Of a DNA stretch of 64,000 bases, positions 1 through 64,000 are shown in pieces. The DNA lies in the IMG/VR virus record IMGVR_UViG_3300028392_000060, positions 1-64,000 of that record. The stretch is one strand, 5' to 3'. The notes beneath the pieces were generated by a model that worked only from the letters and a program-made list of their open reading frames with translations, was not told the origin of the DNA and searched no databases. The DNA comes from a virus. A program made the position numbers and the translations under genes. Positions within the stretch are counted from its first letter, which is position 1, and each line of letters opens with the position of its first letter.

Positions 1-153
1 GATATGGACCAAGTTTTGGTTGATCTATATCAAAAAGGCTTAATAGATGTATCTTACGATGAAGATTTAAATGCTATGATGACTATTTCTAAAGAAGGCA
101 AAGATGTCTTATTAAAAATGGGATTTGATTTAAGTGATTCTGAAGATACTTAA
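1..153 (+). CDS. C-terminal end of a truncated unknown protein, possible winged-helix tail
   Basis: The reading frame is open from base 1 and stops with TAA at 151-153; the start lies outside the window. The visible 50 residues run G-L-I-D-V, then a short turn, then M-T-I-S-K-E-G-K. This resembles the wing and final helix of MarR/PadR-like winged-helix proteins, but too little is visible to assign a family. The gene is followed after 26 bases by the next gene in the same direction. Confidence 0.6.
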   Translation, partial: DMDQVLVDLYQKGLIDVSYDEDLNAMMTISKEGKDVLLKMGFDLSDSEDT

Positions 154-179
154 CTATAATATAAGGTGGTGATTTAAAT

Positions 180-416
180 ATGGATAATAATCAACAAGGT
201 AAAGATGGTGGCGTACAGCAACCAGCTTCAGCAACACCAGTTGCAGAAGCAGCAGGCCCACAGGCAGGTTTAGCATCAGATGCTAAGACTGATCTTGGCG
301 TAAACAACGCTGGTACACTTAACGTCGGAAGCCCTTTCACGGGGCGTGATGTTTCAATGACCACTCCACAATATGCTGGAGGAAATATCACGACAACAGA
401 GGCAGGGTCAAAGTAA
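180..416 (+). CDS. hypothetical small acidic protein with strong Shine-Dalgarno
   Basis: A 78-residue Ala/Gly/Thr-rich, low-complexity protein with no recognisable domain. The start is preceded by TAAGGTGGTGAT, matching the extended anti-SD complement TAAGGAGGTGAT at 11 of 12 positions. The same SD core precedes the major capsid gene (51502) and the major tail gene (55901), so high expression and a virion role are plausible. Its TAA is followed at once by the ATG of the next gene. Confidence 0.7.
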   Translation: MDNNQQGKDGGVQQPASATPVAEAAGPQAGLASDAKTDLGVNNAGTLNVGSPFTGRDVSMTTPQYAGGNITTTEAGSK

Positions 417-1037
417 ATGAATACAAAAGAGTTTTATGATGAAATGATTAATCTAATTAAATCAATTGGAACATCTTCTTCAGCAAACCAAGAGCGGGAT
501 GAAAGAACCGTAGAAAACTACGTCAGACAAACTGGTAATGTCAATACACCACCAGTCAATGTTGGCGATTACACGATTGGAGGTAACAACATGTCAAATA
601 ACACAACAGAACCAGATCCAACGGGCGATATTGCAGTGCAAAAGGATCTTCCTATTGCAAATCAACCAGCAACAACAGACCTAGTAAATCAAATGACACG
701 CCCAGAAAGCGATGTTTCAGTTTCAGATGCGCCTAATCAAACACCAGATGTTTCAACAGGTGGCGCTGGGATTTACAAGGCAGGGATGACTTGCCCAGAT
801 TGCAAGCAAGCAATTGAACACAAGTGTGCAGCAGATTCTTCAGAAAATGATGAGTCAAAGGTTGAAAAAGCTGATACATGTGCAGATTGCGGTAAATCAA
901 CAGCTGATTGCGAATGCACAAAAAAAGCTGTAGATGAAGCAGAGTCTAAAGAAGAAGCTGCTAAAGAAACTCCAGCAGATGAAAAAGCAGAAATGAAGAA
1001 GTCCCTATGGGGCGGAGCATTTGCGCCAATAAAGTAA
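417..1037 (+). CDS. hypothetical zinc-cysteine protein with nested start and capsid-scaffold-like C-terminus
   Basis: A 206-residue hydrophilic, acidic protein. Two Cys clusters (CPDC near residue 124; CADC followed by CEC near 155) could bind zinc. A second in-frame ATG at 591 has an ideal SD (GGAGGT, 6-base spacing). The same GGAGGTAACAA block precedes the nested scaffold start at 50949, and both proteins end in a similar S-(L/V)-W-x-G-A-F motif. This suggests a relative of the scaffold/protease or another head-assembly protein. The long form may be made only in small amounts. Function is otherwise unknown. Confidence 0.65.
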   Translation: MNTKEFYDEMINLIKSIGTSSSANQERDERTVENYVRQTGNVNTPPVNVGDYTIGGNNMSNNTTEPDPTGDIAVQKDLPIANQPATTDLVNQMTRPESDVSVSDAPNQTPDVSTGGAGIYKAGMTCPDCKQAIEHKCAADSSENDESKVEKADTCADCGKSTADCECTKKAVDEAESKEEAAKETPADEKAEMKKSLWGGAFAPIK

Positions 1038-1060
1038 ATTATATATACGTATATATATGT

Positions 1061-1086
1061 ACAAGGACGGTTTCCCCCGTCCTTGT
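1061..1086 (+). terminator. rho-independent-type terminator after the 206-residue protein gene
   Basis: A perfect 10-bp stem (1061-1070 with 1077-1086) closes a six-base loop; the tail is only moderately T-rich. An ATG at 1057 lies next to the stem and is unlikely to be a real start. Confidence 0.75.
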
Positions 1087-1104
1087 CTATTTAGAAAGGA
1101 AGCC

Positions 1105-1473
1105 ATGAAAGTATTAGTTTTTGGAAGTAAAGATTGGGAAGATTATAACGATTTAATTCGTCAGATTACATTACTAATTGAAGATAATAAACATTATTAT
1201 CCAGATGATAAAGAGTTTGTATTTGTTCATACAGGGCTTAAAGGCGCTGAAAATATGGTTACCGAATATATTGGTAAAACAGAAAAGTTTTTACGTCAAA
1301 AAGGTTACAAAATCAAAGAAGAATTAATTAGAGATAAATCATCATATTCAGATGTAACTTTAATTGAATCTGAACCCAGTATTGCTTTGGTATTCGGGGA
1401 ATCTCCAAGAAATAGGCAATGTATAAAATTGATGGAAGCTATGGGAGTGCCCTATAGATTTTTTGCAAAATAA
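1105..1473 (+). CDS. SLOG/YspA-like (DUF2493-type) nucleotide-binding protein
   Basis: 122 residues beginning M-K-V-L-V-F-G-S-K-D-W, the Rossmann-like opening of DUF2493/YspA SLOG proteins (usually V-x-G-S-R-D-W). An H-T-G-L-K-G-A segment near residue 50 matches the H-G-G-A-x-G-A-D motif, and a P-R-N-R-Q segment follows later. SLOG proteins are thought to bind nucleotide derivatives; no reaction is established for the phage versions. The ATG at 1105 has AAAGGA upstream and is preferred over an in-frame ATG at 1057 that abuts the terminator stem. Confidence 0.65.
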   Translation: MKVLVFGSKDWEDYNDLIRQITLLIEDNKHYYPDDKEFVFVHTGLKGAENMVTEYIGKTEKFLRQKGYKIKEELIRDKSSYSDVTLIESEPSIALVFGESPRNRQCIKLMEAMGVPYRFFAK

Positions 1474-1475
1474 GC

Positions 1476-1505
1476 TTGACATAGCATATATAAAACTGAT
1501 ACAAT
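1476..1505 (+). promoter_or_regulatory. consensus-like promoter upstream of groES-like gene
   Basis: TTGACA at 1476-1481 and TACAAT at 1500-1505 are separated by 18 bp. The promoter overlaps the end of the SLOG gene and points at the operon starting at 1538. Confidence 0.75.
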
Positions 1506-1537
1506 ATATATAACAACCCTACTAACAAAGGAAAATA

Positions 1538-1840
1538 ATGACAAATATCTTACCGCTAGGCGGTTTGATTTTAGTAAAAAAGAACGAAATTAAAGATACA
1601 CAAACCCAATCAGGGTTAATTCTTACTGCATCTGCTCAAGAATCTGAGTTAAACCGAGGAACAATTGTAAAAGTTGGGCCAGGGGAGCGGGACCAAGAAG
1701 GAAAAGTACATGCAATTCCTTTAAATGAAGGAGATGTTGTAATTTATTCTGAAAATCATGGAACAGAAGTGACAGATGTTTCTGGCAATAAATATGAATT
1801 TATTAATTGGAGAAATTTATTTGGAGTAGAAAATGCCTAA
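1538..1840 (+). CDS. groES: GroES-like co-chaperonin
   Basis: 100 residues with the Cpn10 layout: L-P-L-G-G-L-I-L-V at the start (for the usual plus R-x-x-P-L-x-D-R-V), a mobile-loop region at about residues 19-32 containing a hydrophobic L-I-L triplet, G-x-I-V-K-V-G-P-G near 46-53, and G-D-V-V-I-Y near 69. Phage co-chaperonins (T4 gp31 is the classic case) pair with host GroEL, usually to fold the capsid protein. No GroEL is visible here. SD AAAGGAAAA precedes the ATG, and the gene overlaps the next by 8 bases. Confidence 0.85.
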   Translation: MTNILPLGGLILVKKNEIKDTQTQSGLILTASAQESELNRGTIVKVGPGERDQEGKVHAIPLNEGDVVIYSENHGTEVTDVSGNKYEFINWRNLFGVENA

Positions 1841-2063
1841 GATATCTTTAGATTATGAATCAGCACATAAATTTGTAGAAAAGAATGCATCACAAGGATT
1901 TTTTTGGGATGGATGGACCATTGTAAAATGGTCTCCAAGTAATAACGGATATATGCAACCTAATGGTATGTTTAAAAATAATAAATGGGGATATTCAAAT
2001 CGCTATAATTTAACTTCCAAAGGTACTTGGGAGATTAGCGATAAATATGCCAACTATATTTAA
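1833..2063 (+). CDS. hypothetical protein, Trp/Tyr/Asn-rich
   Basis: 76 residues, aromatic and Asn-rich (several W and Y, a W-D-G-W segment), with no recognised family. SD TTTGGAGT sits inside the groES-like 3' end. It overlaps both neighbours (by 8 and 17 bases), so it is part of a tightly coupled operon. Confidence 0.65.
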   Translation: MPKISLDYESAHKFVEKNASQGFFWDGWTIVKWSPSNNGYMQPNGMFKNNKWGYSNRYNLTSKGTWEISDKYANYI

Positions 2064-2361
2064 CAAATTAGGAATTGATGAACAAGACGTAAAATGGTAT
2101 CATCTTGCTGCTTGCAAAAATATGTCAATAAATTGGTTTTATGATGATTATGAAATTGATAAAGAGTTAGCAAAACAAGTTGATCAAATTTGTTTACATT
2201 GCCCAGTTATTAAACAATGTCATGCAGAAGGCATTGAAAATAAAGAAAAGGGTGTAAGAGGTGGGGTTTATATGGATCTTGGAAGACCAGATAAACAACA
2301 TAATTCCCATAAATTACCAGAAATATGGAAACAATTAAAGAAGCTTCATGGCAAAAATTAG
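2047..2361 (+). CDS. whiB: WhiB-family Fe-S transcription factor
   Basis: 104 residues with the four-cysteine WhiB signature: C23, then C49-x2-C52-x5-C58, expected to hold a [4Fe-4S] cluster. A G-V-R-G-G-V-Y-M turn follows, corresponding to the G-(V/I)-W-G-G loop of WhiB proteins, then a basic C-terminus. WhiB proteins are confined to actinobacteria and their phages, so this supports an actinobacterial host. Family members act with the primary sigma factor; a role in redirecting host or phage transcription is inference. Confidence 0.92.
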   Translation: MPTIFNKLGIDEQDVKWYHLAACKNMSINWFYDDYEIDKELAKQVDQICLHCPVIKQCHAEGIENKEKGVRGGVYMDLGRPDKQHNSHKLPEIWKQLKKLHGKN

Positions 2362-2599
2362 ATATACAGTAGATATGGCCAAAAAAATACGGGGCATAAA
2401 ATGTCCCGTAAAAGGCTTAAAGATGGATGTTAGGGCTCGTCCTAATTATTTAGCTTTAACTGTATATGAAGAAAATGTTATGGAGTATAATGAATCACAA
2501 AGAATGCAGTTAATGGAATACTTACTTTTAGTAAGGGAATTAATTATTTCTTACGGTTCTCCATGTGAAATAGAGGGGATAAAATCTAATAATGTCTGA
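2348..2599 (+). CDS. hypothetical protein
   Basis: 83 residues, basic N-terminus, predicted mixed alpha/beta, ending in a helix with M-E-Y-L-L-L-V-R-E-L. No family is recognised. Overlaps whiB by 14 bases and the next gene by 8, consistent with translational coupling. Confidence 0.65.
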   Translation: MAKIRYTVDMAKKIRGIKCPVKGLKMDVRARPNYLALTVYEENVMEYNESQRMQLMEYLLLVRELIISYGSPCEIEGIKSNNV

Positions 2600-2822
2600 A
2601 GAAGAAACGGTTGAGTACGTATATATACCAGACGAAGGAATATACGGAACTGTAATAAGGTACGGCGCTTGGACATCTTTAATAGAATACTTTGAAGGTG
2701 GTATTGGTTATACAATAGAAATACCAAATGATGAGTATATAGTTATAGATGAAATAGGTGTAGGCTATATTTCAGAAGAAAAAGAAAATATTGGATATCC
2801 AGAAAAGGAAGATAATCTATAA
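2592..2822 (+). CDS. hypothetical acidic protein
   Basis: 76 residues, very acidic and rich in Tyr, Ile and Gly, predicted mostly beta-strand; no recognised motif. Its stop overlaps the next ATG (TAATG). Confidence 0.65.
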   Translation: MSEEETVEYVYIPDEGIYGTVIRYGAWTSLIEYFEGGIGYTIEIPNDEYIVIDEIGVGYISEEKENIGYPEKEDNL

Positions 2823-3052
2823 TGCTATGTTTTTCATGCAGTAAACAAAAAGATCAAATTCACCCTTGTCTTTCTAATATATTAGAGGGAGTAAACCTAT
2901 TTATGTGTCAATCTTGTATAGATGACAAATACGAACCTAGATGGGTTATAATTTTGGCGGGCAGACAAAAAGGTGCAGAATATGTAAGAGATTATATAAT
3001 TAAACATCGTTATTTTGGAAGACCAATATCAGCGGAGGAAATAGTTGCTTAA
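2822..3052 (+). CDS. zinc-ribbon-like small protein
   Basis: 76 residues with C-F-S-C near the N-terminus, a single Cys about 11 residues on, and C-Q-S-C near residue 30, forming a probable treble-clef or zinc-ribbon knuckle. The C-terminal half is basic and may bind nucleic acid. Similar small Cys-pair proteins are common in actinophages, where their roles are unknown. Coupled to the upstream gene (TAATG) and overlapping the thioredoxin gene by 8 bases. Confidence 0.65.
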   Translation: MLCFSCSKQKDQIHPCLSNILEGVNLFMCQSCIDDKYEPRWVIILAGRQKGAEYVRDYIIKHRYFGRPISAEEIVA

Positions 3053-3341
3053 AATTACAGATGATGTAAGAGAATTTCAATCTGAAAATGAATGTATAGT
3101 TTATTTTACAGCTAATTGGTGTAATCCATGTAAACAATTAAAACCACATTATGGCAAAGTATCTGTAATGGATCCTGAAACTAACTATTATATGATTGAT
3201 GTTGACAAGATAGACCCTGAAATGGTAGAATATTACAATATAAAGAGCATACCTCAAATTTTTGTCATGCAAAAAGGCAAAATCACCGATGTTGTTCAAT
3301 CAAGAACGACTGAATCTATTTTGGAGGAATTGGGTAAATGA
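3045..3341 (+). CDS. trxA: thioredoxin
   Basis: 98 residues with the thioredoxin fold signatures: F-T-A-N-W-C-N-P-C-K (active site W-C-N-P-C near residue 26) and the cis-proline I-P-Q-I-F-V near residue 66. It starts at TTG 3045 with GGAGG six bases upstream. It could reduce the class II ribonucleotide reductase at 27211 or host targets (inference). The stop overlaps the ATG of the next gene (ATGA). Confidence 0.9.
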   Translation: MLKITDDVREFQSENECIVYFTANWCNPCKQLKPHYGKVSVMDPETNYYMIDVDKIDPEMVEYYNIKSIPQIFVMQKGKITDVVQSRTTESILEELGK

Positions 3342-3892
3342 CCACTATAGTGGCGGTATGCAAAAATGGCAATGTAACTATGGGGGCAGACTCTCAAGTT
3401 ACAGATAATTCCAGACCAAATCGCCATTCCACAATGGAAAAAATTACAAAGAATAATGGTTGGTTAATTGCGGGAAGTGGGGATTCTCAACCTTGCGATA
3501 TATTGCAACATATATTTATTCCACCTGTACCAACAATTAAAGAAAGAGACAATCTTTATAAATTTATGATTACTAAATTTGTCCCAGCTATTCGTGAATG
3601 TTTAGATGAAAATGGTTGGAAAAAAGAACATGAAGATAAAGATGCAGGATTCAACATGTTATTTTCATTTGATGGTGAAGTTTTTGATATTGGTGATGAT
3701 TTTAGCGTATTGTTAAATAGTGATGGTATTTATGGTGTAGGTAATGGTTCTCAGTTTGCCATAGGGGCTCTATACGCTGGAGCTTCTGTAGAAAAATCTT
3801 TAGAAATTGCTTCTAATAATGATATTTATACATCAGGGCCATTTCAAATAGTAAAACAACAAAAGCAATCTAAATTGACAAAAAAAGAATAG
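3338..3892 (+). CDS. HslV-like Ntn-hydrolase (proteasome-fold peptidase)
   Basis: 184 residues that align well with HslV. M-T-T-I-V-A-V puts the nucleophile Thr at residue 2 after Met removal; M-G-A-D-S-Q supplies the Asp equivalent to HslV Asp17; K35 lies where Lys33 is expected. Near the C-terminus, G-V-G-N-G-S-Q-F-A-I-G-A-L-Y-A-G matches the HslV I-A-I-G-S-G-G segment, and D-I-Y-T matches D-I-C-I-Y-T. A Lys/Gln-rich tail extends beyond normal HslV. No HslU, ClpX or Mpa-like ATPase is visible, so it may use a host unfoldase or act alone (inference). Confidence 0.82.
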   Translation: MTTIVAVCKNGNVTMGADSQVTDNSRPNRHSTMEKITKNNGWLIAGSGDSQPCDILQHIFIPPVPTIKERDNLYKFMITKFVPAIRECLDENGWKKEHEDKDAGFNMLFSFDGEVFDIGDDFSVLLNSDGIYGVGNGSQFAIGALYAGASVEKSLEIASNNDIYTSGPFQIVKQQKQSKLTKKE

Positions 3893-3904
3893 ATAAGATA
3901 TAAT
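3875..3904 (+). promoter_or_regulatory. strong promoter for the secreted coiled-coil gene
   Basis: TTGACA (3875-3880) and TATAAT (3899-3904) at 18-bp spacing, both perfect hexamers. The -35 lies inside the end of the HslV-like gene. Confidence 0.8.
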
Positions 3905-3911
3905 AAAGCAT

Positions 3912-3943
3912 TGATCACATAAGTGATCATTATCCTGTACAGG
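3912..3943. promoter_or_regulatory. two adjacent palindromes in the leader
   Basis: TGATCAC-ATAA-GTGATCA (3912-3929) is a perfect 7-bp inverted repeat, followed by the 10-bp palindrome CCTGTACAGG (3934-3943). They lie just downstream of the predicted transcription start. They could be an operator or stabilising 5' hairpins of the transcript. Confidence 0.5.
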
Positions 3944-3966
3944 GATACTAACTAGATAGGAAAAAA

Positions 3967-5058
3967 ATGAAGGTAACAAAGAAGATCGCACTTGCTTCTG
4001 CTGCAGCTCTAGCAATCGTAGGAATCTCTACTTCTGCTCATGCTGCACCATTGTCGGTAACAGTAGCGGGAAGCGCAAACACAACAGTAAACACATATGC
4101 TGGGTCACAAGCCGTAGCAGTTCCATCATCAAACGTAATTGATGCTGGTCATTCAGTCGCACTTGCTGCGACAGCAGATACAGGTACTGTAATATCATTT
4201 GTAGCATCAGGCTCAAAGCTTGTTGTTGCTCTTGATTCACCAGCAGCACCAAAAACAGTTGCTTCAGGAGTATCATCATACTCAGCAACATCACAAGGTA
4301 CAGCAATTACTGTATATGCTTATACAACAAGCACATCAGTTGGTTCTGTAACAATTACAAACGGTGCATATTCAACCGTAGTTTATATTCACGGAACAGC
4401 AGGCAGCATTTATAATGTTGCAATTTCAGTTCCAGGTTCTATTGCAACAGGTACAATTGGTACTGCAACAGTATCTTCAACTGACGTATTTGGCAATCCA
4501 GTAGAATCATCAGCACTTGCTGTAACTTTGATTGGCAATACATTTTCAGATCTTTCAACAACAAAGACCTTGACAACAGCAACTAAGTCTGCAGCAGATG
4601 CAGATACAACAGGTGCAACAGTATGGGGTTTTGCTTCGTACAAGCTTGCACCAGCAACTGGTTCTTCAATTACAGCAGTGGTTTCAACTTCCGCTTCAAT
4701 TACACCAGTAGCAGGACTTGCTAATCCAGTCACAACTGGCGCAGTTACAGTATCGGTATCAGATCTTAATGCAACTATTACATCTTTGTCTTCACAACTT
4801 GCAACCGCAAAGTCTGCTCTTGATGCAGAAAAAGCTGGTCGTTCTGCAGACAAGGTAGTAGCAGACAAGGCTCTTGCTGATGCAAAGGTTGCTGCAGACA
4901 AGGCTTTAGCAGACGCTAAGTCTCTTGCAGATATTGCACTTGAAACAGAAAAAGCAACACATGTTACTGATTCTGCAAATGCAAATGCAAAGTACAAGGC
5001 ACTTGTTGCCAAGTACAACGCAATGGCTAAGAAGTATCGCTTCTCAGCAATTAAGTAA
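3967..5058 (+). CDS. secreted Ala/Thr/Ser-rich protein with C-terminal coiled coil
   Basis: 363 residues. A classical signal peptide (M-K-V-T-K-K, hydrophobic Ala/Leu/Ile core, cleavage likely after A-H-A at residues 25-27) is followed by beta-rich, Ig-like, Thr/Ser/Val sequence. A long Ala/Lys/Asp coiled coil (about residues 262-345) ends in a basic tail (K-K-Y-R). This looks like a bacterial surface or cell-wall protein. Codon choice differs from its neighbours: AAG dominates for Lys, against AAA elsewhere. Together with its own strong promoter and terminator this suggests a host-derived, highly expressed moron. Function is unknown. Confidence 0.8.
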   Translation: MKVTKKIALASAAALAIVGISTSAHAAPLSVTVAGSANTTVNTYAGSQAVAVPSSNVIDAGHSVALAATADTGTVISFVASGSKLVVALDSPAAPKTVASGVSSYSATSQGTAITVYAYTTSTSVGSVTITNGAYSTVVYIHGTAGSIYNVAISVPGSIATGTIGTATVSSTDVFGNPVESSALAVTLIGNTFSDLSTTKTLTTATKSAADADTTGATVWGFASYKLAPATGSSITAVVSTSASITPVAGLANPVTTGAVTVSVSDLNATITSLSSQLATAKSALDAEKAGRSADKVVADKALADAKVAADKALADAKSLADIALETEKATHVTDSANANAKYKALVAKYNAMAKKYRFSAIK

Positions 5059-5070
5059 TTAGTACAATTA

Positions 5071-5098
5071 AAAAGGGTAGACAAATGTCTACCCTTTT
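5071..5098 (+). terminator. rho-independent terminator
   Basis: A 13-bp complementary stem (5071-5083 with 5086-5098) ends in a T run, directly after the secreted protein gene. Confidence 0.9.
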
Positions 5099-5107
5099 TG
5101 GTATAAT
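5078..5107 (+). promoter_or_regulatory. possible promoter overlapping the terminator
   Basis: TAGACA (5078-5083) is 18 bp from TATAAT (5102-5107), the same spacing as the clearer rightward promoters. The ATG at 5117 would be at about +4, while GGAGG also lies between, so a leaderless or read-through message are both possible. Confidence 0.35.
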
Positions 5108-5116
5108 GGAGGTATT

Positions 5117-5404
5117 ATGAATAACGAATTGTGGTCTTGGGGATTATCAATCATTGGTGTGATTGGTCTATTGATGGTTGGGCACAAAAACTGGCGGGGT
5201 TACCTAGTAGGTATCGTGACCGAATGTGCTTGGGTAGCATATAGCATACAAACAAAGCAATGGGGATTTATATTTGGATCAACAATTTATATTTCAGCAT
5301 ACCTATTTAATATAAATAAATGGCTAAACGACATTAAAAAAAGTAAGATTAAAAATATGTTTACAATAAACCTGCTTCACAATTATAATAGAAAGAGTAA
5401 ATAA
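5117..5404 (+). CDS. small PnuC-like membrane protein
   Basis: 95 residues with about three hydrophobic segments in the first 70 residues and motifs G-H-K-N-W-R-G-Y-L-V-G and T-K-Q-W-G-F. These resemble the short PnuC-like membrane proteins seen in many actinophages. It is far shorter than a full PnuC nicotinamide riboside transporter, so transport is unproven. The basic tail is probably cytoplasmic. TAATG coupling to the next gene. Confidence 0.65.
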   Translation: MNNELWSWGLSIIGVIGLLMVGHKNWRGYLVGIVTECAWVAYSIQTKQWGFIFGSTIYISAYLFNINKWLNDIKKSKIKNMFTINLLHNYNRKSK

Positions 5405-5625
5405 TGTCTAATGTACCACTATCAATAAATCAACTTGAAACAATTGTTGAATTAATATCAAGAGATCTTTTAGAAAAATGGGCTATTGATGATCGTTTTA
5501 AAGAAGATGAAATGATCAAATCAACTCAAGATGCAATTGATGATACAGTTTTTGTAATTAATGCATTTATGGAACACTTTAATACATATATGATAATGGA
5601 ATCAGAAAAAAGAAAGCTTAATTAA
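5404..5625 (+). CDS. hypothetical acidic helical protein
   Basis: 73 residues, acidic and predicted all-helical, no recognised family. Its ATG overlaps the stop of the membrane protein gene, which suggests co-translation. Confidence 0.6.
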   Translation: MSNVPLSINQLETIVELISRDLLEKWAIDDRFKEDEMIKSTQDAIDDTVFVINAFMEHFNTYMIMESEKRKLN

Positions 5626-5653
5626 ATACATATAATGATATAATTGTTTTATA

Positions 5654-6013
5654 ATGAAACACTATTTTCAGTTATTTAGCAAAAAAACAGAAGAAATGTC
5701 TGATTGGGTAGCAGATGTATCTTCACATCCATTATTTTTAATAATACACGCTATTTGGTGGGGCGTATGGATAGGCTTTAGAGTAGAGCCCTTCCCCTTT
5801 GGTTTATTGACGCTTATAGTGTCGTTAGAAGCCATTGTACTCTCTTCTTTGTTGCTTTCAGCGGGTAGTCGTGAGGGAGAATTAGAGAAAAAAATAGCTC
5901 GTAAAGATTTATCTATATCTAAAGAAACAAATTGGATGGTTGAAGAGATTCATGAAATTGTGCGGGATTTGCAGGAAGACGTTAGGCTCCTTAAAGATGA
6001 GGAGGAAGTATAA
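5654..6013 (+). CDS. DUF1003-type membrane protein
   Basis: 119 residues. Two transmembrane segments (about residues 27-44 and 50-68) are separated by a P-F-P-F-G turn, like the D-P-Y-P-F hairpin of DUF1003. A charged coiled-coil tail follows (K-K-I-A-R-K-D and an E-x2-I-x2-I pattern), typical of the family. Function unknown. Its stop overlaps the next ATG (TAATG). Confidence 0.65.
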   Translation: MKHYFQLFSKKTEEMSDWVADVSSHPLFLIIHAIWWGVWIGFRVEPFPFGLLTLIVSLEAIVLSSLLLSAGSREGELEKKIARKDLSISKETNWMVEEIHEIVRDLQEDVRLLKDEEEV

Positions 6014-6099
6014 TGGAGTGTATTTTGTTATATTTTGGCATGCTCGTAATAGTATCATTATCATTTAAATGCCATATTAAACGCTGGCATAAAAACTAA
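6013..6099 (+). CDS. 28-residue single-pass membrane peptide
   Basis: An ATG overlapping the upstream TAA, with GAGGAAG upstream, opens a 28-residue frame: a hydrophobic core (about residues 4-18) and a basic His/Lys/Arg tail. Looks like a small phage membrane peptide; function unknown. Confidence 0.5.
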   Translation: MECILLYFGMLVIVSLSFKCHIKRWHKN

Positions 6100-6101
6100 T
6101 A

Positions 6102-6131
6102 TTGACATATTTACTTACTATTTGATAGGAT
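6102..6131 (+). promoter_or_regulatory. promoter abutting a start codon
   Basis: TTGACA (6102-6107), 18 bp, then TAGGAT (6126-6131). The ATG at 6138 falls at the predicted +1, suggesting a leaderless transcript, although AGGA within the -10 could act as an SD on a longer message. Confidence 0.55.
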
Positions 6132-6137
6132 AGTGCA

Positions 6138-6386
6138 ATGAGAGAAGATGTAGTAATTCATTTTGATGGCATTAACGGATCATGGTTATGGTCACTTGTT
6201 AAAGGAAAGTATCAAGCCAGGGGTACGGCAAGGACGTTAGAAGATGCAGAGGATAAAGCATTTGAAGTGGCAAATCAACTGCCAGATGTTAAATTCATTA
6301 ATACAATATACAACCCAGCAAAAGATATCAAACTTGCTGAAGGAAAGATTAAAGATTCATTTGTAGACTTGACAGATTCTAAATAA
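6138..6386 (+). CDS. hypothetical protein
   Basis: 82 residues, mixed charge, with a D-G-I-N-G-S-W-L-W segment and a helix rich in Ala/Glu/Asp; no recognised family. It sits between two N18-spaced promoters and so may be transcribed on its own. Confidence 0.6.
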   Translation: MREDVVIHFDGINGSWLWSLVKGKYQARGTARTLEDAEDKAFEVANQLPDVKFINTIYNPAKDIKLAEGKIKDSFVDLTDSK

Positions 6387-6398
6387 AGCTGATAAAAT
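6369..6398 (+). promoter_or_regulatory. promoter inside the 3' end of the previous gene
   Basis: TTGACA (6369-6374), 18 bp, TAAAAT (6393-6398). The ATG of the next gene (6404) is six bases past the -10, so leaderless initiation is likely. Confidence 0.6.
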
Positions 6399-6403
6399 AA
6401 GGT

Positions 6404-6553
6404 ATGAACCAAAAAGAAGATCCTATGGATTGGGATGATATACGTAAACTTGAAGTATCCCGCCGTATTGAACTACTAACGAAAGCGATTGTTAATAGAT
6501 GCAAACAAGACGTAAAGAGCAAATATGGAAACAAAAAAGTACACCGCCAATAA
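6404..6553 (+). CDS. 49-residue hypothetical protein
   Basis: A short charged, helical protein (M-N-Q-K-E-D-P-M-D-W) with a basic C-terminus. The start is supported by the promoter directly upstream. No recognised family. It overlaps the next frame by up to 55 bases. Confidence 0.5.
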   Translation: MNQKEDPMDWDDIRKLEVSRRIELLTKAIVNRCKQDVKSKYGNKKVHRQ

Positions 6554-6717
6554 GCAAAAATCCACGTGTTAAATTTATGACATATGATTTTTTTGGCGAT
6601 GAATGGTCAGGTAATTGCGGGGCATGTAATCTTGATTTGTATGCTCCAACTAAAGGCGAATATTTAATGCAATACTCAAAACACACACACTCTAAAAATT
6701 GTTTGGGAGGGTACTGA
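6499..6717 (+). CDS. putative zinc-binding small protein
   Basis: 72 residues if started at ATG 6499, 46 if started at ATG 6577; neither has a convincing SD. The conserved-looking part contains C-G-A-C followed about 22 residues on by H-T-H and a Cys, a possible zinc knuckle. Its TGA overlaps the next ATG (TGATG). Confidence 0.5.
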   Translation: MQTRRKEQIWKQKSTPPISKNPRVKFMTYDFFGDEWSGNCGACNLDLYAPTKGEYLMQYSKHTHSKNCLGGY

Positions 6718-6821
6718 TGGCTAGAATAGTAATATGTTCTGATTGCAAGCGGGAAATTGAAGTAAGATCTGGCTTTGCACATCACACATTAAATAATCAT
6801 ATATCCAAGGAACATAAATGA
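6717..6821 (+). CDS. 34-residue zinc-finger microprotein
   Basis: The protein has C-S-D-C near the N-terminus and a His pair plus H-I-S-K-E-H at the C-terminus, a C2H2-like arrangement. Coupled at both ends (TGATG upstream, ATGATG overlap downstream), which supports it as a real gene despite its size. Confidence 0.6.
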   Translation: MARIVICSDCKREIEVRSGFAHHTLNNHISKEHK

Positions 6822-7150
6822 TGTTGTATTCTTACATATTAATAGGGCTTGTAACATTTACATCTTTATTATGTATTGTTGCCCTTATTTTTTCTTATGC
6901 ATATGTAAAAATGCTTCCCCATTTTAGCCCTACTTTTGAAGAATATTGGGAAAAAGATAGAGAAGAAGAATGGCAATGGGCAAAAAAAACAGTTAATCGT
7001 CATTACAGATATATTGGATTTAGAATTTATACTGTAGTAAATACAGAAATGAATGAATGGCACAAAGAGCTTAGGTTTCAATGGCTTAAAAAAATAGATA
7101 AAAAACTAATTACATGGAAAATAAATAAGCCTGATTGGTGGATGAAATGA
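6818..7150 (+). CDS. membrane-anchored hypothetical protein
   Basis: 110 residues: one N-terminal transmembrane segment (about 4-28), then a charged, Trp-rich cytoplasmic part. SD AAGG precedes ATG 6818. Overlaps the next gene (ATGA). No family recognised. Confidence 0.6.
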   Translation: MMLYSYILIGLVTFTSLLCIVALIFSYAYVKMLPHFSPTFEEYWEKDREEEWQWAKKTVNRHYRYIGFRIYTVVNTEMNEWHKELRFQWLKKIDKKLITWKINKPDWWMK

Positions 7151-7278
7151 GCGAAAAAAAGAAAGCAGATTTAAAATTAATTCAGGGCGGGAAAGATGAA
7201 GTATCTGATGAAGACTTCAGAATATTCATGCAGGCCCTACTTGGAGAATATAAAGGTTCACCTTATTTACAAGAGTAG
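7147..7278 (+). CDS. 43-residue hypothetical protein
   Basis: Begins with a Lys-rich stretch and has an acidic helix (D-E-V-S-D-E-D-F) towards a conserved-looking M-Q-A-L-L-G-E-Y segment. ATG overlaps the upstream TGA. Unknown function. Confidence 0.5.
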   Translation: MSEKKKADLKLIQGGKDEVSDEDFRIFMQALLGEYKGSPYLQE

Positions 7279-7295
7279 ACAAAAGGCGGGATAAA

Positions 7296-7430
7296 ATGAT
7301 ATACTGTCTAATACCAGTATGCATAATACTATATTTTAAGTACAAAATACTTAAATATGATTATGATTATCTATTGGAAAGATATAGAGATATAAAAAAG
7401 AATGACGAACAACTAACAGAAAAGGAATAA
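7296..7430 (+). CDS. 44-residue membrane-anchored peptide
   Basis: A short hydrophobic N-terminus (about residues 2-14) is followed by a Tyr/Asp/Lys-rich helix. It ends five bases before the SSB start. Possible single-pass anchor; function unknown. Confidence 0.45.
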   Translation: MIYCLIPVCIILYFKYKILKYDYDYLLERYRDIKKNDEQLTEKE

Positions 7431-7434
7431 AATA

Positions 7435-7836
7435 ATGGCAAATCCAGATATAACAATCAAGGGAAACCTTGCATCCGATCCAGAACTCCGCACACTACCT
7501 TCAACTAAGGTCGTAAAGATGCGAGTAATAACAAATGACTGGTTTAAGGATGAACATGGTGATTTCAAGAACAAGGATACTTCAGGCTGGACTATTGAAG
7601 CTTGGGGAGAACTTGCAGAACGGGCTAACAGCCTGCTTAAAAAGGGCGATAACGTAACTATTATGGGTACTATCAAAGAGCGTAGTTATGACGATAAGGA
7701 CGGTAACAAGCGGTATGTGGTAGAGGTTAAAGCCTCCAGCATTGCCCTAGATCTTACAGTCGTGTCAAATCGTATGTCTAAGAGCAACTCAGATGTCAAT
7801 AACAATTGGGATAGTTTGGCAGAAACCCCCTTCTAA
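7435..7836 (+). CDS. ssb: single-stranded DNA-binding protein
   Basis: 133 residues. The OB-fold opening (I-x-G-N-L-A-S-D-P-E-L-R), W-T-I-E-A-W-G-E-L-A-E and G-D-N-V-T-I-M-G-T are typical of SSB. The C-terminus ends E-T-P-F, a form of the acidic partner-binding tip (usually D-D-x-P-F). Needed for phage replication and recombination. GC-richer and more AAG-using than its neighbours. TAATG overlap with the next gene. Confidence 0.9.
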   Translation: MANPDITIKGNLASDPELRTLPSTKVVKMRVITNDWFKDEHGDFKNKDTSGWTIEAWGELAERANSLLKKGDNVTIMGTIKERSYDDKDGNKRYVVEVKASSIALDLTVVSNRMSKSNSDVNNNWDSLAETPF

Positions 7837-8057
7837 TGAAAAAGAATAATGCACAAGTATCTTTAATTGGTGGCAAACGGTATCTTAAAAACAAGAAGCG
7901 TAAGCTTGGTTTAAAGGCTAAAGAAGATGCACACATTGCTTGGCTTTGGCGCAAAATTCAAGGCGGGATGCAGATAGAGTTTGAGAGAAATAATAAACCA
8001 ACTATGTCTCGCAGAACACTTGCTAAATTGATTTCATTACAGGAAAATAACAGGTAA
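7836..8057 (+). CDS. hypothetical strongly basic protein
   Basis: 73 residues, Lys/Arg-rich, probably nucleic-acid binding; includes an S-R-R-T-L-A-K-L helix. Coupled to ssb by overlapping stop and start codons. Confidence 0.6.
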   Translation: MKKNNAQVSLIGGKRYLKNKKRKLGLKAKEDAHIAWLWRKIQGGMQIEFERNNKPTMSRRTLAKLISLQENNR

Positions 8058-8058
8058 T

Positions 8059-8250
8059 TTGATCAAAAAAATGAGCAAAAAAGTAGAAAGAAATAGTTAT
8101 ATGCACACTTATGAATATGAGTGTGCATGTGGCAATAATATGAAATCTGAAATACATTCACAAATTAAAGAACATCCAAATTGCTGGGTATGTAATAATA
8201 AAATGGATCTGACATTCTATTTAAGATCACCAGATACAAGAGCGGGATAA
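8059..8250 (+). CDS. zinc-ribbon small protein
   Basis: 63 residues from TTG 8059 (AGG four bases upstream), or 59 from ATG 8071. C-A-C and C-W-V-C, about 18 residues apart, give a rubredoxin-like zinc knuckle. Function unknown. Confidence 0.55.
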   Translation: MIKKMSKKVERNSYMHTYEYECACGNNMKSEIHSQIKEHPNCWVCNNKMDLTFYLRSPDTRAG

Positions 8251-8268
8251 GAAAGAAGGGCAACTCAA

Positions 8269-8685
8269 ATGATTGAAACAATATTACTAAGTTTTATAAC
8301 CCTATTTGCTATAGGAACTATATACTACTATGAAAACAAGCTGCATAAATTACAGATAGATTATGATGCCCTAGATGCAGAGTTCAACTGGATATATGCA
8401 GCATATTCCAAAATCACTCAAAAATCAGATACAATTCAAGATGCTATGGATATGATAGATCAACTAGATCAGACAAATGAAACTTTAAAAGCTTATATAA
8501 ATAATCTCAAGGTTGAAAATACCGATCTTCGTAATACCATGTGGGATTATAAAAGAGCAGCAGAATTGGCAAAAGGCGGGAAATCAGAAGATATCCAATA
8601 CGAATCTAGTAAATCACACTATATATATGGACATACCCCATATACAACATCATATAAGGAAACTGAGACATTAACCGAATTATAG
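8269..8685 (+). CDS. membrane-anchored coiled-coil protein
   Basis: 138 residues: N-terminal transmembrane helix (about 3-20), then a long heptad-like coiled coil (about 25-105), and a Tyr/Thr/Ser-rich tail. SD GAAGGG lies upstream. The topology resembles i-spanin or superinfection-exclusion proteins, but nothing specific identifies it. Confidence 0.6.
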   Translation: MIETILLSFITLFAIGTIYYYENKLHKLQIDYDALDAEFNWIYAAYSKITQKSDTIQDAMDMIDQLDQTNETLKAYINNLKVENTDLRNTMWDYKRAAELAKGGKSEDIQYESSKSHYIYGHTPYTTSYKETETLTEL

Positions 8686-8771
8686 CCAATATAGACCAGT
8701 GTAAACACAAATGGATCCTAGAGAATCAAAAGATCATATGTGAGTATTGCCAATCCCCCGCCAAATTATGA
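8679..8771 (+). CDS. zinc microprotein without a canonical start (possible ATT start or decayed gene)
   Basis: The frame open from 8667 to TGA 8769-8771 encodes C-K-H-K-W, then C-E-Y-C, matching the zinc pattern of the following microprotein. No ATG, GTG or TTG exists in frame; ATT at 8679 is the only plausible start. Its stop overlaps the next ATG (ATGA), which argues for a real coupled gene. Confidence 0.35.
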   Translation: MIANIDQCKHKWILENQKIICEYCQSPAKL

Positions 8772-8866
8772 TAGATGAAAATGACTGTAAGAAGCATCAC
8801 TGGGTCATATTATTTCAAAGAAAATTATGCGATATATGTGGCAAAGAGTGGATCAAAGTGGAGTAA
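8768..8866 (+). CDS. 32-residue zinc-ribbon microprotein
   Basis: M-I-D-E-N-D, then C-K-K-H-H-W and C-D-I-C-G, giving a Cys/His and Cys-x2-Cys pair suited to one zinc. Translationally coupled to the frame upstream, of which it looks like a tandem paralogue. Last gene of the rightward block. Confidence 0.5.
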   Translation: MIDENDCKKHHWVILFQRKLCDICGKEWIKVE

Positions 8867-8989
8867 AGTGGAGAATATATTCAATAGATGATGAATAATA
8901 TCAGTTAATAATTATATATACATTGTTACTGGTTATAGAGCATATCATAATGCCCATCGTAATGTCAAATTTGCACACACATAAAATTA

Positions 8990-9005
8990 TGTGATAAAAA
9001 TCACA
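8990..9005. promoter_or_regulatory. CRP/GlxR-like palindrome
   Basis: TGTGA-N6-TCACA, a perfect match to the CRP-family half-sites. It lies in the convergent intergenic region, not in front of a gene. Confidence 0.6.
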
Positions 9006-9076
9006 CTTTTTTGTGCATATTTTAGACAATTTTGATACAAATGTACACAATATGTTCACATTTTGAGATTATTCTG

Positions 9077-9092
9077 TGTGATTTTGATCACA
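9077..9092. promoter_or_regulatory. CRP/GlxR-like palindrome
   Basis: TGTGA-N6-TCACA, perfect half-sites, 87 bp from the previous copy. Confidence 0.6.
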
Positions 9093-9142
9093 TTTTAAAT
9101 ATATTTATTTTTAGATACATTTATAAGATCATATACACAAAC

Positions 9143-9177
9143 TTCCAGAGAATTTTATTATGCGTTCGTAATGTCTG
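9143..9177. repeat. bipartite repeat, copy 1
   Basis: TTCCAGAGAA at 9143-9152 and CGTAATGTCTG at 9167-9177, 14 bases apart. The second copy has the same spacing, 94 bp downstream. Confidence 0.65.
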
Positions 9178-9236
9178 GAAAAATATATAGCTCTTCGTAA
9201 TGTTTATTATATGTATATGGATTAAGATTAAAAAAG

Positions 9237-9271
9237 TTCCAGAGAAATTCCCGCCGAGTTCGTAATGTCTG
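9237..9271. repeat. bipartite repeat, copy 2
   Basis: TTCCAGAGAA at 9237-9246 and CGTAATGTCTG at 9261-9271, again 14 bases apart; the spacer sequence differs, so only the two boxes are conserved. Confidence 0.65.
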
Positions 9272-9319
9272 ATTAATTAATTAGCACGACACGACATTTT
9301 ATATATTTAAATAAAGAAA

Positions 9320-9347
9320 AGCCCCGAGCAACATGAAACTCGGGGCT
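9320..9347 (-). terminator. terminator of the leftward gene block
   Basis: Perfect 9-bp GC-rich stem (9320-9328 with 9339-9347). On the minus strand it is followed by a T-rich tail, just after the last leftward gene. Confidence 0.85.
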
Positions 9348-9368
9348 AGGACTTAGTGTAGCGTCCCT

Positions 9369-9665
9369 TTATACTTGTAGGTACTCAACAGATCTCGGCA
9401 CCTGTCTACCTACATTCCCCGTCAGACCCAACTCCTCTAGGGAAAGATTTAAGTATTTACATATAGATTGTGTTTCTGCTAAGTGGAATGGAACTATTTT
9501 GGCTGTTGCCATTATGTTTATGTAGTTAACCATATACTGAAGCAATGATTCATTTACATAAGCACTCTCGTGAAGCATTTTGTAAGCCAAAGCAGCAGGC
9601 GATAGGTCAGCGTGGCCTAGGCCCTCAACTATCTGCTTGTGTAACTTCTCGCTACGCACTGTCAT
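9369..9665 (-). CDS. hypothetical protein
   Basis: 98 residues, predicted mostly helical, no recognised family. Last gene of the leftward block; its start codon overlaps the stop of the gene upstream. Confidence 0.6.
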   Translation of the reverse strand: MTVRSEKLHKQIVEGLGHADLSPAALAYKMLHESAYVNESLLQYMVNYINIMATAKIVPFHLAETQSICKYLNLSLEELGLTGNVGRQVPRSVEYLQV

Positions 9666-9961
9666 TACTCTGTCTCCTCAACTGCTAAGATTAAATTTTC
9701 CTTAACTAGCCAGTCTACTACATCAGAGCCCTCTATGTCAAACCCGCCCCAAGGTGTTGCCCAGAATGTATTCCAGATTGTTTTTAGATCTGTGTTAGGG
9801 GCCAAGATTGAATCCCATTCGTCTAGTTCCAGGACCACATCACGTATGGTGTCCCATACAAACAGCCAACCCAGCGAGAAACCGACGGGGAGTGTCTGAA
9901 GATCATCTAGAATACTATTAAACTTATCATACAACTCATCACCTAGATTTTCATTAACCAT
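9665..9961 (-). CDS. hypothetical acidic protein
   Basis: 98 residues from the ATG at 9961, which has GGAGAAGG directly upstream; a longer frame to 10024 lacks this signal. Acidic, with repeated W-D and D-x-W segments. Overlaps the upstream gene by 8 bases. No family recognised. Confidence 0.6.
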   Translation of the reverse strand: MVNENLGDELYDKFNSILDDLQTLPVGFSLGWLFVWDTIRDVVLELDEWDSILAPNTDLKTIWNTFWATPWGGFDIEGSDVVDWLVKENLILAVEETE

Positions 9962-10184
9962 TTGCCTTCTCCAAATCTGATTGATAGAATATGATATCAT
10001 AGCACATATTGTAGATATTTTCAATAGCGTCTAGATAACCAATTGCCCATTGTTCATTTCCAAAATCCTTATGTTGCCATTCATACATAATGTTTTTCAG
10101 CTCCCCCTGCAGTACATCAATTAAAGGAACATTATGTTCTATGGCCTTTTTCATTTGTGGAGATAAATCATTGTAATTAAGCAT
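9954..10184 (-). CDS. hypothetical protein
   Basis: 76 residues, helical, with W-Q-H-K-D-F-G-N-E-Q-W in the middle. Overlaps both neighbours by 8 bases. No family recognised. Confidence 0.6.
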   Translation of the reverse strand: MLNYNDLSPQMKKAIEHNVPLIDVLQGELKNIMYEWQHKDFGNEQWAIGYLDAIENIYNMCYDIIFYQSDLEKANG

Positions 10185-10908
10185 TTGTCATCTCCCTATG
10201 ATCTTCGCACTTGTCTATATCTGCACCATAGAAGCAATTGCGGCATACTTCATTTTCACAATCTTCACACCACATATCAGAAGGGTCTCCAATATATTTG
10301 TAATCACATTCATTGCATTGCCAGTTCCAAGATGTATCTGATATTACTTCACCTCTAAGGATTTCCATTTCCCCGCCCCAGCCTGTCTCCTCTTCATATG
10401 AAAGCGTAAAGAGTAGTTCAGGATACTGAGAAGATAGATTAGTTAATGCTTCATTAGGAACACCCCAAGCAGTATTAAAGTTATAATAAACTACTTTGTT
10501 ATCGCCATTGTCAACAGGACCTTCCATACGTGTATCAGGATATTGTTCTTCACTAGACACGGCAACGTCCCACTTAACACCCCAGTTGCGGAGATTCCAG
10601 TTGTACCAATCATTGCCGACCTCTTGTTCGGCGTGGACTTCTTTCCACATATCTTCGCCTTTGGCCTCAAGGTTAACTTTTGCCTTTGCGTGATTGTGAT
10701 ACGCCTCTAAGTCTGTTGGTTTAATTATATTCCAGAATGCGAAAAGCGGGGCGGGATAAAGAATATCTTTTGCAACACTTGTCTTAGTATTAATATCCCA
10801 AGCGTGGGGATGAAATACTTTAAATGGTTGATTCATTTGATTTACTAATTTAGTTACAGATTCAGGATTACCTTCTATAGTTAATCCATTAAATACCCAG
10901 TTTGGCAT
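10177..10908 (-). CDS. DUF1281/YubB ferredoxin-like protein with C-terminal zinc ribbon
   Basis: 243 residues. M-P-N-W-V-F-N-G-L-T-I-E-G, N-W-G-V-K-W-D near residue 110, F-N-T-A-W-G-V-P near 148, and G-G-E-M near 180 are the conserved landmarks of the DUF1281/YubB-like family found on plasmids and phages (function unknown). A Cys-rich extension follows: C-N-E-C, C-E-D-C, C-R-N-C and a C/H pair, suggesting two zinc sites. That extension is unusual. The start overlaps the stop of the upstream gene. Confidence 0.75.
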   Translation of the reverse strand: MPNWVFNGLTIEGNPESVTKLVNQMNQPFKVFHPHAWDINTKTSVAKDILYPAPLFAFWNIIKPTDLEAYHNHAKAKVNLEAKGEDMWKEVHAEQEVGNDWYNWNLRNWGVKWDVAVSSEEQYPDTRMEGPVDNGDNKVVYYNFNTAWGVPNEALTNLSSQYPELLFTLSYEEETGWGGEMEILRGEVISDTSWNWQCNECDYKYIGDPSDMWCEDCENEVCRNCFYGADIDKCEDHREMTNA

Positions 10909-11090
10909 TATTTATTCTCCTCATCAAAGGCTCCATAACTTGGAGTTATTCCGCTAAGCCACTCATAATAACTTAATTTTCCCCCTAATTCCCAGCATTG
11001 TAAACAGAAAGTGCCAAATTGTTGTGCTACAACATAAGCAGGAATTGGAGAAATTGTTTTACAATTAGTACAAGTTATTCTTTCAGTCAT
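10908..11090 (-). CDS. 60-residue zinc-ribbon protein
   Basis: C-T-N-C near the N-terminus and C-L-Q-C about 20 residues later form a zinc ribbon. SD AAAGGA precedes the ATG, and the TGTCRG-type promoter at 11118-11139 lies directly upstream. Function unknown. Confidence 0.65.
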   Translation of the reverse strand: MTERITCTNCKTISPIPAYVVAQQFGTFCLQCWELGGKLSYYEWLSGITPSYGAFDEENK

Positions 11091-11117
11091 TATTGTCCTT
11101 TCGTTGGGTAGGGTCTT

Positions 11118-11139
11118 ATTGTAGCATAGGGTACTGACA
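11118..11139 (-). promoter_or_regulatory. leftward TGTCRG-N10 promoter 1
   Basis: Minus strand: TGTCAG, 10 bp, TACAAT, with TGC directly before the -10. SD and ATG 11090 follow about 30 bases on. Confidence 0.7.
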
Positions 11140-11144
11140 TTTGG

Positions 11145-11378
11145 CTAGTCCCGCACCTTGTCAGTAGCCTCATCGTAAAGCAACCAGTCTATATCTATAG
11201 AATAGACAATCGTAATTGATTTGTCTAAAAGCTGGAGAACCACATGGTCCCCCTCTGTGTATCCAATTAGTTTAGCATCTTGAATTTGTTCACGACTAAA
11301 AGATCTATCTTCGTAAACGGCGGGAATGTGATTAAAGTAATAAGTATCACTATGAATACTATCCATTATATCAAGCAT
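11145..11378 (-). CDS. hypothetical protein
   Basis: 77 residues from ATG 11378, whose first base overlaps the upstream stop (TAATG) and which has GGAG upstream. A longer hydrophobic N-terminal extension to 11453 runs inside the upstream gene and is probably not translated. Beta-rich, acidic; no family recognised. Confidence 0.55.
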   Translation of the reverse strand: MLDIMDSIHSDTYYFNHIPAVYEDRSFSREQIQDAKLIGYTEGDHVVLQLLDKSITIVYSIDIDWLLYDEATDKVRD

Positions 11379-11592
11379 TAGAATACTCCAATTCATTTTG
11401 TGATAAAGTAAATACAGTAAAATTAACACCATTGTTATAACAGAAGTTAACACAATTTATCAGAGATTCTGATTCATATAGTGGATATCCACCTGTATCG
11501 TAATCATTATCTAAATCAGGATATACTTCAAACATATTTATACCCCCTGGTGATACTGAATAATCTATTTCATATATTCTAAAGGTTTCCAT
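11371..11592 (-). CDS. hypothetical protein
   Basis: 73 residues, Tyr/Asn-rich, predicted beta strands; no family recognised. First gene after the paired CRP-like sites at 11659-11700. Confidence 0.6.
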   Translation of the reverse strand: METFRIYEIDYSVSPGGINMFEVYPDLDNDYDTGGYPLYESESLINCVNFCYNNGVNFTVFTLSQNELEYSNA

Positions 11593-11658
11593 AGGTAGAT
11601 TTTAGCATATCGTAATCGTAAAAGTCTAATCGTAATCTCATATTTTGAGATATATTTC

Positions 11659-11674
11659 AGTGATATATATCACA
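11659..11674. promoter_or_regulatory. CRP/GlxR-like palindrome
   Basis: AGTGA-N6-TCACA; one base from the ideal half-site. Forms a pair with the next site, centres 26 bp apart. Confidence 0.6.
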
Positions 11675-11684
11675 TATCGTAAAG

Positions 11685-11700
11685 TGTGATTTTAATCACA
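11685..11700. promoter_or_regulatory. CRP/GlxR-like palindrome
   Basis: TGTGA-N6-TCACA, perfect. Upstream of the leftward gene starting at 11592. Confidence 0.65.
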
Positions 11701-11714
11701 CCCCCGCGCCCAGC

Positions 11715-11738
11715 TGTCCCACTTTGTCAAGTGGGACA
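11715..11738 (-). terminator. strong hairpin after the 11748 gene
   Basis: Perfect 10-bp stem (11715-11724 with 11729-11738) and a four-base loop, ten bases past the stop of the leftward gene. No T tract, so terminator function is likely but not certain. Confidence 0.6.
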
Positions 11739-11747
11739 CGCAAGGTT

Positions 11748-11951
11748 TTACATATAACTTACTATAAATTCCATAGTCATATGCAAATTACAATCACAAT
11801 CATTTTTTGCAGAATCAAAGTGATCTTGATATTGCTCATAGATAAGTGTTACAAGTTCATCTATAGTGTATGGTTTATGTGTTGTGGTAATTGTGAACCT
11901 CTTCCATATATGAAATAAAACTTTCAAAACTGTGCCAATGTCCATTATCAT
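11748..11951 (-). CDS. hypothetical protein, start uncertain
   Basis: 67 residues from ATG 11951, but that start lies 77 bases inside the upstream gene. A shorter form beginning near 11895 would have GGAAGAGG upstream but no canonical start codon. The C-terminal part is acidic with C-D-C. No family recognised. Confidence 0.45.
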   Translation of the reverse strand: MIMDIGTVLKVLFHIWKRFTITTTHKPYTIDELVTLIYEQYQDHFDSAKNDCDCNLHMTMEFIVSYM

Positions 11952-12240
11952 TTACCATTTGAGTAGTGAAATCTATTTCTACTACTTCGTCCATATAAGG
12001 TGTGTCAGCATTTGCTACATAGATACCGAAGCCTGTTTCGCTATCCCGCCCATCTTTTGTTAGTTGGTCAATTACAATGCGGAGAGCATACGGAACATCT
12101 CCCATATCAGTACGCTTTTTTGCGGCGGTAAGTGCTAACGCTAAATCCTCACGCCAAGTTGTTTCGCCCCAATGTGAATATAGCACAATGTTAGGCATAT
12201 CTAACTCTGTTTTAAATACGAAATTAACTCTTGCTCCCAT
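11875..12240 (-). CDS. hypothetical protein
   Basis: 121 residues from ATG 12240, which has GGAGG upstream and overlaps the stop of the membrane peptide. Contains S-H-W-G-E-T-T-W near residue 24 and acidic C-terminal strands. No family recognised. Confidence 0.6.
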   Translation of the reverse strand: MGARVNFVFKTELDMPNIVLYSHWGETTWREDLALALTAAKKRTDMGDVPYALRIVIDQLTKDGRDSETGFGIYVANADTPYMDEVVEIDFTTQMVNDNGHWHSFESFISYMEEVHNYHNT

Positions 12241-12320
12241 TAAAGTATTCCTCCTATCGCTATAAATACTCCAAGTAATACTGCTAAGATTAAAACTACT
12301 GCCGTTGAGTTCATTATCAT
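12240..12320 (-). CDS. 26-residue membrane peptide
   Basis: After M-I-M-N-S-T the rest is a single Val/Leu/Ile/Ala transmembrane segment ending G-G-I-L. Its TAA overlaps the next ATG (TAATG), and its last codons carry the SD of that gene. Probable small membrane protein and translational coupler. Confidence 0.55.
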   Translation of the reverse strand: MIMNSTAVVLILAVLLGVFIAIGGIL

Positions 12321-12371
12321 ATCCTATCAAATAAGTGGCGGGAAGTCAATTACCCTTCCCGCCCAAGTTAA

Positions 12372-12788
12372 TTAGAGATATTGAGCGATAGACTTCATAG
12401 TGGAAGCATTAACTGTTTCCTCATCTGTCATACGCAAGATGTTAAGAGCGTTTGTGATTTCCTCTTTGGAATTTTTGTATTCATAATTTGCCATTTGGTT
12501 AAACTCACGGGTTGGCTCAACAGGGAAGTTAGAGCCTTTTGTGCTGACATCAAAATCAACATTTAGAGTTTCACTCCAAGAACGATACCCTGTGCGAAGG
12601 TTAGTTGCGGTTGCGATATTAGCGAGAGCGAAGTCTTTTAGACTATCTTGCCAAGCCTTGTATGCTTCTTGGAACTTTGCTTCGTTGGCTTCTTGACCAG
12701 CGTAGTCTATCTCAATTTGGGCTAACTTAGCCTCTAGTGCCTTGATTACCTTTGGTGTTGCCACCTTTACTGTTATTGCTCTAGCCAT
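12372..12788 (-). CDS. hypothetical helical protein
   Basis: 138 residues. An N-terminal basic strand is followed by a Gln/Glu/Ala-rich coiled coil (about 12-55) and a polar tail. SD AAAGGAAA and two tandem TGTCRG promoters (12822 and 12919) lie upstream, so it may be well expressed. No family recognised. Confidence 0.65.
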   Translation of the reverse strand: MARAITVKVATPKVIKALEAKLAQIEIDYAGQEANEAKFQEAYKAWQDSLKDFALANIATATNLRTGYRSWSETLNVDFDVSTKGSNFPVEPTREFNQMANYEYKNSKEEITNALNILRMTDEETVNASTMKSIAQYL

Positions 12789-12821
12789 TTGGTTTCCTTT
12801 GTTAGTTGGGTTGGTAGGATT

Positions 12822-12843
12822 ATTATATCAGGGGGGTCTGACA
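12822..12843 (-). promoter_or_regulatory. leftward TGTCRG-N10 promoter 2
   Basis: Minus strand: TGTCAG, 10 bp, TATAAT, with TGA before the -10. Drives the 138-residue protein gene. Confidence 0.7.
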
Positions 12844-12918
12844 TAAACTTAAGTGCTAGTTCTTACTTACGACATTGGGCTAGAACTCTAGCAAACTGCC
12901 CCTGTTTCGTTGTCCCCT

Positions 12919-12940
12919 ATTATATCATAGGGGTCTGACA
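12919..12940 (-). promoter_or_regulatory. leftward TGTCRG-N10 promoter 3
   Basis: Minus strand: TGTCAG, 10 bp, TATAAT, TGA before the -10. It begins directly at the stop of the 12941 gene (TAATG overlap), about 97 bp upstream of promoter 2. Confidence 0.7.
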
Positions 12941-13168
12941 TTATGCTTCGTGCTTGGGCAAATCAACACGCACATTTTTCTGTATGTTAGAACTAATTAA
13001 CTTACCTTGAAAAGCGACCATCATTTTTGCCAATTTCATTTCATCACCAGATGATAGTTCAATCTGGTTATCATTTAAGACTACATATTCAACGCCATAT
13101 TGAATAGCCTTGCCCAATCCATAGCCCATTTGGGCTTTGGACGGGACTTCTAAAGTAATAACTGCCAT
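12941..13168 (-). CDS. hypothetical protein
   Basis: 75 residues: M-A-V-I-T-L-E-V-P opening, G-Y-G-L-G-K-A-I, helical middle. No family recognised. Its stop codon overlaps the ATG that opens promoter motif 3. Confidence 0.6.
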   Translation of the reverse strand: MAVITLEVPSKAQMGYGLGKAIQYGVEYVVLNDNQIELSSGDEMKLAKMMVAFQGKLISSNIQKNVRVDLPKHEA

Positions 13169-13169
13169 A

Positions 13170-13793
13170 TTAGGATTCCTCTCTTACATCATAAATAGAA
13201 TAATCATTTACATCTACATCAGCACCATAAGTGGATACTGAAAGTTCATCATTTAACATAGTTTCTAAATCATAATTATCGGTTAAAGATACACGCATAA
13301 TTCCACTTACTTCTATTGTGGCAGAAAACTCTATTTCTTTACTTAGTTCAAGATTAAATAAATCTGCGATAGTTGTTAAAGTATCTTGGTCATTACTGTC
13401 ATCATAAGCGTCAATAATTATGTTATGAAGTGTAACTAACTTGTTGTTGAAATCAGCAACATCACTCTTAAGTTGACGGGCTTCACGAAGTTTCCACTCT
13501 AAATCATTAACTTTATCAGTTTGATAAGTTGTTTCGTTATTCTCAATTATCTTGTAGGTAACGAGTAGGTTTGGGTTATATTCTGTTGAAATATCCATTT
13601 GTTCCTCTTTCTTTGTAGTTGGGTCTATTGTAACATCTACCACCGACATCAGTATCATTTGTGTATCTGTCATACATTTTGGACACATATCACTTTGTGG
13701 AAGTCCATTAGATTTAATAGTCATTACAATATGGCTATCGCAATTTGGGCATACATAATCCCATTTAAACCAGGTTTCATTTTTATTTGTCAT
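13170..13793 (-). CDS. zinc-ribbon protein fused across an internal promoter
   Basis: 207 residues. The first 65 contain C-P-N-C and C-P-K-C (zinc ribbon); the rest, from M-D-I-S-T-E-Y, is an acidic coiled-coil protein. The junction is an intact TGTCRG-N10 promoter plus AAAGAGGA SD plus ATG (13598), translated as M-S-V-V-D-V-T-I-D-P-T-T-K-K-E-E-Q. A separate 142-residue product from 13598 is therefore likely. Either two genes fused by loss of a stop, or a deliberate nested arrangement. Confidence 0.65.
   Translation of the reverse strand: MTNKNETWFKWDYVCPNCDSHIVMTIKSNGLPQSDMCPKCMTDTQMILMSVVDVTIDPTTKKEEQMDISTEYNPNLLVTYKIIENNETTYQTDKVNDLEWKLREARQLKSDVADFNNKLVTLHNIIIDAYDDSNDQDTLTTIADLFNLELSKEIEFSATIEVSGIMRVSLTDNYDLETMLNDELSVSTYGADVDVNDYSIYDVREES
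13627..13648 (-). promoter_or_regulatory. leftward TGTCRG-N10 promoter 4, internal to an ORF
   Basis: Minus strand: TGTCGG, 10 bp, TACAAT, TGT before the -10; followed by SD and an in-frame ATG at 13598. Confidence 0.7.
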
Positions 13794-13850
13794 AGCGAGT
13801 ATTTTAGCAGGTTACTCACGGGTAATCAAACGACACGCCGTAAAACTCAG

Positions 13851-13866
13851 GGTGATTTTTATCACA
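13851..13866. promoter_or_regulatory. CRP/GlxR-like palindrome
   Basis: GGTGA-N6-TCACA, flanked on both sides by CGACACGCC (13831 and 13874). Upstream of the leftward gene starting at 13793. Confidence 0.6.
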
Positions 13867-13873
13867 CTCGTAA

Positions 13874-13902
13874 CGACACGCCCGACCTCGGGGGGCGCGG
13901 CC
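13874..13902. repeat. GC-rich cassette element, copy 1
   Basis: CGACACGCC directly followed by CGACCTCGGGGGGCGCGG; one extra G compared with the other copies. Can fold as a short hairpin with an ACCT loop. Very GC-rich against an AT-rich background. Confidence 0.75.
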
Positions 13903-13903
13903 C

Positions 13904-13943
13904 ATGCATAATTATACATTGCAATGCATATTTATACATTGAA
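13904..13943. repeat. two 20-bp tandem repeats beside tRNA-Asp
   Basis: Units 13904-13923 and 13924-13943 differ at only two positions. Each contains ATGCATA and TTATACATTG. Iteron-like or processing-site-like; function unknown. Confidence 0.65.
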
Positions 13944-13949
13944 GCTTTG

Positions 13950-14025
13950 CGATCCGTACGGGATTTGAACCCGTGGTCTCTACAGTGACAGTGTAGTGAA
14001 TTAAACCAAACTATTCTAACGGACC
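13950..14025 (-). tRNA. tRNA-Asp (GUC)
   Basis: Cloverleaf on the minus strand: 7-bp acceptor (GGTCCGT with ACGGATC, one G-T pair), D arm with GG in the loop, anticodon stem CTACA/TGTAG with loop C-T-GTC-A-C, and T stem ACGGG/CCCGT with loop TTCAAAT. No encoded CCA. It lies downstream of the DUF932-type gene and is probably cotranscribed. Confidence 0.92.
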
Positions 14026-14031
14026 TTGCGG

Positions 14032-14054
14032 TGAGCAGTTTTTACACTTGCTCA
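14032..14054. repeat. small hairpin, also present at 19991
   Basis: TGAGCA, 11-base T-rich loop, TGCTCA; the same stem and loop length recur at 19991-20013. It sits between the DUF932-type gene and the tRNA and may be a processing or termination signal. Confidence 0.5.
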
Positions 14055-14067
14055 GGTGTTGCGAATT

Positions 14068-15096
14068 TTATTTCGCTAGTGCTAAGACTTGCTTAACAAT
14101 TTTATTTTTTTCAGCAGTTACAACAGGGTCAAAACCACTTGCGCCTGCCATTAGGCTATCGCCATCTTTTCGGGCTGTGCGATAATAATCTAGGCGTTCT
14201 GTGAGAGCATTTACAACACCCCACGCAGTACCCTTGATATTATTATTGGTAGGCGAATTGTGATAAAGTTCATCAAGCAATACAACCTTATTTTCCCATT
14301 TCTTGATTGAACCCTTTTTGTCCAATTCAGGCTTTGGGTACATCTTGTTAATGATTTCTGAAAACTTTTTATCAGTAACAGAAATTGCGAATAGTTCTTG
14401 CGCTTGCTTTTCAAATTCATCAGCATATGCGAAAGTTAATCCGAGAGCCTCTCGTGCTTGAGCAATTTTACCATCAACAGTTTGTGTATGACGGATTTTG
14501 AAACTCTGCTTTGCTTTTTTCATAGCAAAATTAAGAGTGTTTTGGCACATAACACGAACAGGGGTAATAGCAGATTGAACCGCTACTGAGCCATCGTGTG
14601 AAGTCCAAACAATTAGATAAAGTTTTGTTTCATCGTTCACACCTTTAGGGTCTAATACGATTGTGCGGGGAACGGACATTGTGCCAAACACAACATTGCC
14701 ACCCTTGAGAGAGCCTGCGCTTTCCCAAAATACATCTTGATTTCCATCGTGTAAGTTATCAGCAAACGAAAATAATTCCTCGTTTTGAACTTCTTTATAG
14801 CGTGAACCTACAACGGAGAGAACATCAGTTTGTCCCGCAGTATAAGGGTTATCACGAATTACAAGTTGATTATCCTTGAGAGAGTTCCAATTCTCAGGGA
14901 GATAATCAGCAACAGGAGCAAGGCGAACGTTCCAATTAGATAGTTTAGCACCATCTAACATTTGAGCAGTTGTTACTGCTTCATCTTGATTGAATACCTT
15001 ATTGGCAAAAGAGTGCCAAGCGGGTACTGTGCGGAGATTTACGGCAAGAGAAACTTCTCCGCCTTCAACCTCTGATTTATGAGCCAAGTTGGTCAT
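14068..15096 (-). CDS. DUF932 (phage/plasmid-like) protein
   Basis: 342 residues with the DUF932/TIGR03299 layout: V-P-A-W-H near residue 24, Y-K-E-V-Q-N-E-E-L-F-S-F near 96, P-V-R-V-M-C-Q-N-T-L near 183, and a helical C-terminus with T-A-W-G-V-V-N-A-L-T-E. The family is common on phages and plasmids; biochemical function is unknown. Strong SD AAAGGAAA and TGTCRG promoter 5 lie upstream, with a CRP-like cassette further up, suggesting an early gene. Confidence 0.82.
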   Translation of the reverse strand: MTNLAHKSEVEGGEVSLAVNLRTVPAWHSFANKVFNQDEAVTTAQMLDGAKLSNWNVRLAPVADYLPENWNSLKDNQLVIRDNPYTAGQTDVLSVVGSRYKEVQNEELFSFADNLHDGNQDVFWESAGSLKGGNVVFGTMSVPRTIVLDPKGVNDETKLYLIVWTSHDGSVAVQSAITPVRVMCQNTLNFAMKKAKQSFKIRHTQTVDGKIAQAREALGLTFAYADEFEKQAQELFAISVTDKKFSEIINKMYPKPELDKKGSIKKWENKVVLLDELYHNSPTNNNIKGTAWGVVNALTERLDYYRTARKDGDSLMAGASGFDPVVTAEKNKIVKQVLALAK

Positions 15097-15125
15097 ATGA
15101 TTTCCTTTCTTTGTTTGTTAAATTG

Positions 15126-15147
15126 AGTATAACATATGGCACCGACA
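15126..15147 (-). promoter_or_regulatory. leftward TGTCRG-N10 promoter 5
   Basis: Minus strand: TGTCGG, 10 bp, TATACT, TGT before the -10. A TGGACA box lies 18 bp upstream of the -10, the only clear -35-like hexamer in this promoter family. Confidence 0.75.
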
Positions 15148-15196
15148 TTTGTCCACTTTAAATAATCATTTTAAGACACATTCAACCAATTTTGCG

Positions 15197-15212
15197 TGTG
15201 AGAAATATCACA
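15197..15212. promoter_or_regulatory. CRP/GlxR-like palindrome
   Basis: TGTGA-N6-TCACA, perfect half-sites, upstream of the DUF932-type gene. Confidence 0.65.
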
Positions 15213-15238
15213 GAGATTTTTTCGGCGTGTCGTAAATG

Positions 15239-15267
15239 CGACACGCCCGACCTCGGGGGCGCGGCCC
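15239..15267. repeat. GC-rich cassette element, copy 2
   Basis: CGACACGCC followed by CGACCTCGGGGGCGCGG. The first nine bases also pair with GGCGTGTCG at 15224-15232. Confidence 0.75.
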
Positions 15268-15412
15268 AAAAATTTAATTTTGTCAAGTCAACACGCAGCT
15301 ATTTTTTAAATAAAAAAAATATTTTTAATATAACAATAATGGCCACCGTGTAAAATAATTGTGAAAACACGTTGACCATTAATTGCATTTTATCCCCTCG
15401 TTTAAATATATT

Positions 15413-15568
15413 TTATAAGATCTTTTGTTTTTCTACAATTTTTCTAGCCTTTGCAGATAACGGTTTACCTGGGCAGTTCATATGAAAATAAGTTATTAGC
15501 ATATCTTCTTCATTTGTTGTTGTGGCCCCGCATTTATGGCAGGACCACGATTCTTTTTTATTCTTCAT
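15413..15568 (-). CDS. 51-residue zinc-ribbon protein
   Basis: M-K-N-K-K-E-S-W-S-C-H-K-C-G, a later H-M-N-C, then a basic helix. The ATG at 15568 overlaps the end of the upstream gene by 11 bases. Function unknown. Confidence 0.6.
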   Translation of the reverse strand: MKNKKESWSCHKCGATTTNEEDMLITYFHMNCPGKPLSAKARKIVEKQKIL

Positions 15569-15881
15569 CAGTGTACACGCATTCTGCACAGTCGCATTCC
15601 CATGAATGCGGTAGCCATGCGTCTAAGTGATGCGCTTCTGCAATTGCGGATGCGGGAGCACTTTCTTCTCCACGCCATGACACGCCTTCGGGAAGTTTAA
15701 TCAAGCGAGAATAATCTTCTTCATGATATGCATCAATTGCATCTAGGCAAGGTTGCACCATTGAAGAGGGGACGGGTGGGTAGTGATTACCCTTCAAGTG
15801 AATTTTTAATTGTGTGCGAATATCTATAGCCATATCCGCTAGATCATTTGCAAAAACACTTCCCATATTAGTTATCTCCAT
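15558..15881 (-). CDS. hypothetical protein with C-terminal Cys cluster
   Basis: 107 residues. Y-P-P-V-P-S-S-M, I-K-L-P-E-G-V-S-W and A-H-H-L-D-A-W-L are the kind of motifs seen in a common actinophage protein of unknown function. The end carries C-D-C-A-E-C. Overlaps both neighbours. Confidence 0.65.
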   Translation of the reverse strand: MEITNMGSVFANDLADMAIDIRTQLKIHLKGNHYPPVPSSMVQPCLDAIDAYHEEDYSRLIKLPEGVSWRGEESAPASAIAEAHHLDAWLPHSWECDCAECVYTDEE

Positions 15882-16152
15882 TTTCTATTGAATCAAACAT
15901 ATTTTGAATTTCTAGGGCTTCATCCGCCATTTTATCAAAGTCCTCACCCATTAGCAAGTGCGACACTCTAGTAGCGACTACACTAGCAAGTAAAGTAGAA
16001 TAAGCAAACATCATTTCAGAAATACGATCTAATTTTTCTGAATTACCTTCAGCATAGTCCCAAGCAATTTCACGAGCAGCATTCATCACTTCAATATCAA
16101 TTACTGAATCAGCAGTCGCTTCTCTAATTTCAAAGAAAGTAGAAATACTCAT
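15868..16152 (-). CDS. hypothetical helical protein
   Basis: 94 residues, acidic, almost all helical, no recognised family. Start overlaps the upstream stop. Confidence 0.6.
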   Translation of the reverse strand: MSISTFFEIREATADSVIDIEVMNAAREIAWDYAEGNSEKLDRISEMMFAYSTLLASVVATRVSHLLMGEDFDKMADEALEIQNMFDSIENGDN

Positions 16153-16358
16153 TATTCCACCACCTTTAATAATGCGTAAGAATTATTTTCGTTTAATTCA
16201 TCTAAGATATCTGTTAGTTTAGGAACGATTAACGCCTTAAGCATATCCTCAAGCATAGCCACTTGTTGTTCATATGGGAGAGATAGTAGACGGCGGGCAG
16301 TAGGATTATTTTCATCCAATTCTGTTTCAAACTTTAGCGTGTGAGGGATTTTTACCAT
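16152..16358 (-). CDS. hypothetical protein
   Basis: 68 residues, helical, acidic, with L-P-Y-E-Q-Q-V-A-M-L-E. No family recognised. SD AAAAGGACA and promoter 6 lie directly upstream. Confidence 0.6.
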   Translation of the reverse strand: MVKIPHTLKFETELDENNPTARRLLSLPYEQQVAMLEDMLKALIVPKLTDILDELNENNSYALLKVVE

Positions 16359-16478
16359 TTATTTATTGTCCTTTTCTTTGTTGGGAGTAGTTAGTATATC
16401 ACGAGCCACCGACATTAGTTCGGTGGAGAAAGTGTTATCTATGAAATTATTCCATAGTGTATCAAGTTGATTATTCAT
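16359..16478 (-). CDS. 39-residue protein whose 3' half is a promoter
   Basis: M-N-N-Q-L-D-T-L-W and an acidic helix, then M-S-V-A-R-D-I-L-T-T-P-N-K-E-K-D-N-K, which is promoter 6 plus the SD of the next gene read in frame. Its start adjoins the stop of the 16479 gene. Confidence 0.5.
   Translation of the reverse strand: MNNQLDTLWNNFIDNTFSTELMSVARDILTTPNKEKDNK
16393..16414 (-). promoter_or_regulatory. leftward TGTCRG-N10 promoter 6, inside an ORF
   Basis: Minus strand: TGTCGG, 10 bp, TATACT, TGA before the -10. Translated in the 39-residue ORF. Confidence 0.7.
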
Positions 16479-16682
16479 TTATTCCCCTTCGTCATATTCT
16501 AGGGACATAGGGAAGGCATCTAGCCCCATAAATCCCATATCTTCTTGATCATAGCACTCAGGGCAGACATAGTCATCGCCATATATTTCATATTCATCTA
16601 CGGAGTAAAAAGTTTCTTTAGCCCCGCATATTTCATAGTATAGACACGCTACTACAAAAATTTCATCTTGTTGATTTATCAT
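16479..16682 (-). CDS. 67-residue zinc-ribbon protein
   Basis: From ATG 16682 (AAAGG upstream; an in-frame extension to 16778 only reads through the promoter). A Cys pair at C-L-Y-Y-E-I-C and C-P-E-C about 25 residues later suggest zinc binding. Very acidic. Confidence 0.6.
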   Translation of the reverse strand: MINQQDEIFVVACLYYEICGAKETFYSVDEYEIYGDDYVCPECYDQEDMGFMGLDAFPMSLEYDEGE

Positions 16683-16713
16683 AAGTTTACCTTTCTTGTT
16701 GTTGATATTGGCA

Positions 16714-16735
16714 AGTATAACATAGGGCACCGACA
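16714..16735 (-). promoter_or_regulatory. leftward TGTCRG-N10 promoter 7
   Basis: Minus strand: TGTCGG, 10 bp, TATACT, TGT before the -10. Nearly identical to promoter 5 across the spacer. Confidence 0.72.
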
Positions 16736-16763
16736 CGATCAAACAACACGCCGCAAAACTCAG

Positions 16764-16779
16764 GGTGATTAAAATCACA
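16764..16779. promoter_or_regulatory. CRP/GlxR-like palindrome
   Basis: GGTGA-N6-TCACA, centred about 64 bp upstream of the start predicted for promoter 7, close to the class I activator position (-61.5). Flanked by ACACGCC and by the inverse GGCGTGTCG (16790). Confidence 0.62.
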
Positions 16780-16857
16780 CTCGTAACACGGCGTGTCGGC
16801 TTGACAGCCGCGGCAAAAAATTTGCAGCTTTTGCAAACTACAAATTTATTTTTTTAT

Positions 16858-16968
16858 TTATTCAAATTTATTTTTATATTTATTTTTTCTTGAATAAATT
16901 TTTTTATTTTTAATTGGTGTTGCCGCATTACTGCGACGCAATTCTTGAATGCGTTTTACTTTTTCCAT
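16858..16968 (-). CDS. 36-residue basic peptide
   Basis: M-E-K-V-K-R-I-Q-E-L-R-R then a Lys/Asn-rich tail. GGGGGTAAA precedes the ATG. Possibly RNA- or DNA-binding, but the AT-rich composition makes it uncertain. Confidence 0.35.
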   Translation of the reverse strand: MEKVKRIQELRRSNAATPIKNKKIYSRKNKYKNKFE

Positions 16969-16972
16969 AATT

Positions 16973-17176
16973 TTATTTACCCCCAATTTTACCACCACGA
17001 TACAAAATTTTTGTATGTAATTTCCCGCTTGGCTCTAATAAATTAACAGTTGCGTATTCATTAGCAAATCCCCAATCAACAAAACTGCGATAAGAATTTA
17101 CTGCGTCTAACGCATTATCTAACACCATTGACCAATGCGGTGCTTTGCCATCATAGGCACAAGTTATTTTGTACAT
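16973..17176 (-). CDS. hypothetical protein
   Basis: 67 residues: Y-K-I-T-C-A-Y-D-G, then D-A-V-N-S-Y-R-S-F-V-D-W-G-F-A. Small alpha/beta protein with no recognised family; coupled to the upstream microprotein. Confidence 0.6.
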   Translation of the reverse strand: MYKITCAYDGKAPHWSMVLDNALDAVNSYRSFVDWGFANEYATVNLLEPSGKLHTKILYRGGKIGGK

Positions 17177-17179
17177 TAG

Positions 17180-17269
17180 TTATTTCTCCAAACATTTATT
17201 GCATAGGGCATAATTATTTGAGAAATAAACACGATAACATCTAACGCATTTGCTTAGTTTAGTTTTCAT
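17180..17269 (-). CDS. 29-residue zinc-ribbon microprotein
   Basis: C-V-R-C and C-N-K-C about 15 residues apart with little else, the minimum for a zinc knuckle. TAACTAATG junctions at both ends show tight coupling. Confidence 0.55.
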   Translation of the reverse strand: MKTKLSKCVRCYRVYFSNNYALCNKCLEK

Positions 17270-17457
17270 TAGTTATTCTCCCAATTCTTGAATAGTTGGT
17301 GAAAATCTGCAATTTTTTCCGCAGAAATTTGAGTTGGATTACACTCACAATAATCAAAATCAAAATCTCCGTCTGGTGATGACCAACCTGTGAAACCTTG
17401 ACCATAGCACTCAGGGCAAGTTAAAATTTCGGTGATTACTTCTTTTACTTTAGACAT
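17269..17457 (-). CDS. 62-residue zinc-binding protein
   Basis: From ATG 17457 (GAAAGGA upstream). C-P-E-C-Y-G-Q-G-F near residue 16 and C-E-C about 18 residues later give a DnaJ-type or rubredoxin-like zinc centre. Start overlaps the stop of the promoter-carrying ORF upstream. Confidence 0.6.
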   Translation of the reverse strand: MSKVKEVITEILTCPECYGQGFTGWSSPDGDFDFDYCECNPTQISAEKIADFHQLFKNWENN

Positions 17458-17561
17458 TAGTTGTCCTTTCTTGTTTGACATTTACACTTTGTTAATTGTA
17501 TTCTATCACCCACCACCGACAAGGTGGCGAGTGTTGAACAGTTATCGCATAAGTAAATCAT
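17457..17561 (-). CDS. 34-residue zinc microprotein overlapping promoter 8
   Basis: M-I-Y-L-C-D-N-C, then promoter 8 read in frame as L-S-V-V-G-D-R-I-Q-L, then K-C-K-C-Q-T-R-K-D-N. Both ends overlap neighbouring start/stop codons (TAATG), so the promoter is translated in a real-looking gene with a C2C2 zinc pattern. Confidence 0.55.
   Translation of the reverse strand: MIYLCDNCSTLATLSVVGDRIQLTKCKCQTRKDN
17500..17521 (-). promoter_or_regulatory. leftward TGTCRG-N10 promoter 8, inside an ORF
   Basis: Minus strand: TGTCGG, 10 bp, TAGAAT, TGA before the -10. Lies in the coding frame of the 34-residue microprotein. Confidence 0.65.
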
Positions 17562-17782
17562 TACTCATCTACTTTGATATAAACAGTTGCGAAAAAATCA
17601 GGCTTAGGGTAACCTTCGCCTGTGTAAGTTGGGCGAACTTTACAAGCGAACGCATAAACGCCTTCGCTTAAACCGCAAATATCTTTTCGCAATTTTGCGT
17701 ATTGGATAATTCCGTCTTGACCTGTTCGGGCATAAGAACGGCTACGATAGTATTTTCCCTCTAGGGCTTCTGAGATTAGCAT
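17561..17782 (-). CDS. hypothetical beta-rich protein
   Basis: 73 residues: M-L-I-S-E-A-L-E-G-K-Y-Y-R-S-R-S-Y-A-R-T-G, then strands ending F-F-A-T-V-Y-I-K-V. No family recognised. Coupled at both ends. Confidence 0.6.
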   Translation of the reverse strand: MLISEALEGKYYRSRSYARTGQDGIIQYAKLRKDICGLSEGVYAFACKVRPTYTGEGYPKPDFFATVYIKVDE

Positions 17783-17889
17783 TATTTGCTACCTTCTTTC
17801 TTTGTTGAGTTAATTATAACATTTACCACCGACACGGCAGACTGACGGCGGGTTTCAAGTACGTGTGCCTTGAATTCATCTAGGTTCAT
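17782..17889 (-). CDS. 35-residue protein overlapping promoter 9
   Basis: M-N-L-D-E-F-K-A-H-V then promoter 9 plus SD translated as V-S-V-V-N-V-I-I-N-S-T-K-K-E-G-S-K. Stop overlaps the next ATG. SD GAAGG precedes this ATG; the frame extends to 18066 only through non-coding cassette sequence. Confidence 0.5.
   Translation of the reverse strand: MNLDEFKAHVLETRRQSAVSVVNVIINSTKKEGSK
17813..17834 (-). promoter_or_regulatory. leftward TGTCRG-N10 promoter 9, inside an ORF
   Basis: Minus strand: TGTCGG, 10 bp, TATAAT, TGT before the -10. Confidence 0.72.
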
Positions 17890-17920
17890 TATTTGACCTT
17901 CTTTCTTTCTTGTTATGGCA

Positions 17921-17942
17921 AGTATACCAAAACCCACTGACA
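17921..17942 (-). promoter_or_regulatory. leftward TGTCRG-N10 promoter 10
   Basis: Minus strand: TGTCAG, 10 bp, TATACT, TGG before the -10. Precedes the 35-residue gene. Confidence 0.7.
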
Positions 17943-17991
17943 TTATTCTACTTACTAGCCAGTAATTCCATATTTTGAGACGCTCAAGCGG

Positions 17992-18007
17992 TGTGATAAA
18001 TATCACA
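17992..18007. promoter_or_regulatory. CRP/GlxR-like palindrome
   Basis: TGTGA-N6-TCACA, perfect, directly followed by CGACACGCC (18008-18016). Confidence 0.66.
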
Positions 18008-18061
18008 CGACACGCCCGAAAGATGAATTTTAGATGAATTTTAATCCACACGTAATCCACA

Positions 18062-18087
18062 GACACGCCCGACCTCGGGGGCGCGGC
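18062..18087. repeat. GC-rich cassette element, copy 3
   Basis: GACACGCC followed by CGACCTCGGGGGCGCGG. Next to it, AAAAAATTTGCAGCTTTT (from 18088) is shared with the 16812 region. Confidence 0.75.
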
Positions 18088-18152
18088 AAAAAATTTGCAG
18101 CTTTTTAATTCTGCAAATCTTTTTTATTTTTATTTATTTTTATTTATTTTTT

Positions 18153-18266
18153 TTATTTAAAATTTTTAAAAATTTCTTCAACAATTTTTAACTGTTCATC
18201 GTTAAGATGTTCAATTTGAATTGCATCTGCAAATCCAAAAATATCTTTTTGATTTTCATTAGTCAT
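18153..18266 (-). CDS. 37-residue hypothetical protein
   Basis: M-T-N-E-N-Q-K-D-I-F-G-F, acidic helix, ending V-E-E-I-F-K-N-F-K. Overlaps the stop of the upstream gene by eight bases. Low complexity downstream; function unknown. Confidence 0.45.
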   Translation of the reverse strand: MTNENQKDIFGFADAIQIEHLNDEQLKIVEEIFKNFK

Positions 18267-18453
18267 TGAAACATGCTTCCCAAAAACGATCCGCATCAAA
18301 ATTTGGATTATCGTTTTCAAAAATTGTTATGAAACGATTTACCAAACCATTTTCAAATTCATTTGTAAAAGATGGGCGGGTTTCCAAATTATTTTCTTTT
18401 AAATAATCATTAAGGATTTTAGCCGTAGCGATATAAGTTTTTCTAGTCATCAT
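18259..18453 (-). CDS. small protein, paralogue of 19497-19661
   Basis: 64 residues with M-T-R-K-x-Y-x-A-T-A-x-I-L-N at the start and F-D-A-D-R-F-W-E-A-C-F at the end. This pattern matches a short helical protein common in actinophages (M-T-R-x-x-Y ... F-D-x-x-R-F), function unknown. The second copy at 19497 keeps both ends but has a different middle. Confidence 0.65.
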   Translation of the reverse strand: MMTRKTYIATAKILNDYLKENNLETRPSFTNEFENGLVNRFITIFENDNPNFDADRFWEACFND

Positions 18454-18546
18454 TTATTTATTCTCTTCAATCTCATCTAGTAGTTCCCAAAGAATTGGCT
18501 CTAACGCTTTTGCGCTTTCATCTAATTTTTCTTGTAGTGTTTTCAT
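18454..18546 (-). CDS. 30-residue acidic peptide
   Basis: M-K-T-L-Q-E-K-L-D-E-S-A-K then L-W-E-L-L-D-E-I-E; a single amphipathic helix. Stop adjoins the start of the next gene. Confidence 0.45.
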   Translation of the reverse strand: MKTLQEKLDESAKALEPILWELLDEIEENK

Positions 18547-18753
18547 TTATTTATAGTATTCCATTTCTGTTAGTAAGTGAGCATAACCATCTTTATTAGA
18601 CTTTAGCGATAATTCGCAAGGCTCGCATTTCCATTCATATTTTAATGTTCTACCTGTTCCCAATGTTGCAACAGCCCAATGGGTCATTTTACGAGAACAC
18701 ACAGGGCAGTAGCAAGAAATTTCTTGCCCTAGCCCACCAATTTTAATAGTCAT
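18547..18753 (-). CDS. 68-residue zinc-ribbon protein
   Basis: C-P-V-C near residue 16 and C-E-P-C near 43 form a classic zinc ribbon; the rest has alternating strands. Adjoins genes on both sides. Function unknown. Confidence 0.65.
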   Translation of the reverse strand: MTIKIGGLGQEISCYCPVCSRKMTHWAVATLGTGRTLKYEWKCEPCELSLKSNKDGYAHLLTEMEYYK

Positions 18754-18947
18754 TATTTAACCACGCTTTCTTTAAATTCTTTTTGATTACAAGTTAAGGC
18801 AAGGATTTCACCCTTAGCATTTACGATACGAGCATTTACTATATCGTGTTCATCACTAACATTAGTGATTTCATTTATTAGGTAATTCTCATTTTTCCAA
18901 ATAAAGAGACACCCTACGAATAATTTATTTATAAGTGTTAAAGTCAT
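18753..18947 (-). CDS. hypothetical beta-barrel-like small protein
   Basis: 64 residues from ATG 18947 (TAATG overlap). Alternating hydrophobic strands with G-C-L-F-I-W and A-R-I-V-N-A-K-G-E-I resemble a small SH3-like barrel. Related in character, not sequence, to the 19788 and 20039 proteins. Confidence 0.6.
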   Translation of the reverse strand: MTLTLINKLFVGCLFIWKNENYLINEITNVSDEHDIVNARIVNAKGEILALTCNQKEFKESVVK

Positions 18948-19141
18948 TAGATACACACCACGCATTCACACTTAGGGGCATTAACAGATAATAAAATTTT
19001 TAACAACGCTTTACGCTGTCCAAAATTTAAGCCATAAGTGGATTTACACCCACCATTATTAAAATCGTGTATGATACGATTTTCTAATTCCGCACTAATA
19101 TTTAGTGCCTTACCTATATTTATTTTATTTAGTGTAGTCAT
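18947..19141 (-). CDS. hypothetical protein ending in Cys cluster
   Basis: 64 residues; helical, then K-C-E-C-V-V-C-I at the C-terminus. SD GAAAGG lies upstream; a weak extended -10 (TGC-TAAACT) is at 19177-19182. Unknown family. Confidence 0.58.
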   Translation of the reverse strand: MTTLNKINIGKALNISAELENRIIHDFNNGGCKSTYGLNFGQRKALLKILLSVNAPKCECVVCI

Positions 19142-19330
19142 CTTAGACCACCTTTCTTTATTGTTTAACTATCGTTAGTTTAGCAGACTTTCTGCCGAAA
19201 ATCAAGGCGACACGCCGTAGATTTCTAACTTTTTTTTCTATATTTAATTTTCTATAATGGAATTGTAACATAAAAAATCGCTACTGTCTAGTATACTCGT
19301 GAGTAGTCTCAATATATGGAGCGTGGGCTT

Positions 19331-19346
19331 TGTGATAAAAATCACA
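19331..19346. promoter_or_regulatory. CRP/GlxR-like palindrome
   Basis: TGTGA-N6-TCACA, perfect half-sites with the spacer TAAAAA, identical to the 8990 copy. Confidence 0.66.
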
Positions 19347-19372
19347 AAGATTTTTTTAATCGTACGTAAATG

Positions 19373-19399
19373 CGACACGCCCGACCTCGGGGGCGCGGC
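19373..19399. repeat. GC-rich cassette element, copy 4
   Basis: CGACACGCC followed by CGACCTCGGGGGCGCGG, identical to copy 2 in this core. Confidence 0.75.
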
Positions 19400-19496
19400 G
19401 AAAAACGAACAGATGTTCGCATTAAAAAAATAGCTGTAAAAAAAATTAAGCAGTTTTAAAACTTACTTAGGTTTTTATTTTTTAAACGTTTAAATT

Positions 19497-19661
19497 TTTA
19501 AAACACTCTTCCCAAAATCTATCGCTATCAAATCTTTCGTTATCAGCGAAAAACATTTCGGAAAAATCATTTACTAAATCTTCAAACACTTCTAATTTCA
19601 TTTCGCCACCATAAGAATTTAAAATCTCTGCGGTTGCTACGTAGTCTTTTCTTGTCATCAT
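19497..19661 (-). CDS. 54-residue paralogue of the 18259 protein
   Basis: M-M-T-R-K-D-Y-V-A-T-A-E-I-L-N ... F-D-S-D-R-F-W-E-E-C-F. SD AAAAGGAAAAG precedes it. Preceded by the structured RNA candidate, which would form its 5' leader. Confidence 0.62.
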
Positions 19662-19692
19662 TTTTGTTCTTTTCCTTTTCTTTAGTTAATAG

Positions 19693-19772
19693 ATTAAGTG
19701 GGGCATAGGTTGATTACGGAGACTTACTCGCACTCTTGCCTTAAGACTCAGCGAAGCCCGACCCACTTAATT
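19693..19772 (-). ncRNA. structured leader or small RNA candidate
   Basis: A perfect 10-bp stem (19693-19702 with 19762-19771) encloses 59 GC-balanced bases that can form inner helices (for example GAGACTTA with TAAGACTC around one mismatch). On the minus strand a TGC-TATAAT extended -10 (19779-19787) predicts a start at about 19772, exactly the foot of the stem. No tRNA T-loop and no family recognised. It ends about 30 bases before the 19661 start codon. Confidence 0.5.
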
Positions 19773-19778
19773 ATATTT

Positions 19779-19787
19779 ATTATAGCA
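19779..19787 (-). promoter_or_regulatory. extended -10 promoter for the structured RNA
   Basis: Minus strand TGC directly before TATAAT; no convincing -35 and no TGTCRG box. It overlaps the stop of the 19788 gene. Confidence 0.45.
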
Positions 19788-19958
19788 TTACTTAGATGTT
19801 TTAACCATTGCTAAACGCTTTGAGCCATTTGCTAAAGTTAAACCAACACGAGTTACTTTGTTAGAAATTGGAGCGAAAGAATTTATTCGTCCAGTAATTC
19901 CAGTTGTTGATGTTGTGAATAAATCACCGATTTGGTAAGTGTATCCTTGTATTGTCAT
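19788..19958 (-). CDS. 56-residue beta protein, paralogue of 20039
   Basis: M-T-I-Q-G-Y-T-Y-Q-I-G-D-L-F-T-T, T-G-R-I, P-I-S-N-K-V-T-R-V-G-L. Alternating strands suggest a small barrel. Highly similar to the next protein upstream; tandem duplication. Confidence 0.62.
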   Translation of the reverse strand: MTIQGYTYQIGDLFTTSTTGITGRINSFAPISNKVTRVGLTLANGSKRLAMVKTSK

Positions 19959-19990
19959 TTATTTTATATCCTTTTCTTTTGTTGGGTTGT

Positions 19991-20013
19991 TGAGCAGTTT
20001 TATATCTTGCTCA
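19991..20013. repeat. small hairpin, second copy of 14032
   Basis: TGAGCA, 11-base loop, TGCTCA, with a loop similar to the 14032 copy; located between the two paralogous barrel genes. Confidence 0.5.
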
Positions 20014-20018
20014 GGATA

Positions 20019-20037
20019 TTTAGGGTATTTCCCTAAA
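20019..20037 (-). terminator. hairpin after the 20039 gene
   Basis: TTTAGGG and CCCTAAA form a perfect 7-bp stem with a five-base loop just past the leftward stop codon; weak terminator. Confidence 0.5.
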
Positions 20038-20038
20038 C

Positions 20039-20203
20039 TTATGCGAGTGAAACTGTTGTGTAACGCTCTGTTCCATCAACATCAAGCAGAACACGAGTTA
20101 GTGTTTTGCTAATTGGTTCAATAGCCTTGATAACGCCTGTTACCTTGCTTTTTTGTGTAGTGAATAAATCACCGATTTGGTAAGTCTTGTTATTTATAGT
20201 CAT
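20039..20203 (-). CDS. 54-residue beta protein, paralogue of 19788
   Basis: M-T-I-N-N-K-T-Y-Q-I-G-D-L-F-T-T, T-G-V-I, P-I-S-K-T-L-T-R-V-L-L. SD AAAAGGAAA; promoter 11 directly upstream. Function unknown. Confidence 0.65.
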   Translation of the reverse strand: MTINNKTYQIGDLFTTQKSKVTGVIKAIEPISKTLTRVLLDVDGTERYTTVSLA

Positions 20204-20235
20204 TTTTTTCCTTTTCTTTTGTTGTTGTTAGTGAT

Positions 20236-20257
20236 AGTCTACCATAGACTACCGACA
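20236..20257 (-). promoter_or_regulatory. leftward TGTCRG-N10 promoter 11
   Basis: Minus strand: TGTCGG, 10 bp, TAGACT, TGG before the -10. Confidence 0.68.
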
Positions 20258-20265
20258 TTTGCTTT

Positions 20266-20445
20266 CTATCTTTGATTTAATAAAGATTTACAACCTGCGA
20301 AGGGGCATCTTATATGTTGCGCCCTATGGATTTTATAAGTATATTTTCCGACATTAGAAAGGCGGGGGCTATGGTGAGTGCTACCATAAGCGGGGGCGGG
20401 AATTAGTAGTGCTATTAGAATTACTATAACTATTCTTTTAATCAT
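20266..20445 (-). CDS. small secreted protein
   Basis: 59 residues from ATG 20445 (AAGGGG upstream; a GTG two codons earlier is possible). Signal peptide M-I-K-R, hydrophobic Ile/Val/Leu core, cleavage near A-Y-G-S. Mature part is basic with C-P-F-A-G-C. Unknown function. Confidence 0.55.
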   Translation of the reverse strand: MIKRIVIVILIALLIPAPAYGSTHHSPRLSNVGKYTYKIHRAQHIRCPFAGCKSLLNQR

Positions 20446-20513
20446 TTCCACCCCTTAACTTCTTTAGCCATATAGTAAAACATCATACCAAAGAAAGGCA
20501 AAGATATCAACAT
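20442..20513 (-). CDS. 23-residue hydrophobic peptide
   Basis: M-L-I-S-L-P-F-F-G-M-M-F-Y-Y-M then a basic tail K-E-V-K-G-W-K; stop overlaps the next ATG (ATGA). Small membrane peptide, weakly supported. Confidence 0.35.
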   Translation of the reverse strand: MLISLPFFGMMFYYMAKEVKGWK

Positions 20514-20531
20514 TATAGCCCGTAGGGCATA

Positions 20532-20547
20532 GGTGAGATATATCACT
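20532..20547. promoter_or_regulatory. degenerate CRP-like palindrome
   Basis: GGTGA-N6-TCACT, two mismatches; overlaps the stop of the 20546 gene. Weakest of the set. Confidence 0.3.
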
Positions 20548-20710
20548 AGAGTACCTCATCTATATCAAAATTATCTACGGCTAGAAAGACATCTGCCATT
20601 TCATCAGCGTCAGATTTAGCCTCTGCTAATTCATCTAACATAGTATCAAAGGTATCGGCAAGTGTTTCCCACTTGTCTGTCTTTCTATCAAACGAATATG
20701 AGTAAGTCAT
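20546..20710 (-). CDS. 54-residue acidic protein
   Basis: From ATG 20710 (TAATG overlap). M-T-Y-S-Y-S-F-D-R, then a strongly acidic helix with D-A-D-E-M-A-D. No family recognised. Confidence 0.6.
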   Translation of the reverse strand: MTYSYSFDRKTDKWETLADTFDTMLDELAEAKSDADEMADVFLAVDNFDIDEVL

Positions 20711-20853
20711 TATTTGACCCCCGCACAATTCATATTGCCACTTCCGAGAGTAGCATAAGCAGAAAGTGGTCTACCATTTTGATAGATGATTTTTTCACTA
20801 CAACGAGAGCAGGTTGTAACCTGTTCGGTAGGTTGAGTAGGATTGTGTAACAT
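20710..20853 (-). CDS. 47-residue zinc-binding protein
   Basis: From ATG 20853 (GAGGTAA upstream; in-frame extension to 20943 runs through the promoter). C-S-R-C near residue 15 and a final N-M-N-C suggest zinc binding. First gene of the main leftward microprotein block. Confidence 0.58.
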   Translation of the reverse strand: MLHNPTQPTEQVTTCSRCSEKIIYQNGRPLSAYATLGSGNMNCAGVK

Positions 20854-20914
20854 ATTAGTTACCTCTATTCTTTTAATTAGATTGAGAACCTTTCTCAATT
20901 TCTTTAATACTGTA

Positions 20915-20943
20915 ATTATAGCACACAAAATCGGAAAAGTCAA
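20915..20943 (-). promoter_or_regulatory. sigma70-like leftward promoter
   Basis: Minus strand TTGACT, 17 bp, TATAAT with TGC before the -10. Unlike the other leftward promoters it has a proper -35 and no TGTCRG box. Confidence 0.65.
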
Positions 20944-20974
20944 GCGACACGCCGTTAATTACACGCTTGTAATT

Positions 20975-20990
20975 AGTGATATACACCACA
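20975..20990. promoter_or_regulatory. variant CRP-like site
   Basis: AGTGA-N6-CCACA, two mismatches from ideal, about 74 bp upstream of the predicted start from 20915. Confidence 0.4.
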
Positions 20991-21117
20991 AAACGCCCTA
21001 TTTCTAGACATACTGGCGAGTAATGTCTAATATTCGGGCGCACTATTATTTTTTTATTTTTTTATTTAAAAAGTGTATCATGCATTTTAAAAATCCATTC
21101 ACATTTTGACCAAATGT

Positions 21118-21133
21118 GGTTTCACGTGAAACA
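21118..21133. promoter_or_regulatory. parS: parS-like ParB binding site
   Basis: GGTTTCACGTGAAACA matches the bacterial consensus TGTTTCACGTGAAACA at 15 of 16 positions, including the whole 14-bp inner palindrome. Only one copy was seen and no ParA or ParB gene is in the window. Confidence 0.7.
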
Positions 21134-21192
21134 ATTTTGAGGGGAGTGGCATAATGTTTTCTATTAACTATCTTAGAAAAATATCGTGGCAT

Positions 21193-21981
21193 TTAAATCT
21201 TCAAATCCAAATCTGTAATGTAATAGGTTTCATAGAAGTTTTGAGAAATTCTACGATTTAATATATAGTAGAAAATCTGGCGGGATATAGAAAGCTCATC
21301 AAAATCAAAACTATCCAGATACTCTATAGCTATTTTAGCATCATTACTATCTATAGCATGTTTTCCATTAAGAGGACTGGCACTTATTTTATCAAAACAC
21401 TTATTTACTATGCTAAGATCACGCAATATTTTGTCGGGAGACCAAGAATCTTCCCCCCGATCCCTTAAAGCTGGATAAATATGACATGGAGAAATAGCAA
21501 AAGTACCTCTTGTCCAATGTACATTAGGATATTTTGTTCTAATTACAGATTCTTCTTCTTCAAAATATTCTATAAGGCGTAAAACCCTAGAATTTTCATT
21601 TTTTATAGCATTTTTCCATCTTGTATCAGCAATATGTTGTTTTCCATTACGATTTCGTGATTGTGAAAAGACAGGAAGGCGAGAAATTAAATCATTTGCT
21701 TTAATTTCTTTAGAATTATAAGACTTTCTCTCTATTTGATAATTAACTTCTTCTATAGAGGTTCTTTTTGGCCTAATTTTGCTTAATTCAGACAGTTCTG
21801 CATCTGTGCATGATAATAAATACTCATTTTGAGTATAATGAGCTTCTAAACCATATTGTAAGTGTTTAAAACCAGATGCGGGGATTATAAAAAAATATTT
21901 ATCAGTATAAATATGATAAGAATCTTCACTAGATACATGTAAATATTTAATATTGTGACATAAATCACTAATTGGTTTCAT
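21193..21981 (-). CDS. hypothetical protein
   Basis: 262 residues from ATG 21981 (AGGAAAA upstream; overlaps the methyltransferase end by 14 bases). Mixed alpha/beta, with W-T-R-G-T-F-A-I-S-P and a long helical C-terminus. Not recognised. Its position behind a methyltransferase and glycosyltransferase-like genes suggests involvement in modification, which is inference only. Confidence 0.6.
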   Translation of the reverse strand: MKPISDLCHNIKYLHVSSEDSYHIYTDKYFFIIPASGFKHLQYGLEAHYTQNEYLLSCTDAELSELSKIRPKRTSIEEVNYQIERKSYNSKEIKANDLISRLPVFSQSRNRNGKQHIADTRWKNAIKNENSRVLRLIEYFEEEESVIRTKYPNVHWTRGTFAISPCHIYPALRDRGEDSWSPDKILRDLSIVNKCFDKISASPLNGKHAIDSNDAKIAIEYLDSFDFDELSISRQIFYYILNRRISQNFYETYYITDLDLKI

Positions 21982-22540
21982 TTTTCCTAATCCATAGTTG
22001 ATATCCTGAATGAATAATTTCAATTTTATCTTTATAGCATGCAAGAAAAGCATCTATAGCAATTTTTGGTTTTTGATACTCTGGGTATGGTGGAGGCCAT
22101 CCATAATCATCAAATGCAATAATTCCTCCATGCTTTAAATTTTCAAAAGAATTTATTGCATCTTTTAAAACTTGTGGAGCTAAATGGCTTCCATCTACAT
22201 ATATAAAATCATACATTGGGCGTGGGTATTTAAAAAACTCATCGCTAGTCATTTTATACTTGTTGATTGTATTATTAGCAATATAAAGATCTAATTTTTC
22301 ATTATAGATTTGCTCTACTTCATTAAAATTAAATCCCTCATGCTCCATAGATCCACTCCATGTATCTACATCATCAAGGCGGGAATCTGGATGAGTCAAT
22401 ACATTCTCACATAACCATAAAGAACAATCTCCAGTATATGCACCTACCTGTAAAACATGTATAGGAGTTCCAGATAATGGAACTAATTTTTCTTTAAATG
22501 TAGACATCATTCCAGCAAACCAATTAGGATATTGATTCAT
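21968..22540 (-). CDS. class I SAM-dependent methyltransferase
   Basis: 190 residues with the Rossmann methyltransferase motifs: V-L-Q-V-G-A-Y-T-G-D-C near residue 30 (motif I), Y-D-F-I-Y-V-D-G-S-H near 110 and G-G-I-I-A-F-D-D-Y near 139. The D-G-S-H and D-D-Y pattern is that of Methyltransf_24-type O-methyltransferases often acting on sugars. Likely target is a glycan, given the nearby glycosyltransferases (inference). Confidence 0.8.
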   Translation of the reverse strand: MNQYPNWFAGMMSTFKEKLVPLSGTPIHVLQVGAYTGDCSLWLCENVLTHPDSRLDDVDTWSGSMEHEGFNFNEVEQIYNEKLDLYIANNTINKYKMTSDEFFKYPRPMYDFIYVDGSHLAPQVLKDAINSFENLKHGGIIAFDDYGWPPPYPEYQKPKIAIDAFLACYKDKIEIIHSGYQLWIRKNETN

Positions 22541-22809
22541 TATTCTTTATCCATTTCAAATAGAGAGTCCTGCAGATCTTGATCTGCTGTTTCATCTTCA
22601 AATATAAAAGACGGGGCGGGAGCAAGAATCTGTCCAGATTCGTGTAAAGAGAACAATCCCTTAGCATCAGCACCTAATTTATCTGCAATAATAGATAACA
22701 TATCATAATTTCTCTGTTCTTGTATAAATATAGCTCCTAGCAATTCACGGGTATTGGACAAAATATCCAATATCTCCCTAGTTTCCAACTCTTCTCCTAG
22801 ATTTCCCAT
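22540..22809 (-). CDS. hypothetical acidic protein
   Basis: 89 residues, helical, acidic C-terminus, no recognised motif. Start overlaps the upstream gene; stop adjoins the methyltransferase. Confidence 0.55.
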   Translation of the reverse strand: MGNLGEELETREILDILSNTRELLGAIFIQEQRNYDMLSIIADKLGADAKGLFSLHESGQILAPAPSFIFEDETADQDLQDSLFEMDKE

Positions 22810-23039
22810 ATATGTTCTCCTTTACTATTTAATATCTCTTTGGTTATATGATCCCATTTATTGGCTTCCATTCCCGCCGAATTATTTATAACTAAATCCC
22901 CATCTTCATTATTTATAGTATACAGCCATTTAAAAGGGTGATCTAATTCTACCCTACCGATCAATATTTTGTCTACATGTATCTCAATAGCAAGATTTTG
23001 ATCATCATTCTCATCATATGACTCTATATAGGCTTTCAT
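22797..23039 (-). CDS. hypothetical protein
   Basis: 80 residues, alternating strands with many Asp/Glu/Asn; begins M-K-A-Y-I-E-S-Y-D-E-N-D-D. No family recognised. Confidence 0.55.
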   Translation of the reverse strand: MKAYIESYDENDDQNLAIEIHVDKILIGRVELDHPFKWLYTINNEDGDLVINNSAGMEANKWDHITKEILNSKGEHIWEI

Positions 23040-23055
23040 TTCTACTTTTTCGGCC

Positions 23056-23922
23056 TCAATTGCTTTCCCGCACGAATGTGATAGCTCGTGAATTATGAAT
23101 TAAAGATGTATGGCCAGTTTGTTGAGGAGTAAAATCTTCACCATGAAGATAAACTAAAGGTACATTCTGTTTTTCCAAAAATTCTATTAAATTGGGATTT
23201 CTTGTCATAGAGCCTAAAACTATAAGATCAAATTGATTTATATCTTCAGCATTTTTTAATCCGCTTATGGTATTGGCTTTAAGTACTTTAGAATAGCCAA
23301 ATCCCCGCCCATAAAGAGTTTTTGTGTCCATTTGATAGTTGTCATATAAATAAGGAGTTATAAAAGCCTCTACGCACTTTTGTCCAAATAATTGCTTAAA
23401 CCCTATTAAAGTCATTATACTTAGATAATCTTCAGTTTGAGGAAGTGATTGATCTATAAATAAAACATTTTTTGGAGTTACTTTTGCTGATTTCATAATA
23501 TATTTTGCCATTGCGCTACATGTAAGGTTATTTATAAAATTAGCAGATATTAATTGTCTTTCTTCTACCGACGGCGGCTCATTTGTTCGCTGAAAACGTT
23601 CGTATATATCCATATATAATTCTTTAAGATGATGAGTCATTGTGTATTTAGGTATTTGAACAGCATCTGCCATAAGTGGCATTGTTCCAGAAACCATAAT
23701 TTCCAAATGACGCATACAATCCCAACCTGCTTTTTTCATTGTTACGCCATAATAAGATTTTTGATATTCTGCTAAATATAAAGATTCATCGCTATACGAA
23801 TAAGAATTGCCAGGTACTATATCAGCTATTAATTTTTCCTTTATGTATAAATATGGAGTTTTTGGATAACTAAAAGATATTGGATAATATCCATTTTCTT
23901 TATAACAATCTTCAAATATCAT
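23056..23922 (-). CDS. glycosyltransferase-like protein
   Basis: 288 residues. Y-Y-G-V-T-M-K-K-A-G-W-D-C-M-R-H-L-E followed by G-T-M-P-L-M resembles the donor-site region of exostosin/CgeB-like GT-B enzymes (K-x-G-W-D-x-x-R-H-x-E ... G-x-x-P). The second half has Rossmann-like strands (V-L-F-I-D-Q-S, F-D-L-I-V-L-G-S). Probably a sugar transferase, but the order of motifs is unusual, so the assignment is moderate. Confidence 0.5.
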   Translation of the reverse strand: MIFEDCYKENGYYPISFSYPKTPYLYIKEKLIADIVPGNSYSYSDESLYLAEYQKSYYGVTMKKAGWDCMRHLEIMVSGTMPLMADAVQIPKYTMTHHLKELYMDIYERFQRTNEPPSVEERQLISANFINNLTCSAMAKYIMKSAKVTPKNVLFIDQSLPQTEDYLSIMTLIGFKQLFGQKCVEAFITPYLYDNYQMDTKTLYGRGFGYSKVLKANTISGLKNAEDINQFDLIVLGSMTRNPNLIEFLEKQNVPLVYLHGEDFTPQQTGHTSLIHNSRAITFVRESN

Positions 23923-23926
23923 TTTT

Positions 23927-24403
23927 TTATATACTATTTACTAACGGATAATCTTCTGCCATCATTTTATTAAATTCTTCATTACCAATCCAAAATATAT
24001 TTCCTAATACCCGCCATGCAAAATTAGTTCCTTCAGATAAATGTTTTTCTATTGCCCAAGATAATACTTCTGAATCTAGTTTCCGTCCCGCCTCAATCAG
24101 CATCGTATATTCAATATCTTTAATTTTACGAGTAGTAAATATAGCGTTTGATTTTGAAGGTTTAAAACTATCAGGCATTGTTTTATCTGTTAAATAATCA
24201 CATTTAAATATTTGACATGGATTCATTGGTCTTGTATTATATTCCCCACAACCTTCTCCGACTTTAACAAAAGGACAAGGAACAATAGAACCATCATCTG
24301 CCATACCCATAAAATTACCCTTTATATCAGCCCTTAAATGCCCTTCACAGCACTTTGTACAACCTTCACAGGATCTTCCATCAACTATGGGTAAAAAGTT
24401 CAT
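23927..24403 (-). CDS. YkgJ-like CxxCxxCC protein
   Basis: 158 residues. C-E-G-C-T-K-C-C near residue 12, then C-P-F, C-G-E-Y, C-Q-I-F-K-C, the cysteine order of the YkgJ zinc/iron-chelating family. Members are often found beside methylation or radical modification genes; reaction unknown. Confidence 0.65.
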   Translation of the reverse strand: MNFLPIVDGRSCEGCTKCCEGHLRADIKGNFMGMADDGSIVPCPFVKVGEGCGEYNTRPMNPCQIFKCDYLTDKTMPDSFKPSKSNAIFTTRKIKDIEYTMLIEAGRKLDSEVLSWAIEKHLSEGTNFAWRVLGNIFWIGNEEFNKMMAEDYPLVNSI

Positions 24404-24417
24404 TTCTTACTTTTGTC

Positions 24418-24909
24418 TCACTGATAAATTAATCTAAATGCTAAATCTTTAGGCGTAACAAGTGCATGTTTCTTTTCTGAAACTTTAACTCCCCCGACAG
24501 AATATGCCCATGCTACTAATTGTGAACAAATTACTGAATTTTCATTTTCTGCTCTTTTAATTAAATTAGGTAATACTTTAAGCCCAATAGATTTAACTCC
24601 TAATACAAATATTGACCATTTGCCATATCTATCACCTACAAAGCCTTTTGCTCTTTCTACAATTCTTTGTCTTTGTTCAAATGGAGTAATAAATTTTTCA
24701 TGTTGATTCCAAGCTATTTGATATCCATCATATTTAGAAAGATCAGAAATTGTTACTCCCTGCGGACGTGCCTCAATAATTTTTCCATCTCCTATATATA
24801 TACCTGCATGATTCCAATCTGAAAATGTTCCAATTCTAATTAACATTCCTACAAGTCCATGCGTCTTAACTACAAAGTAGTCCCCCGCAATTGGTGTATA
24901 TTTATTCAT
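24418..24909 (-). CDS. permuted NlpC/P60-type (YiiX-like) hydrolase
   Basis: 163 residues. G-D-Y-F-V-V-K near the N-terminus, N-H-A-G-I-Y-I-G-D-G with the catalytic His, I-E-A-R-P-Q-G-V, and a late V-I-C-S-Q-L-V with the nucleophilic Cys: the circularly permuted papain-like order of YiiX/YebB hydrolases. Could cut peptidoglycan peptide or lipid amide bonds. No signal peptide, so it may be virion-borne or need a holin. Confidence 0.7.
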   Translation of the reverse strand: MNKYTPIAGDYFVVKTHGLVGMLIRIGTFSDWNHAGIYIGDGKIIEARPQGVTISDLSKYDGYQIAWNQHEKFITPFEQRQRIVERAKGFVGDRYGKWSIFVLGVKSIGLKVLPNLIKRAENENSVICSQLVAWAYSVGGVKVSEKKHALVTPKDLAFRLIYQ

Positions 24910-25141
24910 TTTCTACTTCCTTAATTTTATTTAATATATTTTCATATAATTGTAGTCCAACAACTTGTTCATACCCACATGCTGTACAGTATAGCATAAT
25001 TTTATCATCTTGATCTTTATGATTAAGCCAATAAATTACATCTGTAAATCCATAATCTTCTTTATGTCCAGGGCAAGCGAGAGGTTTTACCCTACCCGCC
25101 TGCGCTAGATTATAATACTGAGAAAATATTTGAATTCTCAT
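24902..25141 (-). CDS. 79-residue zinc-binding protein
   Basis: C-P-G-H near residue 23 and C-T-A-C-G near 52 make a C-x2-H ... C-x2-C zinc site, with D-V-I-Y-W-L-N-H between. Overlaps the hydrolase by 8 bases and adjoins the muralytic gene. Confidence 0.6.
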   Translation of the reverse strand: MRIQIFSQYYNLAQAGRVKPLACPGHKEDYGFTDVIYWLNHKDQDDKIMLYCTACGYEQVVGLQLYENILNKIKEVENE

Positions 25142-25812
25142 CAGTATGCTATGTTTGCTTTTCTAAATACAGATGTGACATATTGGTATACCGTAGGATT
25201 TCCAGGAACTGGTTTGTTCCAAGATCCAATATCACCCGCTCTTGATGGATATAGATGTGCTGCAACTGCTTTTCTCCAGTCTTGATACTTTGCATAAGAA
25301 GCTTTTAATTCGCCAATCATGCGTTTATCTTGTACCCATTCTGGTGCATCACAGGCGCTTTTATAGCCCATATAGTTATTCCATGATACGTTCATATATT
25401 GAAATGCTCCACATGCACTACTGGAATAAGACTTGCGATAATATGCTCCAACTCCGCCAGTTTCTTGGCTCTTGATTGCATTCGCTAGTCTTGAAATTAT
25501 TACCCTGTTGTCTACTCTTTGTTTTAGATTTAGCTTTATGCTATATGAGGGCATTGTAAAAGTTGAACCATCTGTTAAATCGTTTACACGATAAACAACA
25601 TTCTTCTTTTTACTGATATCAATATTTATAGCGTTCTTAATATTAACTAAGTTTATATATTTATTGATATACAATATATCGCTGCTGTACGATATAGTTG
25701 GTGCTGTTAGCGCATGGGCTTGTTCAGAATCTAATCCAAACATCAATGTAAGAATACTTACACATATCATAGTCCATACTGTTCTTATCCTTGCTTTGTT
25801 CATATTATTCAT
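25141..25812 (-). CDS. secreted SLT-type lytic transglycosylase
   Basis: 223 residues. Signal peptide (basic start, hydrophobic core, A-H-A cleavage near residue 33), then a lysozyme-like domain: A-I-K-S-Q-E-T-G-G with the probable catalytic Glu, and A-C-G-A-F-Q-Y-M, which is the G-A-x-G-x-x-Q-x-M pattern of SLT proteins. Expected to cut host peptidoglycan from outside the membrane. Perfect SD AGGAGGT and promoter 25844-25872 upstream. Confidence 0.78.
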   Translation of the reverse strand: MNNMNKARIRTVWTMICVSILTLMFGLDSEQAHALTAPTISYSSDILYINKYINLVNIKNAINIDISKKKNVVYRVNDLTDGSTFTMPSYSIKLNLKQRVDNRVIISRLANAIKSQETGGVGAYYRKSYSSSACGAFQYMNVSWNNYMGYKSACDAPEWVQDKRMIGELKASYAKYQDWRKAVAAHLYPSRAGDIGSWNKPVPGNPTVYQYVTSVFRKANIAY

Positions 25813-26145
25813 ATGTACCTCCTGGGGTAAAGAGTAGAGCTTAATCGTACCATGTATTAAAATTCATGTCAAGGTTTACGCTTGTTAGACATGTACAATA
25901 ATAGTATGATACAATCAGGATAGGTTTGTGGGGGCTTTTCACTAGAACTCATAATGATGGAAATATTTTTCCAGATTTGTTTGGTGAAGCACTCTTTCTC
26001 TAATTTTTCAATTTTTGAAAATGAGGGGAGGGGGAGCTTTGCCTAGAATCTTTAAATCAGGAAATAATTATTTAAAATAAATTTAATATATATAATATGA
26101 TTATATTTCTAAAATGCTATACTTAGTTTTGTTGGAAGGTTTTAA
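25813..26145. other. divergent intergenic region
   Basis: About 330 bases between leftward and rightward transcription. It contains the leftward promoter at 25844, a possible rightward TTGTTA-N17-TATGAT (25882-25910), an extended -10 TGC-TATACT (26115-26123) in front of 26146, and a 7-bp TTTTCAA/TTGAAAA hairpin (26005-26021). A 30-codon frame from 25954 lacks an SD. Confidence 0.55.
25844..25872 (-). promoter_or_regulatory. leftward sigma70-like promoter
   Basis: Minus strand TTGACA, 17 bp, TACGAT; drives the SLT enzyme gene and the genes behind it. Confidence 0.65.
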
Positions 26146-27144
26146 TTGAAAATTTCATTTACTGGTGCTCCAGAATATATGGATCGTAATGTTGGTTACG
26201 GAGAAGCATCATGGCAAATATGGAAAGAATTTGAAAAACAAGGAATAGAATGCCTTATTGGTTCGCCAAAAGCTAAAATTGGAATTTCTTTTATTCAACC
26301 TCAAATGTATAGATTTGGTAAAGCTCAATATAAAATTGGATATAGTCCATGGGAATCAACTGAAATTCCAGATGTATGGAAACCAAATCTTATAAATGGT
26401 ATAGATGAATTATGGACAACTTCTCCATGGTGTGCAGATATTTTAAAAAATTTTACTTCAAAGCCAATTTTTGTTTATGAACACGGTATTAATGATAATT
26501 GGGTGCCTTTAAAAAGAAATATCAATCCTTCCCGCCCATTTAGATTTTTACATATAGGAGAGCCGTATTTTAGAAAAGATGCTCAAAGAGTAGTAGAAGC
26601 ATTTATTAATACTTTTGGAGACGATCCAAATTATGAATTAATTTTAAAATGTACAAGAATGAACACAACTAGAATTTCAGATCCTGTAACTGGAAAAATT
26701 CAAGGTTCTCCAGGAGCATTTTATAAAAATATTAAAACTATTGAAGGAATGCTTACAACAGAACAAATGAATGGTCTATATGATTTATGTGATGTTTTTG
26801 TTTACCCATCTTGGGGAGAAGGATTTGGTTTAAATCCACTTCAAGCAATGGCAAAAGGGATTCCAACAATTTGCACAAAAGATTGGGCTTCTTATTCAAG
26901 ATACATTACTATGCCTTTAAATTCAGAATTAGTTCCGTCTCCTTGGCCCAATTTACATCCTGGCAATATGTATAAATCTAATTTTGAACAGATTATGTTT
27001 TACATGAAAGACGTATCTGAAAACTACGATAAATACAGCGACTTATCTTACAAAAATGCATTTTTAATTCATAAAGATTATAATTGGAATAAAGTTACCA
27101 AACCAGCAATTCAAAGGTTAAAAAAAATACATGAAAATTTATAA
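26146..27144 (+). CDS. GT-B glycosyltransferase
   Basis: 332 residues starting at TTG with GGAAGG upstream. R-F-L-H-I-G-E near residue 128 opens the C-terminal Rossmann domain; V-Y-P-S-W-G-E-G-F-G-L-N-P-L-Q-A-M-A-K-G (near 223-242) is the E-x7-E donor-sugar motif of GT4-like enzymes. Probably glycosylates a phage or host surface component. Confidence 0.85.
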   Translation: MKISFTGAPEYMDRNVGYGEASWQIWKEFEKQGIECLIGSPKAKIGISFIQPQMYRFGKAQYKIGYSPWESTEIPDVWKPNLINGIDELWTTSPWCADILKNFTSKPIFVYEHGINDNWVPLKRNINPSRPFRFLHIGEPYFRKDAQRVVEAFINTFGDDPNYELILKCTRMNTTRISDPVTGKIQGSPGAFYKNIKTIEGMLTTEQMNGLYDLCDVFVYPSWGEGFGLNPLQAMAKGIPTICTKDWASYSRYITMPLNSELVPSPWPNLHPGNMYKSNFEQIMFYMKDVSENYDKYSDLSYKNAFLIHKDYNWNKVTKPAIQRLKKIHENL

Positions 27145-27210
27145 AATTTTGATTTTAAAACAATCAGTATGATACACTTAAGATCTTAATCTAAAAAACC
27201 TAGGAGCATG

Positions 27211-29145
27211 ATGTCTAACACTATTAAAAACCCATATGAAAATTTTATTGCACTTTCTCGCTACGCCCGTTGGCTAGAAGAAGAAAATCGTCGTGAAACT
27301 TGGGGTGAAACAGTAGACCGATACTTTAAGTTTATGGTTATACAGTTACGTGAAAAACATGGGTATGTTCCTAATGATAAAATTCTTACAGAATTGCGTG
27401 ATGCAGTTTTTAATCGTAATGTAATGCCATCAATGCGTTCTGTAATGACAGCAGGAGTAGCGTTAGAAAGAGAAAATGTTTCTGGATATAACTGTGCATT
27501 TCTTCCAGTAGATAATGCTAGATCATTTGATGAAGCTATGTATATCTTAATGTGTGGAACTGGTGTTGGATTTTCTGTTGAGTATAAGTATATTAATAAA
27601 CTCCCGCCACTTCCTGAAACGCTTGAAAAATCTTCTACTACAGTTATTGTAGGAGATTCAAAAGAAGGTTGGGCAAAAGCATATCGTGAATTTTTAGGAT
27701 TACTTTGGGCAGGACAAATTCCACAAATTGATGTTAGTAAAGTTCGCCCTGCAGGTGCACGTCTTAAAACAATGGGCGGAAGATCATCTGGTCCACAACC
27801 ATTGGTTAATCTTTTTGATTTTACAGTACAAATATTTAAGGGAGCGCTTGGTCGCAGCCTTAAACCAATTGAATGTCATGACATTATGTGTAAAGTTGGA
27901 GAGGTTGTAGTTGTTGGCGGTGTTCGTCGTTCTGCAATGATATCTCTTTCAAATATAAACGATATTGAAATGGCAGCAGCAAAATCTGGAAATTGGTGGG
28001 AAAAAAATTCTCAAAGATCTTTGTCAAATAATTCAGTTGCATATTCTCGCAAACCAGAAATGGCTCAATTTATTGCAGAATGGAAATCTTTATATGATTC
28101 TAAATCAGGAGAAAGAGGGATTTATAATGTTGCCGCAGCACAATCTCAAGCCGCAAAATATGGAAGAAGAAGTGCTGATATACATTATGGAACTAACCCA
28201 TGTTCTGAAATTATTTTAAGACCATATCAATTTTGTAATCTTTCAGAAGTTGTTCTTCGTGAAAAAGATACAGTTGATGATGTTGCAAATAAAGTTCGTC
28301 TTGCATCTATTTTGGGTACATGGCAATCAACACTTACAGACTTTAAATACATTCGTAAAATTTGGAAAGACAATACAGAAGAAGAACGTTTACTTGGAGT
28401 TTCTTTAACTGGCCAATTTGGGCATAAGTTTTTTTCAGGACAAGAGGGAACAGAAAAACTTTCTTTAGTACTTGACAGACTTCGTATGCTTGCGGTTGAA
28501 ACAAATGTTGAAGAAGCAGAGAAAATTGGGATTCCATCTTCAGCAGCAGTAACTTGTGTTAAACCATCAGGCACAGTATCTCAATTGGTCGGGGTAAGTT
28601 CAGGAATGCACCCATGGCATTCAGATTATTATATTAGAACTGTAAGAGGTTCTAAAAATGATCCTATTTCACAATTTTTAAAAGACTCTGGAATTCCAAC
28701 AGAAGATGATGTAATGAAACCAAATGAAACATATGTATTTTCATTTCCAGTAAAATCTCCATCACATGCTATTACTAGAAATAAATTAACAGCATTACAA
28801 CAACTTGAAATTTGGCTAACATATCAAAGACATTGGTGTGAACACAAACCATCTATAACCGTATCTGTAAAAGAAGAAGAATGGATGGAAGTAGGCGCTT
28901 GGGTTTATAAGCATTTTGATGAAGTTTCTGGAATATCATTTTTACCATATTCTGAGCATACATATGTTCAAGCTCCTTATCAAGAAATTGAAAAAGAACA
29001 ATACTTGGCTCTTGAAGAAAAAATGCCTAAAAATATTGATTGGAATGCATTGTCTTTATACGAACTGGAAGATTCTACAACTGGGTCTCAAGCTCTAGCT
29101 TGCGTAAGCGGAGAATGTGAAATTGTAGATATTGGTCAAAATTGA
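27211..29145 (+). CDS. nrdJ: adenosylcobalamin-dependent ribonucleotide reductase
   Basis: 644 residues from ATG 27211; ATG 27208 lies only one base after AGGAG, so 27211 is preferred. Landmarks of the class II monomeric RTPR type: N-C-A-F-L-P-V-D near residue 96, M-C-G-T-G-V-G-F-S near 115, N-P-C-S-E-I-I-L near 330, and a C-terminal redox pair C631-x4-C636. Makes deoxynucleotides for phage replication, needs coenzyme B12 and a dithiol donor (thioredoxin at 3045). No intein seen. Confidence 0.92.
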   Translation: MSNTIKNPYENFIALSRYARWLEEENRRETWGETVDRYFKFMVIQLREKHGYVPNDKILTELRDAVFNRNVMPSMRSVMTAGVALERENVSGYNCAFLPVDNARSFDEAMYILMCGTGVGFSVEYKYINKLPPLPETLEKSSTTVIVGDSKEGWAKAYREFLGLLWAGQIPQIDVSKVRPAGARLKTMGGRSSGPQPLVNLFDFTVQIFKGALGRSLKPIECHDIMCKVGEVVVVGGVRRSAMISLSNINDIEMAAAKSGNWWEKNSQRSLSNNSVAYSRKPEMAQFIAEWKSLYDSKSGERGIYNVAAAQSQAAKYGRRSADIHYGTNPCSEIILRPYQFCNLSEVVLREKDTVDDVANKVRLASILGTWQSTLTDFKYIRKIWKDNTEEERLLGVSLTGQFGHKFFSGQEGTEKLSLVLDRLRMLAVETNVEEAEKIGIPSSAAVTCVKPSGTVSQLVGVSSGMHPWHSDYYIRTVRGSKNDPISQFLKDSGIPTEDDVMKPNETYVFSFPVKSPSHAITRNKLTALQQLEIWLTYQRHWCEHKPSITVSVKEEEWMEVGAWVYKHFDEVSGISFLPYSEHTYVQAPYQEIEKEQYLALEEKMPKNIDWNALSLYELEDSTTGSQALACVSGECEIVDIGQN

Positions 29146-29173
29146 TATAATATAAAAGCACACCGATCCGCAT

Positions 29174-29202
29174 AATCCCGCCCACTTCCACGGGGCGGGA
29201 TT
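29174..29202 (+). terminator. terminator after nrdJ
   Basis: Perfect 10-bp GC-rich stem (29174-29183 with 29193-29202) followed by TTTTCTATGTTTT. Confidence 0.88.
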
Positions 29203-29267
29203 TTCTATGTTTTATAACCTTTAAATGGTAGAATGACTATATAAATCTTTACATATGAGGTGCATAA

Positions 29268-29612
29268 ATGGCAATTCAAGAAATTAATTATGATGTTATT
29301 CAAAATGATACATGGTCTGTTGATATAACCGTTAAAGATTCAACTGGAACATTGATAAATTTTAGTGGATATAACTTCTTAATGGAAGTAAGAGATAGAG
29401 AAGGCGGGAATGTTCTTTGTGCTTCTGCTAGTCTAGGTAATGGAATAACAGTTACTGGAACAGGCATAATTCATGTTGAATTAACCCCCGCTCAAACAAA
29501 TAAATTTAATTTACCAAAATCTAAATATCAAATCATATCCATAGACGGAAGTTCAAGACGCAGAACTCTTGTTCAAGGATGGTTTCAAGTTAGGGCTAAT
29601 ACAATAATATAA
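29268..29612 (+). CDS. small beta-sandwich virion protein
   Basis: 114 residues, predicted nearly all beta: T-W-S-V-D-I-T-V-K-D-S-T-G, L-M-E-V-R-D-R-E-G-G, I-H-V-E-L-T-P-A-Q-T. This is the layout of BppU-like N-terminal domains found before tail-fibre genes. GAGGTG SD. First gene of the fibre cluster; overlaps the next gene. Confidence 0.65.
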   Translation: MAIQEINYDVIQNDTWSVDITVKDSTGTLINFSGYNFLMEVRDREGGNVLCASASLGNGITVTGTGIIHVELTPAQTNKFNLPKSKYQIISIDGSSRRRTLVQGWFQVRANTII

Positions 29613-30265
29613 TGACAGATAATATTTATGTTACTCAACAAAATAATGAAATAACTGTTACAGAATCTAATAATGAAGTAATAGTAGCAACCTCTGGGTA
29701 TCAAGGAGCAAAAGGCTCACAGATATTAACTGGAAATGGTGCTCCATCTTCAAGCCTAGGACTTCAAGGAGACTTTTATATTGATAAAAGTTCTTATTAT
29801 GTTTATGGTCCAAAAATATCAAATACACAATGGGATTATACTCCAGCTATAAGCTTGGCTGGAACAAATGGAAAATCATTTTTAACGGGTTCTGGTGCAC
29901 CAGCACAATCTCTTGGTAGCAACGGAGATAGCTATTTAAATACTTCAACTGGAGACCTTTATTTAAAATCTTCACCAATAGATTTTTCTCAAGGAACTTG
30001 GTCAATAACTACAAATATCATTAATCCCGCAAGAATTTCTTTTGTTTTTGAACAACAAAGTGCCTCAAAGGGCGGAAGGACGCCAGCAGATGGCGGGACT
30101 GGTAATGGAGGCTGGTATGTATACCATAACTTAGGCTATAAACCAGCCGTTACAATTTCAGATTATGGAAATAATAATGTAGAATGTGATATAGAGCATG
30201 TAAATGTTAATTTACTTATACTTACTTTTTCAACAAGCATATCTGGTTACGCATACTGCTCATAA
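29612..30265 (+). CDS. tail fibre protein with G-x-G-A-P repeats
   Basis: 217 residues. Two copies of L-T-G-x-G-A-P-x-x-S-L-G-x-x-G-D-x-Y (near residues 40 and 90) are typical of phage fibre shafts; the C-terminal part has G-N-G-G-W-Y-V-Y-H-N-L-G-Y-K-P, seen in fibre tips. Coupled to the previous gene. Confidence 0.7.
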   Translation: MTDNIYVTQQNNEITVTESNNEVIVATSGYQGAKGSQILTGNGAPSSSLGLQGDFYIDKSSYYVYGPKISNTQWDYTPAISLAGTNGKSFLTGSGAPAQSLGSNGDSYLNTSTGDLYLKSSPIDFSQGTWSITTNIINPARISFVFEQQSASKGGRTPADGGTGNGGWYVYHNLGYKPAVTISDYGNNNVECDIEHVNVNLLILTFSTSISGYAYCS

Positions 30266-30290
30266 AAAAAATAAATAGGGGAACAAATAA

Positions 30291-33017
30291 ATGGCAAAAG
30301 TATTTTTAACAAATATAAATCTTAAAGGTAATCAGCTTTTAAATGCTGTACTTGCTCCAGGATCTCAACCAACTGGTTTAGCGGCTGGTCAAGTTTATTA
30401 TAATACTACATCAAATCTCCTATACACATACAATGGAAGCGCCTGGAACCCTGTTAATGGCGGTATAATTACTGGTGGTTCAACATTTTATGGTGTAACA
30501 ACACTTGCAGGAACTTCAAATCAAATTACTTTAACACCTTCTGGATCAACCCCATCTGGAACAGTTACTTTTTCTATCCCCTCTGCATTTACATTTCCAG
30601 GAACAGCGGCATTAACATCAGGTAACACATTAACATTAGGCGCATCAACAACAGCAGGAGCATCATTAAATATGCCTGCAGGTTCTGCACCAACTACACC
30701 AAATACTGGTGATGCATGGCTTACAGCTTCAGGATTAAATATTCGTTATGGTGGAACTCCAGCAAACCATACACTTGCAGATCTTGATACAACACAAACT
30801 TTAACTAATAAAACTTTAACATCTCCATCGCTAACAACACCAACTGTTGGATCAGCGGGAGCAAACTTTGCAGGATCAACTTCAGGTAACACAACACTTG
30901 CAGCATCCGCAATTGCTTCAGGAACACTTACACTTCCTGCAACAACTGATACTCTTGTAGGTGCAGCATTTACACAAACCCTTACAAACAAAACTTTAAC
31001 ATCCCCAACATTAACAACCCCAGCAATTGGTTCAGGTGGCCTTACACTTGCAGGCTCAACATCTGGAACTATCACAGTGGTTCCACAAACAGGTATCGTA
31101 TCTGGAACAATTACAGTTCCTTCGGTTGCATCAACTGACACTGTAGCACTTGTTGGACTTGCTCAAACACTTACAAATAAGACTTTAACTGCACCAACAA
31201 TTAATGGTGGTACTCACACAGCAGTTACTTCTCTTGGAATAAGAGACACATCTGCTGCATTTGATGTAACGCTTGCTGCATCTTCATCTGTAGCATTAAC
31301 TGCTGGAAGAACATTAACTCTTGATCTTCAAAATGCTGCAAGAACAGTATCACTTGCTGGAAATATTTCACTTGCTGGTAATTTAACTACAGCAGGTGCA
31401 TTTACAACTGCAGGTGCTTTTGGACTTACACTTACAGCAACAAATACTACAAATGCTACAATTCCAGCGGGAACTGTAACACTTGTTGATCTTGCTTCAT
31501 CTCAAGCATTAACAGGTAAGACTTATAACGGTCTTTCATTAACATCAAATGCAACTGGATTCTCAATTGCTGGCGGAACTACATCAAAGACTCTTACTGC
31601 TAATAACTCTCTAACATTAGCTGGTACAGATTCAACAACAATTACATTCCCATCAGCTAACCTATCATTCTCATTACCTACAGCTACAGCAACTACATTA
31701 AATATACCAGCTACTGGTACAGTATCTTTAGTTGATCTTTCAACATCTCAATCTCTTACTAATAAAACAATTAGTGGATTAACAGTATCTACAACAACTG
31801 GTACTTTGACAATTCCAAATGGTACAACTCTTGCGCTTTCAGGTGCAAATAACCTTACATTTACAACAACAGGTGCTACAAACGTAACATTGCCTACAAC
31901 TGGCACAATTGCTACACTTGCTGGTACTGAAACACTTACAAATAAAACTCTTACTACCGCAACACTTGGCTCAGCCCTTGCTGCAGGTGGATTTAAGATT
32001 ACAGGTCTTGCAGATCCAACATCTGCTCAAGATGCTGCAACTAAGGCTTACGTAGATGCATCAACTCAAGGACTTAACGTTCATGATGCTGTAAAGTATG
32101 CAACAACAACCAGTTTAACTGCAACATATGCTAATGGAACTTCAGATGCTAGCCAGGGACTTGGAGTAGGTGCAACACTTACTAACTCAGGAACTCAAGC
32201 AGCATTTGTTATTGATACAAAGACTGTAGTTGTTGGAGACAGAATTCTTGTTAAAAATCAAGCAACTGCTACTCAAAATGGTCTTTATACAGTTACAGTA
32301 GTTGGAACAGGATCAACTAACTGGATACTTACTCGTGCAACAGATGCAGATAACCATATAGCAGGACAACTTCTTGCTGGTGACTTTGTGTTTGTATCAG
32401 ATGGATCTGCAAATCTTTCAACTGGATATGTAATGTCATCACAAGGTACTGCAACAACTCCTGTAAATGGAATTAAAATTGGTACAGATAGTATTGCCTA
32501 TACACAGTTCTCTGGTACAGGTACATATTCTGCATCAAATGGCGTATTATTAACTGGTACTAACTTTACCTTTGCACCACTTACAAATGGTGGTTTGCAA
32601 ACAGCATCAGGTGGAGCATCTATCTTACTCCCAGCAAACTCAGGTTTGTCAACAACTTCTTCAGGTTTGGCAGTTGGAGTTGGAACTGGTCTTACAGTTT
32701 CAGGTTCAACAGTATCTTATTCAACTGGTACAACTACACAAACTGGATCGGGAATTACTGGAGGAGCATATACTTATGCAACACAAAAACAAGTTGCAAC
32801 AATTACGGGTAATGGAACACTAACAAGCTTTGCAGTAAACCATAACCTTAACTCTCAAGATATGACAGTTCAAGTTTATCAAACATCTGCAACTCCAGAT
32901 ACTCAATATTCTGAGGTTGAAGCTGATATTGTAAGAACTTCTACCTCTGTGGTTACAGTATCATTTGCTGCAGCCCCAGCATCTGGTGTTACTTATAACG
33001 TGGTAATGGTTGGATAA
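30291..33017 (+). CDS. large tail fibre protein with T-L-T-N-K-T-L repeats
   Basis: 908 residues. Repeated L-T-N-K-T-L-T-(S/T)-P units (about residues 168-620) form the usual trimeric fibre shaft; a middle D-A-A-T-K-A-Y-V-D-A segment marks a hinge or shaft-to-head boundary. It is followed by a conserved head domain with D-R-I-L-V-K-N-Q and N-G-L-Y-T-V, and a C-terminal V-N-H-N-L-N-S-Q-D domain. Probably binds the host surface. Confidence 0.78.
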   Translation: MAKVFLTNINLKGNQLLNAVLAPGSQPTGLAAGQVYYNTTSNLLYTYNGSAWNPVNGGIITGGSTFYGVTTLAGTSNQITLTPSGSTPSGTVTFSIPSAFTFPGTAALTSGNTLTLGASTTAGASLNMPAGSAPTTPNTGDAWLTASGLNIRYGGTPANHTLADLDTTQTLTNKTLTSPSLTTPTVGSAGANFAGSTSGNTTLAASAIASGTLTLPATTDTLVGAAFTQTLTNKTLTSPTLTTPAIGSGGLTLAGSTSGTITVVPQTGIVSGTITVPSVASTDTVALVGLAQTLTNKTLTAPTINGGTHTAVTSLGIRDTSAAFDVTLAASSSVALTAGRTLTLDLQNAARTVSLAGNISLAGNLTTAGAFTTAGAFGLTLTATNTTNATIPAGTVTLVDLASSQALTGKTYNGLSLTSNATGFSIAGGTTSKTLTANNSLTLAGTDSTTITFPSANLSFSLPTATATTLNIPATGTVSLVDLSTSQSLTNKTISGLTVSTTTGTLTIPNGTTLALSGANNLTFTTTGATNVTLPTTGTIATLAGTETLTNKTLTTATLGSALAAGGFKITGLADPTSAQDAATKAYVDASTQGLNVHDAVKYATTTSLTATYANGTSDASQGLGVGATLTNSGTQAAFVIDTKTVVVGDRILVKNQATATQNGLYTVTVVGTGSTNWILTRATDADNHIAGQLLAGDFVFVSDGSANLSTGYVMSSQGTATTPVNGIKIGTDSIAYTQFSGTGTYSASNGVLLTGTNFTFAPLTNGGLQTASGGASILLPANSGLSTTSSGLAVGVGTGLTVSGSTVSYSTGTTTQTGSGITGGAYTYATQKQVATITGNGTLTSFAVNHNLNSQDMTVQVYQTSATPDTQYSEVEADIVRTSTSVVTVSFAAAPASGVTYNVVMVG

Positions 33018-33037
33018 TATTTAAAGTAGTACAATTG

Positions 33038-33067
33038 GGGGTGGGACTAAACATCCTGCCCCTTTTT
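33038..33067 (+). terminator. terminator after the large fibre gene
   Basis: Nine-pair stem (GGGG...GGA with TCC...CCCC, two G-T wobbles) followed by five T. Confidence 0.75.
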
Positions 33068-33081
33068 AATATAGGAGAAAA

Positions 33082-33543
33082 ATGACAAAGCAGTTTAAAG
33101 TATCCATACAGGTACCGTCTATTTCAATTATTGATGGTACTTCAAGTCAATATCTTATGGCTGATGGATCCACAACCACAACCACTTCAAGTTATACTGC
33201 CCCAGATATTATTCCGTTAGATAATTTACAATATGAATTTGATGGAGTTGGATCAAGATTCTATCCAAAAAATGCAGGAATAGTTCAAACTATTACTAAC
33301 CCTTTTAAGCTTTTATTGACCTTAAATGGTATAATACAAAGTGTAAGCTTTCAGGAAGTTGTTTGGGGAACTCCATTCAGTTATGATGGCTTTACAATAG
33401 ATTCAGATGGCTACATTGCATTTTCTGAAGCACCACCAGCAGGTTCTACATTTCACGCAAGAGTAATGGCGGGACCTACAACACAAAGCAGTACAAATAC
33501 TTATCCATTCAAAGCAATGGACATTTTACTAGGAGCATATTAA
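33082..33543 (+). CDS. putative tail-associated protein
   Basis: 153 residues, beta-rich, includes Q-Y-L-M-A-D-G-S-T and F-H-A-R-V-M-A-G. No family recognised; placed by neighbours in the fibre cluster. SD TAGGAG. Confidence 0.6.
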   Translation: MTKQFKVSIQVPSISIIDGTSSQYLMADGSTTTTTSSYTAPDIIPLDNLQYEFDGVGSRFYPKNAGIVQTITNPFKLLLTLNGIIQSVSFQEVVWGTPFSYDGFTIDSDGYIAFSEAPPAGSTFHARVMAGPTTQSSTNTYPFKAMDILLGAY

Positions 33544-33544
33544 T

Positions 33545-36500
33545 ATGGCAAGAAAGATTATATTAGAAACAGGTTATACGTTTAGTCCATCTTTAAAGAC
33601 GGTGGTAATTCCAAGAATTGTTGATCAAGAACGTTTAGTACTTATAACTAATACCACTAAAAATAAAGTCATTTATAATTTTTCTGATGCATCGCTCCTT
33701 GCAACAACATATACAACATATGGAGAAAATTATCTAACAGCGGGTATTATTTCAGCCACAGCTTCTGGTTCTGCAATAACATTTACCGCAAACAACTCTT
33801 TTACAGTTGGACAAAATGTAACAATTACTGGTGTAACACCAGCATCATTTAATATTTCAGGAACTATTACAGCAACAACTTCAACTACATTTACTGTTTC
33901 ATCAACAGTTGTTGGAACATATGTTTCAGGTGGTCAAGCAGCAATTTCTGAAAATACTGTTTTAGTTTTTAACTATAATACATCTGCAATGGCAGCAACA
34001 GATAAGTTGCAAATTACAATTGATGAATATGCAGAAAAATTTGAGCCATCACAAGAATTAACAGACCCAGTTGGAAAACTAAGAACTTCTTCTGCACAAG
34101 CTCTTATTGATACTGACTTTGAATATGGCCCACAAACTTCTAAATGGGAAAATTTAGGTTTAATTAATCAAAAGCCTTTTTCTTATGCATTTAACTTTAA
34201 CGCTCTTTTAATTTCAGATATTCAATCAGGCGCAGCTGGAACCAAAACAATTACGGTAACGCTTACCACATCTACAGCAACAGCTTCAAATGCAATTGGT
34301 AACGGAACAACAGCTGTTTACACAACATCTTCTGCACACGGATTTTCAGTGGGACAACTTGTTACAGTCGGCTCTGGTTTTACTGGAGGTTCTTATGCAA
34401 CAACTTCAGGATTTCCAAGTCCAATTCTAGCAATTCCATCACCAACATCGTTTATTATTGCAAATGCAACTGCAGCAAATACGCCAACTACGGCAGGAAC
34501 TGCAACAGTAACGGCGGGAGTAGCTCCAGCAATTGGTTCTCCAATTTCAATTATTGATACTCTTACACCAACAGCAACTGGAAACTATACAGTTGAAACT
34601 CGTGCAAATGAAACAACATTTACATATACAGCAAAAGGCTCAACACCTACAGGTTGGGCATCACAAACAATTTTTGATACAAATAAAACACTTATAGCTC
34701 TAGGCAACCTTTATTCTGGATCAGCAATTACAGCTTCTTCAATTACAAACTCTTCAAACTTAGTAACAGTTACAACTAATTATCCTCACGGATTGCATAT
34801 TGGAAATGAAATTTCACTTATTGGGTCAACAGCAACAACAAATGCACCTAATGGCAACTGGACGGTAGCTGGCGTAACATCTCCAACAGTATTTACATTT
34901 TATGCAACAAGCGTACCAACAGGAACAATAGCAGTCAGCCAAACAGCAACAACAGCATCAGGATCTTCATCTTCTAATATTATTACAGTTGCTTCAGCAA
35001 CAAATATTGTTGTTGGAATGATTGTTGCAGCAGCAGGTATTTCAACAGGAACAATTGTTACGGGTGTACAAGGAACTGTTATAACATTATCACAAAACTT
35101 AACAGCTGCATTGTCTACAACATCAACAACATTTTATACATCAATTTATGTTCGTTCTCAAGCACAGGTAAAGCATCGTGCATTTGATGGTGGAGTTTTG
35201 TTTTCAAGTAATGGAACTTCAAATAACGCATCACAAGTTCGTCAAACACGTCGTTACTTTAGATATCAATCAGGTAAAGGCATTCAAATTTCTTCAGGAA
35301 CAATTCTTAAGCCAACTTATGGAATTGACTCTTTAACTTATTCAAGCCCATATGTTTCAGTTCAAACAAAAGAAGCACACGGATTGCAACCAGGTTATCA
35401 AGTTACAATTTATGGCGCAAATGAAAATGGATATAATGGAGCATTTGCGGTAGCTTCAGTTACTGGTGTTACTACATTTACATACATTCCATTGACAGCA
35501 CCAGCTACAGCAATTGCATCAGGATCTTATTATGCATCAGTTTCAGGTTGGAATGGTGCTTCAAATAGACTAGGAATGTTTGATCAGCAAAATGGTGTAT
35601 TTTTTGAGTTTGATGGCACTACTTTAAATGCGGTACGTCGTTCATCTATTTATCAAACAGCAGGTAAAGTTTCTATAACTCAAGGACAGAATACTGTATC
35701 ACAAACAAGCACAAATTATCCAACATCATTTAATAAGCAGTTAGTTCCAGGAGACTATATTGTTCTTCGTGGACAATCTTATAAGATTACAGATATTGCT
35801 TCTGATACATCTCTTACAATTCAACCAGCATATCGTGGAGCATCAGCTACAAACGTAATTGTGTCTAAAACAATTGATACCAAGATTCCACAATCACAAT
35901 GGAATATTGACAAGTGCGATGGAACTGGTCCTTCAGGATACAATATTGATCTTACAAAGATGCAAATGTTTTATATTGATTACTCTTGGTATGGAGCGGG
36001 TGCAGTAAGATGGGGATTTAGAGGTCCAAAGGGACAGATTATTTACGTACATAAGCAAGCAAATAATAATCAAAATGCTACAGCATACATGCGTTCTGGT
36101 AACTTGGCGGGTCGTTATGAATCTACAACTCTTCCATCAACCACACAAACAACAGCAACTTTTGCAACAACTGATACAACAATCAGCGTTGCAGGCACAG
36201 GCGGACTTTATGTTCCATCTTCAATCACACAAACACTAACAGGTGGATCATCTGGAACAAATACAGTAACAGTAGGCTCTACAGCGGGCATAACAGTTGG
36301 AATGTTTGCTTCAGGAACAGGAATTGCTGCTGGAGCACTAGTTACAGCAATTAATACATCAACATCAACAATTACACTTTCAATTAATAACACAGGAACA
36401 GTTTCGGGAACTGGAACATTCCAAACATATCCAGGAACTGCAGTTGTTAGAAATGGATCAAACTGGGAGTATATTAACTACACAGGAATAACATCCAATA

Positions 36501-37717
36501 CTCTAACTGGTATTACTCGTGGACAAGCAGGAGCAACAGCAGTTGCAACTACACTTGCAGTTGGATCTAATATAGCAACTGTAACTTCTACAGCAGGATT
36601 ACAAGTGGGCATGAGAGCAATCAGCCCAGCACTTCCAGATGGAACAAAGATTGAGTATATTGCAGGAACAACGACATTGGTTTTGTCAGCATCTCCAACA
36701 ACTGCTAATCCAACTATTTGGTTCCCAGCTATGGGCACCACGTCTGGAACACCAGGCTCTACTTCGGGCACAACAGTAACAACAGGAGCAAATGCATTTG
36801 CATATTCAGCAACTGCACCAACAGTTGTAGAACAAGCATTTCCAACATTTGGACCTTCAATATCACACTGGGGAACATCTGTTATTATGGATGGTCGTTT
36901 TGATGATGATAAATCACTTCTCTTTACTTATGGTCAAACAGCAGCCACAACTTTGGGTGGAACTACTCCAGCAACATATGTTTATGCATCAGGTGGAGCA
37001 TCAGGTCAAGCAACTGTAGTTGTAACAGTAACTGCAGGAACTGTTATTCCAATAGGCTCTCTAATTTCAGGAACAGGTGTTTCAACAGGAACTATTATTA
37101 CAAACGTAGTTCAAACAACCACAACTACATATACGCTAACTCTATCTGCAAACTTAACAACACAAGCTGCAAATAATTATGTAGTTTCAGGTGCAACATC
37201 TAAAGCATTGCTATCAATCCGCATTGCACCTTCTGTAGATAATGGTTTTGCAGCAGCATTTGGTGCTCGTGAACTTCTTAATAAGATGCAATTACAAACA
37301 AAGGCACTAGATATTTCATTGCTTGGTTCTACAAATGGTAACGTGCTTGTACAGGCTTATCTAAATGGATCAGTATATAATCAAATTGCAACAACAAATA
37401 CAGCATGGACAAATGCTGTAAGAAACTCTGTAAATACTCCAAACTCTTCTCTTGCTCAGATTGCTGATTATTCAGGATCATCTTATTTGATTCAGGGCGG
37501 TGAAGTTACAGGTGGATTCTTTGCTAACTCAACAGGAACAATTGACTTCTCTCAGGTTCGTGATTTAGGAAATGCAGTTCTTGGTGGAGGTTCTGGATAC
37601 TCAAATACACAGGTTTACCCAGATGGTCCAGATACACTTACTATTGTTGTAACAAATGTAGGTACAACTCCTCAGTCAGTTCTAGGTCGTATTTCTTGGA
37701 CTGAAGCACAAGCTTAA
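33545..37717 (+). CDS. very large multi-domain tail surface protein
   Basis: 1390 residues. At least four copies of a beta domain with A-H-G-(F/L)-x-x-G-x-x-V-T-(I/V) and a following T-F-T-(V/Y) strand (for example near residues 265, 415 and 615), plus Ser/Thr/Gly-rich Ig-like segments. The middle (R-R-Y-F-R-Y-Q-S-G-K-G-I) and W-G-F-R-G-P-K-G look like a conserved tail-spike or baseplate core. Probably an elongated adhesion protein; no enzyme motif seen. Confidence 0.7.
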   Translation: MARKIILETGYTFSPSLKTVVIPRIVDQERLVLITNTTKNKVIYNFSDASLLATTYTTYGENYLTAGIISATASGSAITFTANNSFTVGQNVTITGVTPASFNISGTITATTSTTFTVSSTVVGTYVSGGQAAISENTVLVFNYNTSAMAATDKLQITIDEYAEKFEPSQELTDPVGKLRTSSAQALIDTDFEYGPQTSKWENLGLINQKPFSYAFNFNALLISDIQSGAAGTKTITVTLTTSTATASNAIGNGTTAVYTTSSAHGFSVGQLVTVGSGFTGGSYATTSGFPSPILAIPSPTSFIIANATAANTPTTAGTATVTAGVAPAIGSPISIIDTLTPTATGNYTVETRANETTFTYTAKGSTPTGWASQTIFDTNKTLIALGNLYSGSAITASSITNSSNLVTVTTNYPHGLHIGNEISLIGSTATTNAPNGNWTVAGVTSPTVFTFYATSVPTGTIAVSQTATTASGSSSSNIITVASATNIVVGMIVAAAGISTGTIVTGVQGTVITLSQNLTAALSTTSTTFYTSIYVRSQAQVKHRAFDGGVLFSSNGTSNNASQVRQTRRYFRYQSGKGIQISSGTILKPTYGIDSLTYSSPYVSVQTKEAHGLQPGYQVTIYGANENGYNGAFAVASVTGVTTFTYIPLTAPATAIASGSYYASVSGWNGASNRLGMFDQQNGVFFEFDGTTLNAVRRSSIYQTAGKVSITQGQNTVSQTSTNYPTSFNKQLVPGDYIVLRGQSYKITDIASDTSLTIQPAYRGASATNVIVSKTIDTKIPQSQWNIDKCDGTGPSGYNIDLTKMQMFYIDYSWYGAGAVRWGFRGPKGQIIYVHKQANNNQNATAYMRSGNLAGRYESTTLPSTTQTTATFATTDTTISVAGTGGLYVPSSITQTLTGGSSGTNTVTVGSTAGITVGMFASGTGIAAGALVTAINTSTSTITLSINNTGTVSGTGTFQTYPGTAVVRNGSNWEYINYTGITSNTLTGITRGQAGATAVATTLAVGSNIATVTSTAGLQVGMRAISPALPDGTKIEYIAGTTTLVLSASPTTANPTIWFPAMGTTSGTPGSTSGTTVTTGANAFAYSATAPTVVEQAFPTFGPSISHWGTSVIMDGRFDDDKSLLFTYGQTAATTLGGTTPATYVYASGGASGQATVVVTVTAGTVIPIGSLISGTGVSTGTIITNVVQTTTTTYTLTLSANLTTQAANNYVVSGATSKALLSIRIAPSVDNGFAAAFGARELLNKMQLQTKALDISLLGSTNGNVLVQAYLNGSVYNQIATTNTAWTNAVRNSVNTPNSSLAQIADYSGSSYLIQGGEVTGGFFANSTGTIDFSQVRDLGNAVLGGGSGYSNTQVYPDGPDTLTIVVTNVGTTPQSVLGRISWTEAQA

Positions 37718-37734
37718 TAAAGGGGGAATAGTAA

Positions 37735-38349
37735 ATGGCTTTAAACAAGCTACAACATCAATATACTGAACCCTTTAAAGTATCTGCATTAAATGTTGAC
37801 AGTAATTTAAACGTTGGCGGAATTGTAAATGCTTCTAATTTTACAATAAATGGTAAACCATTAAGTGTTGATCTATCTGGAGTAATTAATAATAGTCTTA
37901 CAACCACTACTGGAGATTTAATTTATGCTTCTTCAGCTAATACCCCCGCTCGTTTAGGAATTGGTTCTACAAATCAAGTTCTTACAGTAGTAGGTGGCGT
38001 ACCAGCATGGGCCGCAGCAACTGGAGGCGGGGCAACAACCACTACATTTACTTTATCTTCAAATACAATTACAACTGTAGAAACTGTAGCATTATCTACA
38101 TTTACCACAATTGAATATACATTATCAATTAAACAAGGAACAAAAATAAGAAGTTCTAAGATATATGTACAAACTGATGGATCAAGCAATGTTGATTATG
38201 TAGAATATGCAGTAATGTCAACTGGAGGAACAATGACGGGAATTTCAATAGTTTCCGCCCTATCTAGCACAAATATGATTTTACAAGCAACAATAACAGA
38301 TGCTGCTTCAACAAATGCTACAATTAAATATCAAAAAGTGACAATATAA
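37735..38349 (+). CDS. tail fibre-related protein
   Basis: 204 residues. N-terminal shaft-like segment (N-V-D-S-N-L-N-V-G-G-I-V-N-A-S-N-F-T), then A-R-L-G-I-G-S-T-N-Q-V-L-T-V-V-G-G, common in phage fibres, then a beta C-terminus. Ends one base before the first propeller gene. Confidence 0.68.
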   Translation: MALNKLQHQYTEPFKVSALNVDSNLNVGGIVNASNFTINGKPLSVDLSGVINNSLTTTTGDLIYASSANTPARLGIGSTNQVLTVVGGVPAWAAATGGGATTTTFTLSSNTITTVETVALSTFTTIEYTLSIKQGTKIRSSKIYVQTDGSSNVDYVEYAVMSTGGTMTGISIVSALSSTNMILQATITDAASTNATIKYQKVTI

Positions 38350-38350
38350 A

Positions 38351-40573
38351 ATGGCAATTCAACCATTTGAAATTACAGGCAATTTAACAGTAGATGGAAA
38401 TTATAAAAACCCTGTTGTAACTAATCCATTATTTGTTGCAGTATCAAACTCAACAACAGCCGTATCATCAACAGATAGCATAACCTGGACGTTACGTACT
38501 ATGCCATCATCTGCAAATTGGAGTTCAATAACCTATGGCAATGGAGTATTTGTTGCAATAGCAGGATCTCCATCAACCTCAGCAGCCTCATCAATTGATG
38601 GAATAACATGGTCTTTAAGAACTATGCCGTCATCTGCAAATTGGATAGCAGTAACTTATGGCAATGGAGTATTTGCTGCAGTAACATTTAGTTCATCATC
38701 AGCAGCCTCATCAACTGATGGCATTACTTGGTCTTTAAGAACTTTGCCAGTAGCTGCAGGTTGGCAATCAGTAACTTATGGCAATGGAGTATTTTTTGTA
38801 GTAGTATATGCCTCTACAACAGCAGCTTCATCAACTGATGGTATAACTTGGGCCTTACGTACTTTGCCATCATCTGCAGCATGGTATTCAGTAACTTACG
38901 GCAATGGAGTATTTGCTGCAGTAGCAAATAGCTCAAACTCAGCCGCCTCATCAACCAATGGCGTAACTTGGACATTACGCACTTTGCCAGTATCTGCAAC
39001 CTGGTATTCAGTAACTTATGGCAACGGAGTATTTGCTGCAGTAACAAACAGCTCAACAGCAGCAGCTTCATCAACTGATGGCATAACTTGGTCCTTACGT
39101 ACTTTGCCATCATCTCCAGCATGGTATTCAGTAACTTACGGCAATGGAGTATTTGCTGCAGTAGCAAATAGCTCAACAGCAGCAGCTTCATCAACCAATG
39201 GTATTACTTGGGCCTTACGTACTTTGCCATCAACTGCAACTTGGCAATCAGTAACCTATGGCATTTCAACTCAAATTAATTTAGTTCCTGCATCTACTTT
39301 AATCCCAAATAATCAAAATGTAACTTCTAACATTCAAACACAATTAAATGCATTAGCACCTTTAAATAACCCAACATTAACATCTGCAAGTTTAATATCA
39401 AGTAATTTACAAAGTAATGTATTTGCTGCAGTAGCACAATCCTCAACCTCAGCAGCTTCATCAACCGATGGTATAACATGGACTCTAAGAACTATGCCAT
39501 CATCTACAACTTGGATAGCAGTAACTTATGGCAATGGAGTATTTGCTGCAGTAGCATATAGCTCAACAGCAGCAGCTTCATCAACCGATGGTATTACTTG
39601 GGCCTTACGCACTTTGCCAGCATCTGCAATTTGGGTTTCAATATCTTATGGCAATGGAGTATTTGCTGCAGTAGCACAAAGCTCAACCTCAGCCGCCTCA
39701 TCAACCAATGGCGTAACTTGGACATTACGCACTTTGCCATCATCTGCAACTTGGCAATCATTAGCTTATGGCAATGGAGTATTTGTTGCAGTAGCACTTA
39801 GCACAACAGCAGCAGCTTCATCAACCGATGGTATTACTTGGGCCTTACGTACTCTGCCATCATCTACAGGTGCAGTAACTTATGGCAATGGAGTATTTGC
39901 TGCAGTATCAAATGGCACATCATCAGCAGCCTCATCAACTGATGGTATAACCTGGACGTTACGTACTATGCCATCAGCTACAGCATGGTTTTCAGTAACT
40001 TACGGCAACGGAGTATTTGCTGCAGTAGCAAATAGCTCAACAACAGCAGCCTCATCAACCAATGGCATAACATGGACTCTAAGAACTTTGCCAGTATCTG
40101 CAAATTGGTATTCAGTAACTTATGGCAATGGAGTATTTGCTGCAGTTGTACAAGGTTCAACTTCGGCAGCCTCATCAACTGATGGAATAACATGGTCTTT
40201 AAGAACTATGCCAGTATCTGTATTTTGGCAATCAGTAACTTCAGCACCAACCCAATTTTCAATAAATTCACAATCAATTCAAGGGCAATATGTAGGCCCA
40301 ATTACAACTCCAACATATACTGTAGGGCCATATGATAAATATATAACTATTAATACAACAGCAACGCATACTATAACCCTTCCCGCCCCAGGTTTATATC
40401 CAAATAGAGAAATAACAATAAAACAAATTGCTGCGTTTACTGTTGTTTCCGCATCTTCTAACGTAATTCCGCTTACATCAAATACGGCGGGAACTGCAAT
40501 ACTTTCTGGATTAGGTAAATTTGCAACATTAATATCTGACGGTTATAACTGGATAATAAGGGAATCTAATTAA
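38351..40573 (+). CDS. paired seven-bladed beta-propeller tail protein 1
   Basis: 740 residues. N-terminal F-E-I-T-G-N-L-T-V-D anchor; seven repeats of about 40 residues with S-T-D-G-I-T-W (Asp-box-like) and T-Y-G-N-G-V-F; a helical linker (L-V-P-A-S-T-L-I-P-N-N-Q-N-V-T) near residues 315-355; seven more repeats; then a C-terminal domain with T-I-T-L-P and R-E-I-T-I-K. Seven plus seven repeats imply two seven-bladed propellers. Likely carbohydrate or receptor binding (inference). Confidence 0.82.
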   Translation: MAIQPFEITGNLTVDGNYKNPVVTNPLFVAVSNSTTAVSSTDSITWTLRTMPSSANWSSITYGNGVFVAIAGSPSTSAASSIDGITWSLRTMPSSANWIAVTYGNGVFAAVTFSSSSAASSTDGITWSLRTLPVAAGWQSVTYGNGVFFVVVYASTTAASSTDGITWALRTLPSSAAWYSVTYGNGVFAAVANSSNSAASSTNGVTWTLRTLPVSATWYSVTYGNGVFAAVTNSSTAAASSTDGITWSLRTLPSSPAWYSVTYGNGVFAAVANSSTAAASSTNGITWALRTLPSTATWQSVTYGISTQINLVPASTLIPNNQNVTSNIQTQLNALAPLNNPTLTSASLISSNLQSNVFAAVAQSSTSAASSTDGITWTLRTMPSSTTWIAVTYGNGVFAAVAYSSTAAASSTDGITWALRTLPASAIWVSISYGNGVFAAVAQSSTSAASSTNGVTWTLRTLPSSATWQSLAYGNGVFVAVALSTTAAASSTDGITWALRTLPSSTGAVTYGNGVFAAVSNGTSSAASSTDGITWTLRTMPSATAWFSVTYGNGVFAAVANSSTTAASSTNGITWTLRTLPVSANWYSVTYGNGVFAAVVQGSTSAASSTDGITWSLRTMPVSVFWQSVTSAPTQFSINSQSIQGQYVGPITTPTYTVGPYDKYITINTTATHTITLPAPGLYPNREITIKQIAAFTVVSASSNVIPLTSNTAGTAILSGLGKFATLISDGYNWIIRESN

Positions 40574-43500
40574 TGGCTAATTTATCATTTGAAATTACAG
40601 GAGATATACAAGCAGATGCAAATTATAGATATCCTAGTCTACCCACTCCATTATTTGTTTCAGTAGCAAACGGCTCAACATCAGCAGCCTCATCAACCGA
40701 CGGCATAACATGGTCTTTGCAAACTTTGCCATCATCTGCATTTTGGGAATCATTAGCTTATGGCAATGGAGTATTTGTTTCAGCAGCAAATAACTCAACC
40801 ACAGCAGCCTCATCAACTGATGGCATTACATGGTCTTTAAGAACTTTGCCAGTATCTGCAAACTGGTTTTCATCAGCTTATGGCAATGGAGTATTTGCTG
40901 CAATAGCATATGGCACAACAGCAGCCGCCTCATCAACTAATGGTATTACATGGACTTTACGTACTATGCCATCATCTGCATTTTGGGAATCATTATCTTA
41001 TGGCAATGGAGTATTTGTTGCAGCAGCAAACAGCACAACCACAGCAGCCTCATCAACTGATGGCATTACTTGGTCTTTAAGAACTTTGCCAGTATCTGCA
41101 AATTGGCTTACAACAACTTATGGTAATGGAGTATTTATTGCAGCAGCAAACAGCTCAACATCAGCAGCCTCATCAACCGATGGTATTACATGGTCCTTAC
41201 GTACTTTGCCAACATTGGCATATTGGTATTCAATAACTTATGGCAATGGAGTATTTGTTGCAGCAGCAAACAGCACAACCACAGCAGCCTCATCAACTGA
41301 TGGCATTACTTGGTCTTTAAGAACTTTGCCAGTAGCTGCAGCTTGGTCTTCAACAGCTTATGGCAATGGATTATTTATTGCAGTAGCACAAAGCTCAACA
41401 TCAGCTTCATCAACCAATGGTATTACTTGGAATCTACGCACTTTGCCATCAGATACAGGTTGGTATTCAGTAACTTATGGCACTCAACCTCCATTAATTG
41501 TCCCCGCATCTACTTTAATCCCAAATAATCAAAATGTTACATCAAATATTCAAACACAAATAAATCAATTAGCACCTTTAAATAACTCAACATTAACATC
41601 TGCAAGTTTAATATCAAGTAATTTACAAAGTAATGTATTTGCTGCAGTAGCATATAGCTCAACATCAGCAGCAACATCAACTGATGGTATAACTTGGACT
41701 TTACGTACTTTGCCATCATCTGCAAACTGGCAAGCAATAACTTATGGCAATGGAGTATTTGCTGCAGTAGCAACAACATCATCAACTACAGCAACCTCAT
41801 CAACTGATGGTATAACTTGGACTTTAAGAACTTTGTCATCATCTGCATATTGGCAATCATTAGCTTATGGCAATGGAGTATTTGTTGCAATATCAAACTC
41901 AACAACAGCCGTATCATCAACAGATGGCATAACTTGGACTACAAGAACTTTTCCATCATCTGCAAACTGGCAAGCAATAACTTATGGCAATGGAGTATTT
42001 GCTGCAGTAGCAAATGGCATAACAACAGCAGCCTCATCAACTGATGGTATTACTTGGTCTTTAAGAACTTTGCCAGTAGCTGGAAACTGGTATTTAATAA
42101 CTTACGGCAATGGAGTATTTGCTGCAGTAGTAAGTAGCTCAACCACAGCAGCCTCATCAACTGATGGAATAACATGGGCTTTAAGAACTTTACCAGTATC
42201 TACACTTTGGTATTCAATAACTTATGGCAATGGAGTATTTGCTGCAGTAGCAGGTAGCACAACCACAGCAGCCTCATCAACCGATGGCATAACATGGTCT
42301 TTAAGAACTATGCCAGCATCTGCAACTTGGGGTTCAATAACTTACGGTAATGGAGTATTTGTTGCAGCAGGATATAACTCAACCACAGCAGCCTCATCAA
42401 CCAATGGAATAACTTGGTCTTTAAGAACTTTGCCATCATCTGCAGCATGGCAATCAGTAACTTCAGCACCAACCCAATCTTCAATAAATTCACAATCAAT
42501 TCAAGGGCAAACAATTCAATATGTATCAACCAATACATATGTTGTAGGATTATATGATAAAAGTATAACATTTAATGGAACCGCAACATGTACAGTAACT
42601 TTACCAATTGCAGGACAATATCCAGGAAGAGAAATACATTTAAAAACAATTGCTGCATTTACTGTGATTTCTGCTTCTTCTAACGTATTCCCGCTCGCAA
42701 CAAATACGGCGGGAACTGCAATATTATCAGCAACAGCAGGAAAATATGCTAAATTAGTATCAGATGGATATTTCTGGGTTATAATGGAGGCTAACTAATA
42801 TGGCTAATTTACCTTTTGAAATTACATCAGATATAGCAGTAGATGGAAGTTATATTGATCCTACAGGAACTGTTTTAGTTCCCGCATCTACATTAATTAC
42901 AAATAATCAAAATGTAACTTCAAATATTCAAACACAAATAAATGGATTAGCAACTTTAAATAATACAACATTAACATCCGCAAATTTAATATCAAGTAAT
43001 TTACAAAGTAATGTATTTGTTGCAGTAGCACAAAGCTCAACAACAGCAGCCTCATCAACCGATGGTATTACATGGACGCTACGTACTTTGCCAGTATTTG
43101 CAAGTTGGTATTCAGTAACCTACGGCAATGGAGTATTTGCTGCAACAACAATTACCTCAACCTCAGCAGCTTCATCAACTGATGGCATAACTTGGTCCTT
43201 AAGAACTTTGCCAGTATCTGCAGCTTGGTATTCAGTAACCTATGGCAATGGATTATTTGCTGCAATATCAGGTAACTCATCAGCAGCTTCATCAACTGAT
43301 GGCATAACTTGGTCCTTAAGAACTTTGCCAGCAGCTTTAGGTTGGAATTCAGTAACTTATGGCAATGGAGTATTTGCTGTAGTTGTAATAGATTCAATTT
43401 CGGCAGCCTCATCAACTGATGGCATAACATGGACGCTACGCACTTTGCCAGCATCTGCAATTTGGACTTCAATAACTTATGGCAACGGAGTATTTGCTGC

Positions 43501-44820
43501 AGTAGCACAAAGCTCAACATCAGCAGCTTCATCAACTGATGGCATAACATGGACGCTACGCACTTTGCCATCATCTGCAAGTTGGTTTTCAGTAATTTAT
43601 GGCAATGGAGTATTTGCTGCAGTAGCATATAGCTCAACCTCAGCAGCCTCATCAACTGATGGCATAACATGGACGCTACGCACTTTGCCAGCATTTGCAA
43701 CTTGGCAATCAGTATCTTATAGTAATGGAGTATTTGTTGCAATAGCACAAAGCTCAACAACAGCAGCCTCATCAACCGATGGCATTACATGGTCTTTAAG
43801 AACTTTGCCAGCAAATGCATTTTGGAATTCAGTAACTTCAGCACCAATTCAATCTTCAATAAATTCTCAATCAATTCAAGGGCAAGTTATTAATTCAATT
43901 ACAACTCCATCTTATACCGTAGGACCTTATGATAAATATATTATTTATAATAGTTCAAACCTTAGTTCTACTGGAATATTTGCTGCAGTATCACAAGTCT
44001 CATCAACAACAGCAGCTTCATCAACTGATGGCATAACATGGACTTTAAGAACTTTGCCAACAGCTGCAGGTTGGTATGCAATATCTGCAGGAAATGGAGT
44101 ATTTATTGCATTAGGATCTAGTACAACCACAGCAGCCTCATCCTTCAACGGCACAACTTGGACTTTAAGAACTTTGCCAGTATCTACAAACTGGAAAAAT
44201 TCAATTTATGGTAATGGATTATTTGTTGCGCCATCATTTGGTAACTCAACAACAGCAGTTTCATCAACTGATGGTATAACTTGGTCACTACGCACTATGC
44301 CAGCAGCACTAAACTGGTCTTCAATAACTTATGGTAATGGAGTATTTGCTGCAGTATCAAGCAACAACATCACAACAGCAGCCTCATCAACCGATGGCAT
44401 AACATGGACTTTAACAACTTTACCAGTATCTGGCCTCTGGAGCTTAGCAACTTATGGTAATGGATTATTTGTTGCAGTAGCACAAAGCTCAACAACAGCA
44501 GCCTCATCAACTGATGGCATAACTTGGGCCTTACGTACTCTGCCAACAAATGCAATTTGGACATCAGCAGCTTATGGCAATGGAGTATTTGTTGTAGGAG
44601 GTGGAGCAAGTGGAACAACATCAACAGATGGAGTTACTTGGACTTTAAGAACTTTGGGTTTTATTTCACAGTCATTATCTTATGCCAATGGAATATTTGT
44701 TGGAATAGAATATAACTCAACAACAGCAGCCTCATCAACCAATGGCATAACATGGACTTTAAGAACTTTGCCAACATTGGCATATTGGACTGGAGTATCT
44801 TACGGCAACGGAATACTTGA
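38430..44820 (+). repeat. array of 42 Asp-box-like coding repeats across three genes
   Basis: Units of about 120-123 bp encode S-S-T-D-G-I-T-W, R-T-L-P, W and Y-G-N-G-V-F. They occur in six groups of seven (two per gene), separated by linkers. Neighbouring units are nearly identical at DNA level, so recombination between units or genes is likely. Confidence 0.85.
40573..42798 (+). CDS. paired seven-bladed beta-propeller tail protein 2
   Basis: 741 residues, paralogue of the previous gene with the same order: N-terminal anchor (F-E-I-T-G-D-I), seven repeats, linker with L-I-P-N-N-Q-N-V-T-S-N-I-Q, seven repeats, C-terminal domain (T-V-T-L-P, R-E-I-H-L-K). Start overlaps the upstream stop (TAATG). 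Confidence 0.82.
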   Translation: MANLSFEITGDIQADANYRYPSLPTPLFVSVANGSTSAASSTDGITWSLQTLPSSAFWESLAYGNGVFVSAANNSTTAASSTDGITWSLRTLPVSANWFSSAYGNGVFAAIAYGTTAAASSTNGITWTLRTMPSSAFWESLSYGNGVFVAAANSTTTAASSTDGITWSLRTLPVSANWLTTTYGNGVFIAAANSSTSAASSTDGITWSLRTLPTLAYWYSITYGNGVFVAAANSTTTAASSTDGITWSLRTLPVAAAWSSTAYGNGLFIAVAQSSTSASSTNGITWNLRTLPSDTGWYSVTYGTQPPLIVPASTLIPNNQNVTSNIQTQINQLAPLNNSTLTSASLISSNLQSNVFAAVAYSSTSAATSTDGITWTLRTLPSSANWQAITYGNGVFAAVATTSSTTATSSTDGITWTLRTLSSSAYWQSLAYGNGVFVAISNSTTAVSSTDGITWTTRTFPSSANWQAITYGNGVFAAVANGITTAASSTDGITWSLRTLPVAGNWYLITYGNGVFAAVVSSSTTAASSTDGITWALRTLPVSTLWYSITYGNGVFAAVAGSTTTAASSTDGITWSLRTMPASATWGSITYGNGVFVAAGYNSTTAASSTNGITWSLRTLPSSAAWQSVTSAPTQSSINSQSIQGQTIQYVSTNTYVVGLYDKSITFNGTATCTVTLPIAGQYPGREIHLKTIAAFTVISASSNVFPLATNTAGTAILSATAGKYAKLVSDGYFWVIMEAN

Positions 44821-45028
44821 TGCAACAATAACTCTTCCAAATGCTGGTATATACCCAGGTCGGGAAATTACAATAAAATCTTTAGGCAATGGCAGTATAA
44901 ATTCAAATTCTTCTAACGTAATTCCGCTTACATCAAATACGGCGGGAACTGCAATACTTTCTGGTGCAGGTAAGTTTGCCAGATTAGTTAGTGATGGATA
45001 CAATTGGGTAATTGTCAGATCAAATTAA
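42800..45028 (+). CDS. rearranged paired-propeller tail protein 3
   Basis: 742 residues. It has the same anchor, but goes straight to the linker; the first seven repeats correspond to the second propeller of the paralogues. The second seven-repeat group interrupts the C-terminal domain, between Y-D-K-Y-I-I and A-T-I-T-L-P. The modules are thus shuffled but the 7+7 count is kept. Repeat 2 of this group has S-F-N-G-T-T-W instead of the Asp-box. Confidence 0.82.
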   Translation: MANLPFEITSDIAVDGSYIDPTGTVLVPASTLITNNQNVTSNIQTQINGLATLNNTTLTSANLISSNLQSNVFVAVAQSSTTAASSTDGITWTLRTLPVFASWYSVTYGNGVFAATTITSTSAASSTDGITWSLRTLPVSAAWYSVTYGNGLFAAISGNSSAASSTDGITWSLRTLPAALGWNSVTYGNGVFAVVVIDSISAASSTDGITWTLRTLPASAIWTSITYGNGVFAAVAQSSTSAASSTDGITWTLRTLPSSASWFSVIYGNGVFAAVAYSSTSAASSTDGITWTLRTLPAFATWQSVSYSNGVFVAIAQSSTTAASSTDGITWSLRTLPANAFWNSVTSAPIQSSINSQSIQGQVINSITTPSYTVGPYDKYIIYNSSNLSSTGIFAAVSQVSSTTAASSTDGITWTLRTLPTAAGWYAISAGNGVFIALGSSTTTAASSFNGTTWTLRTLPVSTNWKNSIYGNGLFVAPSFGNSTTAVSSTDGITWSLRTMPAALNWSSITYGNGVFAAVSSNNITTAASSTDGITWTLTTLPVSGLWSLATYGNGLFVAVAQSSTTAASSTDGITWALRTLPTNAIWTSAAYGNGVFVVGGGASGTTSTDGVTWTLRTLGFISQSLSYANGIFVGIEYNSTTAASSTNGITWTLRTLPTLAYWTGVSYGNGILDATITLPNAGIYPGREITIKSLGNGSINSNSSNVIPLTSNTAGTAILSGAGKFARLVSDGYNWVIVRSN

Positions 45029-45040
45029 ATATGCTACAAT
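45012..45040 (+). promoter_or_regulatory. rightward promoter
   Basis: TTGTCA, 17 bp, TACAAT; overlaps the end of the third propeller gene and precedes the 45065 gene. Confidence 0.55.
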
Positions 45041-45064
45041 ATACTAAACAACAAGGAGAAATAA

Positions 45065-45358
45065 ATGTCAGCAAGATATGAAATAGAAGAAGGAACAAAT
45101 GCAGTAATGGTATTTTATGGGGAGTCCCCGCAACCTTCTCTTTATCAACCAAATTGGCCAGGAGGGGATCCTTGGGCAGATATTGCAGAAGCAGAAACAT
45201 GGGCAAAACTTTATATTGCATCAGTTACAGATGAGTCTGCTCCATACGCACCAAATCATCCAGGGGAAGAAGGCGCACCAAAGCCAACTCCAGAAGAAAT
45301 TGCTGCAATGCAAGCCGAAATTGAAGCTCGTAAAAATCCTGCCCTTCCAAATGCTTAA
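45065..45358 (+). CDS. hypothetical acidic protein
   Basis: 97 residues, Pro/Glu-rich: P-N-W-P-G-G-D-P-W, then P-T-P-E-E-I-A-A-M-Q-A-E-I-E. Strong SD AAGGAGAAA. Similar short proteins follow fibre genes in some phages and may be assembly helpers; not proven. Confidence 0.6.
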   Translation: MSARYEIEEGTNAVMVFYGESPQPSLYQPNWPGGDPWADIAEAETWAKLYIASVTDESAPYAPNHPGEEGAPKPTPEEIAAMQAEIEARKNPALPNA

Positions 45359-45385
45359 ATAGTTTTAATTAAACAAAGGATTTAA

Positions 45386-46051
45386 ATGGAACACTATGAC
45401 GTGTTGATTGCAACACCTGGATCCGTGTTAGAAGCACAATATGTAAAAAGTTTAGTTTTAACATTAGCCGAATGTGATAAACGTGGCATTTCTTATAAAT
45501 GGCTTAATGCTTATTCTTCTTTAGTGCATCATGCACGGGAATTAACTGCATCGGGCGGTACTGGATTAGAATTAAATCCAGATCATAAAGGTCCTGTAGG
45601 AGATTCTGTAACATATAAAAAGATATTCTGGATAGATTCAGATATTGCATGGACACCAGAACAATTTTTTAAAATTTATGATTCTGAATATGATGTAATT
45701 GCAGGATGTTATTTGTTAGCAGATGGAATTACAACTACAATACATCCATGGGGTAATAATAATGGAATTCCCGTCAATGAAATTTTACAAATGAAAGAAC
45801 CTTTAAAAGTACAAAGTATAGGGTTTGGATTTGTTGCAATGAAATCAGGAGTATTTGAAAAATTACCAAGACCCTGGTTTAAACATTTTGATCAAGCAGT
45901 AATGACATCTATGGGAAATCAAATTGTAGATTCTATAGGTGAAGACATATCTTGGTGTATTAAAGCATATCAGGCAGGAATAAATATTTATTTTGATCCC
46001 GCCGTTCTAGTCAATCATATGAAGAAAATGGAAATTAAATGGCCGAAGTAA
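45386..46051 (+). CDS. GT-A glycosyltransferase
   Basis: 221 residues: D-V-L-I-A-T-P opening, F-W-I-D-S-D-I-A-W (the D-x-D metal site, near residue 78), V-I-A-G-C-Y-L-L and a late G-E-D-I-S-W-C acceptor motif (E-D-x-x-(F/W)-C). GT2-like fold. Placed next to fibre genes, so it may glycosylate fibres or host wall polymers. SD AAAGGA. Confidence 0.8.
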   Translation: MEHYDVLIATPGSVLEAQYVKSLVLTLAECDKRGISYKWLNAYSSLVHHARELTASGGTGLELNPDHKGPVGDSVTYKKIFWIDSDIAWTPEQFFKIYDSEYDVIAGCYLLADGITTTIHPWGNNNGIPVNEILQMKEPLKVQSIGFGFVAMKSGVFEKLPRPWFKHFDQAVMTSMGNQIVDSIGEDISWCIKAYQAGINIYFDPAVLVNHMKKMEIKWPK

Positions 46052-46752
46052 AAAAGAAAAGTATTTATATAGCAACACCAATGTATAACTCTACATGTAG
46101 TGGGTATTATGCAAGAAGTCTAACAGATTTAGTAATCACATTATTACAAAATGGACATGAAGTACATTTTCAAGATGTATACAATTCCAGTTTAATAACA
46201 GAAGCTAGAAATTTTCTTACAGAAGATTTCCTTAGAAAAGGCTATGATTATATGTTATTTATAGATGCAGATCAAGGTTTTAATCCTATGGGTGTATTAA
46301 AAATGATTGAAGAAGATGAAGATGTTATTGCTGGTGTAGTCCCGCTTAAAATTATAAATTGGGATGGTGTACTACAAGCATCAAGGCAAGGTAAAATAGA
46401 TTTACAAAATTATACAACTGCACATAATGTTGTTCCTTTAAATGATTTACAAGCAGACAGAAACAAAAAAATTGAAGTAAAATCAGCGGGGACAGGATTA
46501 CTTCTTATAAGTCGTAAAGTATTTGAAATTTTAAAACCCCTAGTAAAAACATATAAATTTTCAGGTACACCTTGTTTAAATCTTAATCAAGGAGATTCTA
46601 TTTCTAATTTTTGGGATTTGTACATTGATGATGATGGAAATAAATTTGGAGAAGATGTTAATTTTTGTAAACTTTGGCGGGGAACTGGCGGAAAAGTTTA
46701 TACAACATTTTGGCCACAAGCTACACACATAGGAAATCACGTATATCGTTAA
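46039..46752 (+). CDS. GT-A glycosyltransferase, paralogue of 45386
   Basis: 237 residues: I-Y-I-A-T-P-M-Y-N, Y-M-L-F-I-D-A-D-Q-G-F (D-x-D near residue 77), V-I-A-G-V-V-P-L and G-E-D-V-N-F-C. Same motif order as its neighbour, overlapping it by 13 bases; a tandem pair adding two linkages is plausible. Confidence 0.8.
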   Translation: MAEVKKKSIYIATPMYNSTCSGYYARSLTDLVITLLQNGHEVHFQDVYNSSLITEARNFLTEDFLRKGYDYMLFIDADQGFNPMGVLKMIEEDEDVIAGVVPLKIINWDGVLQASRQGKIDLQNYTTAHNVVPLNDLQADRNKKIEVKSAGTGLLLISRKVFEILKPLVKTYKFSGTPCLNLNQGDSISNFWDLYIDDDGNKFGEDVNFCKLWRGTGGKVYTTFWPQATHIGNHVYR

Positions 46753-46844
46753 TGAATTTAGTTCAAAGATCTGTTGAAAAAGGTGGAAAATTAGCCTATA
46801 TATCAGTAAAAATGGCATTGAATTGTTCACTTTTTAAGAATTAG
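46752..46844 (+). CDS. 30-residue coupled peptide
   Basis: ATG overlaps the upstream TAA. M-N-L-V-Q-R-S-V-E-K-G-G-K-L-A-Y-I-S, mildly hydrophobic C-terminus. Small and weakly supported. Confidence 0.35.
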   Translation: MNLVQRSVEKGGKLAYISVKMALNCSLFKN

Positions 46845-46854
46845 ATGGTATTAT
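46826..46854 (+). promoter_or_regulatory. possible promoter abutting the 46861 start
   Basis: TTCACT, 17 bp, TATTAT; the ATG at 46861 coincides with the expected +1 and no SD is present, so leaderless translation is likely. Confidence 0.45.
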
Positions 46855-46860
46855 TGGCAT

Positions 46861-47199
46861 ATGAGCAAAATGAAAGTAACACCTATTGATGAGGTAAATT
46901 GGGGTCTATACGCCTGGATGATGCCAGATGAAACACTTGTTATGGATGAAGAAGGTGGATATTTAAGTATTCCTTCTATGAAAGGCGATATCCGTCAAAT
47001 AAAAAAACTTAAAGATGCAGCAAAGCACTACGGCTTAGAGGATGGTCATCCAGTATTTTTTGCGGGGCATAGACCAGTAGACAATGAAGAACTTGAAACG
47101 CAAAAACAAAGAATGGAATTGGGTCTTGTACCAGATGTTATGGACACTCCAGCAATGCTTGAATATTATAAAGAAATGAAAGAGATGAAAATTGGCTAA
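46861..47199 (+). CDS. hypothetical protein upstream of portal
   Basis: 112 residues: V-N-W-G-L-Y-A-W-M-M-P-D, then acidic helices. A short protein of this type often precedes the portal gene in actinophages, function unknown. Overlaps the portal start by 8 bases. Confidence 0.65.
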   Translation: MSKMKVTPIDEVNWGLYAWMMPDETLVMDEEGGYLSIPSMKGDIRQIKKLKDAAKHYGLEDGHPVFFAGHRPVDNEELETQKQRMELGLVPDVMDTPAMLEYYKEMKEMKIG

Positions 47200-48772
47200 T
47201 TTAACTATAGATGACAGTATTGACGATGATGAGAGTGGAATTACAGTTAAGTTAGATGCTCCATCTCATACAGTAGAGCATGATTTTAATGATCCATTTA
47301 ATGCTCCGTGGGAAGATATTAGAAAAGCAGAAGGTTTAAGTCCTAATTTTCGCAGACAAGCATCAAGACTTGAAAAGTCATTTGTGGGGCAGGGTGATGC
47401 AAAATCTAAAAAGCTTGATCCACTTGATTTAACAGGTTATTCTTTATTCCAAATTGTTCAACCACCATACAATGTTCTTTACTTAGCACAATTATATGAT
47501 GTGTCTCCATATCATCATTCTGCTGTTAATGCTAAAGCAGCAAATGTCGTGGGTTTAGGATATAAATTTGAAAATACATGGAGCACAACTTCTAAAATTG
47601 AAGAAGTTATGGATACTCCAAAAAAACTTGATAAGCTACGTTCAAAAATTGAGGGGTTAAAAGAACAGTTAAGAAACTATTTAGAATCACTTAATTCAGA
47701 TGATTCATTTACAGAAACAATGAAAAAGATTTTTATTGATTTAGAATCAACTGGTAATGCATACATGGAAGTTGGTCGGATGACAAATGGAAAGATTGGT
47801 TATATTGGCCATGTTCCTACAACCACTATGCGTATCCGCCGTCATCGTGATGGTTTTGTACAAGTTGTTTATAACCGCTATACATTTTTTAGAAACTTTG
47901 GAGATACTGAAACTCCAGATCAAATAGGTACAGATCCACAACCAAATGAAATAATTCATTTTAAAGTATTTACTCCTTCAAATACATATTATGGAGTGCC
48001 AGATGTTCTTTCTGCAAAAAATGCAGTTGCAGGAGATGAATTTGCACAGCGTTTTAACTTAGATTATTTTGAAAATAAAGCTGTTCCACGTTATATTATT
48101 ACAGTAAAGGGAGCAAAACTTACTGCTGATTCAGAGCGTAAATTGCTTGAATTTTTTCAAACAGGATTAAAGGGAAGAAATCATAGAACTCTTTATATTC
48201 CATTGCCTTCAGATGGAGAACAAGGTCGTGTTGAGTTTAATATGGAACCAATTGAAGCTGGTATTCAAGACTCATCATTTAGAAATTATGCTGTAGAAAA
48301 TAGAGATCGTATTCTTCTTTCTCATCGGGTTCCAGTATCAAAGCTGGGAATGCCAGCAAATGTATCATTGGCAAATGCTAAAGATGCAGATAAAACATTT
48401 AAAGAACAAGTTTGTCGTCCACGTCAAGAAGAACTTGAGTTTAAAATTAATTTGATTATTAGAGAATTTACAGATGCATTTGTTTTAAGATTTAATGAAC
48501 TTGCACTTACAGATGAAGAAACTCAATCACGAATTGATGATCGTTATCTTAAAGATCAAGTTATTACTCCTAACGAAGTTCGTCAACGTCGTGGAATGGC
48601 TCCCCTTGAAGGCGGAGATGCGGTTCTTGTTCTTAATCCAAAACAACTACAAGATGCAGCCTCTGATGCAAGTGGAAATAAAACTCGTGATCAAAATAGA
48701 ACTTTAAATGCTCCAGATAAGATGGGAACTGCCCGTAATGCTAAGGGCGAAGGACGGCAAGAAGGAAATTAA
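47192..48772 (+). CDS. portal protein (PBSX/HK97-like)
   Basis: 526 residues starting at TTG. S-P-Y-H-H-S-A-V-N-A-K near residue 108, G-N-A-Y-M-E-V near 187, I-I-H-F-K-V-F-T-P near 252, and R-V-P-V-S-K-L-G-M near 380 match PBSX-type portals. Forms the dodecameric DNA channel at the capsid vertex. No terminase gene precedes it in the window. Confidence 0.88.
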   Translation: MANLTIDDSIDDDESGITVKLDAPSHTVEHDFNDPFNAPWEDIRKAEGLSPNFRRQASRLEKSFVGQGDAKSKKLDPLDLTGYSLFQIVQPPYNVLYLAQLYDVSPYHHSAVNAKAANVVGLGYKFENTWSTTSKIEEVMDTPKKLDKLRSKIEGLKEQLRNYLESLNSDDSFTETMKKIFIDLESTGNAYMEVGRMTNGKIGYIGHVPTTTMRIRRHRDGFVQVVYNRYTFFRNFGDTETPDQIGTDPQPNEIIHFKVFTPSNTYYGVPDVLSAKNAVAGDEFAQRFNLDYFENKAVPRYIITVKGAKLTADSERKLLEFFQTGLKGRNHRTLYIPLPSDGEQGRVEFNMEPIEAGIQDSSFRNYAVENRDRILLSHRVPVSKLGMPANVSLANAKDADKTFKEQVCRPRQEELEFKINLIIREFTDAFVLRFNELALTDEETQSRIDDRYLKDQVITPNEVRQRRGMAPLEGGDAVLVLNPKQLQDAASDASGNKTRDQNRTLNAPDKMGTARNAKGEGRQEGN

Positions 48773-48774
48773 AA

Positions 48775-49641
48775 ATGGCAACAGGACTAGATGTTTTAAA
48801 TGTTGCCAGAACACAAATAGGCTTTGTTGAAGGCCCAAATAATGAAAGTCCTTATGGAACATGGTTTGGAATCCCAAATCAACCTTATTGCGCTATGGGA
48901 ATTAGTTGGTGTTTTGCACAAGTTGGTTTATCACATTTAGTTGCGGGACAAACAATAAAGGGATTTGCTTCTTGTCAAGTTGGGTTAAGTTGGTTTCAAC
49001 GTCAAGGTAAAGTTGTAAACAAATTTCAAGGACAACCAGGAGATATTGTATTTTTTTCATTTTCAAATAACGGTCAGGCAGACCACGTAGAACTTCTTGA
49101 AGCGGCTTCTCCAAATGGAATAACAACTATTGGATTTAATACAAGCCCAGATCATGTAGATGGAAGCCAAAGCAATGGCGGTGGCTGTTATAGAAGACAT
49201 AGGCCGTATTTAAATGTTATTGCAATAGTAAGACCAGCCTATCCAGTATTGCTTAAACCAACAATTGCAGTTTCTAAAACTAAAAAAGCAACTGCAGGTG
49301 TTGCAACAACTGGAGCTTTAGTTGCGGGAGCAACAGGAGCAGTAACAACTGGACCTACATCTAGTTCACCTACTCCCACCCCCAGCCCTACTGTATGGGC
49401 CGCACCACCGTTTCCAATAGATAAAACTTCTTTTATAATTGGTGCAAAAAGTGATGCAGTATTGGCAGTAGAAATGGCTTTAGCAAAATCGGGTTTATTG
49501 CCTACAGAATATGTTGATGCTTTAATGGATGCACACACTGTATCTGCTTTAAAGAAATATGAAATTAAAAACCCTAAACTTGGCATCAAAGATGGGTCTG
49601 TAAATCAAAAAGTTTATGATGCATTAAAGGCAACAATATGA
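48775..49641 (+). CDS. endolysin: CHAP-like amidase plus C-terminal cell-wall domain
   Basis: 288 residues. Y-C-A-M-G-I-S-W-C (C39 as nucleophile) and A-D-H-V-E-L-L (H104) give a CHAP/NlpC-type catalytic domain. A Thr/Pro/Ser-rich linker (about 175-210) joins a C-terminal domain with A-V-L-A-V-E-M-A-L-A-K-S-G that resembles peptidoglycan-binding repeats. It lies unusually between portal and prohead protease. Confidence 0.78.
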   Translation: MATGLDVLNVARTQIGFVEGPNNESPYGTWFGIPNQPYCAMGISWCFAQVGLSHLVAGQTIKGFASCQVGLSWFQRQGKVVNKFQGQPGDIVFFSFSNNGQADHVELLEAASPNGITTIGFNTSPDHVDGSQSNGGGCYRRHRPYLNVIAIVRPAYPVLLKPTIAVSKTKKATAGVATTGALVAGATGAVTTGPTSSSPTPTPSPTVWAAPPFPIDKTSFIIGAKSDAVLAVEMALAKSGLLPTEYVDALMDAHTVSALKKYEIKNPKLGIKDGSVNQKVYDALKATI

Positions 49642-49988
49642 AGTTAAAACATCATTTTAAGTTTAATATATCAGATGCAAAACAGCTTGGAATCGCTCTT
49701 ATAAGCTCGTATGGAATGTGGGCAGCTACTGGGTTTCAAAAAAGCATTACAGGCTTAATGTATCCAATAATGGGGTTTGTTACTGGAGGTTTGGCTTCCC
49801 ACCATAGCACCTCTAGTCCAAATATTTTGCCAGAAAATCATATTGAAACCCCTTATGTAAACAATATAAATGATGGAAATAAAGGGTCTCCAATGACAAA
49901 TACAGAAATAAAAACATATGCTCCCGAAGTTGCGGATGTAAAAAAAGTCATTAAAATAAACAGCAATATTATAAAAAATATTAGTTAA
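49638..49988 (+). CDS. probable holin
   Basis: 116 residues; two hydrophobic segments (about 16-31 and 36-53), then a polar tail. It overlaps the endolysin stop (ATGA) and this pairing is the main reason for calling it a holin; no family motif seen. Confidence 0.5.
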   Translation: MKLKHHFKFNISDAKQLGIALISSYGMWAATGFQKSITGLMYPIMGFVTGGLASHHSTSSPNILPENHIETPYVNNINDGNKGSPMTNTEIKTYAPEVADVKKVIKINSNIIKNIS

Positions 49989-50030
49989 AATTATGAGTTA
50001 GTTATAAATCCTGCTATTATTTATTTACAT

Positions 50031-51467
50031 ATGGATATTCAAAAAACTTATTGGTCAAACAGCGAATCATCTATGGCTCTGGCTTTTCCTATTTCTAAGG
50101 TTAATAAGGAAAAGAGAACAGTCTCAGGTTTTGCATCCCTGGACAATTTAGATCGTCATGGAGATATTGTAACATCAGAAGCAAACAAAAAAGCTTTTGA
50201 AAGATTTAGAGGAAATATTCGTGAAATGCACGGACCAGTGGCAGTTGGTAAAATGCTTAATTTTAAAGAAGACAATTTTTTTGATCCAGAAACAAATAAA
50301 AAATATAATGGTATTTATGTAACTGCTTATATTTCAAAGGGCGCCCAAGATGCTTGGGAAAAAGTTCTTGATGGAACATATTCAGGATTTTCAATTGGTG
50401 GAAATATTGTTGATGCTAAAATGGAAAAATCTGATGATGGTTCAAATAAAGATCGCAGAGTAATTCATGATTATGATTTACATGAACTATCGCTAGTAGA
50501 TTCTCCAGCAAATCAACTTGCAAACTTTTTTTCTATTGAAAAAAATACAGATGGAAGTACTTTTGTAAAAGGTATGATTGCAGACGTTACATTAGAAAAT
50601 GTTTTTTGGTGTAAGCAAGATGAAATTGCTTCAACATCAAATGCAACAACAAAAGACTGCGTTGTATGCGATGCACAAATGATTAATATTGGTTGGGTAG
50701 AACAAGCAGATATTGAAAAGTTTGAAGCAATTGAAAAAGTAATTGATTCTTATTTTAAGAAAGATGATGCGCCAACATCAGCACATGAAGCAACAGAGAC
50801 AGCGTCTCCAGGTTTGGCGGGGAATGTAATTGATAGCAATGCTACAATTAATCTTTATCCCGATCAAAATAAAACAAAACAAAAAGTTACGTTTGATAAC
50901 GGACTTAAAAAGAGTGATGATATTTCACTCACAGAAGGAGGTAACAAAATGGCAGAAGATACAAATGCAGCAATTGAGAAGTCAATTGATGTAGAGACTC
51001 CAGCCGAAGAAGTTTCAATTGTTTCCGAAACTCCAGATGCTACACTTGAAAAAGCTGTAGAAATTTCAGAGGTTGAAGATACACTTGATTTAACAAAGAT
51101 GGTCACTGACCTCAAGACCTTCTTTGGTGAGTCTATTACAAAATCTAATGAGAACTATGCTACACACGCAGCAACAGTTCAAGATATGTACAACATTGTT
51201 AACGAAACTAGAGCTGAAATGGCTCGTTTGTCAAAGGGATATGAGGATATCTCAAAGTCAAATGAAGAAATCGTTGCAAAGTATGAAGCATTAAATAAGT
51301 CAGTAACTGATATGTTCGGAAAAATTGAGTATGTTGATCATGCTTTAAAGAACTTTGAAGCAGCTACTGCAGTACAGAAGTCCGTTGGGGTACAAGCTCC
51401 AATGGGTCAAACAAAACCAAAACAAAGTGTATGGCAAGGTGCTTTCCTCAGTGCTTCAAACATATAA
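50031..51467 (+). CDS. XkdF-like prohead protease fused to scaffold
   Basis: 478 residues. N-terminal protease: V-S-G-F-A-S-L-D-N-L-D-R-H-G-D near residue 33, M-H-G-P-V-A-V-G-K, G-F-S-I-G-G, and D-L-H-E-L-S-L-V-D-S-P-A-N. The H and S residues fit XkdF/S78-type serine proteases. The C-terminal half is coiled coil (about 360-450), a scaffold, ending K-Q-S-V-W-Q-G-A-F. An internal start at 50949 probably makes free scaffold. Confidence 0.82.
   Translation: MDIQKTYWSNSESSMALAFPISKVNKEKRTVSGFASLDNLDRHGDIVTSEANKKAFERFRGNIREMHGPVAVGKMLNFKEDNFFDPETNKKYNGIYVTAYISKGAQDAWEKVLDGTYSGFSIGGNIVDAKMEKSDDGSNKDRRVIHDYDLHELSLVDSPANQLANFFSIEKNTDGSTFVKGMIADVTLENVFWCKQDEIASTSNATTKDCVVCDAQMINIGWVEQADIEKFEAIEKVIDSYFKKDDAPTSAHEATETASPGLAGNVIDSNATINLYPDQNKTKQKVTFDNGLKKSDDISLTEGGNKMAEDTNAAIEKSIDVETPAEEVSIVSETPDATLEKAVEISEVEDTLDLTKMVTDLKTFFGESITKSNENYATHAATVQDMYNIVNETRAEMARLSKGYEDISKSNEEIVAKYEALNKSVTDMFGKIEYVDHALKNFEAATAVQKSVGVQAPMGQTKPKQSVWQGAFLSASNI
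50949..51467 (+). CDS. nested capsid scaffold protein (internal start)
   Basis: In-frame ATG 50949, preceded by AAGGAGGT with six-base spacing, gives a 172-residue coiled-coil product. Same arrangement as lambda C/Nu3. The SD here is better than that of the full-length gene, so the short form may dominate. Confidence 0.7.
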   Translation: MAEDTNAAIEKSIDVETPAEEVSIVSETPDATLEKAVEISEVEDTLDLTKMVTDLKTFFGESITKSNENYATHAATVQDMYNIVNETRAEMARLSKGYEDISKSNEEIVAKYEALNKSVTDMFGKIEYVDHALKNFEAATAVQKSVGVQAPMGQTKPKQSVWQGAFLSASNI

Positions 51468-51501
51468 AAAAATATAAAAAAACAAGGTGGTGAAATAATA
51501 A

Positions 51502-52650
51502 ATGAGTAATGAACTTCTACAAAAAGTCATTGATACAACAAATCTTGGTTCTTCAGCTGTTAACGCTTCTGGCGATTCATCTAACCTCTCTGGTAATGGT
51601 TTACTATATCCAGATCAGGCTAATCGTTTCCTAGATTACATGTGGGATGCTACGATTCTTGCTAAGGCAGCTCGTACAATCCGTATGCGTTCAAACACAA
51701 CCGAAATTGATCGTGTTGCAGTTGGACAACGTATCATGACAGTTGCACAGGAAGATAATCCACGTAATTTCGTGGCAAGTGGAGATAGCTATACAAATGC
51801 TAATTCTACAACTTTCTCTGCACAAAATGCAACATTCAACAAGGTTTCGCTTACTACTCGTAAGCTACGTCTTGACTGGGAACTTTCAGCAGAATCTCTA
51901 GAAGATAACGTTGAGGGTCCAGATCTTGAAGATCACATTGCACGTCTTATGGCTACCCAAGCTGGTAACGATATTGAGGATACCCTTATTAACGGTACTG
52001 GTTCTGGTAGTGGTTTGATGTCAGCATTTGCAGGCTTCCGTTCACTAGCATTAAGCAACGCACACGTTGTTGATGCTGCTGGATATGGACTTGACAAAAC
52101 AATTTTCAACCAAGCAATTAAGACTTTGCCTCGTAAGTACAAGCAACGTCGTAACCAACTACGTTTCTTCACAGGATCTAACTTGGTACAGGACTACTTG
52201 TTCAACTTGACAGCCAACGCTGGTAACGGAAACCCATTTGATATCGCTTCAGGTATCATTCGTGGTGATGTTGCTGCTAACGATGGTGGTCCAGGCACAG
52301 TAACTCCGTTTGCCTTTGGCATTCCAGTTATCAACGTTCCTTTGATTGATGAGACTCGTGCGGGAGATTATTCTTCTCCTTCAGGATCACACGGTGATGT
52401 CCACTTGACATTCCCACAAAACTTCATTATTGGTATCAAGCGTGATGTAACAGTCTATCGTTTGTTCCAGCCAAAGAAGGACACAATTGAATACACTCTA
52501 TTCATTCGTGTCGGTTGCGTAATGGAAAACTACGATGCACACGTTATCGTTAAAAACGTTAAGGTTGCAGGTTCAGTATCTAGCATTACATTTGGAACTC
52601 CATATAATGGTTCAAATGTAACTGGTGGAACTAACGGAAATACATACTAA
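51502..52650 (+). CDS. major capsid protein (HK97 fold)
   Basis: 382 residues. Landmarks of HK97-type MCPs: S-L-T-T-R-K-L-R-L-D-W-E-L-S-A-E-S-L-E-D near residue 113, an E-loop/spine region, G-S-G-L-M-S-A-F, and a C-terminal R-L-F-Q-P-K-K-D-T. Codon use is GC-richer, with many AAG/AAC/GTT codons, as expected for a highly expressed gene. Extended SD AAGGTGGTGA. Followed by a strong terminator. Confidence 0.88.
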   Translation: MSNELLQKVIDTTNLGSSAVNASGDSSNLSGNGLLYPDQANRFLDYMWDATILAKAARTIRMRSNTTEIDRVAVGQRIMTVAQEDNPRNFVASGDSYTNANSTTFSAQNATFNKVSLTTRKLRLDWELSAESLEDNVEGPDLEDHIARLMATQAGNDIEDTLINGTGSGSGLMSAFAGFRSLALSNAHVVDAAGYGLDKTIFNQAIKTLPRKYKQRRNQLRFFTGSNLVQDYLFNLTANAGNGNPFDIASGIIRGDVAANDGGPGTVTPFAFGIPVINVPLIDETRAGDYSSPSGSHGDVHLTFPQNFIIGIKRDVTVYRLFQPKKDTIEYTLFIRVGCVMENYDAHVIVKNVKVAGSVSSITFGTPYNGSNVTGGTNGNTY

Positions 52651-52668
52651 TTTTTAATTAGTTGCAAG

Positions 52669-52698
52669 CGTAAGGGAGATAGAAATATCTCCCTTACG
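52669..52698 (+). terminator. terminator after the major capsid gene
   Basis: Perfect 13-bp stem with a GAAA tetraloop (52669-52681 with 52686-52698), followed by TATTTTCT. Confidence 0.92.
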
Positions 52699-52737
52699 TA
52701 TTTTCTGATATAATAAACAATGACGAGAGGAAGTCAA

Positions 52738-53136
52738 ATGTCATTTACAGATCTAAAAATTACAGAATTAAGAAAAGTTGCAGATTCTTTTGCTATTGAT
52801 GCTAAAGAATTAAAAACAAAACAAGAAATTATTGCAATTCTTGAAGAAGAAGGAATTAGCTATCAAATGTATGCTAAGTTTAATAAAGCTGAAAAAGAAG
52901 AAATTAAAGTTCCTGAAAATGAAAAGAAAAAGAGAGAGCAAAAAATTATGAAAACAGCAAATCAGATTTTAGTAAGAATGGTTAGAGATAATCATTCATA
53001 TCAAACAGGTGGATATGAATTTACACAAGAACATCCATTTGTTGCCATGTCAGAAACAGATGCTCAAAGAATTTTTGATACTCAAGAGGGATTTCGCATA
53101 GCGACCCCTAGAGAAGCTCAAGAATACTACGCATAA
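52738..53136 (+). CDS. Rho-N/SAP-like domain protein, head-associated
   Basis: 132 residues from ATG 52738 (GAGAGGA upstream; ATG 52720 is close behind an extended TGA-TATAAT at 52706-52714 and could be a leaderless start). L-K-I-T-E-L-R-K-V-A-D ... K-T-K-Q-E-I-I-A-I-L is a Rho-N/SAP-type helix-extended-loop-helix; the C-terminal part may bind the capsid. Confidence 0.65.
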   Translation: MSFTDLKITELRKVADSFAIDAKELKTKQEIIAILEEEGISYQMYAKFNKAEKEEIKVPENEKKKREQKIMKTANQILVRMVRDNHSYQTGGYEFTQEHPFVAMSETDAQRIFDTQEGFRIATPREAQEYYA

Positions 53137-53159
53137 AAAATAAATAGGGGGTGTTGTAA

Positions 53160-54116
53160 TTGCAAACAATCAACACAAATAGTCAAGTAAAGATTTATCT
53201 GCGAGTATACAAAGATGGAGTTCTATCTCAAGTAGATTCTGCAACAAATCCTACTTTATCAATTTTTAATGCTGATAGCGATACAAATGCAATTACAAAT
53301 TTTTCATCTTTAAATTCTATTAATGAAGCCCCTTCAGGAGTATATTCTTATCTTTTAACCCCCGCTATAACTAATATAAACAGAATCTTAGAAGTAAGAT
53401 GGTCTTATATCATTGGCGGGGTTACAACAACTCAAACAGATTATTATCAAGTTGAAACTCCATATGCTACAATTTCAGAAGTTGTTGATTTTCTTCAATT
53501 TGGGTCAGATCCAGCAAGTTTAAATTATGTTGACTCAAACAGTATAATCAATGCAGAAAAAGTCGCCAGAACCATCGTAGAGGGCTATACAGGTATAAAA
53601 TTTTATACATACTATGGAAGTCAAGAAGCTCATGCAATTGGCGCTAATACAATTCAATTAACAGAAAAAATGTTAACAGTTGATAAAATGTATGAAAATC
53701 AAATTCTTGTATATGATGGAACGCAAAACCCTGTATACGATACATTTGGTTACAATACGGAAATCAGTCCTAGCGGATATCAATTAAGAATTTGGTACCC
53801 CGCCTTCCCTACTGGCTGGAATAATGAAATGGATCCTACTATTTATGAAGCGGGACGTTTTAGGGATAATTATCTTTATAAATTTGTAGGGCAAATTGGT
53901 TATAAGTATGTTCCAGAAGATATTAAATTGGCGACTATGCTTTTAATCAATGATGTTCTTTCAAATGATTACAATTGGAGGAATAAATATTTGTCAAAAG
54001 TTAACCTAAGCGAAATTTCATTTGAAATGGCTAAAGGTGCTTTTAATGGTACAGGAAATATTACAGTTGATAATATTCTTGATCAATATCGTAAAACAAA
54101 TATTGTTATCATTTAA
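53160..54116 (+). CDS. head-tail adaptor
   Basis: 318 residues starting at TTG with AGGGGGTG upstream. N-terminal Ig-like domain (about 1-100), then a helical gp6/gp15-type connector domain with A-R-T-I-V-E-G-Y-T-G near residue 138 and late A-T-M-L-L-I-N-D-V-L. Position after the capsid gene supports the call. Confidence 0.72.
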   Translation: MQTINTNSQVKIYLRVYKDGVLSQVDSATNPTLSIFNADSDTNAITNFSSLNSINEAPSGVYSYLLTPAITNINRILEVRWSYIIGGVTTTQTDYYQVETPYATISEVVDFLQFGSDPASLNYVDSNSIINAEKVARTIVEGYTGIKFYTYYGSQEAHAIGANTIQLTEKMLTVDKMYENQILVYDGTQNPVYDTFGYNTEISPSGYQLRIWYPAFPTGWNNEMDPTIYEAGRFRDNYLYKFVGQIGYKYVPEDIKLATMLLINDVLSNDYNWRNKYLSKVNLSEISFEMAKGAFNGTGNITVDNILDQYRKTNIVII

Positions 54117-54574
54117 TGTTTAATAAAAATTATTCAAATTCATTTGTAGGGTCAGTTTTGAATATGTCTGCTGATATATATACACAACAAAATACACAAG
54201 ATCCAGATACGGGGGCTATAAAGCGTTCCTGGGTATATTCAAAAACTATACAATGTAAAATTTCTCCTGTTAAAATAAAAGGCGCCTCAACTAGAACCGA
54301 TAATAAAAGTTTTGGGAATACATCTGATTTAAATTATAATGAAAAAATACAACTAAAAATGTATTGTTTTGAATTATTAAGTAAGCGTTCACGCATTGAA
54401 AATATTCGTACAAGCAATAATGCTCCAATTTTTATTGAAATTGATAAAATAAATAATCCAGATACTAAGTTTGAAGTTACAGGCTCCCATGCTGTTATGG
54501 ACCCATTTGGAAAAATTGCTTATTACGAAACATCTCTTTTAAGAACCGAGTTACAAGATGACTCTCAAGCTTGA
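54116..54574 (+). CDS. putative head-tail stopper
   Basis: 152 residues; begins with a Tyr/Asn/Ser-rich segment, then Y-T-Q-Q-N-T-Q-D-P-D-T-G-A-I-K-R-S-W like the opening of gp16-type stoppers. Overlaps both neighbours. Called mainly from position. Confidence 0.55.
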   Translation: MFNKNYSNSFVGSVLNMSADIYTQQNTQDPDTGAIKRSWVYSKTIQCKISPVKIKGASTRTDNKSFGNTSDLNYNEKIQLKMYCFELLSKRSRIENIRTSNNAPIFIEIDKINNPDTKFEVTGSHAVMDPFGKIAYYETSLLRTELQDDSQA

Positions 54575-55277
54575 AATTGACACAAAACAATTAGTTAATG
54601 AACTTAGCGGTTTAGTTGTTGGGCTAGAAGAACTTACAAAGCCAACAGTATTATCTGAAATATCTAAAGCAGTATTTTCAATTACTGGAGAAAGATTTAT
54701 GTTGGCTGCCGATAATTATGCAAGATTAAATCCTAAAAAAATGCATCATGTTTATGAATGGGGCGGTATTGGTAGACCTACATCAAGACTTTTTGTTTTA
54801 GAAAGAAGTCAAATTATTTATGGAAATCTTATAATTTCTGCAAATTTTTTGCCATCTAGGATACCAGTTCCAATTAACCCTGAGTTGTTACAACCTGGCA
54901 GAACTGGGAAAATTGTATCTAGAAAAAATATATTTAGAAATAAAGCAGAAATTATGGAAAGAGGAACTCCTGTTTCTTTTTCTGCAAAAAGAGTATTAGC
55001 TTTTATGGGAAATGATGGAATAGCTTTTATATCACCAGGAACACAAGTTAACATTTTACATCCAGGTGGCATAAATACAACAAATTCATTTACAAAATAT
55101 TTAGTTGAATGGTATACTAAAAAGGGTAATGTTATAATGGAATCTTCTGGATTTTATGAAAAATTATCTAATAACGTAGCTTTAGCATTAAGTTCTAATA
55201 AACCTAATATTTCTACAGTACGTGCAGCAGTTACAAAAATTGTAAATCAAATTGATTTGGGAGTAATTATAAAATGA
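54558..55277 (+). CDS. putative HK97-gp10-like tail completion protein
   Basis: 239 residues, basic. Helical N-terminus, then H-V-Y-E-W-G-G-I-G-R-P near residue 59 and a strand-rich C-terminal half. Order in the module fits the gp10-like slot. Confidence 0.55.
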   Translation: MTLKLEIDTKQLVNELSGLVVGLEELTKPTVLSEISKAVFSITGERFMLAADNYARLNPKKMHHVYEWGGIGRPTSRLFVLERSQIIYGNLIISANFLPSRIPVPINPELLQPGRTGKIVSRKNIFRNKAEIMERGTPVSFSAKRVLAFMGNDGIAFISPGTQVNILHPGGINTTNSFTKYLVEWYTKKGNVIMESSGFYEKLSNNVALALSSNKPNISTVRAAVTKIVNQIDLGVIIK

Positions 55278-55801
55278 CAACAGATTATTCAAGAGTTGCG
55301 GTATTTGATGTAAGAAATGCTATGTGGGCATCTCTTCAAAGTGCGGGAATTTTAAATAGCAATGACTATATTGCAGAAGGCTTTACAACACCATTAATTC
55401 CAATTATTCCATCTCAACAAGTTCCAGAATTTAATAATTTATTACCAGGTAAAACATATATGACATACGATATAGTCCAAAAAAATTATGGCAGTCAATG
55501 GTGGATTTCAGAAGAAACCATGGTTATGCAAATAATTTCAAGAAGTAATTCTCAAATTCTTACAATAATTAATTTTCTTACAGACCTAGTTAGAAGATAT
55601 GAGCTTTCAGCAATTGATGTAAATTCTGCAGCTAGTTCTTCAGCAAGTCCATTTAAATTTCTTTATTTTAGGCTAGAATCAGCAAATCCCGTTCAACCTT
55701 TTATAGATGAAGGTGGATTTATGAGCGGGGACTTCGCATTTGTTTATACATATACCCGTCAAGTAGATGAAGGAATATCAAATACTGGTAAATATATCTA
55801 A
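55274..55801 (+). CDS. putative tail terminator
   Basis: 175 residues: D-Y-S-R-V-A-V-F-D-V-R-N-A, then alpha/beta sequence with F-L-T-D-L-V-R-R-Y and F-A-F-V-Y-T-Y-T-R. Lies directly before the major tail gene, where the tail terminator is usual. Confidence 0.58.
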   Translation: MTTDYSRVAVFDVRNAMWASLQSAGILNSNDYIAEGFTTPLIPIIPSQQVPEFNNLLPGKTYMTYDIVQKNYGSQWWISEETMVMQIISRSNSQILTIINFLTDLVRRYELSAIDVNSAASSSASPFKFLYFRLESANPVQPFIDEGGFMSGDFAFVYTYTRQVDEGISNTGKYI

Positions 55802-55803
55802 AT

Positions 55804-55831
55804 TTGACTTATTAGGTTTTAATGATATGAT
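55804..55831 (+). promoter_or_regulatory. possible promoter for the major tail gene
   Basis: TTGACT, 16 bp, TATGAT, just after the stop at 55801. Confidence 0.4.
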
Positions 55832-55900
55832 TTTACATGAGGAAGCAAGTTGTCATCTTCTTTTGTTTTAATAAAATAAATAAGGTGGTGAAATAAATAA

Positions 55901-56719
55901 ATGGCTACAAATACTAAAAACGTAATCGTTGGTGCCGCAGCACTCTTTACTAGCGTTGGAAACAGCTCTAATAATTCAGGTCGTCCATCAACAAACCAAG
56001 CAGCTCTTTCAGCTTTAATGCCAGCAAATACATCTGCTCGCACAGCACTTCTTAATTCAAACACAGGTGCTGGAATAGGATACCGTGAAGTTGGTTACAC
56101 AACTACTGGTATTGAAATTTCATACGAACCATCATATGGTGAAGTAATGGTTGATCAACTTCTTGATGCAGCTCGTATTTTTAAGCAAACTCTTAAGGTA
56201 ATGCTAAAAACAGAACTAACAGAAGCAACTCTTGAAAACATGCAGTTTTCATGGGGTCAAATGGATAGCGTATATGTTGCTAATGCTAATAACTCAGTTG
56301 TTAACGTTCCAACATTGCTTAATAATGATTCTGCTGTTAACAGCACACCAGATACTCCAGCAGCAACATTAAATATTGCAGCAGGTGCTTTAGGTGATGC
56401 TCCAGTAGAGCGTGTATTAATTGCAGTTGGACAAGCTCCAGCACAAATTGGTACATCAGCAGCATTTAATGATCCAGCAGCTACAGGTTCAACACCAGTA
56501 GTTTCAGTTGGAACAGGTGCAAATACTACTGTTGCTCGCAATAAAGAGCGTGTATATGTTGCACGTCGTGTTGTTTCAATTGATACAACAATGCATTCTT
56601 TGAAGCGTGATTCAGCAACTGTGTTCCCAGTGAACTTCCGTTGTTTGCCTGATTCAGATGGATCTTATGCAGGTTCAGAATACGGTGTCGTTATTGACCG
56701 CGTATACGGAACATTCTAA
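55901..56719 (+). CDS. major tail protein
   Basis: 272 residues, beta-rich with T-T-G-I-E-I-S-Y-E-P near residue 67 and Ala/Asn/Val-rich loops, ending with T-V-F-P-V-N-F-R-C-L-P-D. Extended SD AAGGTGGTGA, own promoter region and a terminator directly after: the usual pattern for the abundant tail tube protein. Confidence 0.8.
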   Translation: MATNTKNVIVGAAALFTSVGNSSNNSGRPSTNQAALSALMPANTSARTALLNSNTGAGIGYREVGYTTTGIEISYEPSYGEVMVDQLLDAARIFKQTLKVMLKTELTEATLENMQFSWGQMDSVYVANANNSVVNVPTLLNNDSAVNSTPDTPAATLNIAAGALGDAPVERVLIAVGQAPAQIGTSAAFNDPAATGSTPVVSVGTGANTTVARNKERVYVARRVVSIDTTMHSLKRDSATVFPVNFRCLPDSDGSYAGSEYGVVIDRVYGTF

Positions 56720-56738
56720 AAAAACTTAATATATATTT

Positions 56739-56767
56739 CAGACCCCTGCCGAAAGGCGGGGGTTCTG
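56739..56767 (+). terminator. terminator after the major tail gene
   Basis: CAGACCCCTGCC, loop GAAA, GGCGGGGGTTCTG: a 12-pair stem with one bulge. Confidence 0.82.
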
Positions 56768-56770
56768 AGT

Positions 56771-56798
56771 TTGTTTATACTAATATTCTTGGTATAAT
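56771..56798 (+). promoter_or_regulatory. promoter for the tail assembly chaperone genes
   Basis: TTGTTT, 16 bp, TATAAT; start TTG 56825 follows with SD AAAGGAG. Confidence 0.45.
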
Positions 56799-56824
56799 TT
56801 AATTAATAACAAAGGAGCAATAAA

Positions 56825-57160
56825 TTGGCAACAACCGTATATGATGTAGTAGAAATTGAATTAAGTGATGGATCAACACTTACACTAAAGCCATTGCCTA
56901 TAAAGCAATTAAGAAAATTTATGGATATTGTAAATTCCATGTCAGTTGATGAAGGTAAAAGTGAATTAGATGCCATGGATCTTTTTGTAGATGCAGCAAT
57001 AATTTGCTTGCAAGGACTTGGAAGACCAGACCTTTCAGATAAAGATAAATTTGAAGATGTAATAGAAGTTCCTACTATGATGAAAATTCTTGAAGTTGCT
57101 GGTGGTTTAAAGTTGACTGACCCAAACCTTCTGGGAGCGGCTCTAGTTGGGACGAACTAG
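56825..57160 (+). CDS. tail assembly chaperone, short form
   Basis: 111 residues from TTG 56825. V-E-I-E-L-S-D-G-S-T-L-T-L-K-P-L opening and helical middle, as in gpG-type chaperones. Ends at TAG 57158-57160 shortly after the slippery site CCCAAAC (57121-57127). Confidence 0.82.
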   Translation: MATTVYDVVEIELSDGSTLTLKPLPIKQLRKFMDIVNSMSVDEGKSELDAMDLFVDAAIICLQGLGRPDLSDKDKFEDVIEVPTMMKILEVAGGLKLTDPNLLGAALVGTN

Positions 57161-57432
57161 ACCTAAGCTCCTTGGAGTCTGAAGTTTTTCTTGCAGGTCA
57201 TTGGAAGAATTTTGATGAGCTGGAAGAAAGTCTTTCTATCAATGAACTTAATGCTTTAGTAAAAGCTTTAAGAGAAAAAGAAGAAAGAAGTATGAAGTTT
57301 CATGCAGCAATTAATGGCGTTGATCTTGAAGAAAAAGAGCCAGAAGATGTTGCGGTACTTAAGAGTTCAAGTATAGCATCAAAAGAAGGTTTCGGTGTTG
57401 GCGAAGGACTCGGCTTTATGTCACAAGAATAA
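56825..57432 (+). CDS. tail assembly chaperone, -1 frameshift fusion
   Basis: Ribosomes slipping -1 at C-CCA-AAC (57121-57127) continue in the overlapping frame as P-S-G-S-G-S-S-W-D-E-L-D-L, giving about 202 residues. The -1 frame is open only from 57121. A 7-bp hairpin (57142-57148 with 57155-57161) lies 14 bases past the slip site. This is the classic gpG/gpGT arrangement; the fusion would bridge the tape measure and tail tube protein. Confidence 0.82.
57127..57432 (+). CDS. downstream part of the frameshift chaperone
   Basis: The T-domain: E-V-F-L-A-G-H-W-K-N-F-D-E-L-E-E-S near residue 20, helical, ending G-E-G-L-G-F-M-S-Q-E. A TTG at 57172 has no SD, so independent translation is unlikely; it is made by frameshifting. 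Confidence 0.75.
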   Translation, partial: PSGSGSSWDELDLSSLESEVFLAGHWKNFDELEESLSINELNALVKALREKEERSMKFHAAINGVDLEEKEPEDVAVLKSSSIASKEGFGVGEGLGFMSQE

Positions 57433-57447
57433 TGGAGTAGATAATTA

Positions 57448-60400
57448 ATGGCAAAAATAGAATTAAATATAGTTGCCCTTGGTGATTTTTCCGCAGTCAA
57501 TGCACAAATAAAAGCTCTTCAAGTACAAGTTGATTCACTTAATAAAGGCGTCGCTGGTGTTGGATTAGGATCAACACTAACTAAAGATTTAGCTAACGCA
57601 CAAGCAGCATTTAAATCAACAATGCTATCAACTGGACAGTTTACAATGCAAACTGTTAAAATGGCTTCTGAAACAGAAAAATTTGGAAGAGCGCTTACTT
57701 CAGGTAAATTAAAACTTTCAGAGTATTTTAATATAATAACTGGAAAAGCAGGTCAAGCAACAGCATCAATGAATGCTCTTGCTGAATCACAAATAAGATT
57801 ACAAAATTCTGTTGTTGTTAGAAACAAAAATGGATTTTTAGATGTTTATACACCAACTGCATTTAATAAAGTTGCACAGGCTGAAGAACTTGTAGCAATG
57901 AAAGCTATGGTAATGCAAAAGGCTATTGATGGTGGATCAATGGCACTTATTAATTTTGGTAAAAATACGCAATGGGCAGGACGACAGCTTACTGTTGGTT
58001 TAACAATGCCTATGGTTTTGTTTGGTGCAGCAGCAGTTAAATCTTTTAAAGAAACAAATATTGAATTAACAAGATTACAAAGACTTTATGGAGAAGGTTT
58101 AACACCACCATCTCAAACACAAATTAATCAAATTTCAAGTCAAGTCTTAAAACTTGGAACGACCATAGCACAAACAATGGGAATAGCTCAAACCGAAACA
58201 GTTAAAGCAGCAGCAAATTTTGCAGCTATGGGTCGGGAAGGACAAAATCTTATTGATACAACGGCACAAACAATGCGTCTATCAAAATTAGGAGCAGTAA
58301 GTACAGCAGATGCAACAAATACTGTTGTTGCTTTACAAAATGTTTATAAGGTAAGTACAAATGATTTAGCAACTGCAGTTAACTTTTTATCAGATATACA
58401 GAAGCAAACAACAATGACTTTAAATGATATGACACAAGCTATTCCACGTGTTGGTCCAATTATGCAACAACTCGGAGGAACATATAAAGATACTGCAGTT
58501 ATGCTTGTTGCAATGCGTGAATCAGGTATTCCTGCTGCACAAGCTGCTAACGCAATAAAATCTGCAATGGCATCTATAATTGCTCCAACTTCAGCAGCTA
58601 CTAGAGAATTTGCTAAATTTGGAATTAATTTAGATTCTATAAAAAATGCTGGTGGACCAGTACAAATGATAGAACAATTACAAGCAGGACTTTCAAAATT
58701 ATCTCCACTTGTTAGAGAACAACTTATTGAAAAATTATTTGGTAAATTTCAATTTGCTCGTGTATCAGCACTTATTGAAAACTTTGGTAAAGCGGGAAGT
58801 CAAACAGTAAATGCTCTTAAAATTGCAGGAGCAACATCAAATCAATTAGCAGTACTTGCAAATCAAGAAATGAAACAAGCAACAGAATCTACAACAGCTA
58901 AATGGCAAAGATCGTTAGAAGGATTTAAAGCAACATTATATCCAATTGGACAAAAATTTCTTGAAATGGGAACAATAATTTTAAATGTTGCAAATAAAAT
59001 TGGACATGCATTTAGTAGCTTACCATCACCATTAAAAGGATTTTTTGGATTTTTAGCAATAGGAGCAGCATTAGCGGGACCTCTTATTATGTTAACTGGA
59101 TTATTATCAAATTTTGCGGGGTATTTGTTAAAAGCTGGAGGATTTATATTAAAACTAGCTAATGGTGGAATGTCACTAAAAGAATTACTTACTCCCGAAA
59201 TTATTGCATCTCAAAAAGCAGCAGAACTATTTTCAAATCAAATAGTTAATGATGTAGATGCTGTTGATCTATTAAATCAAGCAATTGAAAGACTTACAAT
59301 ATCATTATCTGAAATGTCTGGTGCTATGGTTACGGGTACAGGTGATGTAGCTACTAAAGTTGCAGCAGCAAATGCTTTAAATATAAAACCTGGAAAAGAA
59401 ATGTATGGAGCTATGTCTGGAGCAGAATACCGATATCTATCTTCAATGGGACTTGCAGGAACAAATACTCTTTATAAATCAGGAACTTCAATAGGGCAAA
59501 AACCAAAATTTTTAAATGTTCCTGAAAATGAAGCTATCTATGCTAAACCAACTACAGGAATTTTTGCTAAAACTGATACGGGAGTAAGCAATACAGCATT
59601 AACTGGAGCTGGAGTAGAGCCAAGAGCATATTTAGCAGCAGCAGCAGGAGCAACAGGAGCAGATGTTTTAAGTAAAGAGTATGCAACAAAATATAAAACT
59701 AGCACAAGTTTATTTTTAGATGCATTAACAAAACAAACAGTAACCTTAGAAAATGGAACAAAAGTACAATTATTAAATGATGAAAAAGCAAATATGCTTA
59801 AAGCACAACTTAATAAAGAGCTTGAAACACAAGTACTTGGTTTGGAAAAAATTAATGACATAAATAATCCTTTGGCAGCAGTTGAAAAACAAATTCTTGC
59901 AAAACTAGAAGAAGAAGGAATGTTAATAGGATTAAGTATAGAACAAACTAGAGAATTAATTAATCAAATAAGATTTGGAATGAGTAATGTTCACGATATT
60001 AACGCAGCAGGGGGAGCTGGTGCTTGGCTTGGAGGAGGAAATACTGGACTTTCTAGGTTTAAATTAGATTTTACAGGTTTAAAAAGTCAAAATATAGAAT
60101 TTTGGCATGCATTTAATGCTGAAGCAAAAGCAGCCTGGGAAGCAGTTCTTGTTGATATGCGTGGTGCGGGTGCACAGATTATAGAATATCAAGGTGAATT
60201 AGGAAAAGATGCAGCACTAAAATTTACAGAATCTGAAATTGAAATGTTAAGAAAATTAAATCCAGAACTATTATCACAATCTGTAATATTAGAAGAAGAA
60301 GTTGGAAAAGCAAGAGCTGATATGGCTGCTGCATCAGGAAAACTAGTTGCTAAAATATTTTCAGAATCTGAAATTGCAACATTAAAACAGGTATATCCAA

Positions 60401-63400
60401 GTATATTGACGGCTACAGTATTAAATGAAGAAGAAATTGCAAATGCTAAAATAGCTATACAAGAATCTACGTTAGCAAAAGAAAAAATAATTGCTGAAGA
60501 AGAAATTGCAGTACGTAGTGGGATGCTTGGTCGTTTGGGTGGTCGTTTAGGTGTAGGCACTGGAAAACCAAGCGGCATGGGCGCTATGGGCATTGCAATG
60601 GCTGGCATGATGATTGGTATGCCAATGTCTAGTAGTAAAAATCAAGCAGTAAGTACGGCGGGATCAGGAATTATGATGGGTGCTAATGCCGCAATGATAG
60701 CTTCATTTTTGCCTATAGCACCAGAATTAATAATTCCAATAGCGTTAGCTGTTGGAGGACTTACTGTAGCTTATAAAGCTCTTTCTAAAGTTATGGCTGA
60801 TCAAAAAGCACATAATGATGCCATAGAAGCATCATTTAAATCATCATCAAGTGTTATATCAGCATACGGCGGAACAATGATTACTGCAAAACAAGCAGTA
60901 TATAACTTTATTGATGCTAACAAAGAATCAAAAGATGTATTAAGTAAAACAGCACAAGATGTTGCTGAAATTAAAAAATTAGGAACATCTGATCCATTAA
61001 AACAAGTTGGAGAATTATTAAAAGGCGGGACTACGGCAAGTGGAGTTATAGGAACATTAAATCAATTTGCTGCAGCACAAGTAGCAAATGGTATGGATCC
61101 AAAAGCTGTATCTCAAATGGTTACAGATTTATTAACATATTCTGGACAAACAAAATATCTTAATCAAGCATTAAAAGAAATTACAAATAATACAAAAGAC
61201 ATGTCTACTGCTACTGCAACAATGATTAATAAATTAAAAAATAATGGAGATGCAAATCTTATTACTGCAACAACTTATAAAGATTTGTCTAAAGCACAAA
61301 AAGCATTTGCTGATGGATTGCTTACAACAACAAATATAATATCTGATCAAGCCACTCCATTTCAAGTTGCAGCAGATAAAATTAAAGCTTTGCGAGATAC
61401 TTCAGATAATAGTATAGGTTCTGTAAACGCCCTAGCTTTAGCATTAAAAAATGCGGGGGCATCTGCAGAAACTCTTACTGCAATGGCTAATTTAGCTAAA
61501 ATAGGTGTTACTAATTTAGGTGAAATTTCAACAATATTAATGCTTAATGCCGCAGGAATTAAAGTTAATACAACAGATGCTACAAAAACTACTAAAGATG
61601 TTACAAATGGTATTGTAGAATATGTTAAACAAAAACAAAAAGCATTAATAGCAGCTGATAAAGATGCTTTAAAAATTGAAGAAAATAAAGTTGTTGCAGC
61701 TAAAAAAGCTGCAGAAACTGCTGCAAAAACTGCTACAACTAAACAATTAAAAAATGAACAAGCGGCTTTAGGAATAGAAGGCGCAAAACAATATGAAACA
61801 GATCAAAAACAAGTAAAAGTATTAGAAGCACAATTAGCAACATTAAAATTACAAACTTCAGAATTACAAAAACAACAACAATATCAACTAAATCAACAAG
61901 ATTTAGAAAATCAAGCAAAACAAGCAGAAATGTCAGGAAATTATTTACAAGCAGCAATGCTTAATCAACAAAAAGCTTATAATACTTCACAATATAATCA
62001 AAATAATTCACAAGATGAATTACAAAAAGAATTAGATAATTTAAAACAAAGTCTTGCAGATCGTGCATTATTAATTCAAAATGAAACAGATAGTACATCT
62101 TCATCTACTGTTGATACATCAGGTGTGATTCTAGCTAAGCAAAAACTTAAGGATGATAAATTAATTGGAACACAATTAGCTTCTGAAATGACTACGTTAT
62201 TGGCTGACTCTGGTTTAACTGGATTTAAAGCAATGGTTGATGGTAAAGGTAATTATATAATTACAACTACAGGTAACGTAAATGTAAATGGAACATCAGA
62301 AAGAACATTGGGAAGTGCTTCTAATCCAATTTCGCTTTCAGGAAATATAGCCAACGATGAAAAAGTAGGTCGCAGTCCTTCTTCTGATTTGACACAATGG
62401 AATAGTCCATTAGGTAACACTAGATCAGTAGTTCATCAATATGCAAATGATAATAAAATAACTAAAAATCAATATTTTTCAATAGATCAGTATAATGTGC
62501 ATTATGTTTTTTATGAAGATGCAGATGGAAATATAACAATGATTTCTGCTGATGGAGCCTATAATGGGCCAAATACAATACTTAGATTACCAAAAAATGC
62601 TAATGTTACAAAGGCCAAAGCTGTAAAAAAAGCAACAGGTGGACATATATCTGGACCAGGAACGGGGACTTCAGATTCAATTCCCGCATATCTTTCAAAT
62701 GGCGAATATGTAATTAAAGCAGATGCTGTATCTCATTATGGACCAAGTTTTTTTGATTCTGTAAATGCAAAGAAATTTGCAAATGGTGGAGAAGTAACTA
62801 AAAATGGATGGCTTCAAAAATGGGCTAAGAGTTTAACTGGAATGCCTGCTGCAGAAATGTTTGGCACAGCATCAATATTAAGAAAGTTTGCGGGTCTTGG
62901 CAAACCTGGAGATAATCTAGCCACAGCTTTATTCCCGCTTAATTTTATGGGTATGGGCGGAGGAAAAAGTTTATTCCTTGGTATGCCTCGTGGCGTGAAA
63001 GATTTAGAAGAAGCACTTAAAGCTGAAAAAATAATGCAAGATATACACGCTTCTATTCAAGCAAGCAATTTTAAAAGCCTACCAATTACAAAACTAGGCG
63101 AACAGTTAGAGGCAACAGTTGGAAAAAGTTTTCCAGTAAGCGGTATTGGTGGGTTGTATAAAGGCGCTAATGGAACAAAAGAATTTGTCAAGCCAGTAAC
63201 AGATGCGTTATCTGGTCTATCTGAAATTAGATCTAATCAGATTGCAAGAGATGTACAAGGCTTAGATACACCAATTCAAGAATTAATAAAAATCATGGAC
63301 CCTTCAGATCCTAAAGGAAAGAGAACACTGTTAGCATTAAGATCTGCTTTTAACCCAGAATTTGCAAATCCAACTGGGAAGTTTACAAAAGATCAGTATT

Positions 63401-64000
63401 TTAGACAGTTAGTTTCTTCTTTATTAAGAGGAGATAAAGACTTACAAATAGCAAATTTATCAGGCAATAACCTTGTTGATGCTGGAACTTCAGGGGTATT
63501 TAACCTAGCTTCTGGAATAAGAACGTTATCTAAATCAATGCCGTCAATGCAAGAGCAAGCTACTATAAATTTATTAGGTGTTAAAGGTGGAGCAAAAAGA
63601 TTCTTTGCTGAATCTACAGCATCAATTGCAAAATCAATGACTCCAAAAGAATATCATGATGCAATTGTGGCAGAAATTAAAAGAGAAATTCCTTTATTAG
63701 AAAAAACAATAGCTTCATTTAAACTTACAGATCCAGATGAAATTGAAGCATATGCTAATATGTTGGAAAGATTAAAGGCGGGAGCAAAACCAGGAGTAGA
63801 TTGGTCATCATTCCAAACAATGGCAGCAAGCGTAGTTCCAGCTCCACCAAAAACACCAACAGCAGCAGCACTTGCTAAAAAAGCTGAAGAACTAACATTA
63901 AAGAAAAGACAATCTGGACATGCCGTAGGTTTTTCTGATATTATGTTTAAAGATCAACTTGGCGGGTATGCAAATGGTGGAGCAGTAAATTCAATGTCAA
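57448..64000 (+). CDS. tape measure protein (incomplete, runs off the window)
   Basis: Open from ATG 57448 through base 64000 (over 2180 codons). TP901-type N-terminal region (T-M-Q-T-V-K-M-A, W-A-G-R-Q-L-T-V-G-L-T-M-P), then R-L-Y-G-E-G-L and membrane-like segments (near residues 525-560 and 1075-1115). A Gln/Lys coiled coil runs about residues 1385-1540. G-P-G-T-G-T-S-D-S-I-P-A-Y-L-S-N-G-E-Y-V (near 1737) is typical of tape measures. Residues about 1898-2014 look kinase-like. Sets tail length and helps DNA entry. Confidence 0.9.
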   Translation, partial: MAKIELNIVALGDFSAVNAQIKALQVQVDSLNKGVAGVGLGSTLTKDLANAQAAFKSTMLSTGQFTMQTVKMASETEKFGRALTSGKLKLSEYFNIITGKAGQATASMNALAESQIRLQNSVVVRNKNGFLDVYTPTAFNKVAQAEELVAMKAMVMQKAIDGGSMALINFGKNTQWAGRQLTVGLTMPMVLFGAAAVKSFKETNIELTRLQRLYGEGLTPPSQTQINQISSQVLKLGTTIAQTMGIAQTETVKAAANFAAMGREGQNLIDTTAQTMRLSKLGAVSTADATNTVVALQNVYKVSTNDLATAVNFLSDIQKQTTMTLNDMTQAIPRVGPIMQQLGGTYKDTAVMLVAMRESGIPAAQAANAIKSAMASIIAPTSAATREFAKFGINLDSIKNAGGPVQMIEQLQAGLSKLSPLVREQLIEKLFGKFQFARVSALIENFGKAGSQTVNALKIAGATSNQLAVLANQEMKQATESTTAKWQRSLEGFKATLYPIGQKFLEMGTIILNVANKIGHAFSSLPSPLKGFFGFLAIGAALAGPLIMLTGLLSNFAGYLLKAGGFILKLANGGMSLKELLTPEIIASQKAAELFSNQIVNDVDAVDLLNQAIERLTISLSEMSGAMVTGTGDVATKVAAANALNIKPGKEMYGAMSGAEYRYLSSMGLAGTNTLYKSGTSIGQKPKFLNVPENEAIYAKPTTGIFAKTDTGVSNTALTGAGVEPRAYLAAAAGATGADVLSKEYATKYKTSTSLFLDALTKQTVTLENGTKVQLLNDEKANMLKAQLNKELETQVLGLEKINDINNPLAAVEKQILAKLEEEGMLIGLSIEQTRELINQIRFGMSNVHDINAAGGAGAWLGGGNTGLSRFKLDFTGLKSQNIEFWHAFNAEAKAAWEAVLVDMRGAGAQIIEYQGELGKDAALKFTESEIEMLRKLNPELLSQSVILEEEVGKARADMAAASGKLVAKIFSESEIATLKQVYPSILTATVLNEEEIANAKIAIQESTLAKEKIIAEEEIAVRSGMLGRLGGRLGVGTGKPSGMGAMGIAMAGMMIGMPMSSSKNQAVSTAGSGIMMGANAAMIASFLPIAPELIIPIALAVGGLTVAYKALSKVMADQKAHNDAIEASFKSSSSVISAYGGTMITAKQAVYNFIDANKESKDVLSKTAQDVAEIKKLGTSDPLKQVGELLKGGTTASGVIGTLNQFAAAQVANGMDPKAVSQMVTDLLTYSGQTKYLNQALKEITNNTKDMSTATATMINKLKNNGDANLITATTYKDLSKAQKAFADGLLTTTNIISDQATPFQVAADKIKALRDTSDNSIGSVNALALALKNAGASAETLTAMANLAKIGVTNLGEISTILMLNAAGIKVNTTDATKTTKDVTNGIVEYVKQKQKALIAADKDALKIEENKVVAAKKAAETAAKTATTKQLKNEQAALGIEGAKQYETDQKQVKVLEAQLATLKLQTSELQKQQQYQLNQQDLENQAKQAEMSGNYLQAAMLNQQKAYNTSQYNQNNSQDELQKELDNLKQSLADRALLIQNETDSTSSSTVDTSGVILAKQKLKDDKLIGTQLASEMTTLLADSGLTGFKAMVDGKGNYIITTTGNVNVNGTSERTLGSASNPISLSGNIANDEKVGRSPSSDLTQWNSPLGNTRSVVHQYANDNKITKNQYFSIDQYNVHYVFYEDADGNITMISADGAYNGPNTILRLPKNANVTKAKAVKKATGGHISGPGTGTSDSIPAYLSNGEYVIKADAVSHYGPSFFDSVNAKKFANGGEVTKNGWLQKWAKSLTGMPAAEMFGTASILRKFAGLGKPGDNLATALFPLNFMGMGGGKSLFLGMPRGVKDLEEALKAEKIMQDIHASIQASNFKSLPITKLGEQLEATVGKSFPVSGIGGLYKGANGTKEFVKPVTDALSGLSEIRSNQIARDVQGLDTPIQELIKIMDPSDPKGKRTLLALRSAFNPEFANPTGKFTKDQYFRQLVSSLLRGDKDLQIANLSGNNLVDAGTSGVFNLASGIRTLSKSMPSMQEQATINLLGVKGGAKRFFAESTASIAKSMTPKEYHDAIVAEIKREIPLLEKTIASFKLTDPDEIEAYANMLERLKAGAKPGVDWSSFQTMAASVVPAPPKTPTAAALAKKAEELTLKKRQSGHAVGFSDIMFKDQLGGYANGGAVNSMS

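What the first reader, a model, noticed from the sequence alone, without database searches (positions are those of the whole stretch)
11118..20257. Eleven leftward promoters with a fixed TGTCRG-N10-TANNNT architecture
On the minus strand TGTC(G/A)G stands exactly 10 bp from a TANNNT -10 in all eleven cases, and all eleven have TGN directly before the -10. That places the box at about -28 to -23, too close for a sigma70 -35. The rightward genes do not use it. It may be a binding site for a phage or host activator overlapping the spacer, a variant sigma, or a repressor site comparable to the stoperators and start-associated sequences of other actinophages.
Basis: partly seen in the sequence, partly recalled or inferred. 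Interest (0 to 1): 0.82.

Follow-up and report, generated by a model that had tools for sequence, protein, structure and literature searches.

The report
Phage early promoters with fixed spacer box
A large family of freshwater phages appears to switch on its early genes from about a dozen look-alike promoters, each with the same short DNA word at exactly the same distance from the polymerase's start signal and some with a second, helically spaced site for a host-type regulator, which points to an undescribed way for a virus to direct its host's transcription machinery.

Summary
All eleven TGTCRG-N10-TANNNT sites exist, all on the minus strand, all with TGn, none elsewhere in the 73.5-kb record. 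Ten lie shortly upstream of a start codon. The window is an AT-rich relative of Streptomyces Stanwilliamsviridae phages. In 80 related viral contigs the forward strand has 971 sites at spacing 10 against 12 at 9 and 3 at 11. A strong -10 follows TGTCAG at offset 10 in 699 cases, at most 7 at any other offset. Free-standing boxes are at chance level, so these are not stoperators. A -35 (TTGA, spacer 17/18) occurs in only 17%, and those sites have weaker -10s: the box is a rigid promoter element that mostly replaces the -35. New here: about 29% of these promoters also carry a CRP/GlxR-type palindrome (TGTGA-N6-TCACA) phased at 10.5 bp, centred near -64, -74 and -84 (Rayleigh p about 3e-23), as in class-I activation; no phage searched encodes a CRP. 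No phage sigma factor was found. Best reading: host sigmaA-RNA polymerase helped by a spacer-bound activator, probably phage-encoded. Its identity is open (a MerR/BldC-like protein and WhiB are candidates). Nothing was tested experimentally.

The parts
11118..11139 (-). box promoter TGTCAG-N10-TACAAT of gene 10908-11090
12822..12843 (-). box promoter TGTCAG-N10-TATAAT, proximal promoter of gene 12372-12788
12919..12940 (-). box promoter TGTCAG-N10-TATAAT, second, distal promoter upstream of 12822-12843; no own start codon with ribosome-binding site
13627..13648 (-). box promoter TGTCGG-N10-TACAAT; ATG 28 nt after the -10
15126..15147 (-). box promoter TGTCGG-N10-TATACT of the DUF932 gene 14068-15096
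16393..16414 (-). box promoter TGTCGG-N10-TATACT of gene 16152-16358
16714..16735 (-). box promoter TGTCGG-N10-TATACT; also has a -35-like TTGATC at 16737-16742 (spacer 17)
17500..17521 (-). box promoter TGTCGG-N10-TAGAAT of gene 17269-17481 (or its internal start near 17457)
17813..17834 (-). box promoter TGTCGG-N10-TATAAT of gene 17561-17782
17921..17942 (-). box promoter TGTCAG-N10-TATACT; ATG 31 nt after the -10
20236..20257 (-). box promoter TGTCGG-N10-TAGACT of gene 20039-20203
17992..18007 (.). CRP/GlxR-like palindrome TGTGATATTTATCACA, centre 73.5 bp upstream of the -10 of promoter 17921-17942
16764..16779 (.). CRP/GlxR-like palindrome TGTGATTTTAATCACC, centre 52.5 bp upstream of the -10 of promoter 16714-16735
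15197..15212 (.). CRP/GlxR-like palindrome TGTGATATTTCTCACA, centre 73.5 bp upstream of the -10 of promoter 15126-15147
13851..13866 (.). CRP/GlxR-like palindrome TGTGATAAAAATCACC, centre 52.5 bp upstream of the -10 of the box-less promoter 13801-13829
13801..13829 (-). box-less promoter TTGATT-N17-TAAAAT with TGn, before ATG 13793
20915..20943 (-). box-less promoter TTGACT-N17-TATAAT with TGn, first of the block
19177..19205 (-). box-less promoter TTGATT-N17-TAAACT with TGn, before gene 18947-19141
2047..2361 (+). WhiB-like transcription factor, a candidate co-factor; also in nearly all relatives

Best explanation
The eleven sites are promoters of the leftward early genes, read by host RNA polymerase with its housekeeping sigma factor. 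SigmaA regions 2 and 3 read the extended -10 (TGnTANNNT). The box AATGTCRGTSS, at about -30 to -18, is a rigidly placed extra promoter element that in most cases takes over the role of the -35. Most likely an activator binds this asymmetric site in the spacer, as a monomer, and touches the polymerase, so that the genes come on together. The activator is probably phage-encoded. A subset of the same promoters is probably also driven by a host CRP/GlxR-type protein bound at helically phased upstream sites (class-I geometry). Shown by sequence: the promoter class, its strict geometry, its concentration in one block, the optional -35 and the phased palindromes. Inferred: positive action, phage origin of the box reader, host CRP as second factor, early timing.
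For: Spacing: 971 sites at 10 against 12 at 9 and 3 at 11 in 80 relatives; exact strong -10s after TGTCAG: 699 at offset 10, at most 7 at any other offset 0-39. The box is placed more rigidly than the -35, which is found at both spacers 17 and 18. Non-redundant logo has TGn and -10 but no general -35. TTGA -35 in 67 of 396 non-redundant sites, with weaker -10s there (61% against 81%, Fisher p 0.0007), so box, -35 and -10 serve one function. Start codons 25-40 nt downstream. Free boxes at chance level. Gradient from Streptomyces relatives with a -35 and a trace of TGTC at the same position (6 of 37) to freshwater phages with the box in place of the -35. CRP-like palindromes phased at 10.5 bp, 370 of 485 lying 40-112 bp upstream of such a -10. 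No phage sigma region 2, no phage CRP-type HTH. No box regulon in genomes of one candidate host order.
Against: No transcription start was mapped. Nothing in the sequence proves activation rather than repression. A remotely related 63-kb phage of 54% G+C (G020) shares the box without a detectable MerR-like candidate, which also fits a host reader. The host is unknown, so the host-regulon test used only a guessed order. Counts include related promoters; redundancy was reduced, not modelled on a tree.
Confidence: 0.58

Rival explanations
1. The box is an operator in the promoter spacer for a phage repressor that shuts off the early genes later in infection; the extended -10 alone drives the promoters.
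For: A spacer position is classical for repressors; the box can coexist with a -35; extended -10 promoters can work without a -35 (stated for E. coli in PMC2988021).
Against: A repressor tolerates shifts of a few bases, but the spacing is fixed at 10 over 971 sites. No free or duplicated operators. The -35 is mostly missing where the box is present.
Confidence: 0.18
2. The box is read by a host protein (a host activator or a part of host RNA polymerase), which the phages exploit; no viral reader exists.
For: Genes expressed first would have no viral protein available. A 63-kb phage of 54% G+C with few shared genes uses the same box. In one host-like subclade the carD promoter has the exact architecture.
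Against: In six complete genomes of the candidate order the architecture occurs 16 times against 15 in reversed controls; the carD match is not conserved across the order. The box is only a trace in Streptomyces relatives.
Confidence: 0.2
3. A phage-encoded sigma factor reads the box as its own -35.
For: Isolated phages of Nanopelagicales, another family, encode a sigma-70 factor (PMC10202952). Fixed spacing fits a sigma factor.
Against: No sigma region 2 in 17 genomes, region 4 only below the cut-off, in a 48-aa HTH also present in Samisti12. The -10 and TGn are standard sigmaA, and a standard -35 at spacer 17/18 coexists with the box.
Confidence: 0.02
4. The box is a WhiA(-WhiB) site used through phage WhiB.
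For: TGTC is the reverse complement of GACA, part of the WhiA word GACAC; these phages encode WhiB.
Against: The base before TGTC is A in 63-76% and G in only 4-6% of sites, so the site is mostly ATGTC, not GTGTC. The WhiA word is from memory.
Confidence: 0.02

Closest known systems
T4 middle promoters (MotA box, AsiA/MotA sigma appropriation)
   Same: Short asymmetric phage-specific box that replaces the -35, together with a standard -10 and often TGn (PMC2988021).
   Different: MotA box is wwwTGCTTtA centred at -30, 12 +/- 1 bp from the -10; here TGTCRG centred near -25.5, exactly 10 bp. AsiA removes sigma region 4 from the -35; here a -35 coexists in 17% of sites. No MotA or AsiA homologue was searched for by profile.
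MerR-type spacer-binding activators (CueR, BmrR) and BldC
   Same: Control from the spacer between -35 and -10; a group-wide phage protein (phrog_9440) has a MerR/BldC-type winged HTH in its model.
   Different: MerR sites are dyads in a 19-20-bp spacer (own knowledge); here a single asymmetric box and a 17/18-bp spacer where a -35 exists. The link protein-box is untested and the fold match is not significant (E 0.07).
CRP / GlxR class-I activation
   Same: Site equals the GlxR consensus TGTGANNTANNTCACA (PMC4254451) and lies upstream on one helical face.
   Different: Centres near -64, -74 and -84 if the -10 starts at -12, about 3 bp further than the E. coli -61.5 series (own knowledge). Not known to me for native phage early promoters of actinobacteria.
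Mycobacteriophage stoperators and start-associated sequences
   Same: Repeated asymmetric sequences, mostly in one orientation, near genes of actinobacterial phages (PMC9283540, PMC3203893).
   Different: Stoperators also lie in intergenic spaces without promoters; SAS is GGGATAGGAGCCC immediately upstream of gene starts. Here each functional copy is tied to a -10.
Early promoters of Streptomyces Stanwilliamsviridae (Samisti12, Jay2Jay)
   Same: Syntenic leftward block, extended -10, trace of TGTC at the same register.
   Different: They keep a TTG-type -35, use CTGnTAGACT, have the full box hardly at all and almost no CRP-like palindromes.

Membership tests
SigmaA (sigma70-type) promoters | TANNNT -10, TGn, short distance to a start codon | tested here: met
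   All eleven sites; -10 to ATG distance mostly 25-40 nt in relatives
SigmaA (sigma70-type) promoters | -35 TTGACA-like at spacer 16-19 | tested here: inconclusive
   TTGA at spacer 17/18 in 67 of 396 non-redundant sites, absent in the rest
T4 MotA-box middle promoters | box wwwTGCTTtA centred at -30, 12 +/- 1 bp from the -10 | tested here: not met
   TGTCRG, exactly 10 bp from the -10 (definition)
T4 MotA-box middle promoters | MotA and AsiA proteins | not tested
   No profile search for these two families was made
Stoperators (cluster A) | copies in promoters and also free-standing between genes | tested here: not met
   1212 TGTCRG in blocks, 957 with the -10; the other 255 against 208 expected by chance
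Start-associated sequences (cluster K) | GGGATAGGAGCCC immediately upstream of the gene start | tested here: not met
   Different word, about 45-60 nt upstream of the start codon and upstream of a -10
CRP/GlxR class-I sites | TGTGANNTANNTCACA palindrome | tested here: met
   134 distinct sequences, T and A most frequent at the two centre positions
CRP/GlxR class-I sites | centre on one helical face upstream of the promoter | tested here: met
   Period 10.5 bp, Rayleigh p about 3e-23, n = 109; control palindromes flat
CRP/GlxR class-I sites | bound by a cAMP-dependent CRP protein that activates | not testable with these tools
   No CRP-type HTH in the phages; four candidate host genomes have one each over the cut-off
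Phage alternative sigma factor | sigma region 2 and region 4 in the phage genome | tested here: not met
   (some records are fragments)
MerR-type spacer regulation | dyad operator in a 19-20-bp spacer | tested here: not met
   Box is asymmetric, spacer 17/18 where a -35 exists
MerR-type spacer regulation | MerR-type protein encoded with the promoters | tested here: inconclusive
   P0002 (phrog_9440) has a MerR/BldC-like HTH in its model, best E 0.07, probability 0.97; G020 lacks it
WhiA site | GTGTC (GACAC) at the box | tested here: not met
   G precedes TGTC in only 4-6% of non-redundant sites

The most novel reading that the evidence does not exclude
These phages encode a new kind of transcription activator that binds the promoter spacer as a monomer in one fixed register, replaces the -35 contact of host sigmaA, and works together with host CRP bound at helically phased class-I sites, so that early phage genes answer both to a viral switch and to the host's cAMP or nutrient state.
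Probability: 0.28. Interest if true: 0.8.

Novelty: new variant of a known kind. Interest (0 to 1): 0.62.

Why it matters
Phages of abundant freshwater actinobacteria are known almost only from sequence, and how they take over host transcription is unknown. This gives a precise, testable promoter code found in about a hundred related phage contigs, with a graded series from Streptomyces phages (-35 plus a trace of the box) to freshwater phages (box instead of -35). It also suggests that native phage early promoters read a host CRP-type regulator, which would tie infection to the host's nutritional state. The code can also be used to find early genes in uncultured phages.

Tried and rejected
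Host regulon: a conserved carD promoter with the exact architecture looked decisive but is limited to a subclade, and counts in six complete genomes equal the controls. Phage sigma factor: none. WhiA site: wrong base before TGTC. Stoperators: no free copies. DNA match to known phages: none. Host from genome collection: three hits, in MAGs labelled Methylophilaceae, cyanobacterium and Actinomycetota, so no host call. Gene content against box presence did not single out a regulator. Early proteins of the block: almost no family matches. Fold of the MerR-like candidate: right fold class but not significant. Literature: no description of this promoter type found, in an open-access library only.
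Full report
Observation. The pattern TGTCRG-N10-TANNNT occurs eleven times in the window, always on the minus strand between 11118 and 20257; shuffles give 1.14 on average and 4 at most. The whole 73,470-base record has no further copy. All eleven have TGn before the -10, and the aligned sequences show no conserved -35. A matrix built without the site being scored gives 19-29 bits; the best other place in the record has 15.6 and lies in a structural gene. Ten of eleven stand shortly before a start codon; the eleventh (12919-12940) is a second, distal promoter upstream of 12822-12843.

What the sequence is. No known phage matches at the DNA level. By protein, the DUF932 gene (14068-15096) leads to 80 IMG/VR contigs at 51-93% identity and to Streptomyces phages such as Samisti12 and Jay2Jay. 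These share the order: leftward block, glycosyltransferase, ribonucleotide reductase, then virion genes. In Samisti12 the outer part of the leftward block is annotated at both ends of the record, that is, in a terminal repeat. The window is therefore an AT-rich (35% G+C) relative of Stanwilliamsviridae, and the promoters belong to what should be the early block (inference from synteny). WhiB is in 19 of 20 records searched.

Conservation and spacing. On the coding strand of the 80 relatives there are 971 matches at spacing 10, against 12 at 9 and 3 at 11; reversed controls give 4-10. An exact TATAAT, TACAAT or TATACT follows TGTCAG at offset 10 in 699 cases and at no other offset from 0 to 39 more than 7 times. 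Records reached through a different gene have the same clusters: 16, 14, 17 and 17 sites in one orientation in G226, G227, G235 and G236. Around the replication genes the motif is nearly absent: 7 hits in 80 loci, six of them one promoter-like site before ssb/dnaE on the rightward strand.

Promoter element, not free operator. In the blocks there are 1212 TGTCRG, of which 957 carry the -10 at the fixed distance; the other 255 are close to the 208 expected, and the opposite strand has 96. So there are no stoperator-like copies. A -35-like TTGA stands at spacer 17 or 18 in 67 of 396 non-redundant sites, against 0-5 at other offsets. Sites with it have weaker -10s (61% against 81% strong; Fisher p 0.0007). 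The -35 is thus part of the same promoters but optional, and the box is placed more rigidly than the -35 itself.

Evolutionary gradient. In nine Streptomyces relatives, 37 non-redundant leftward promoters have a TTG-like -35 and an extended -10, CTGnTAGACT. TGTC stands exactly at the box position in 6 (nominal p about 7e-9) and a C is conserved there at 70%. G019 and L087-L088 are intermediate, with -35s and some boxes. In the freshwater clade the box is nearly universal and the -35 mostly lost. This suggests that the box took over from the -35 (inference).

A second, unexpected layer. The palindrome TGTGA-N6-TCACA is concentrated in the same block: of 485 copies of its core, 370 lie 40-112 bp upstream of a box-type or TTGA-type -10. 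Distances from centre to the -10 peak at 52.5, 62.5, 72.5, 84.5 and 95.5 bp. The Rayleigh test at a period of 10.5 bp gives p about 3e-23 for 109 non-redundant pairs, and other periods fit worse. Control palindromes show no such pattern. The consensus, with T and A most frequent at the two centre positions, agrees with the GlxR site TGTGANNTANNTCACA (PMC4254451). In the window it stands before box promoters 17942, 16735 and 15147 and before the box-less promoter at 13801-13829. No phage searched encodes a CRP-type HTH, while four genomes of a candidate host order each have one over the cut-off. The geometry is that of class-I activation by a CRP-type protein; binding is not shown. The element is almost absent from the Streptomyces relatives, so it looks like an addition of the freshwater clade.

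Who reads the box. A phage sigma factor is not found. WhiA is unlikely because TGTC is preceded by A, rarely by G. A host regulon is not supported in the one candidate order examined, but a remotely related 63-kb phage with 54% G+C shares the box, so a host reader remains possible. Among phage proteins, a 161-aa family (phrog_9440) is present in the whole group and 39% identical in Samisti12. Its model has a MerR/BldC-type winged HTH, best hits at probability 0.97 but non-significant E. MerR-type proteins act on the promoter spacer, which fits, but this is a lead only: no such protein was detected in G020, which has WhiB.

Mechanism. Best reading: host sigmaA-RNA polymerase recognises TGn and the -10; an activator on the box, probably viral, replaces or supports the -35 contact; in about 29% of promoters (100 of 339) a CRP-type dimer upstream, on one helical face, adds class-I activation. 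The logic resembles T4 sigma appropriation, where a MotA box centred at -30 replaces the -35 and lies 12 +/- 1 bp from the -10 (PMC2988021; PMC6755090). It differs in sequence, in register and in coexisting with a -35. The main rivals are a host reader and a spacer operator for early shut-off.

Limits. No transcript data. Related promoters inflate all counts; redundancy was reduced but not modelled on a tree, and the quoted p-values assume independence. The letters at the box and -10 positions of the logo are fixed by the search pattern; the offset tests are not. The host is unknown. Statements on WhiA, MerR dyads and E. coli CRP positions are from general knowledge.

Noticed in passing
window minus strand, starting about 19397, 18085, 15264 and 13902 (about 24 nt each): Four copies of a GC-rich element CGCGCCCCCGAGGTCGGGCGTGTC with an inverted repeat CCCGA-GG-TCGGG, in otherwise AT-rich intergenic DNA upstream of promoters (counts). 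Function unknown, perhaps terminator or operator.
   Followed up: partly
window 20950, 19213 and 13836 (minus strand) and relatives: A conserved word CGGCGTGTCG directly upstream of TTGA -35s (GTGTCG-N0-2-TTGA: 187 forward copies, 0 in the reversed control). It contains GTGTC (GACAC on the other strand), the word remembered for WhiA, in phages that encode WhiB.
   Followed up: partly
window 8958-9275: Intergenic stretch between the converging arms with two perfect CRP-like palindromes (8990-9005, 9077-9092) and repeated (T)TCGTAATGTCTG-like words.
   Followed up: no
window 16858-16998 (minus); L137:3452-3583: Small basic protein (43-46 aa, RIQELRRSNAATPIKNKKIYSRK) conserved in the block and matching several unknown PHROG families.
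   Followed up: partly
window 13793-13829 and about 11592-11620 (minus): Promoters whose -10 ends 6-7 nt before the ATG, suggesting leaderless messages.
   Followed up: no
L376-L388 (candidate host genomes): In a subclade of 1.3-Mb actinobacterial genomes the carD promoter reads TGTCRG-N6-GCTGNTAGAAT, the same architecture as in the phages; other members of the order keep only the extended -10.
   Followed up: yes
L363-L366 (G020) and L371-L372 (G026): A 63-kb phage of 54% G+C, few genes in common with the window, has four strong box promoters, one apparently leaderless.
   Followed up: partly
L374, L373: A 110-kb phage contig of this family is filed in a cyanobacterial MAG and a fragment in a Methylophilaceae MAG: probable binning errors.
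   Followed up: no

What the first reader, a model, noticed from the sequence alone, without database searches (positions are those of the whole stretch)
38351..45028. Three consecutive tail proteins, each with two groups of exactly seven Asp-box-like repeats
Counting S-x-D-G-x-T-W units gives 7+7 in each gene despite different arrangement. This is strong evidence for paired seven-bladed propellers. Near-identical DNA units offer a ready route for recombination to vary receptor binding.
Basis: partly seen in the sequence, partly recalled or inferred. Interest (0 to 1): 0.74.

Follow-up and report, generated by a model that had tools for sequence, protein, structure and literature searches.

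The report
Phage adhesins built from paired seven-blade propellers
Three neighbouring phage genes each encode two doughnut-shaped seven-bladed propellers, probably the parts that grip the bacterial surface, and comparison with a sister phage shows that individual blades are replaced so fast that their original order is lost while the number seven stays fixed.

Summary
Genes 38351-40573, 40573-42798 and 42800-45028 each carry 14 units, 7+7, at 38-41-residue spacing. AlphaFold2 with 43 sequences gives a propeller at pLDDT 95-98 that superposes on solved seven-bladed propellers (Z 26-28, rmsd 2.4-2.8 A over about 270 residues). One of six propellers was modelled this way. Seven is the dominant group size in phage (94 of 146 groups) and bacterial (54 of 72) relatives, with a few exceptions, one of nine. 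Gene 3 differs: its second propeller sits inside the C-terminal domain. The DNA units are not near-identical (mean 75%, 52-93%). Against a sister phage, flanking segments are up to 97% identical, but blades at the same position match no better than any others. Variation falls in loops opposite the Asp-boxes (pN/pS 2.1 in the D-A loop, 0.17 in the Asp-box). Best reading: tail adhesins whose binding face is diversified on a fixed seven-blade scaffold. Binding and virion location are untested.

The parts
38351..40573 (+). gene 1 (740 aa), architecture head - propeller A - linker - propeller B - C-domain
38426..39262 (+). gene 1 propeller A, 7 s-Asp-box units, starts at strand B and ends at strand A
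39263..39412 (+). gene 1 linker (VPASTLIPNNQNVTSNIQTQ...SNLQSN), shared with genes 2 and 3
39413..40243 (+). gene 1 propeller B, 7 units
40244..40570 (+). gene 1 C-terminal domain (unsplit), a module found in many phage proteins without propellers
40573..42798 (+). gene 2 (741 aa), same architecture as gene 1; start overlaps gene 1 stop by one base
40648..41481 (+). gene 2 propeller A, 7 units
41482..41628 (+). gene 2 linker
41629..42465 (+). gene 2 propeller B, 7 units
42466..42795 (+). gene 2 C-terminal domain, 97.3% aa identical to sister phage L001 while propeller B is 64.6%
42800..45028 (+). gene 3 (742 aa), rearranged: head - linker - propeller A - C-domain split by propeller B
43007..43840 (+). 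gene 3 propeller A, 7 units
43841..43963 (+). gene 3 C-domain, first part (28 of 37 residues identical to gene 1)
43964..44818 (+). gene 3 propeller B, inserted in the C-domain; modelled with alignment as a closed 7-bladed propeller (pLDDT 95-98)
44825..45025 (+). gene 3 C-domain, second part (48 of 67 residues identical to gene 1)

Best explanation
The three genes encode virion adhesins, most likely tail-fibre or tail-tip receptor-binding proteins of a long-tailed phage. Each carries two seven-bladed beta-propellers, every blade bearing a short Asp-box hairpin between strands C and D. Each propeller starts with strand B and ends with strand A, so the last strand A completes the first blade (3+1 closure). 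The Asp-box face is the conserved scaffold. The opposite face, formed by the D-A and B-C loops around the central funnel, carries variable, mostly uncharged residues (N, Y, Q, S, F, T, I) and probably binds a cell-surface ligand such as a glycan. Selection keeps seven blades per ring while blades are exchanged or converted among the 42 copies, or replaced from related phages, so the binding face changes without loss of closure. Whole propellers are also docked at three alternative sites of one backbone: between head and linker, between linker and C-domain, and inside the C-domain. Shown: unit count, predicted fold, insertion, loss of blade orthology, location of variation. Inferred: recombination as the cause, diversifying selection as the driver, ligand binding, tail location.
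For: 7+7 in all three genes, chance expectation about 0.06 motifs per protein. AF2 with 43 sequences: pLDDT 95-98 over the propeller; VIA-align Z 28.2 to 1l0q (270 aligned residues, 2.4 A) and 26.0 to v31WRAP-T, a seven-bladed designer (271, 2.8 A). Seven dominates in phage relatives (94 of 146 groups) and bacterial relatives (54 of 72, with five 14-unit runs). Gene 2 versus L001: C-domain 97.3% aa, propellers 66.8 and 64.6%; identity is 71-84% across propellers and mostly 84-98% outside. Same-position blades no more alike than shuffled ones (p = 0.25 and 0.16; the near-identical sibling L003 as control gives p = 5e-5). pN/pS 0.17 in strand C plus Asp-box, 2.12 in the D-A loop (bootstrap 1.57-3.05), 2.53 in strand B. 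In known Asp-box propellers only the face opposite the Asp-boxes is functional (PMC2716378). Acidic and basic residues are rare (E 0.4-0.7%, K 0.5%), which fits binding better than catalysis. C-domain homologues lie in the head-tail and tail gene region in PfAn1 and DSL-LC05.
Against: No binding, structural or virion data. Only one of six propellers was modelled with an alignment; the C-domain is below pLDDT 60. pN/pS over 1 is clear in the window but only marginal in L001 (D-A loop 1.32, 0.97-2.16) and absent in L002 (1.06). The strand-B signal is mostly A/V exchanges, which may be tolerated core substitutions. PHROG labels the upstream 1390-aa protein 'head and packaging', so head fibres are possible. 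Loss of blade orthology could reflect wholesale replacement rather than blade exchange. Metagenome assembly of repeats can create false mosaics.
Confidence: 0.62

Rival explanations
1. Ordinary recently amplified propellers: the blades resemble each other because each propeller was amplified from one blade, and they drift neutrally; there is no ongoing exchange and no special selection.
For: Highly repetitive propellers are widespread in all major lineages (PMC9218822). Blades within one propeller are slightly more alike than the rest (0.754 versus about 0.747).
Against: The within-propeller excess is tiny, best matches cross genes and propellers, third bases agree across three phages, and pN/pS is strongly structured along the unit.
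Confidence: 0.25
2. Whole propellers are swapped as cassettes between phages, so blade orthology is lost in one step without blade-level recombination.
For: Identity breaks sharply at propeller borders (97.5% in the C-domain of gene 2, 75.5% just before); propellers occupy three different docking sites; the number of propeller genes per array differs between phages (one to four).
Against: Does not explain why the six propellers within one genome are mutually equidistant with shared exact tracts of 40-98 bp.
Confidence: 0.35
3. The propellers are glycan-cleaving enzymes (sialidase-, GH74- or lyase-like) rather than passive binders.
For: Asp-box propellers are common in glycosidases (PMC2716378), and phage endosialidases use the fold.
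Against: Very few acidic residues (E 0.4-0.7%; the D content is largely the Asp-box itself) and no unit-breaking catalytic insert; variable rather than conserved residues on the presumed functional face.
Confidence: 0.07
4. Loop variation is made by a diversity-generating retroelement.
For: Codons in several loops vary at bases 1 and 2 with base 3 fixed.
Against: No reverse transcriptase in the 73.5 kb record (the record may be incomplete); the fixed third base is often A, which adenine mutagenesis would also change; variation is spread over 42 copies.
Confidence: 0.02
5. Part of the pattern is an assembly artefact of collapsed or chimeric repeats.
For: Sibling contigs break inside gene 3 (starts at 42833, 42985, 43225), and the 10-SNP patch of L003 begins 123 bp from its contig end.
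Against: An independent contig, L001, has two genes of the same order and architecture including the split C-domain, and 7 recurs in many unrelated contigs.
Confidence: 0.08

Closest known systems
Asp-box / s-Asp-box beta-propellers (Quistgaard and Thirup 2009, PMC2716378)
   Same: Hairpin motif between strands 3 and 4 of each blade; variable face opposite it; paired propellers separated by a domain (their type 4).
   Different: That survey knew s-Asp-boxes only in five-bladed GH32/GH43 propellers (plus one sialidase blade), 1-3 per protein, no n-bladed structure with n Asp-boxes, and nearly always 1+3 closure. Here: s-Asp-box in 7 of 7 blades and 3+1 closure. Structures solved after 2009 were not surveyed for this.
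Highly repetitive propellers, e.g. Nostoc WRAP (PMC9218822, PMC6805158)
   Same: High internal identity; WRAP also folds its 14 blades as 7+7.
   Different: WD40-like not Asp-box; WRAP blades are nearly identical, here about 64% aa identity.
Podospora HET-D/HET-E WD40 sensors (PMC12222747)
   Same: Blades kept alike by concerted evolution, few hypervariable codons on the binding face, predicted 7+7 propellers.
   Different: Fungal immune sensors, WD40 type, with variable repeat number; here the number is fixed at 7 in all six.
Propeller-bearing phage adhesion proteins: phi11 Gp45 (5-bladed) and PhiKZ gp131C (7-bladed) (PMC4901313)
   Same: Beta-propeller domain in a phage protein at the host-contact end.
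   Different: No blade array over three tandem genes and no repeated s-Asp-box units were described for them in the paper read; Gp45 has one propeller per chain.

Membership tests
Seven-bladed beta-propeller fold | Closed ring of seven four-stranded blades | tested here: met
   AF2 with alignment, gene 3 propeller B: pLDDT 95-98, Z 26.0 to seven-bladed v31WRAP-T, 271 residues; prediction, not a solved structure; other five propellers by homology
Canonical Asp-box propeller | SxDxGxTW motif | tested here: not met
   0 matches in any of the three proteins
s-Asp-box propeller | S/T-x-D/N-x-x-x-W/F/Y motif between strands 3 and 4 | tested here: met
   42 of 42 units; position between strands C and D by DSSP of the model
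s-Asp-box propeller as known in 2009 (GH32/GH43) | Five blades, one to three motifs | tested here: not met
   seven units, seven motifs; known range from PMC2716378
Pfam EPTP repeat (PF03736) | Score above the curated cut-off of 21 bits | tested here: met
   60.8, 58.2 and 36.7 bits; repeats inflate whole-protein scores, so homology to epitempin is not claimed
Highly repetitive propeller | Median internal blade identity above 60% (PMC9218822) | tested here: inconclusive
   mean pairwise aa identity over all 42 units is 64%; the median per propeller was not computed
Phage tail receptor-binding protein | Present in the tail and binds a host receptor | not testable with these tools
   only context: shared C-domain in tail-region genes of other phages, adjacent virion protein gene
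Diversity-generating retroelement target | Reverse transcriptase and template repeat nearby | tested here: inconclusive
   no RVT_1 match in the 73,470-base record, which may be a fragment

The most novel reading that the evidence does not exclude
The phage keeps a library of 42 exchangeable blades over three genes and reshuffles them by gene conversion, generating new combinations of binding-face residues on six rings whose size is locked at seven: a repertoire-like receptor diversification system without a dedicated enzyme.
Probability: 0.25. Interest if true: 0.75.

Novelty: new variant of a known kind. Interest (0 to 1): 0.55.

Why it matters
It offers a phage counterpart of the fungal repeat-propeller sensors: a binding scaffold in which blade number is held constant while blade identity turns over. 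If true, host recognition by such phages could be studied as exchange of 40-residue cassettes, and the six propellers in one genome give an internal comparison.

Tried and rejected
Single-sequence AF2 of whole gene 1 (pLDDT 63; Foldseek against PDB gave only meaningless hits, TM about 0.1), replaced by the alignment-based model. Alignment versions A1 and A2 with C-domain fragments were misaligned and not used for folding. phmmer, and a profile of A3, against PDB sequences found no convincing relative. Sortilin-Vps10 family: no match in the record. NCBIfam: none. Counting by a strand-A motif gave runs of 15 or 16 in the window proteins and 8 in places where 7 units are seen, presumably because linkers matched; the Asp-box count was kept. 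Groups of 8 in L017 and L025 proved by eye to be seven blades plus a split strand. Upstream gene 37735-38349 as anchor for siblings: only weak partial matches. Genome scan with gene 2: no relative; with the propeller alignment: very many.

Full report
What is there. The window is bases 1-64000 of a 73,470-base IMG/VR phage record. Three adjacent + strand genes encode proteins of 740, 741 and 742 aa. Each carries 14 repeats of about 40 residues in two runs of seven. Strand order within the unit follows the model's DSSP and the sequence: A = WxSVTYG, B = GVFAAVA, C = STxAAS, then the box STDGITW, and D = TWTLRTLP. The box fits the short Asp-box consensus S/T-x-D/N-x-x-x-W/F/Y in 42 of 42 units and the canonical SxDxGxTW in none (definitions in PMC2716378). 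Shuffled proteins give about 0.06 matches on average.

Fold. A single-sequence prediction of gene 1 was poor and its structure search meaningless. The second job used gene 3 from 43841 to 45025 with 42 further sequences (A3). The propeller came out at pLDDT 95-98, residues 45-325. It superposes on seven-bladed propellers: Z 28.2 to 1l0q (270 residues, 2.4 A), Z 26.0 to v31WRAP-T, described as a seven-bladed designer protein (271 residues, 2.8 A). The best viral match is a DUF6242 protein of an uncultured phage (TM 0.84 on the target, rmsd 1.4). The model starts with strand B and ends with strand A, so the ring needs the last A to complete the first blade. Relatives such as L017, L025 and L033 instead start with D and end with A-B-C, the usual 1+3 closure described in PMC2716378. 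Both permutations give seven.

Is seven conserved? Of 146 runs in the first set of phage loci, 94 have seven units, 13 six, 13 eight, and two 14. Many of the short ones are cut by contig ends, the eights that I checked are seven blades plus a split strand, and the 14s that I checked are most simply two sevens in tandem. In bacterial and MAG loci 54 of 72 runs have seven and five have 14. L053 has nine clear units. These counts include redundant contigs. So seven is the rule with rare exceptions.

Architecture. Genes 1 and 2 read head, propeller, linker, propeller, C-domain. Gene 3 reads head, linker, propeller, first part of the C-domain, propeller, second part of the C-domain. The two parts match gene 1's continuous C-domain at 28 of 37 and 48 of 67 residues. 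The sister contig L001 has the same split in its second gene. A domain inserted into a loop like this needs ends that lie close together, which a closed ring provides (inference). The C-domain alone is a common phage module: of 68 ORFs with a C-domain-like motif only those of this phage group carry the propeller units. In PfAn1 and DSL-LC05 it lies in the head-tail and tail gene region.

Evolution. The 42 units average 75% DNA and 64% aa identity, with almost no difference between same propeller, same gene or other gene. Compared with L001, whose neighbouring genes are mostly 84-97% identical over 200-base steps, propeller stretches fall to 71-84%. In gene 2 the C-domain is 97.3% aa identical and the adjoining propeller 64.6%, with third-position identity 94.6% and 76.5%. 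Hence the propeller has a different history from its flank; selection on amino acids alone would not be expected to lower third-position identity this much. Same-position blades are no more alike than permuted ones (p 0.25 and 0.16). The control with near-identical L003 shows that the test detects retained order, although a control at intermediate divergence is lacking. L003 differs from the window at 13 of 7506 positions, 10 of them within 124 bp at the linker and first blade of gene 3; the patch is closer to gene 2 (36 of 40 versus 33 of 40 for the linker part; 34 of 35 versus 32 of 35 for the blade part). This looks like gene conversion but lies near a contig end, so chimeric assembly is not excluded.

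Where it varies. The most variable unit columns are 5, 29 and 31, in the B-C turn and the D-A loop. By topology these lie on the face opposite the Asp-boxes, the face used for function in the Asp-box propellers surveyed in PMC2716378. I could not map them on model coordinates, which the tools do not give. pN/pS is 0.17 for strand C plus box, 2.12 for the D-A loop, 1.01 for the B-C loop and 2.53 for strand B. In L001 the D-A value is 1.32 (0.97-2.16), in L002 1.06. In several loop columns the third base is fixed or nearly so while bases 1 and 2 vary, and the same third base dominates in L001 and L002. Genome codon usage predicts a third-base diversity of 0.56 in variable columns, observed 0.25. 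This fits young, homogenised units with amino-acid-changing variation, but pairwise counts among recombining copies are not a formal test of selection.

Which phage. It has a portal about 54% identical to those of Streptomyces phages, a tape-measure protein at 60157-65103 of the record, so a long tail, and a 1390-aa protein 47% identical to cyanophage virion structural proteins. The host is unknown; an actinobacterium is a guess from the portal.

Mechanism. The most likely role is host adhesion through the variable faces of six propellers. Few charged residues and no conserved acidic set argue against an enzyme. Phage adhesion proteins with propellers are known (phi11 Gp45 and PhiKZ gp131C, PMC4901313). 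The closest evolutionary analogue is the Podospora HET-D/HET-E WD40 domain, with concerted evolution and hypervariable sites on the interaction face (PMC12222747); this is an analogy of evolutionary mode, not of family.

Verdict. The structure claim is well supported, the recombination claim indirectly, and receptor binding is inferred. The ingredients are known; the combination (s-Asp-box in all seven blades, 3+1 closure, three tandem genes, a propeller nested in the C-domain, loss of blade orthology at fixed number) I did not find described in six literature searches, which cover open-licence papers only.

Noticed in passing
window 38814-39194 (-), 43152-43775 (-): Antisense TTG ORFs across the repeats look like by-products of the repeat's base composition, not genes.
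   Followed up: no
L053:7755 ORF (555 aa): A relative with nine clear units of 40-43 residues, an exception to seven.
   Followed up: partly
L006, L007, L028: Thirteen or fourteen units in an unbroken run, most simply two seven-bladed propellers in direct succession, like GH74 enzymes.
   Followed up: partly
L214, ORFs starting 4067, 5275, 6477 and 7526: Four consecutive single-propeller genes of seven units each, upstream of the same glycosyltransferase-like gene as in the window; L215 has none.
   Followed up: no
window 42956-43079 versus L003: Ten of 13 differences of a sibling contig are clustered in 124 bp: conversion patch or assembly chimera.
   Followed up: partly
blade units, columns 26, 28, 32, 33: Third codon base nearly or fully fixed (A) while the amino acid varies among S, V, A, T and others; the same base dominates in L001 and L002.
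   Followed up: partly
window 45386-46752: Two adjacent genes of phrog_1574, with weak similarity to glycosyltransferases, next to the propeller genes in several phages.
   Followed up: no
window 27208-29145: Ribonucleotide reductase gene next to the virion protein genes.
   Followed up: no
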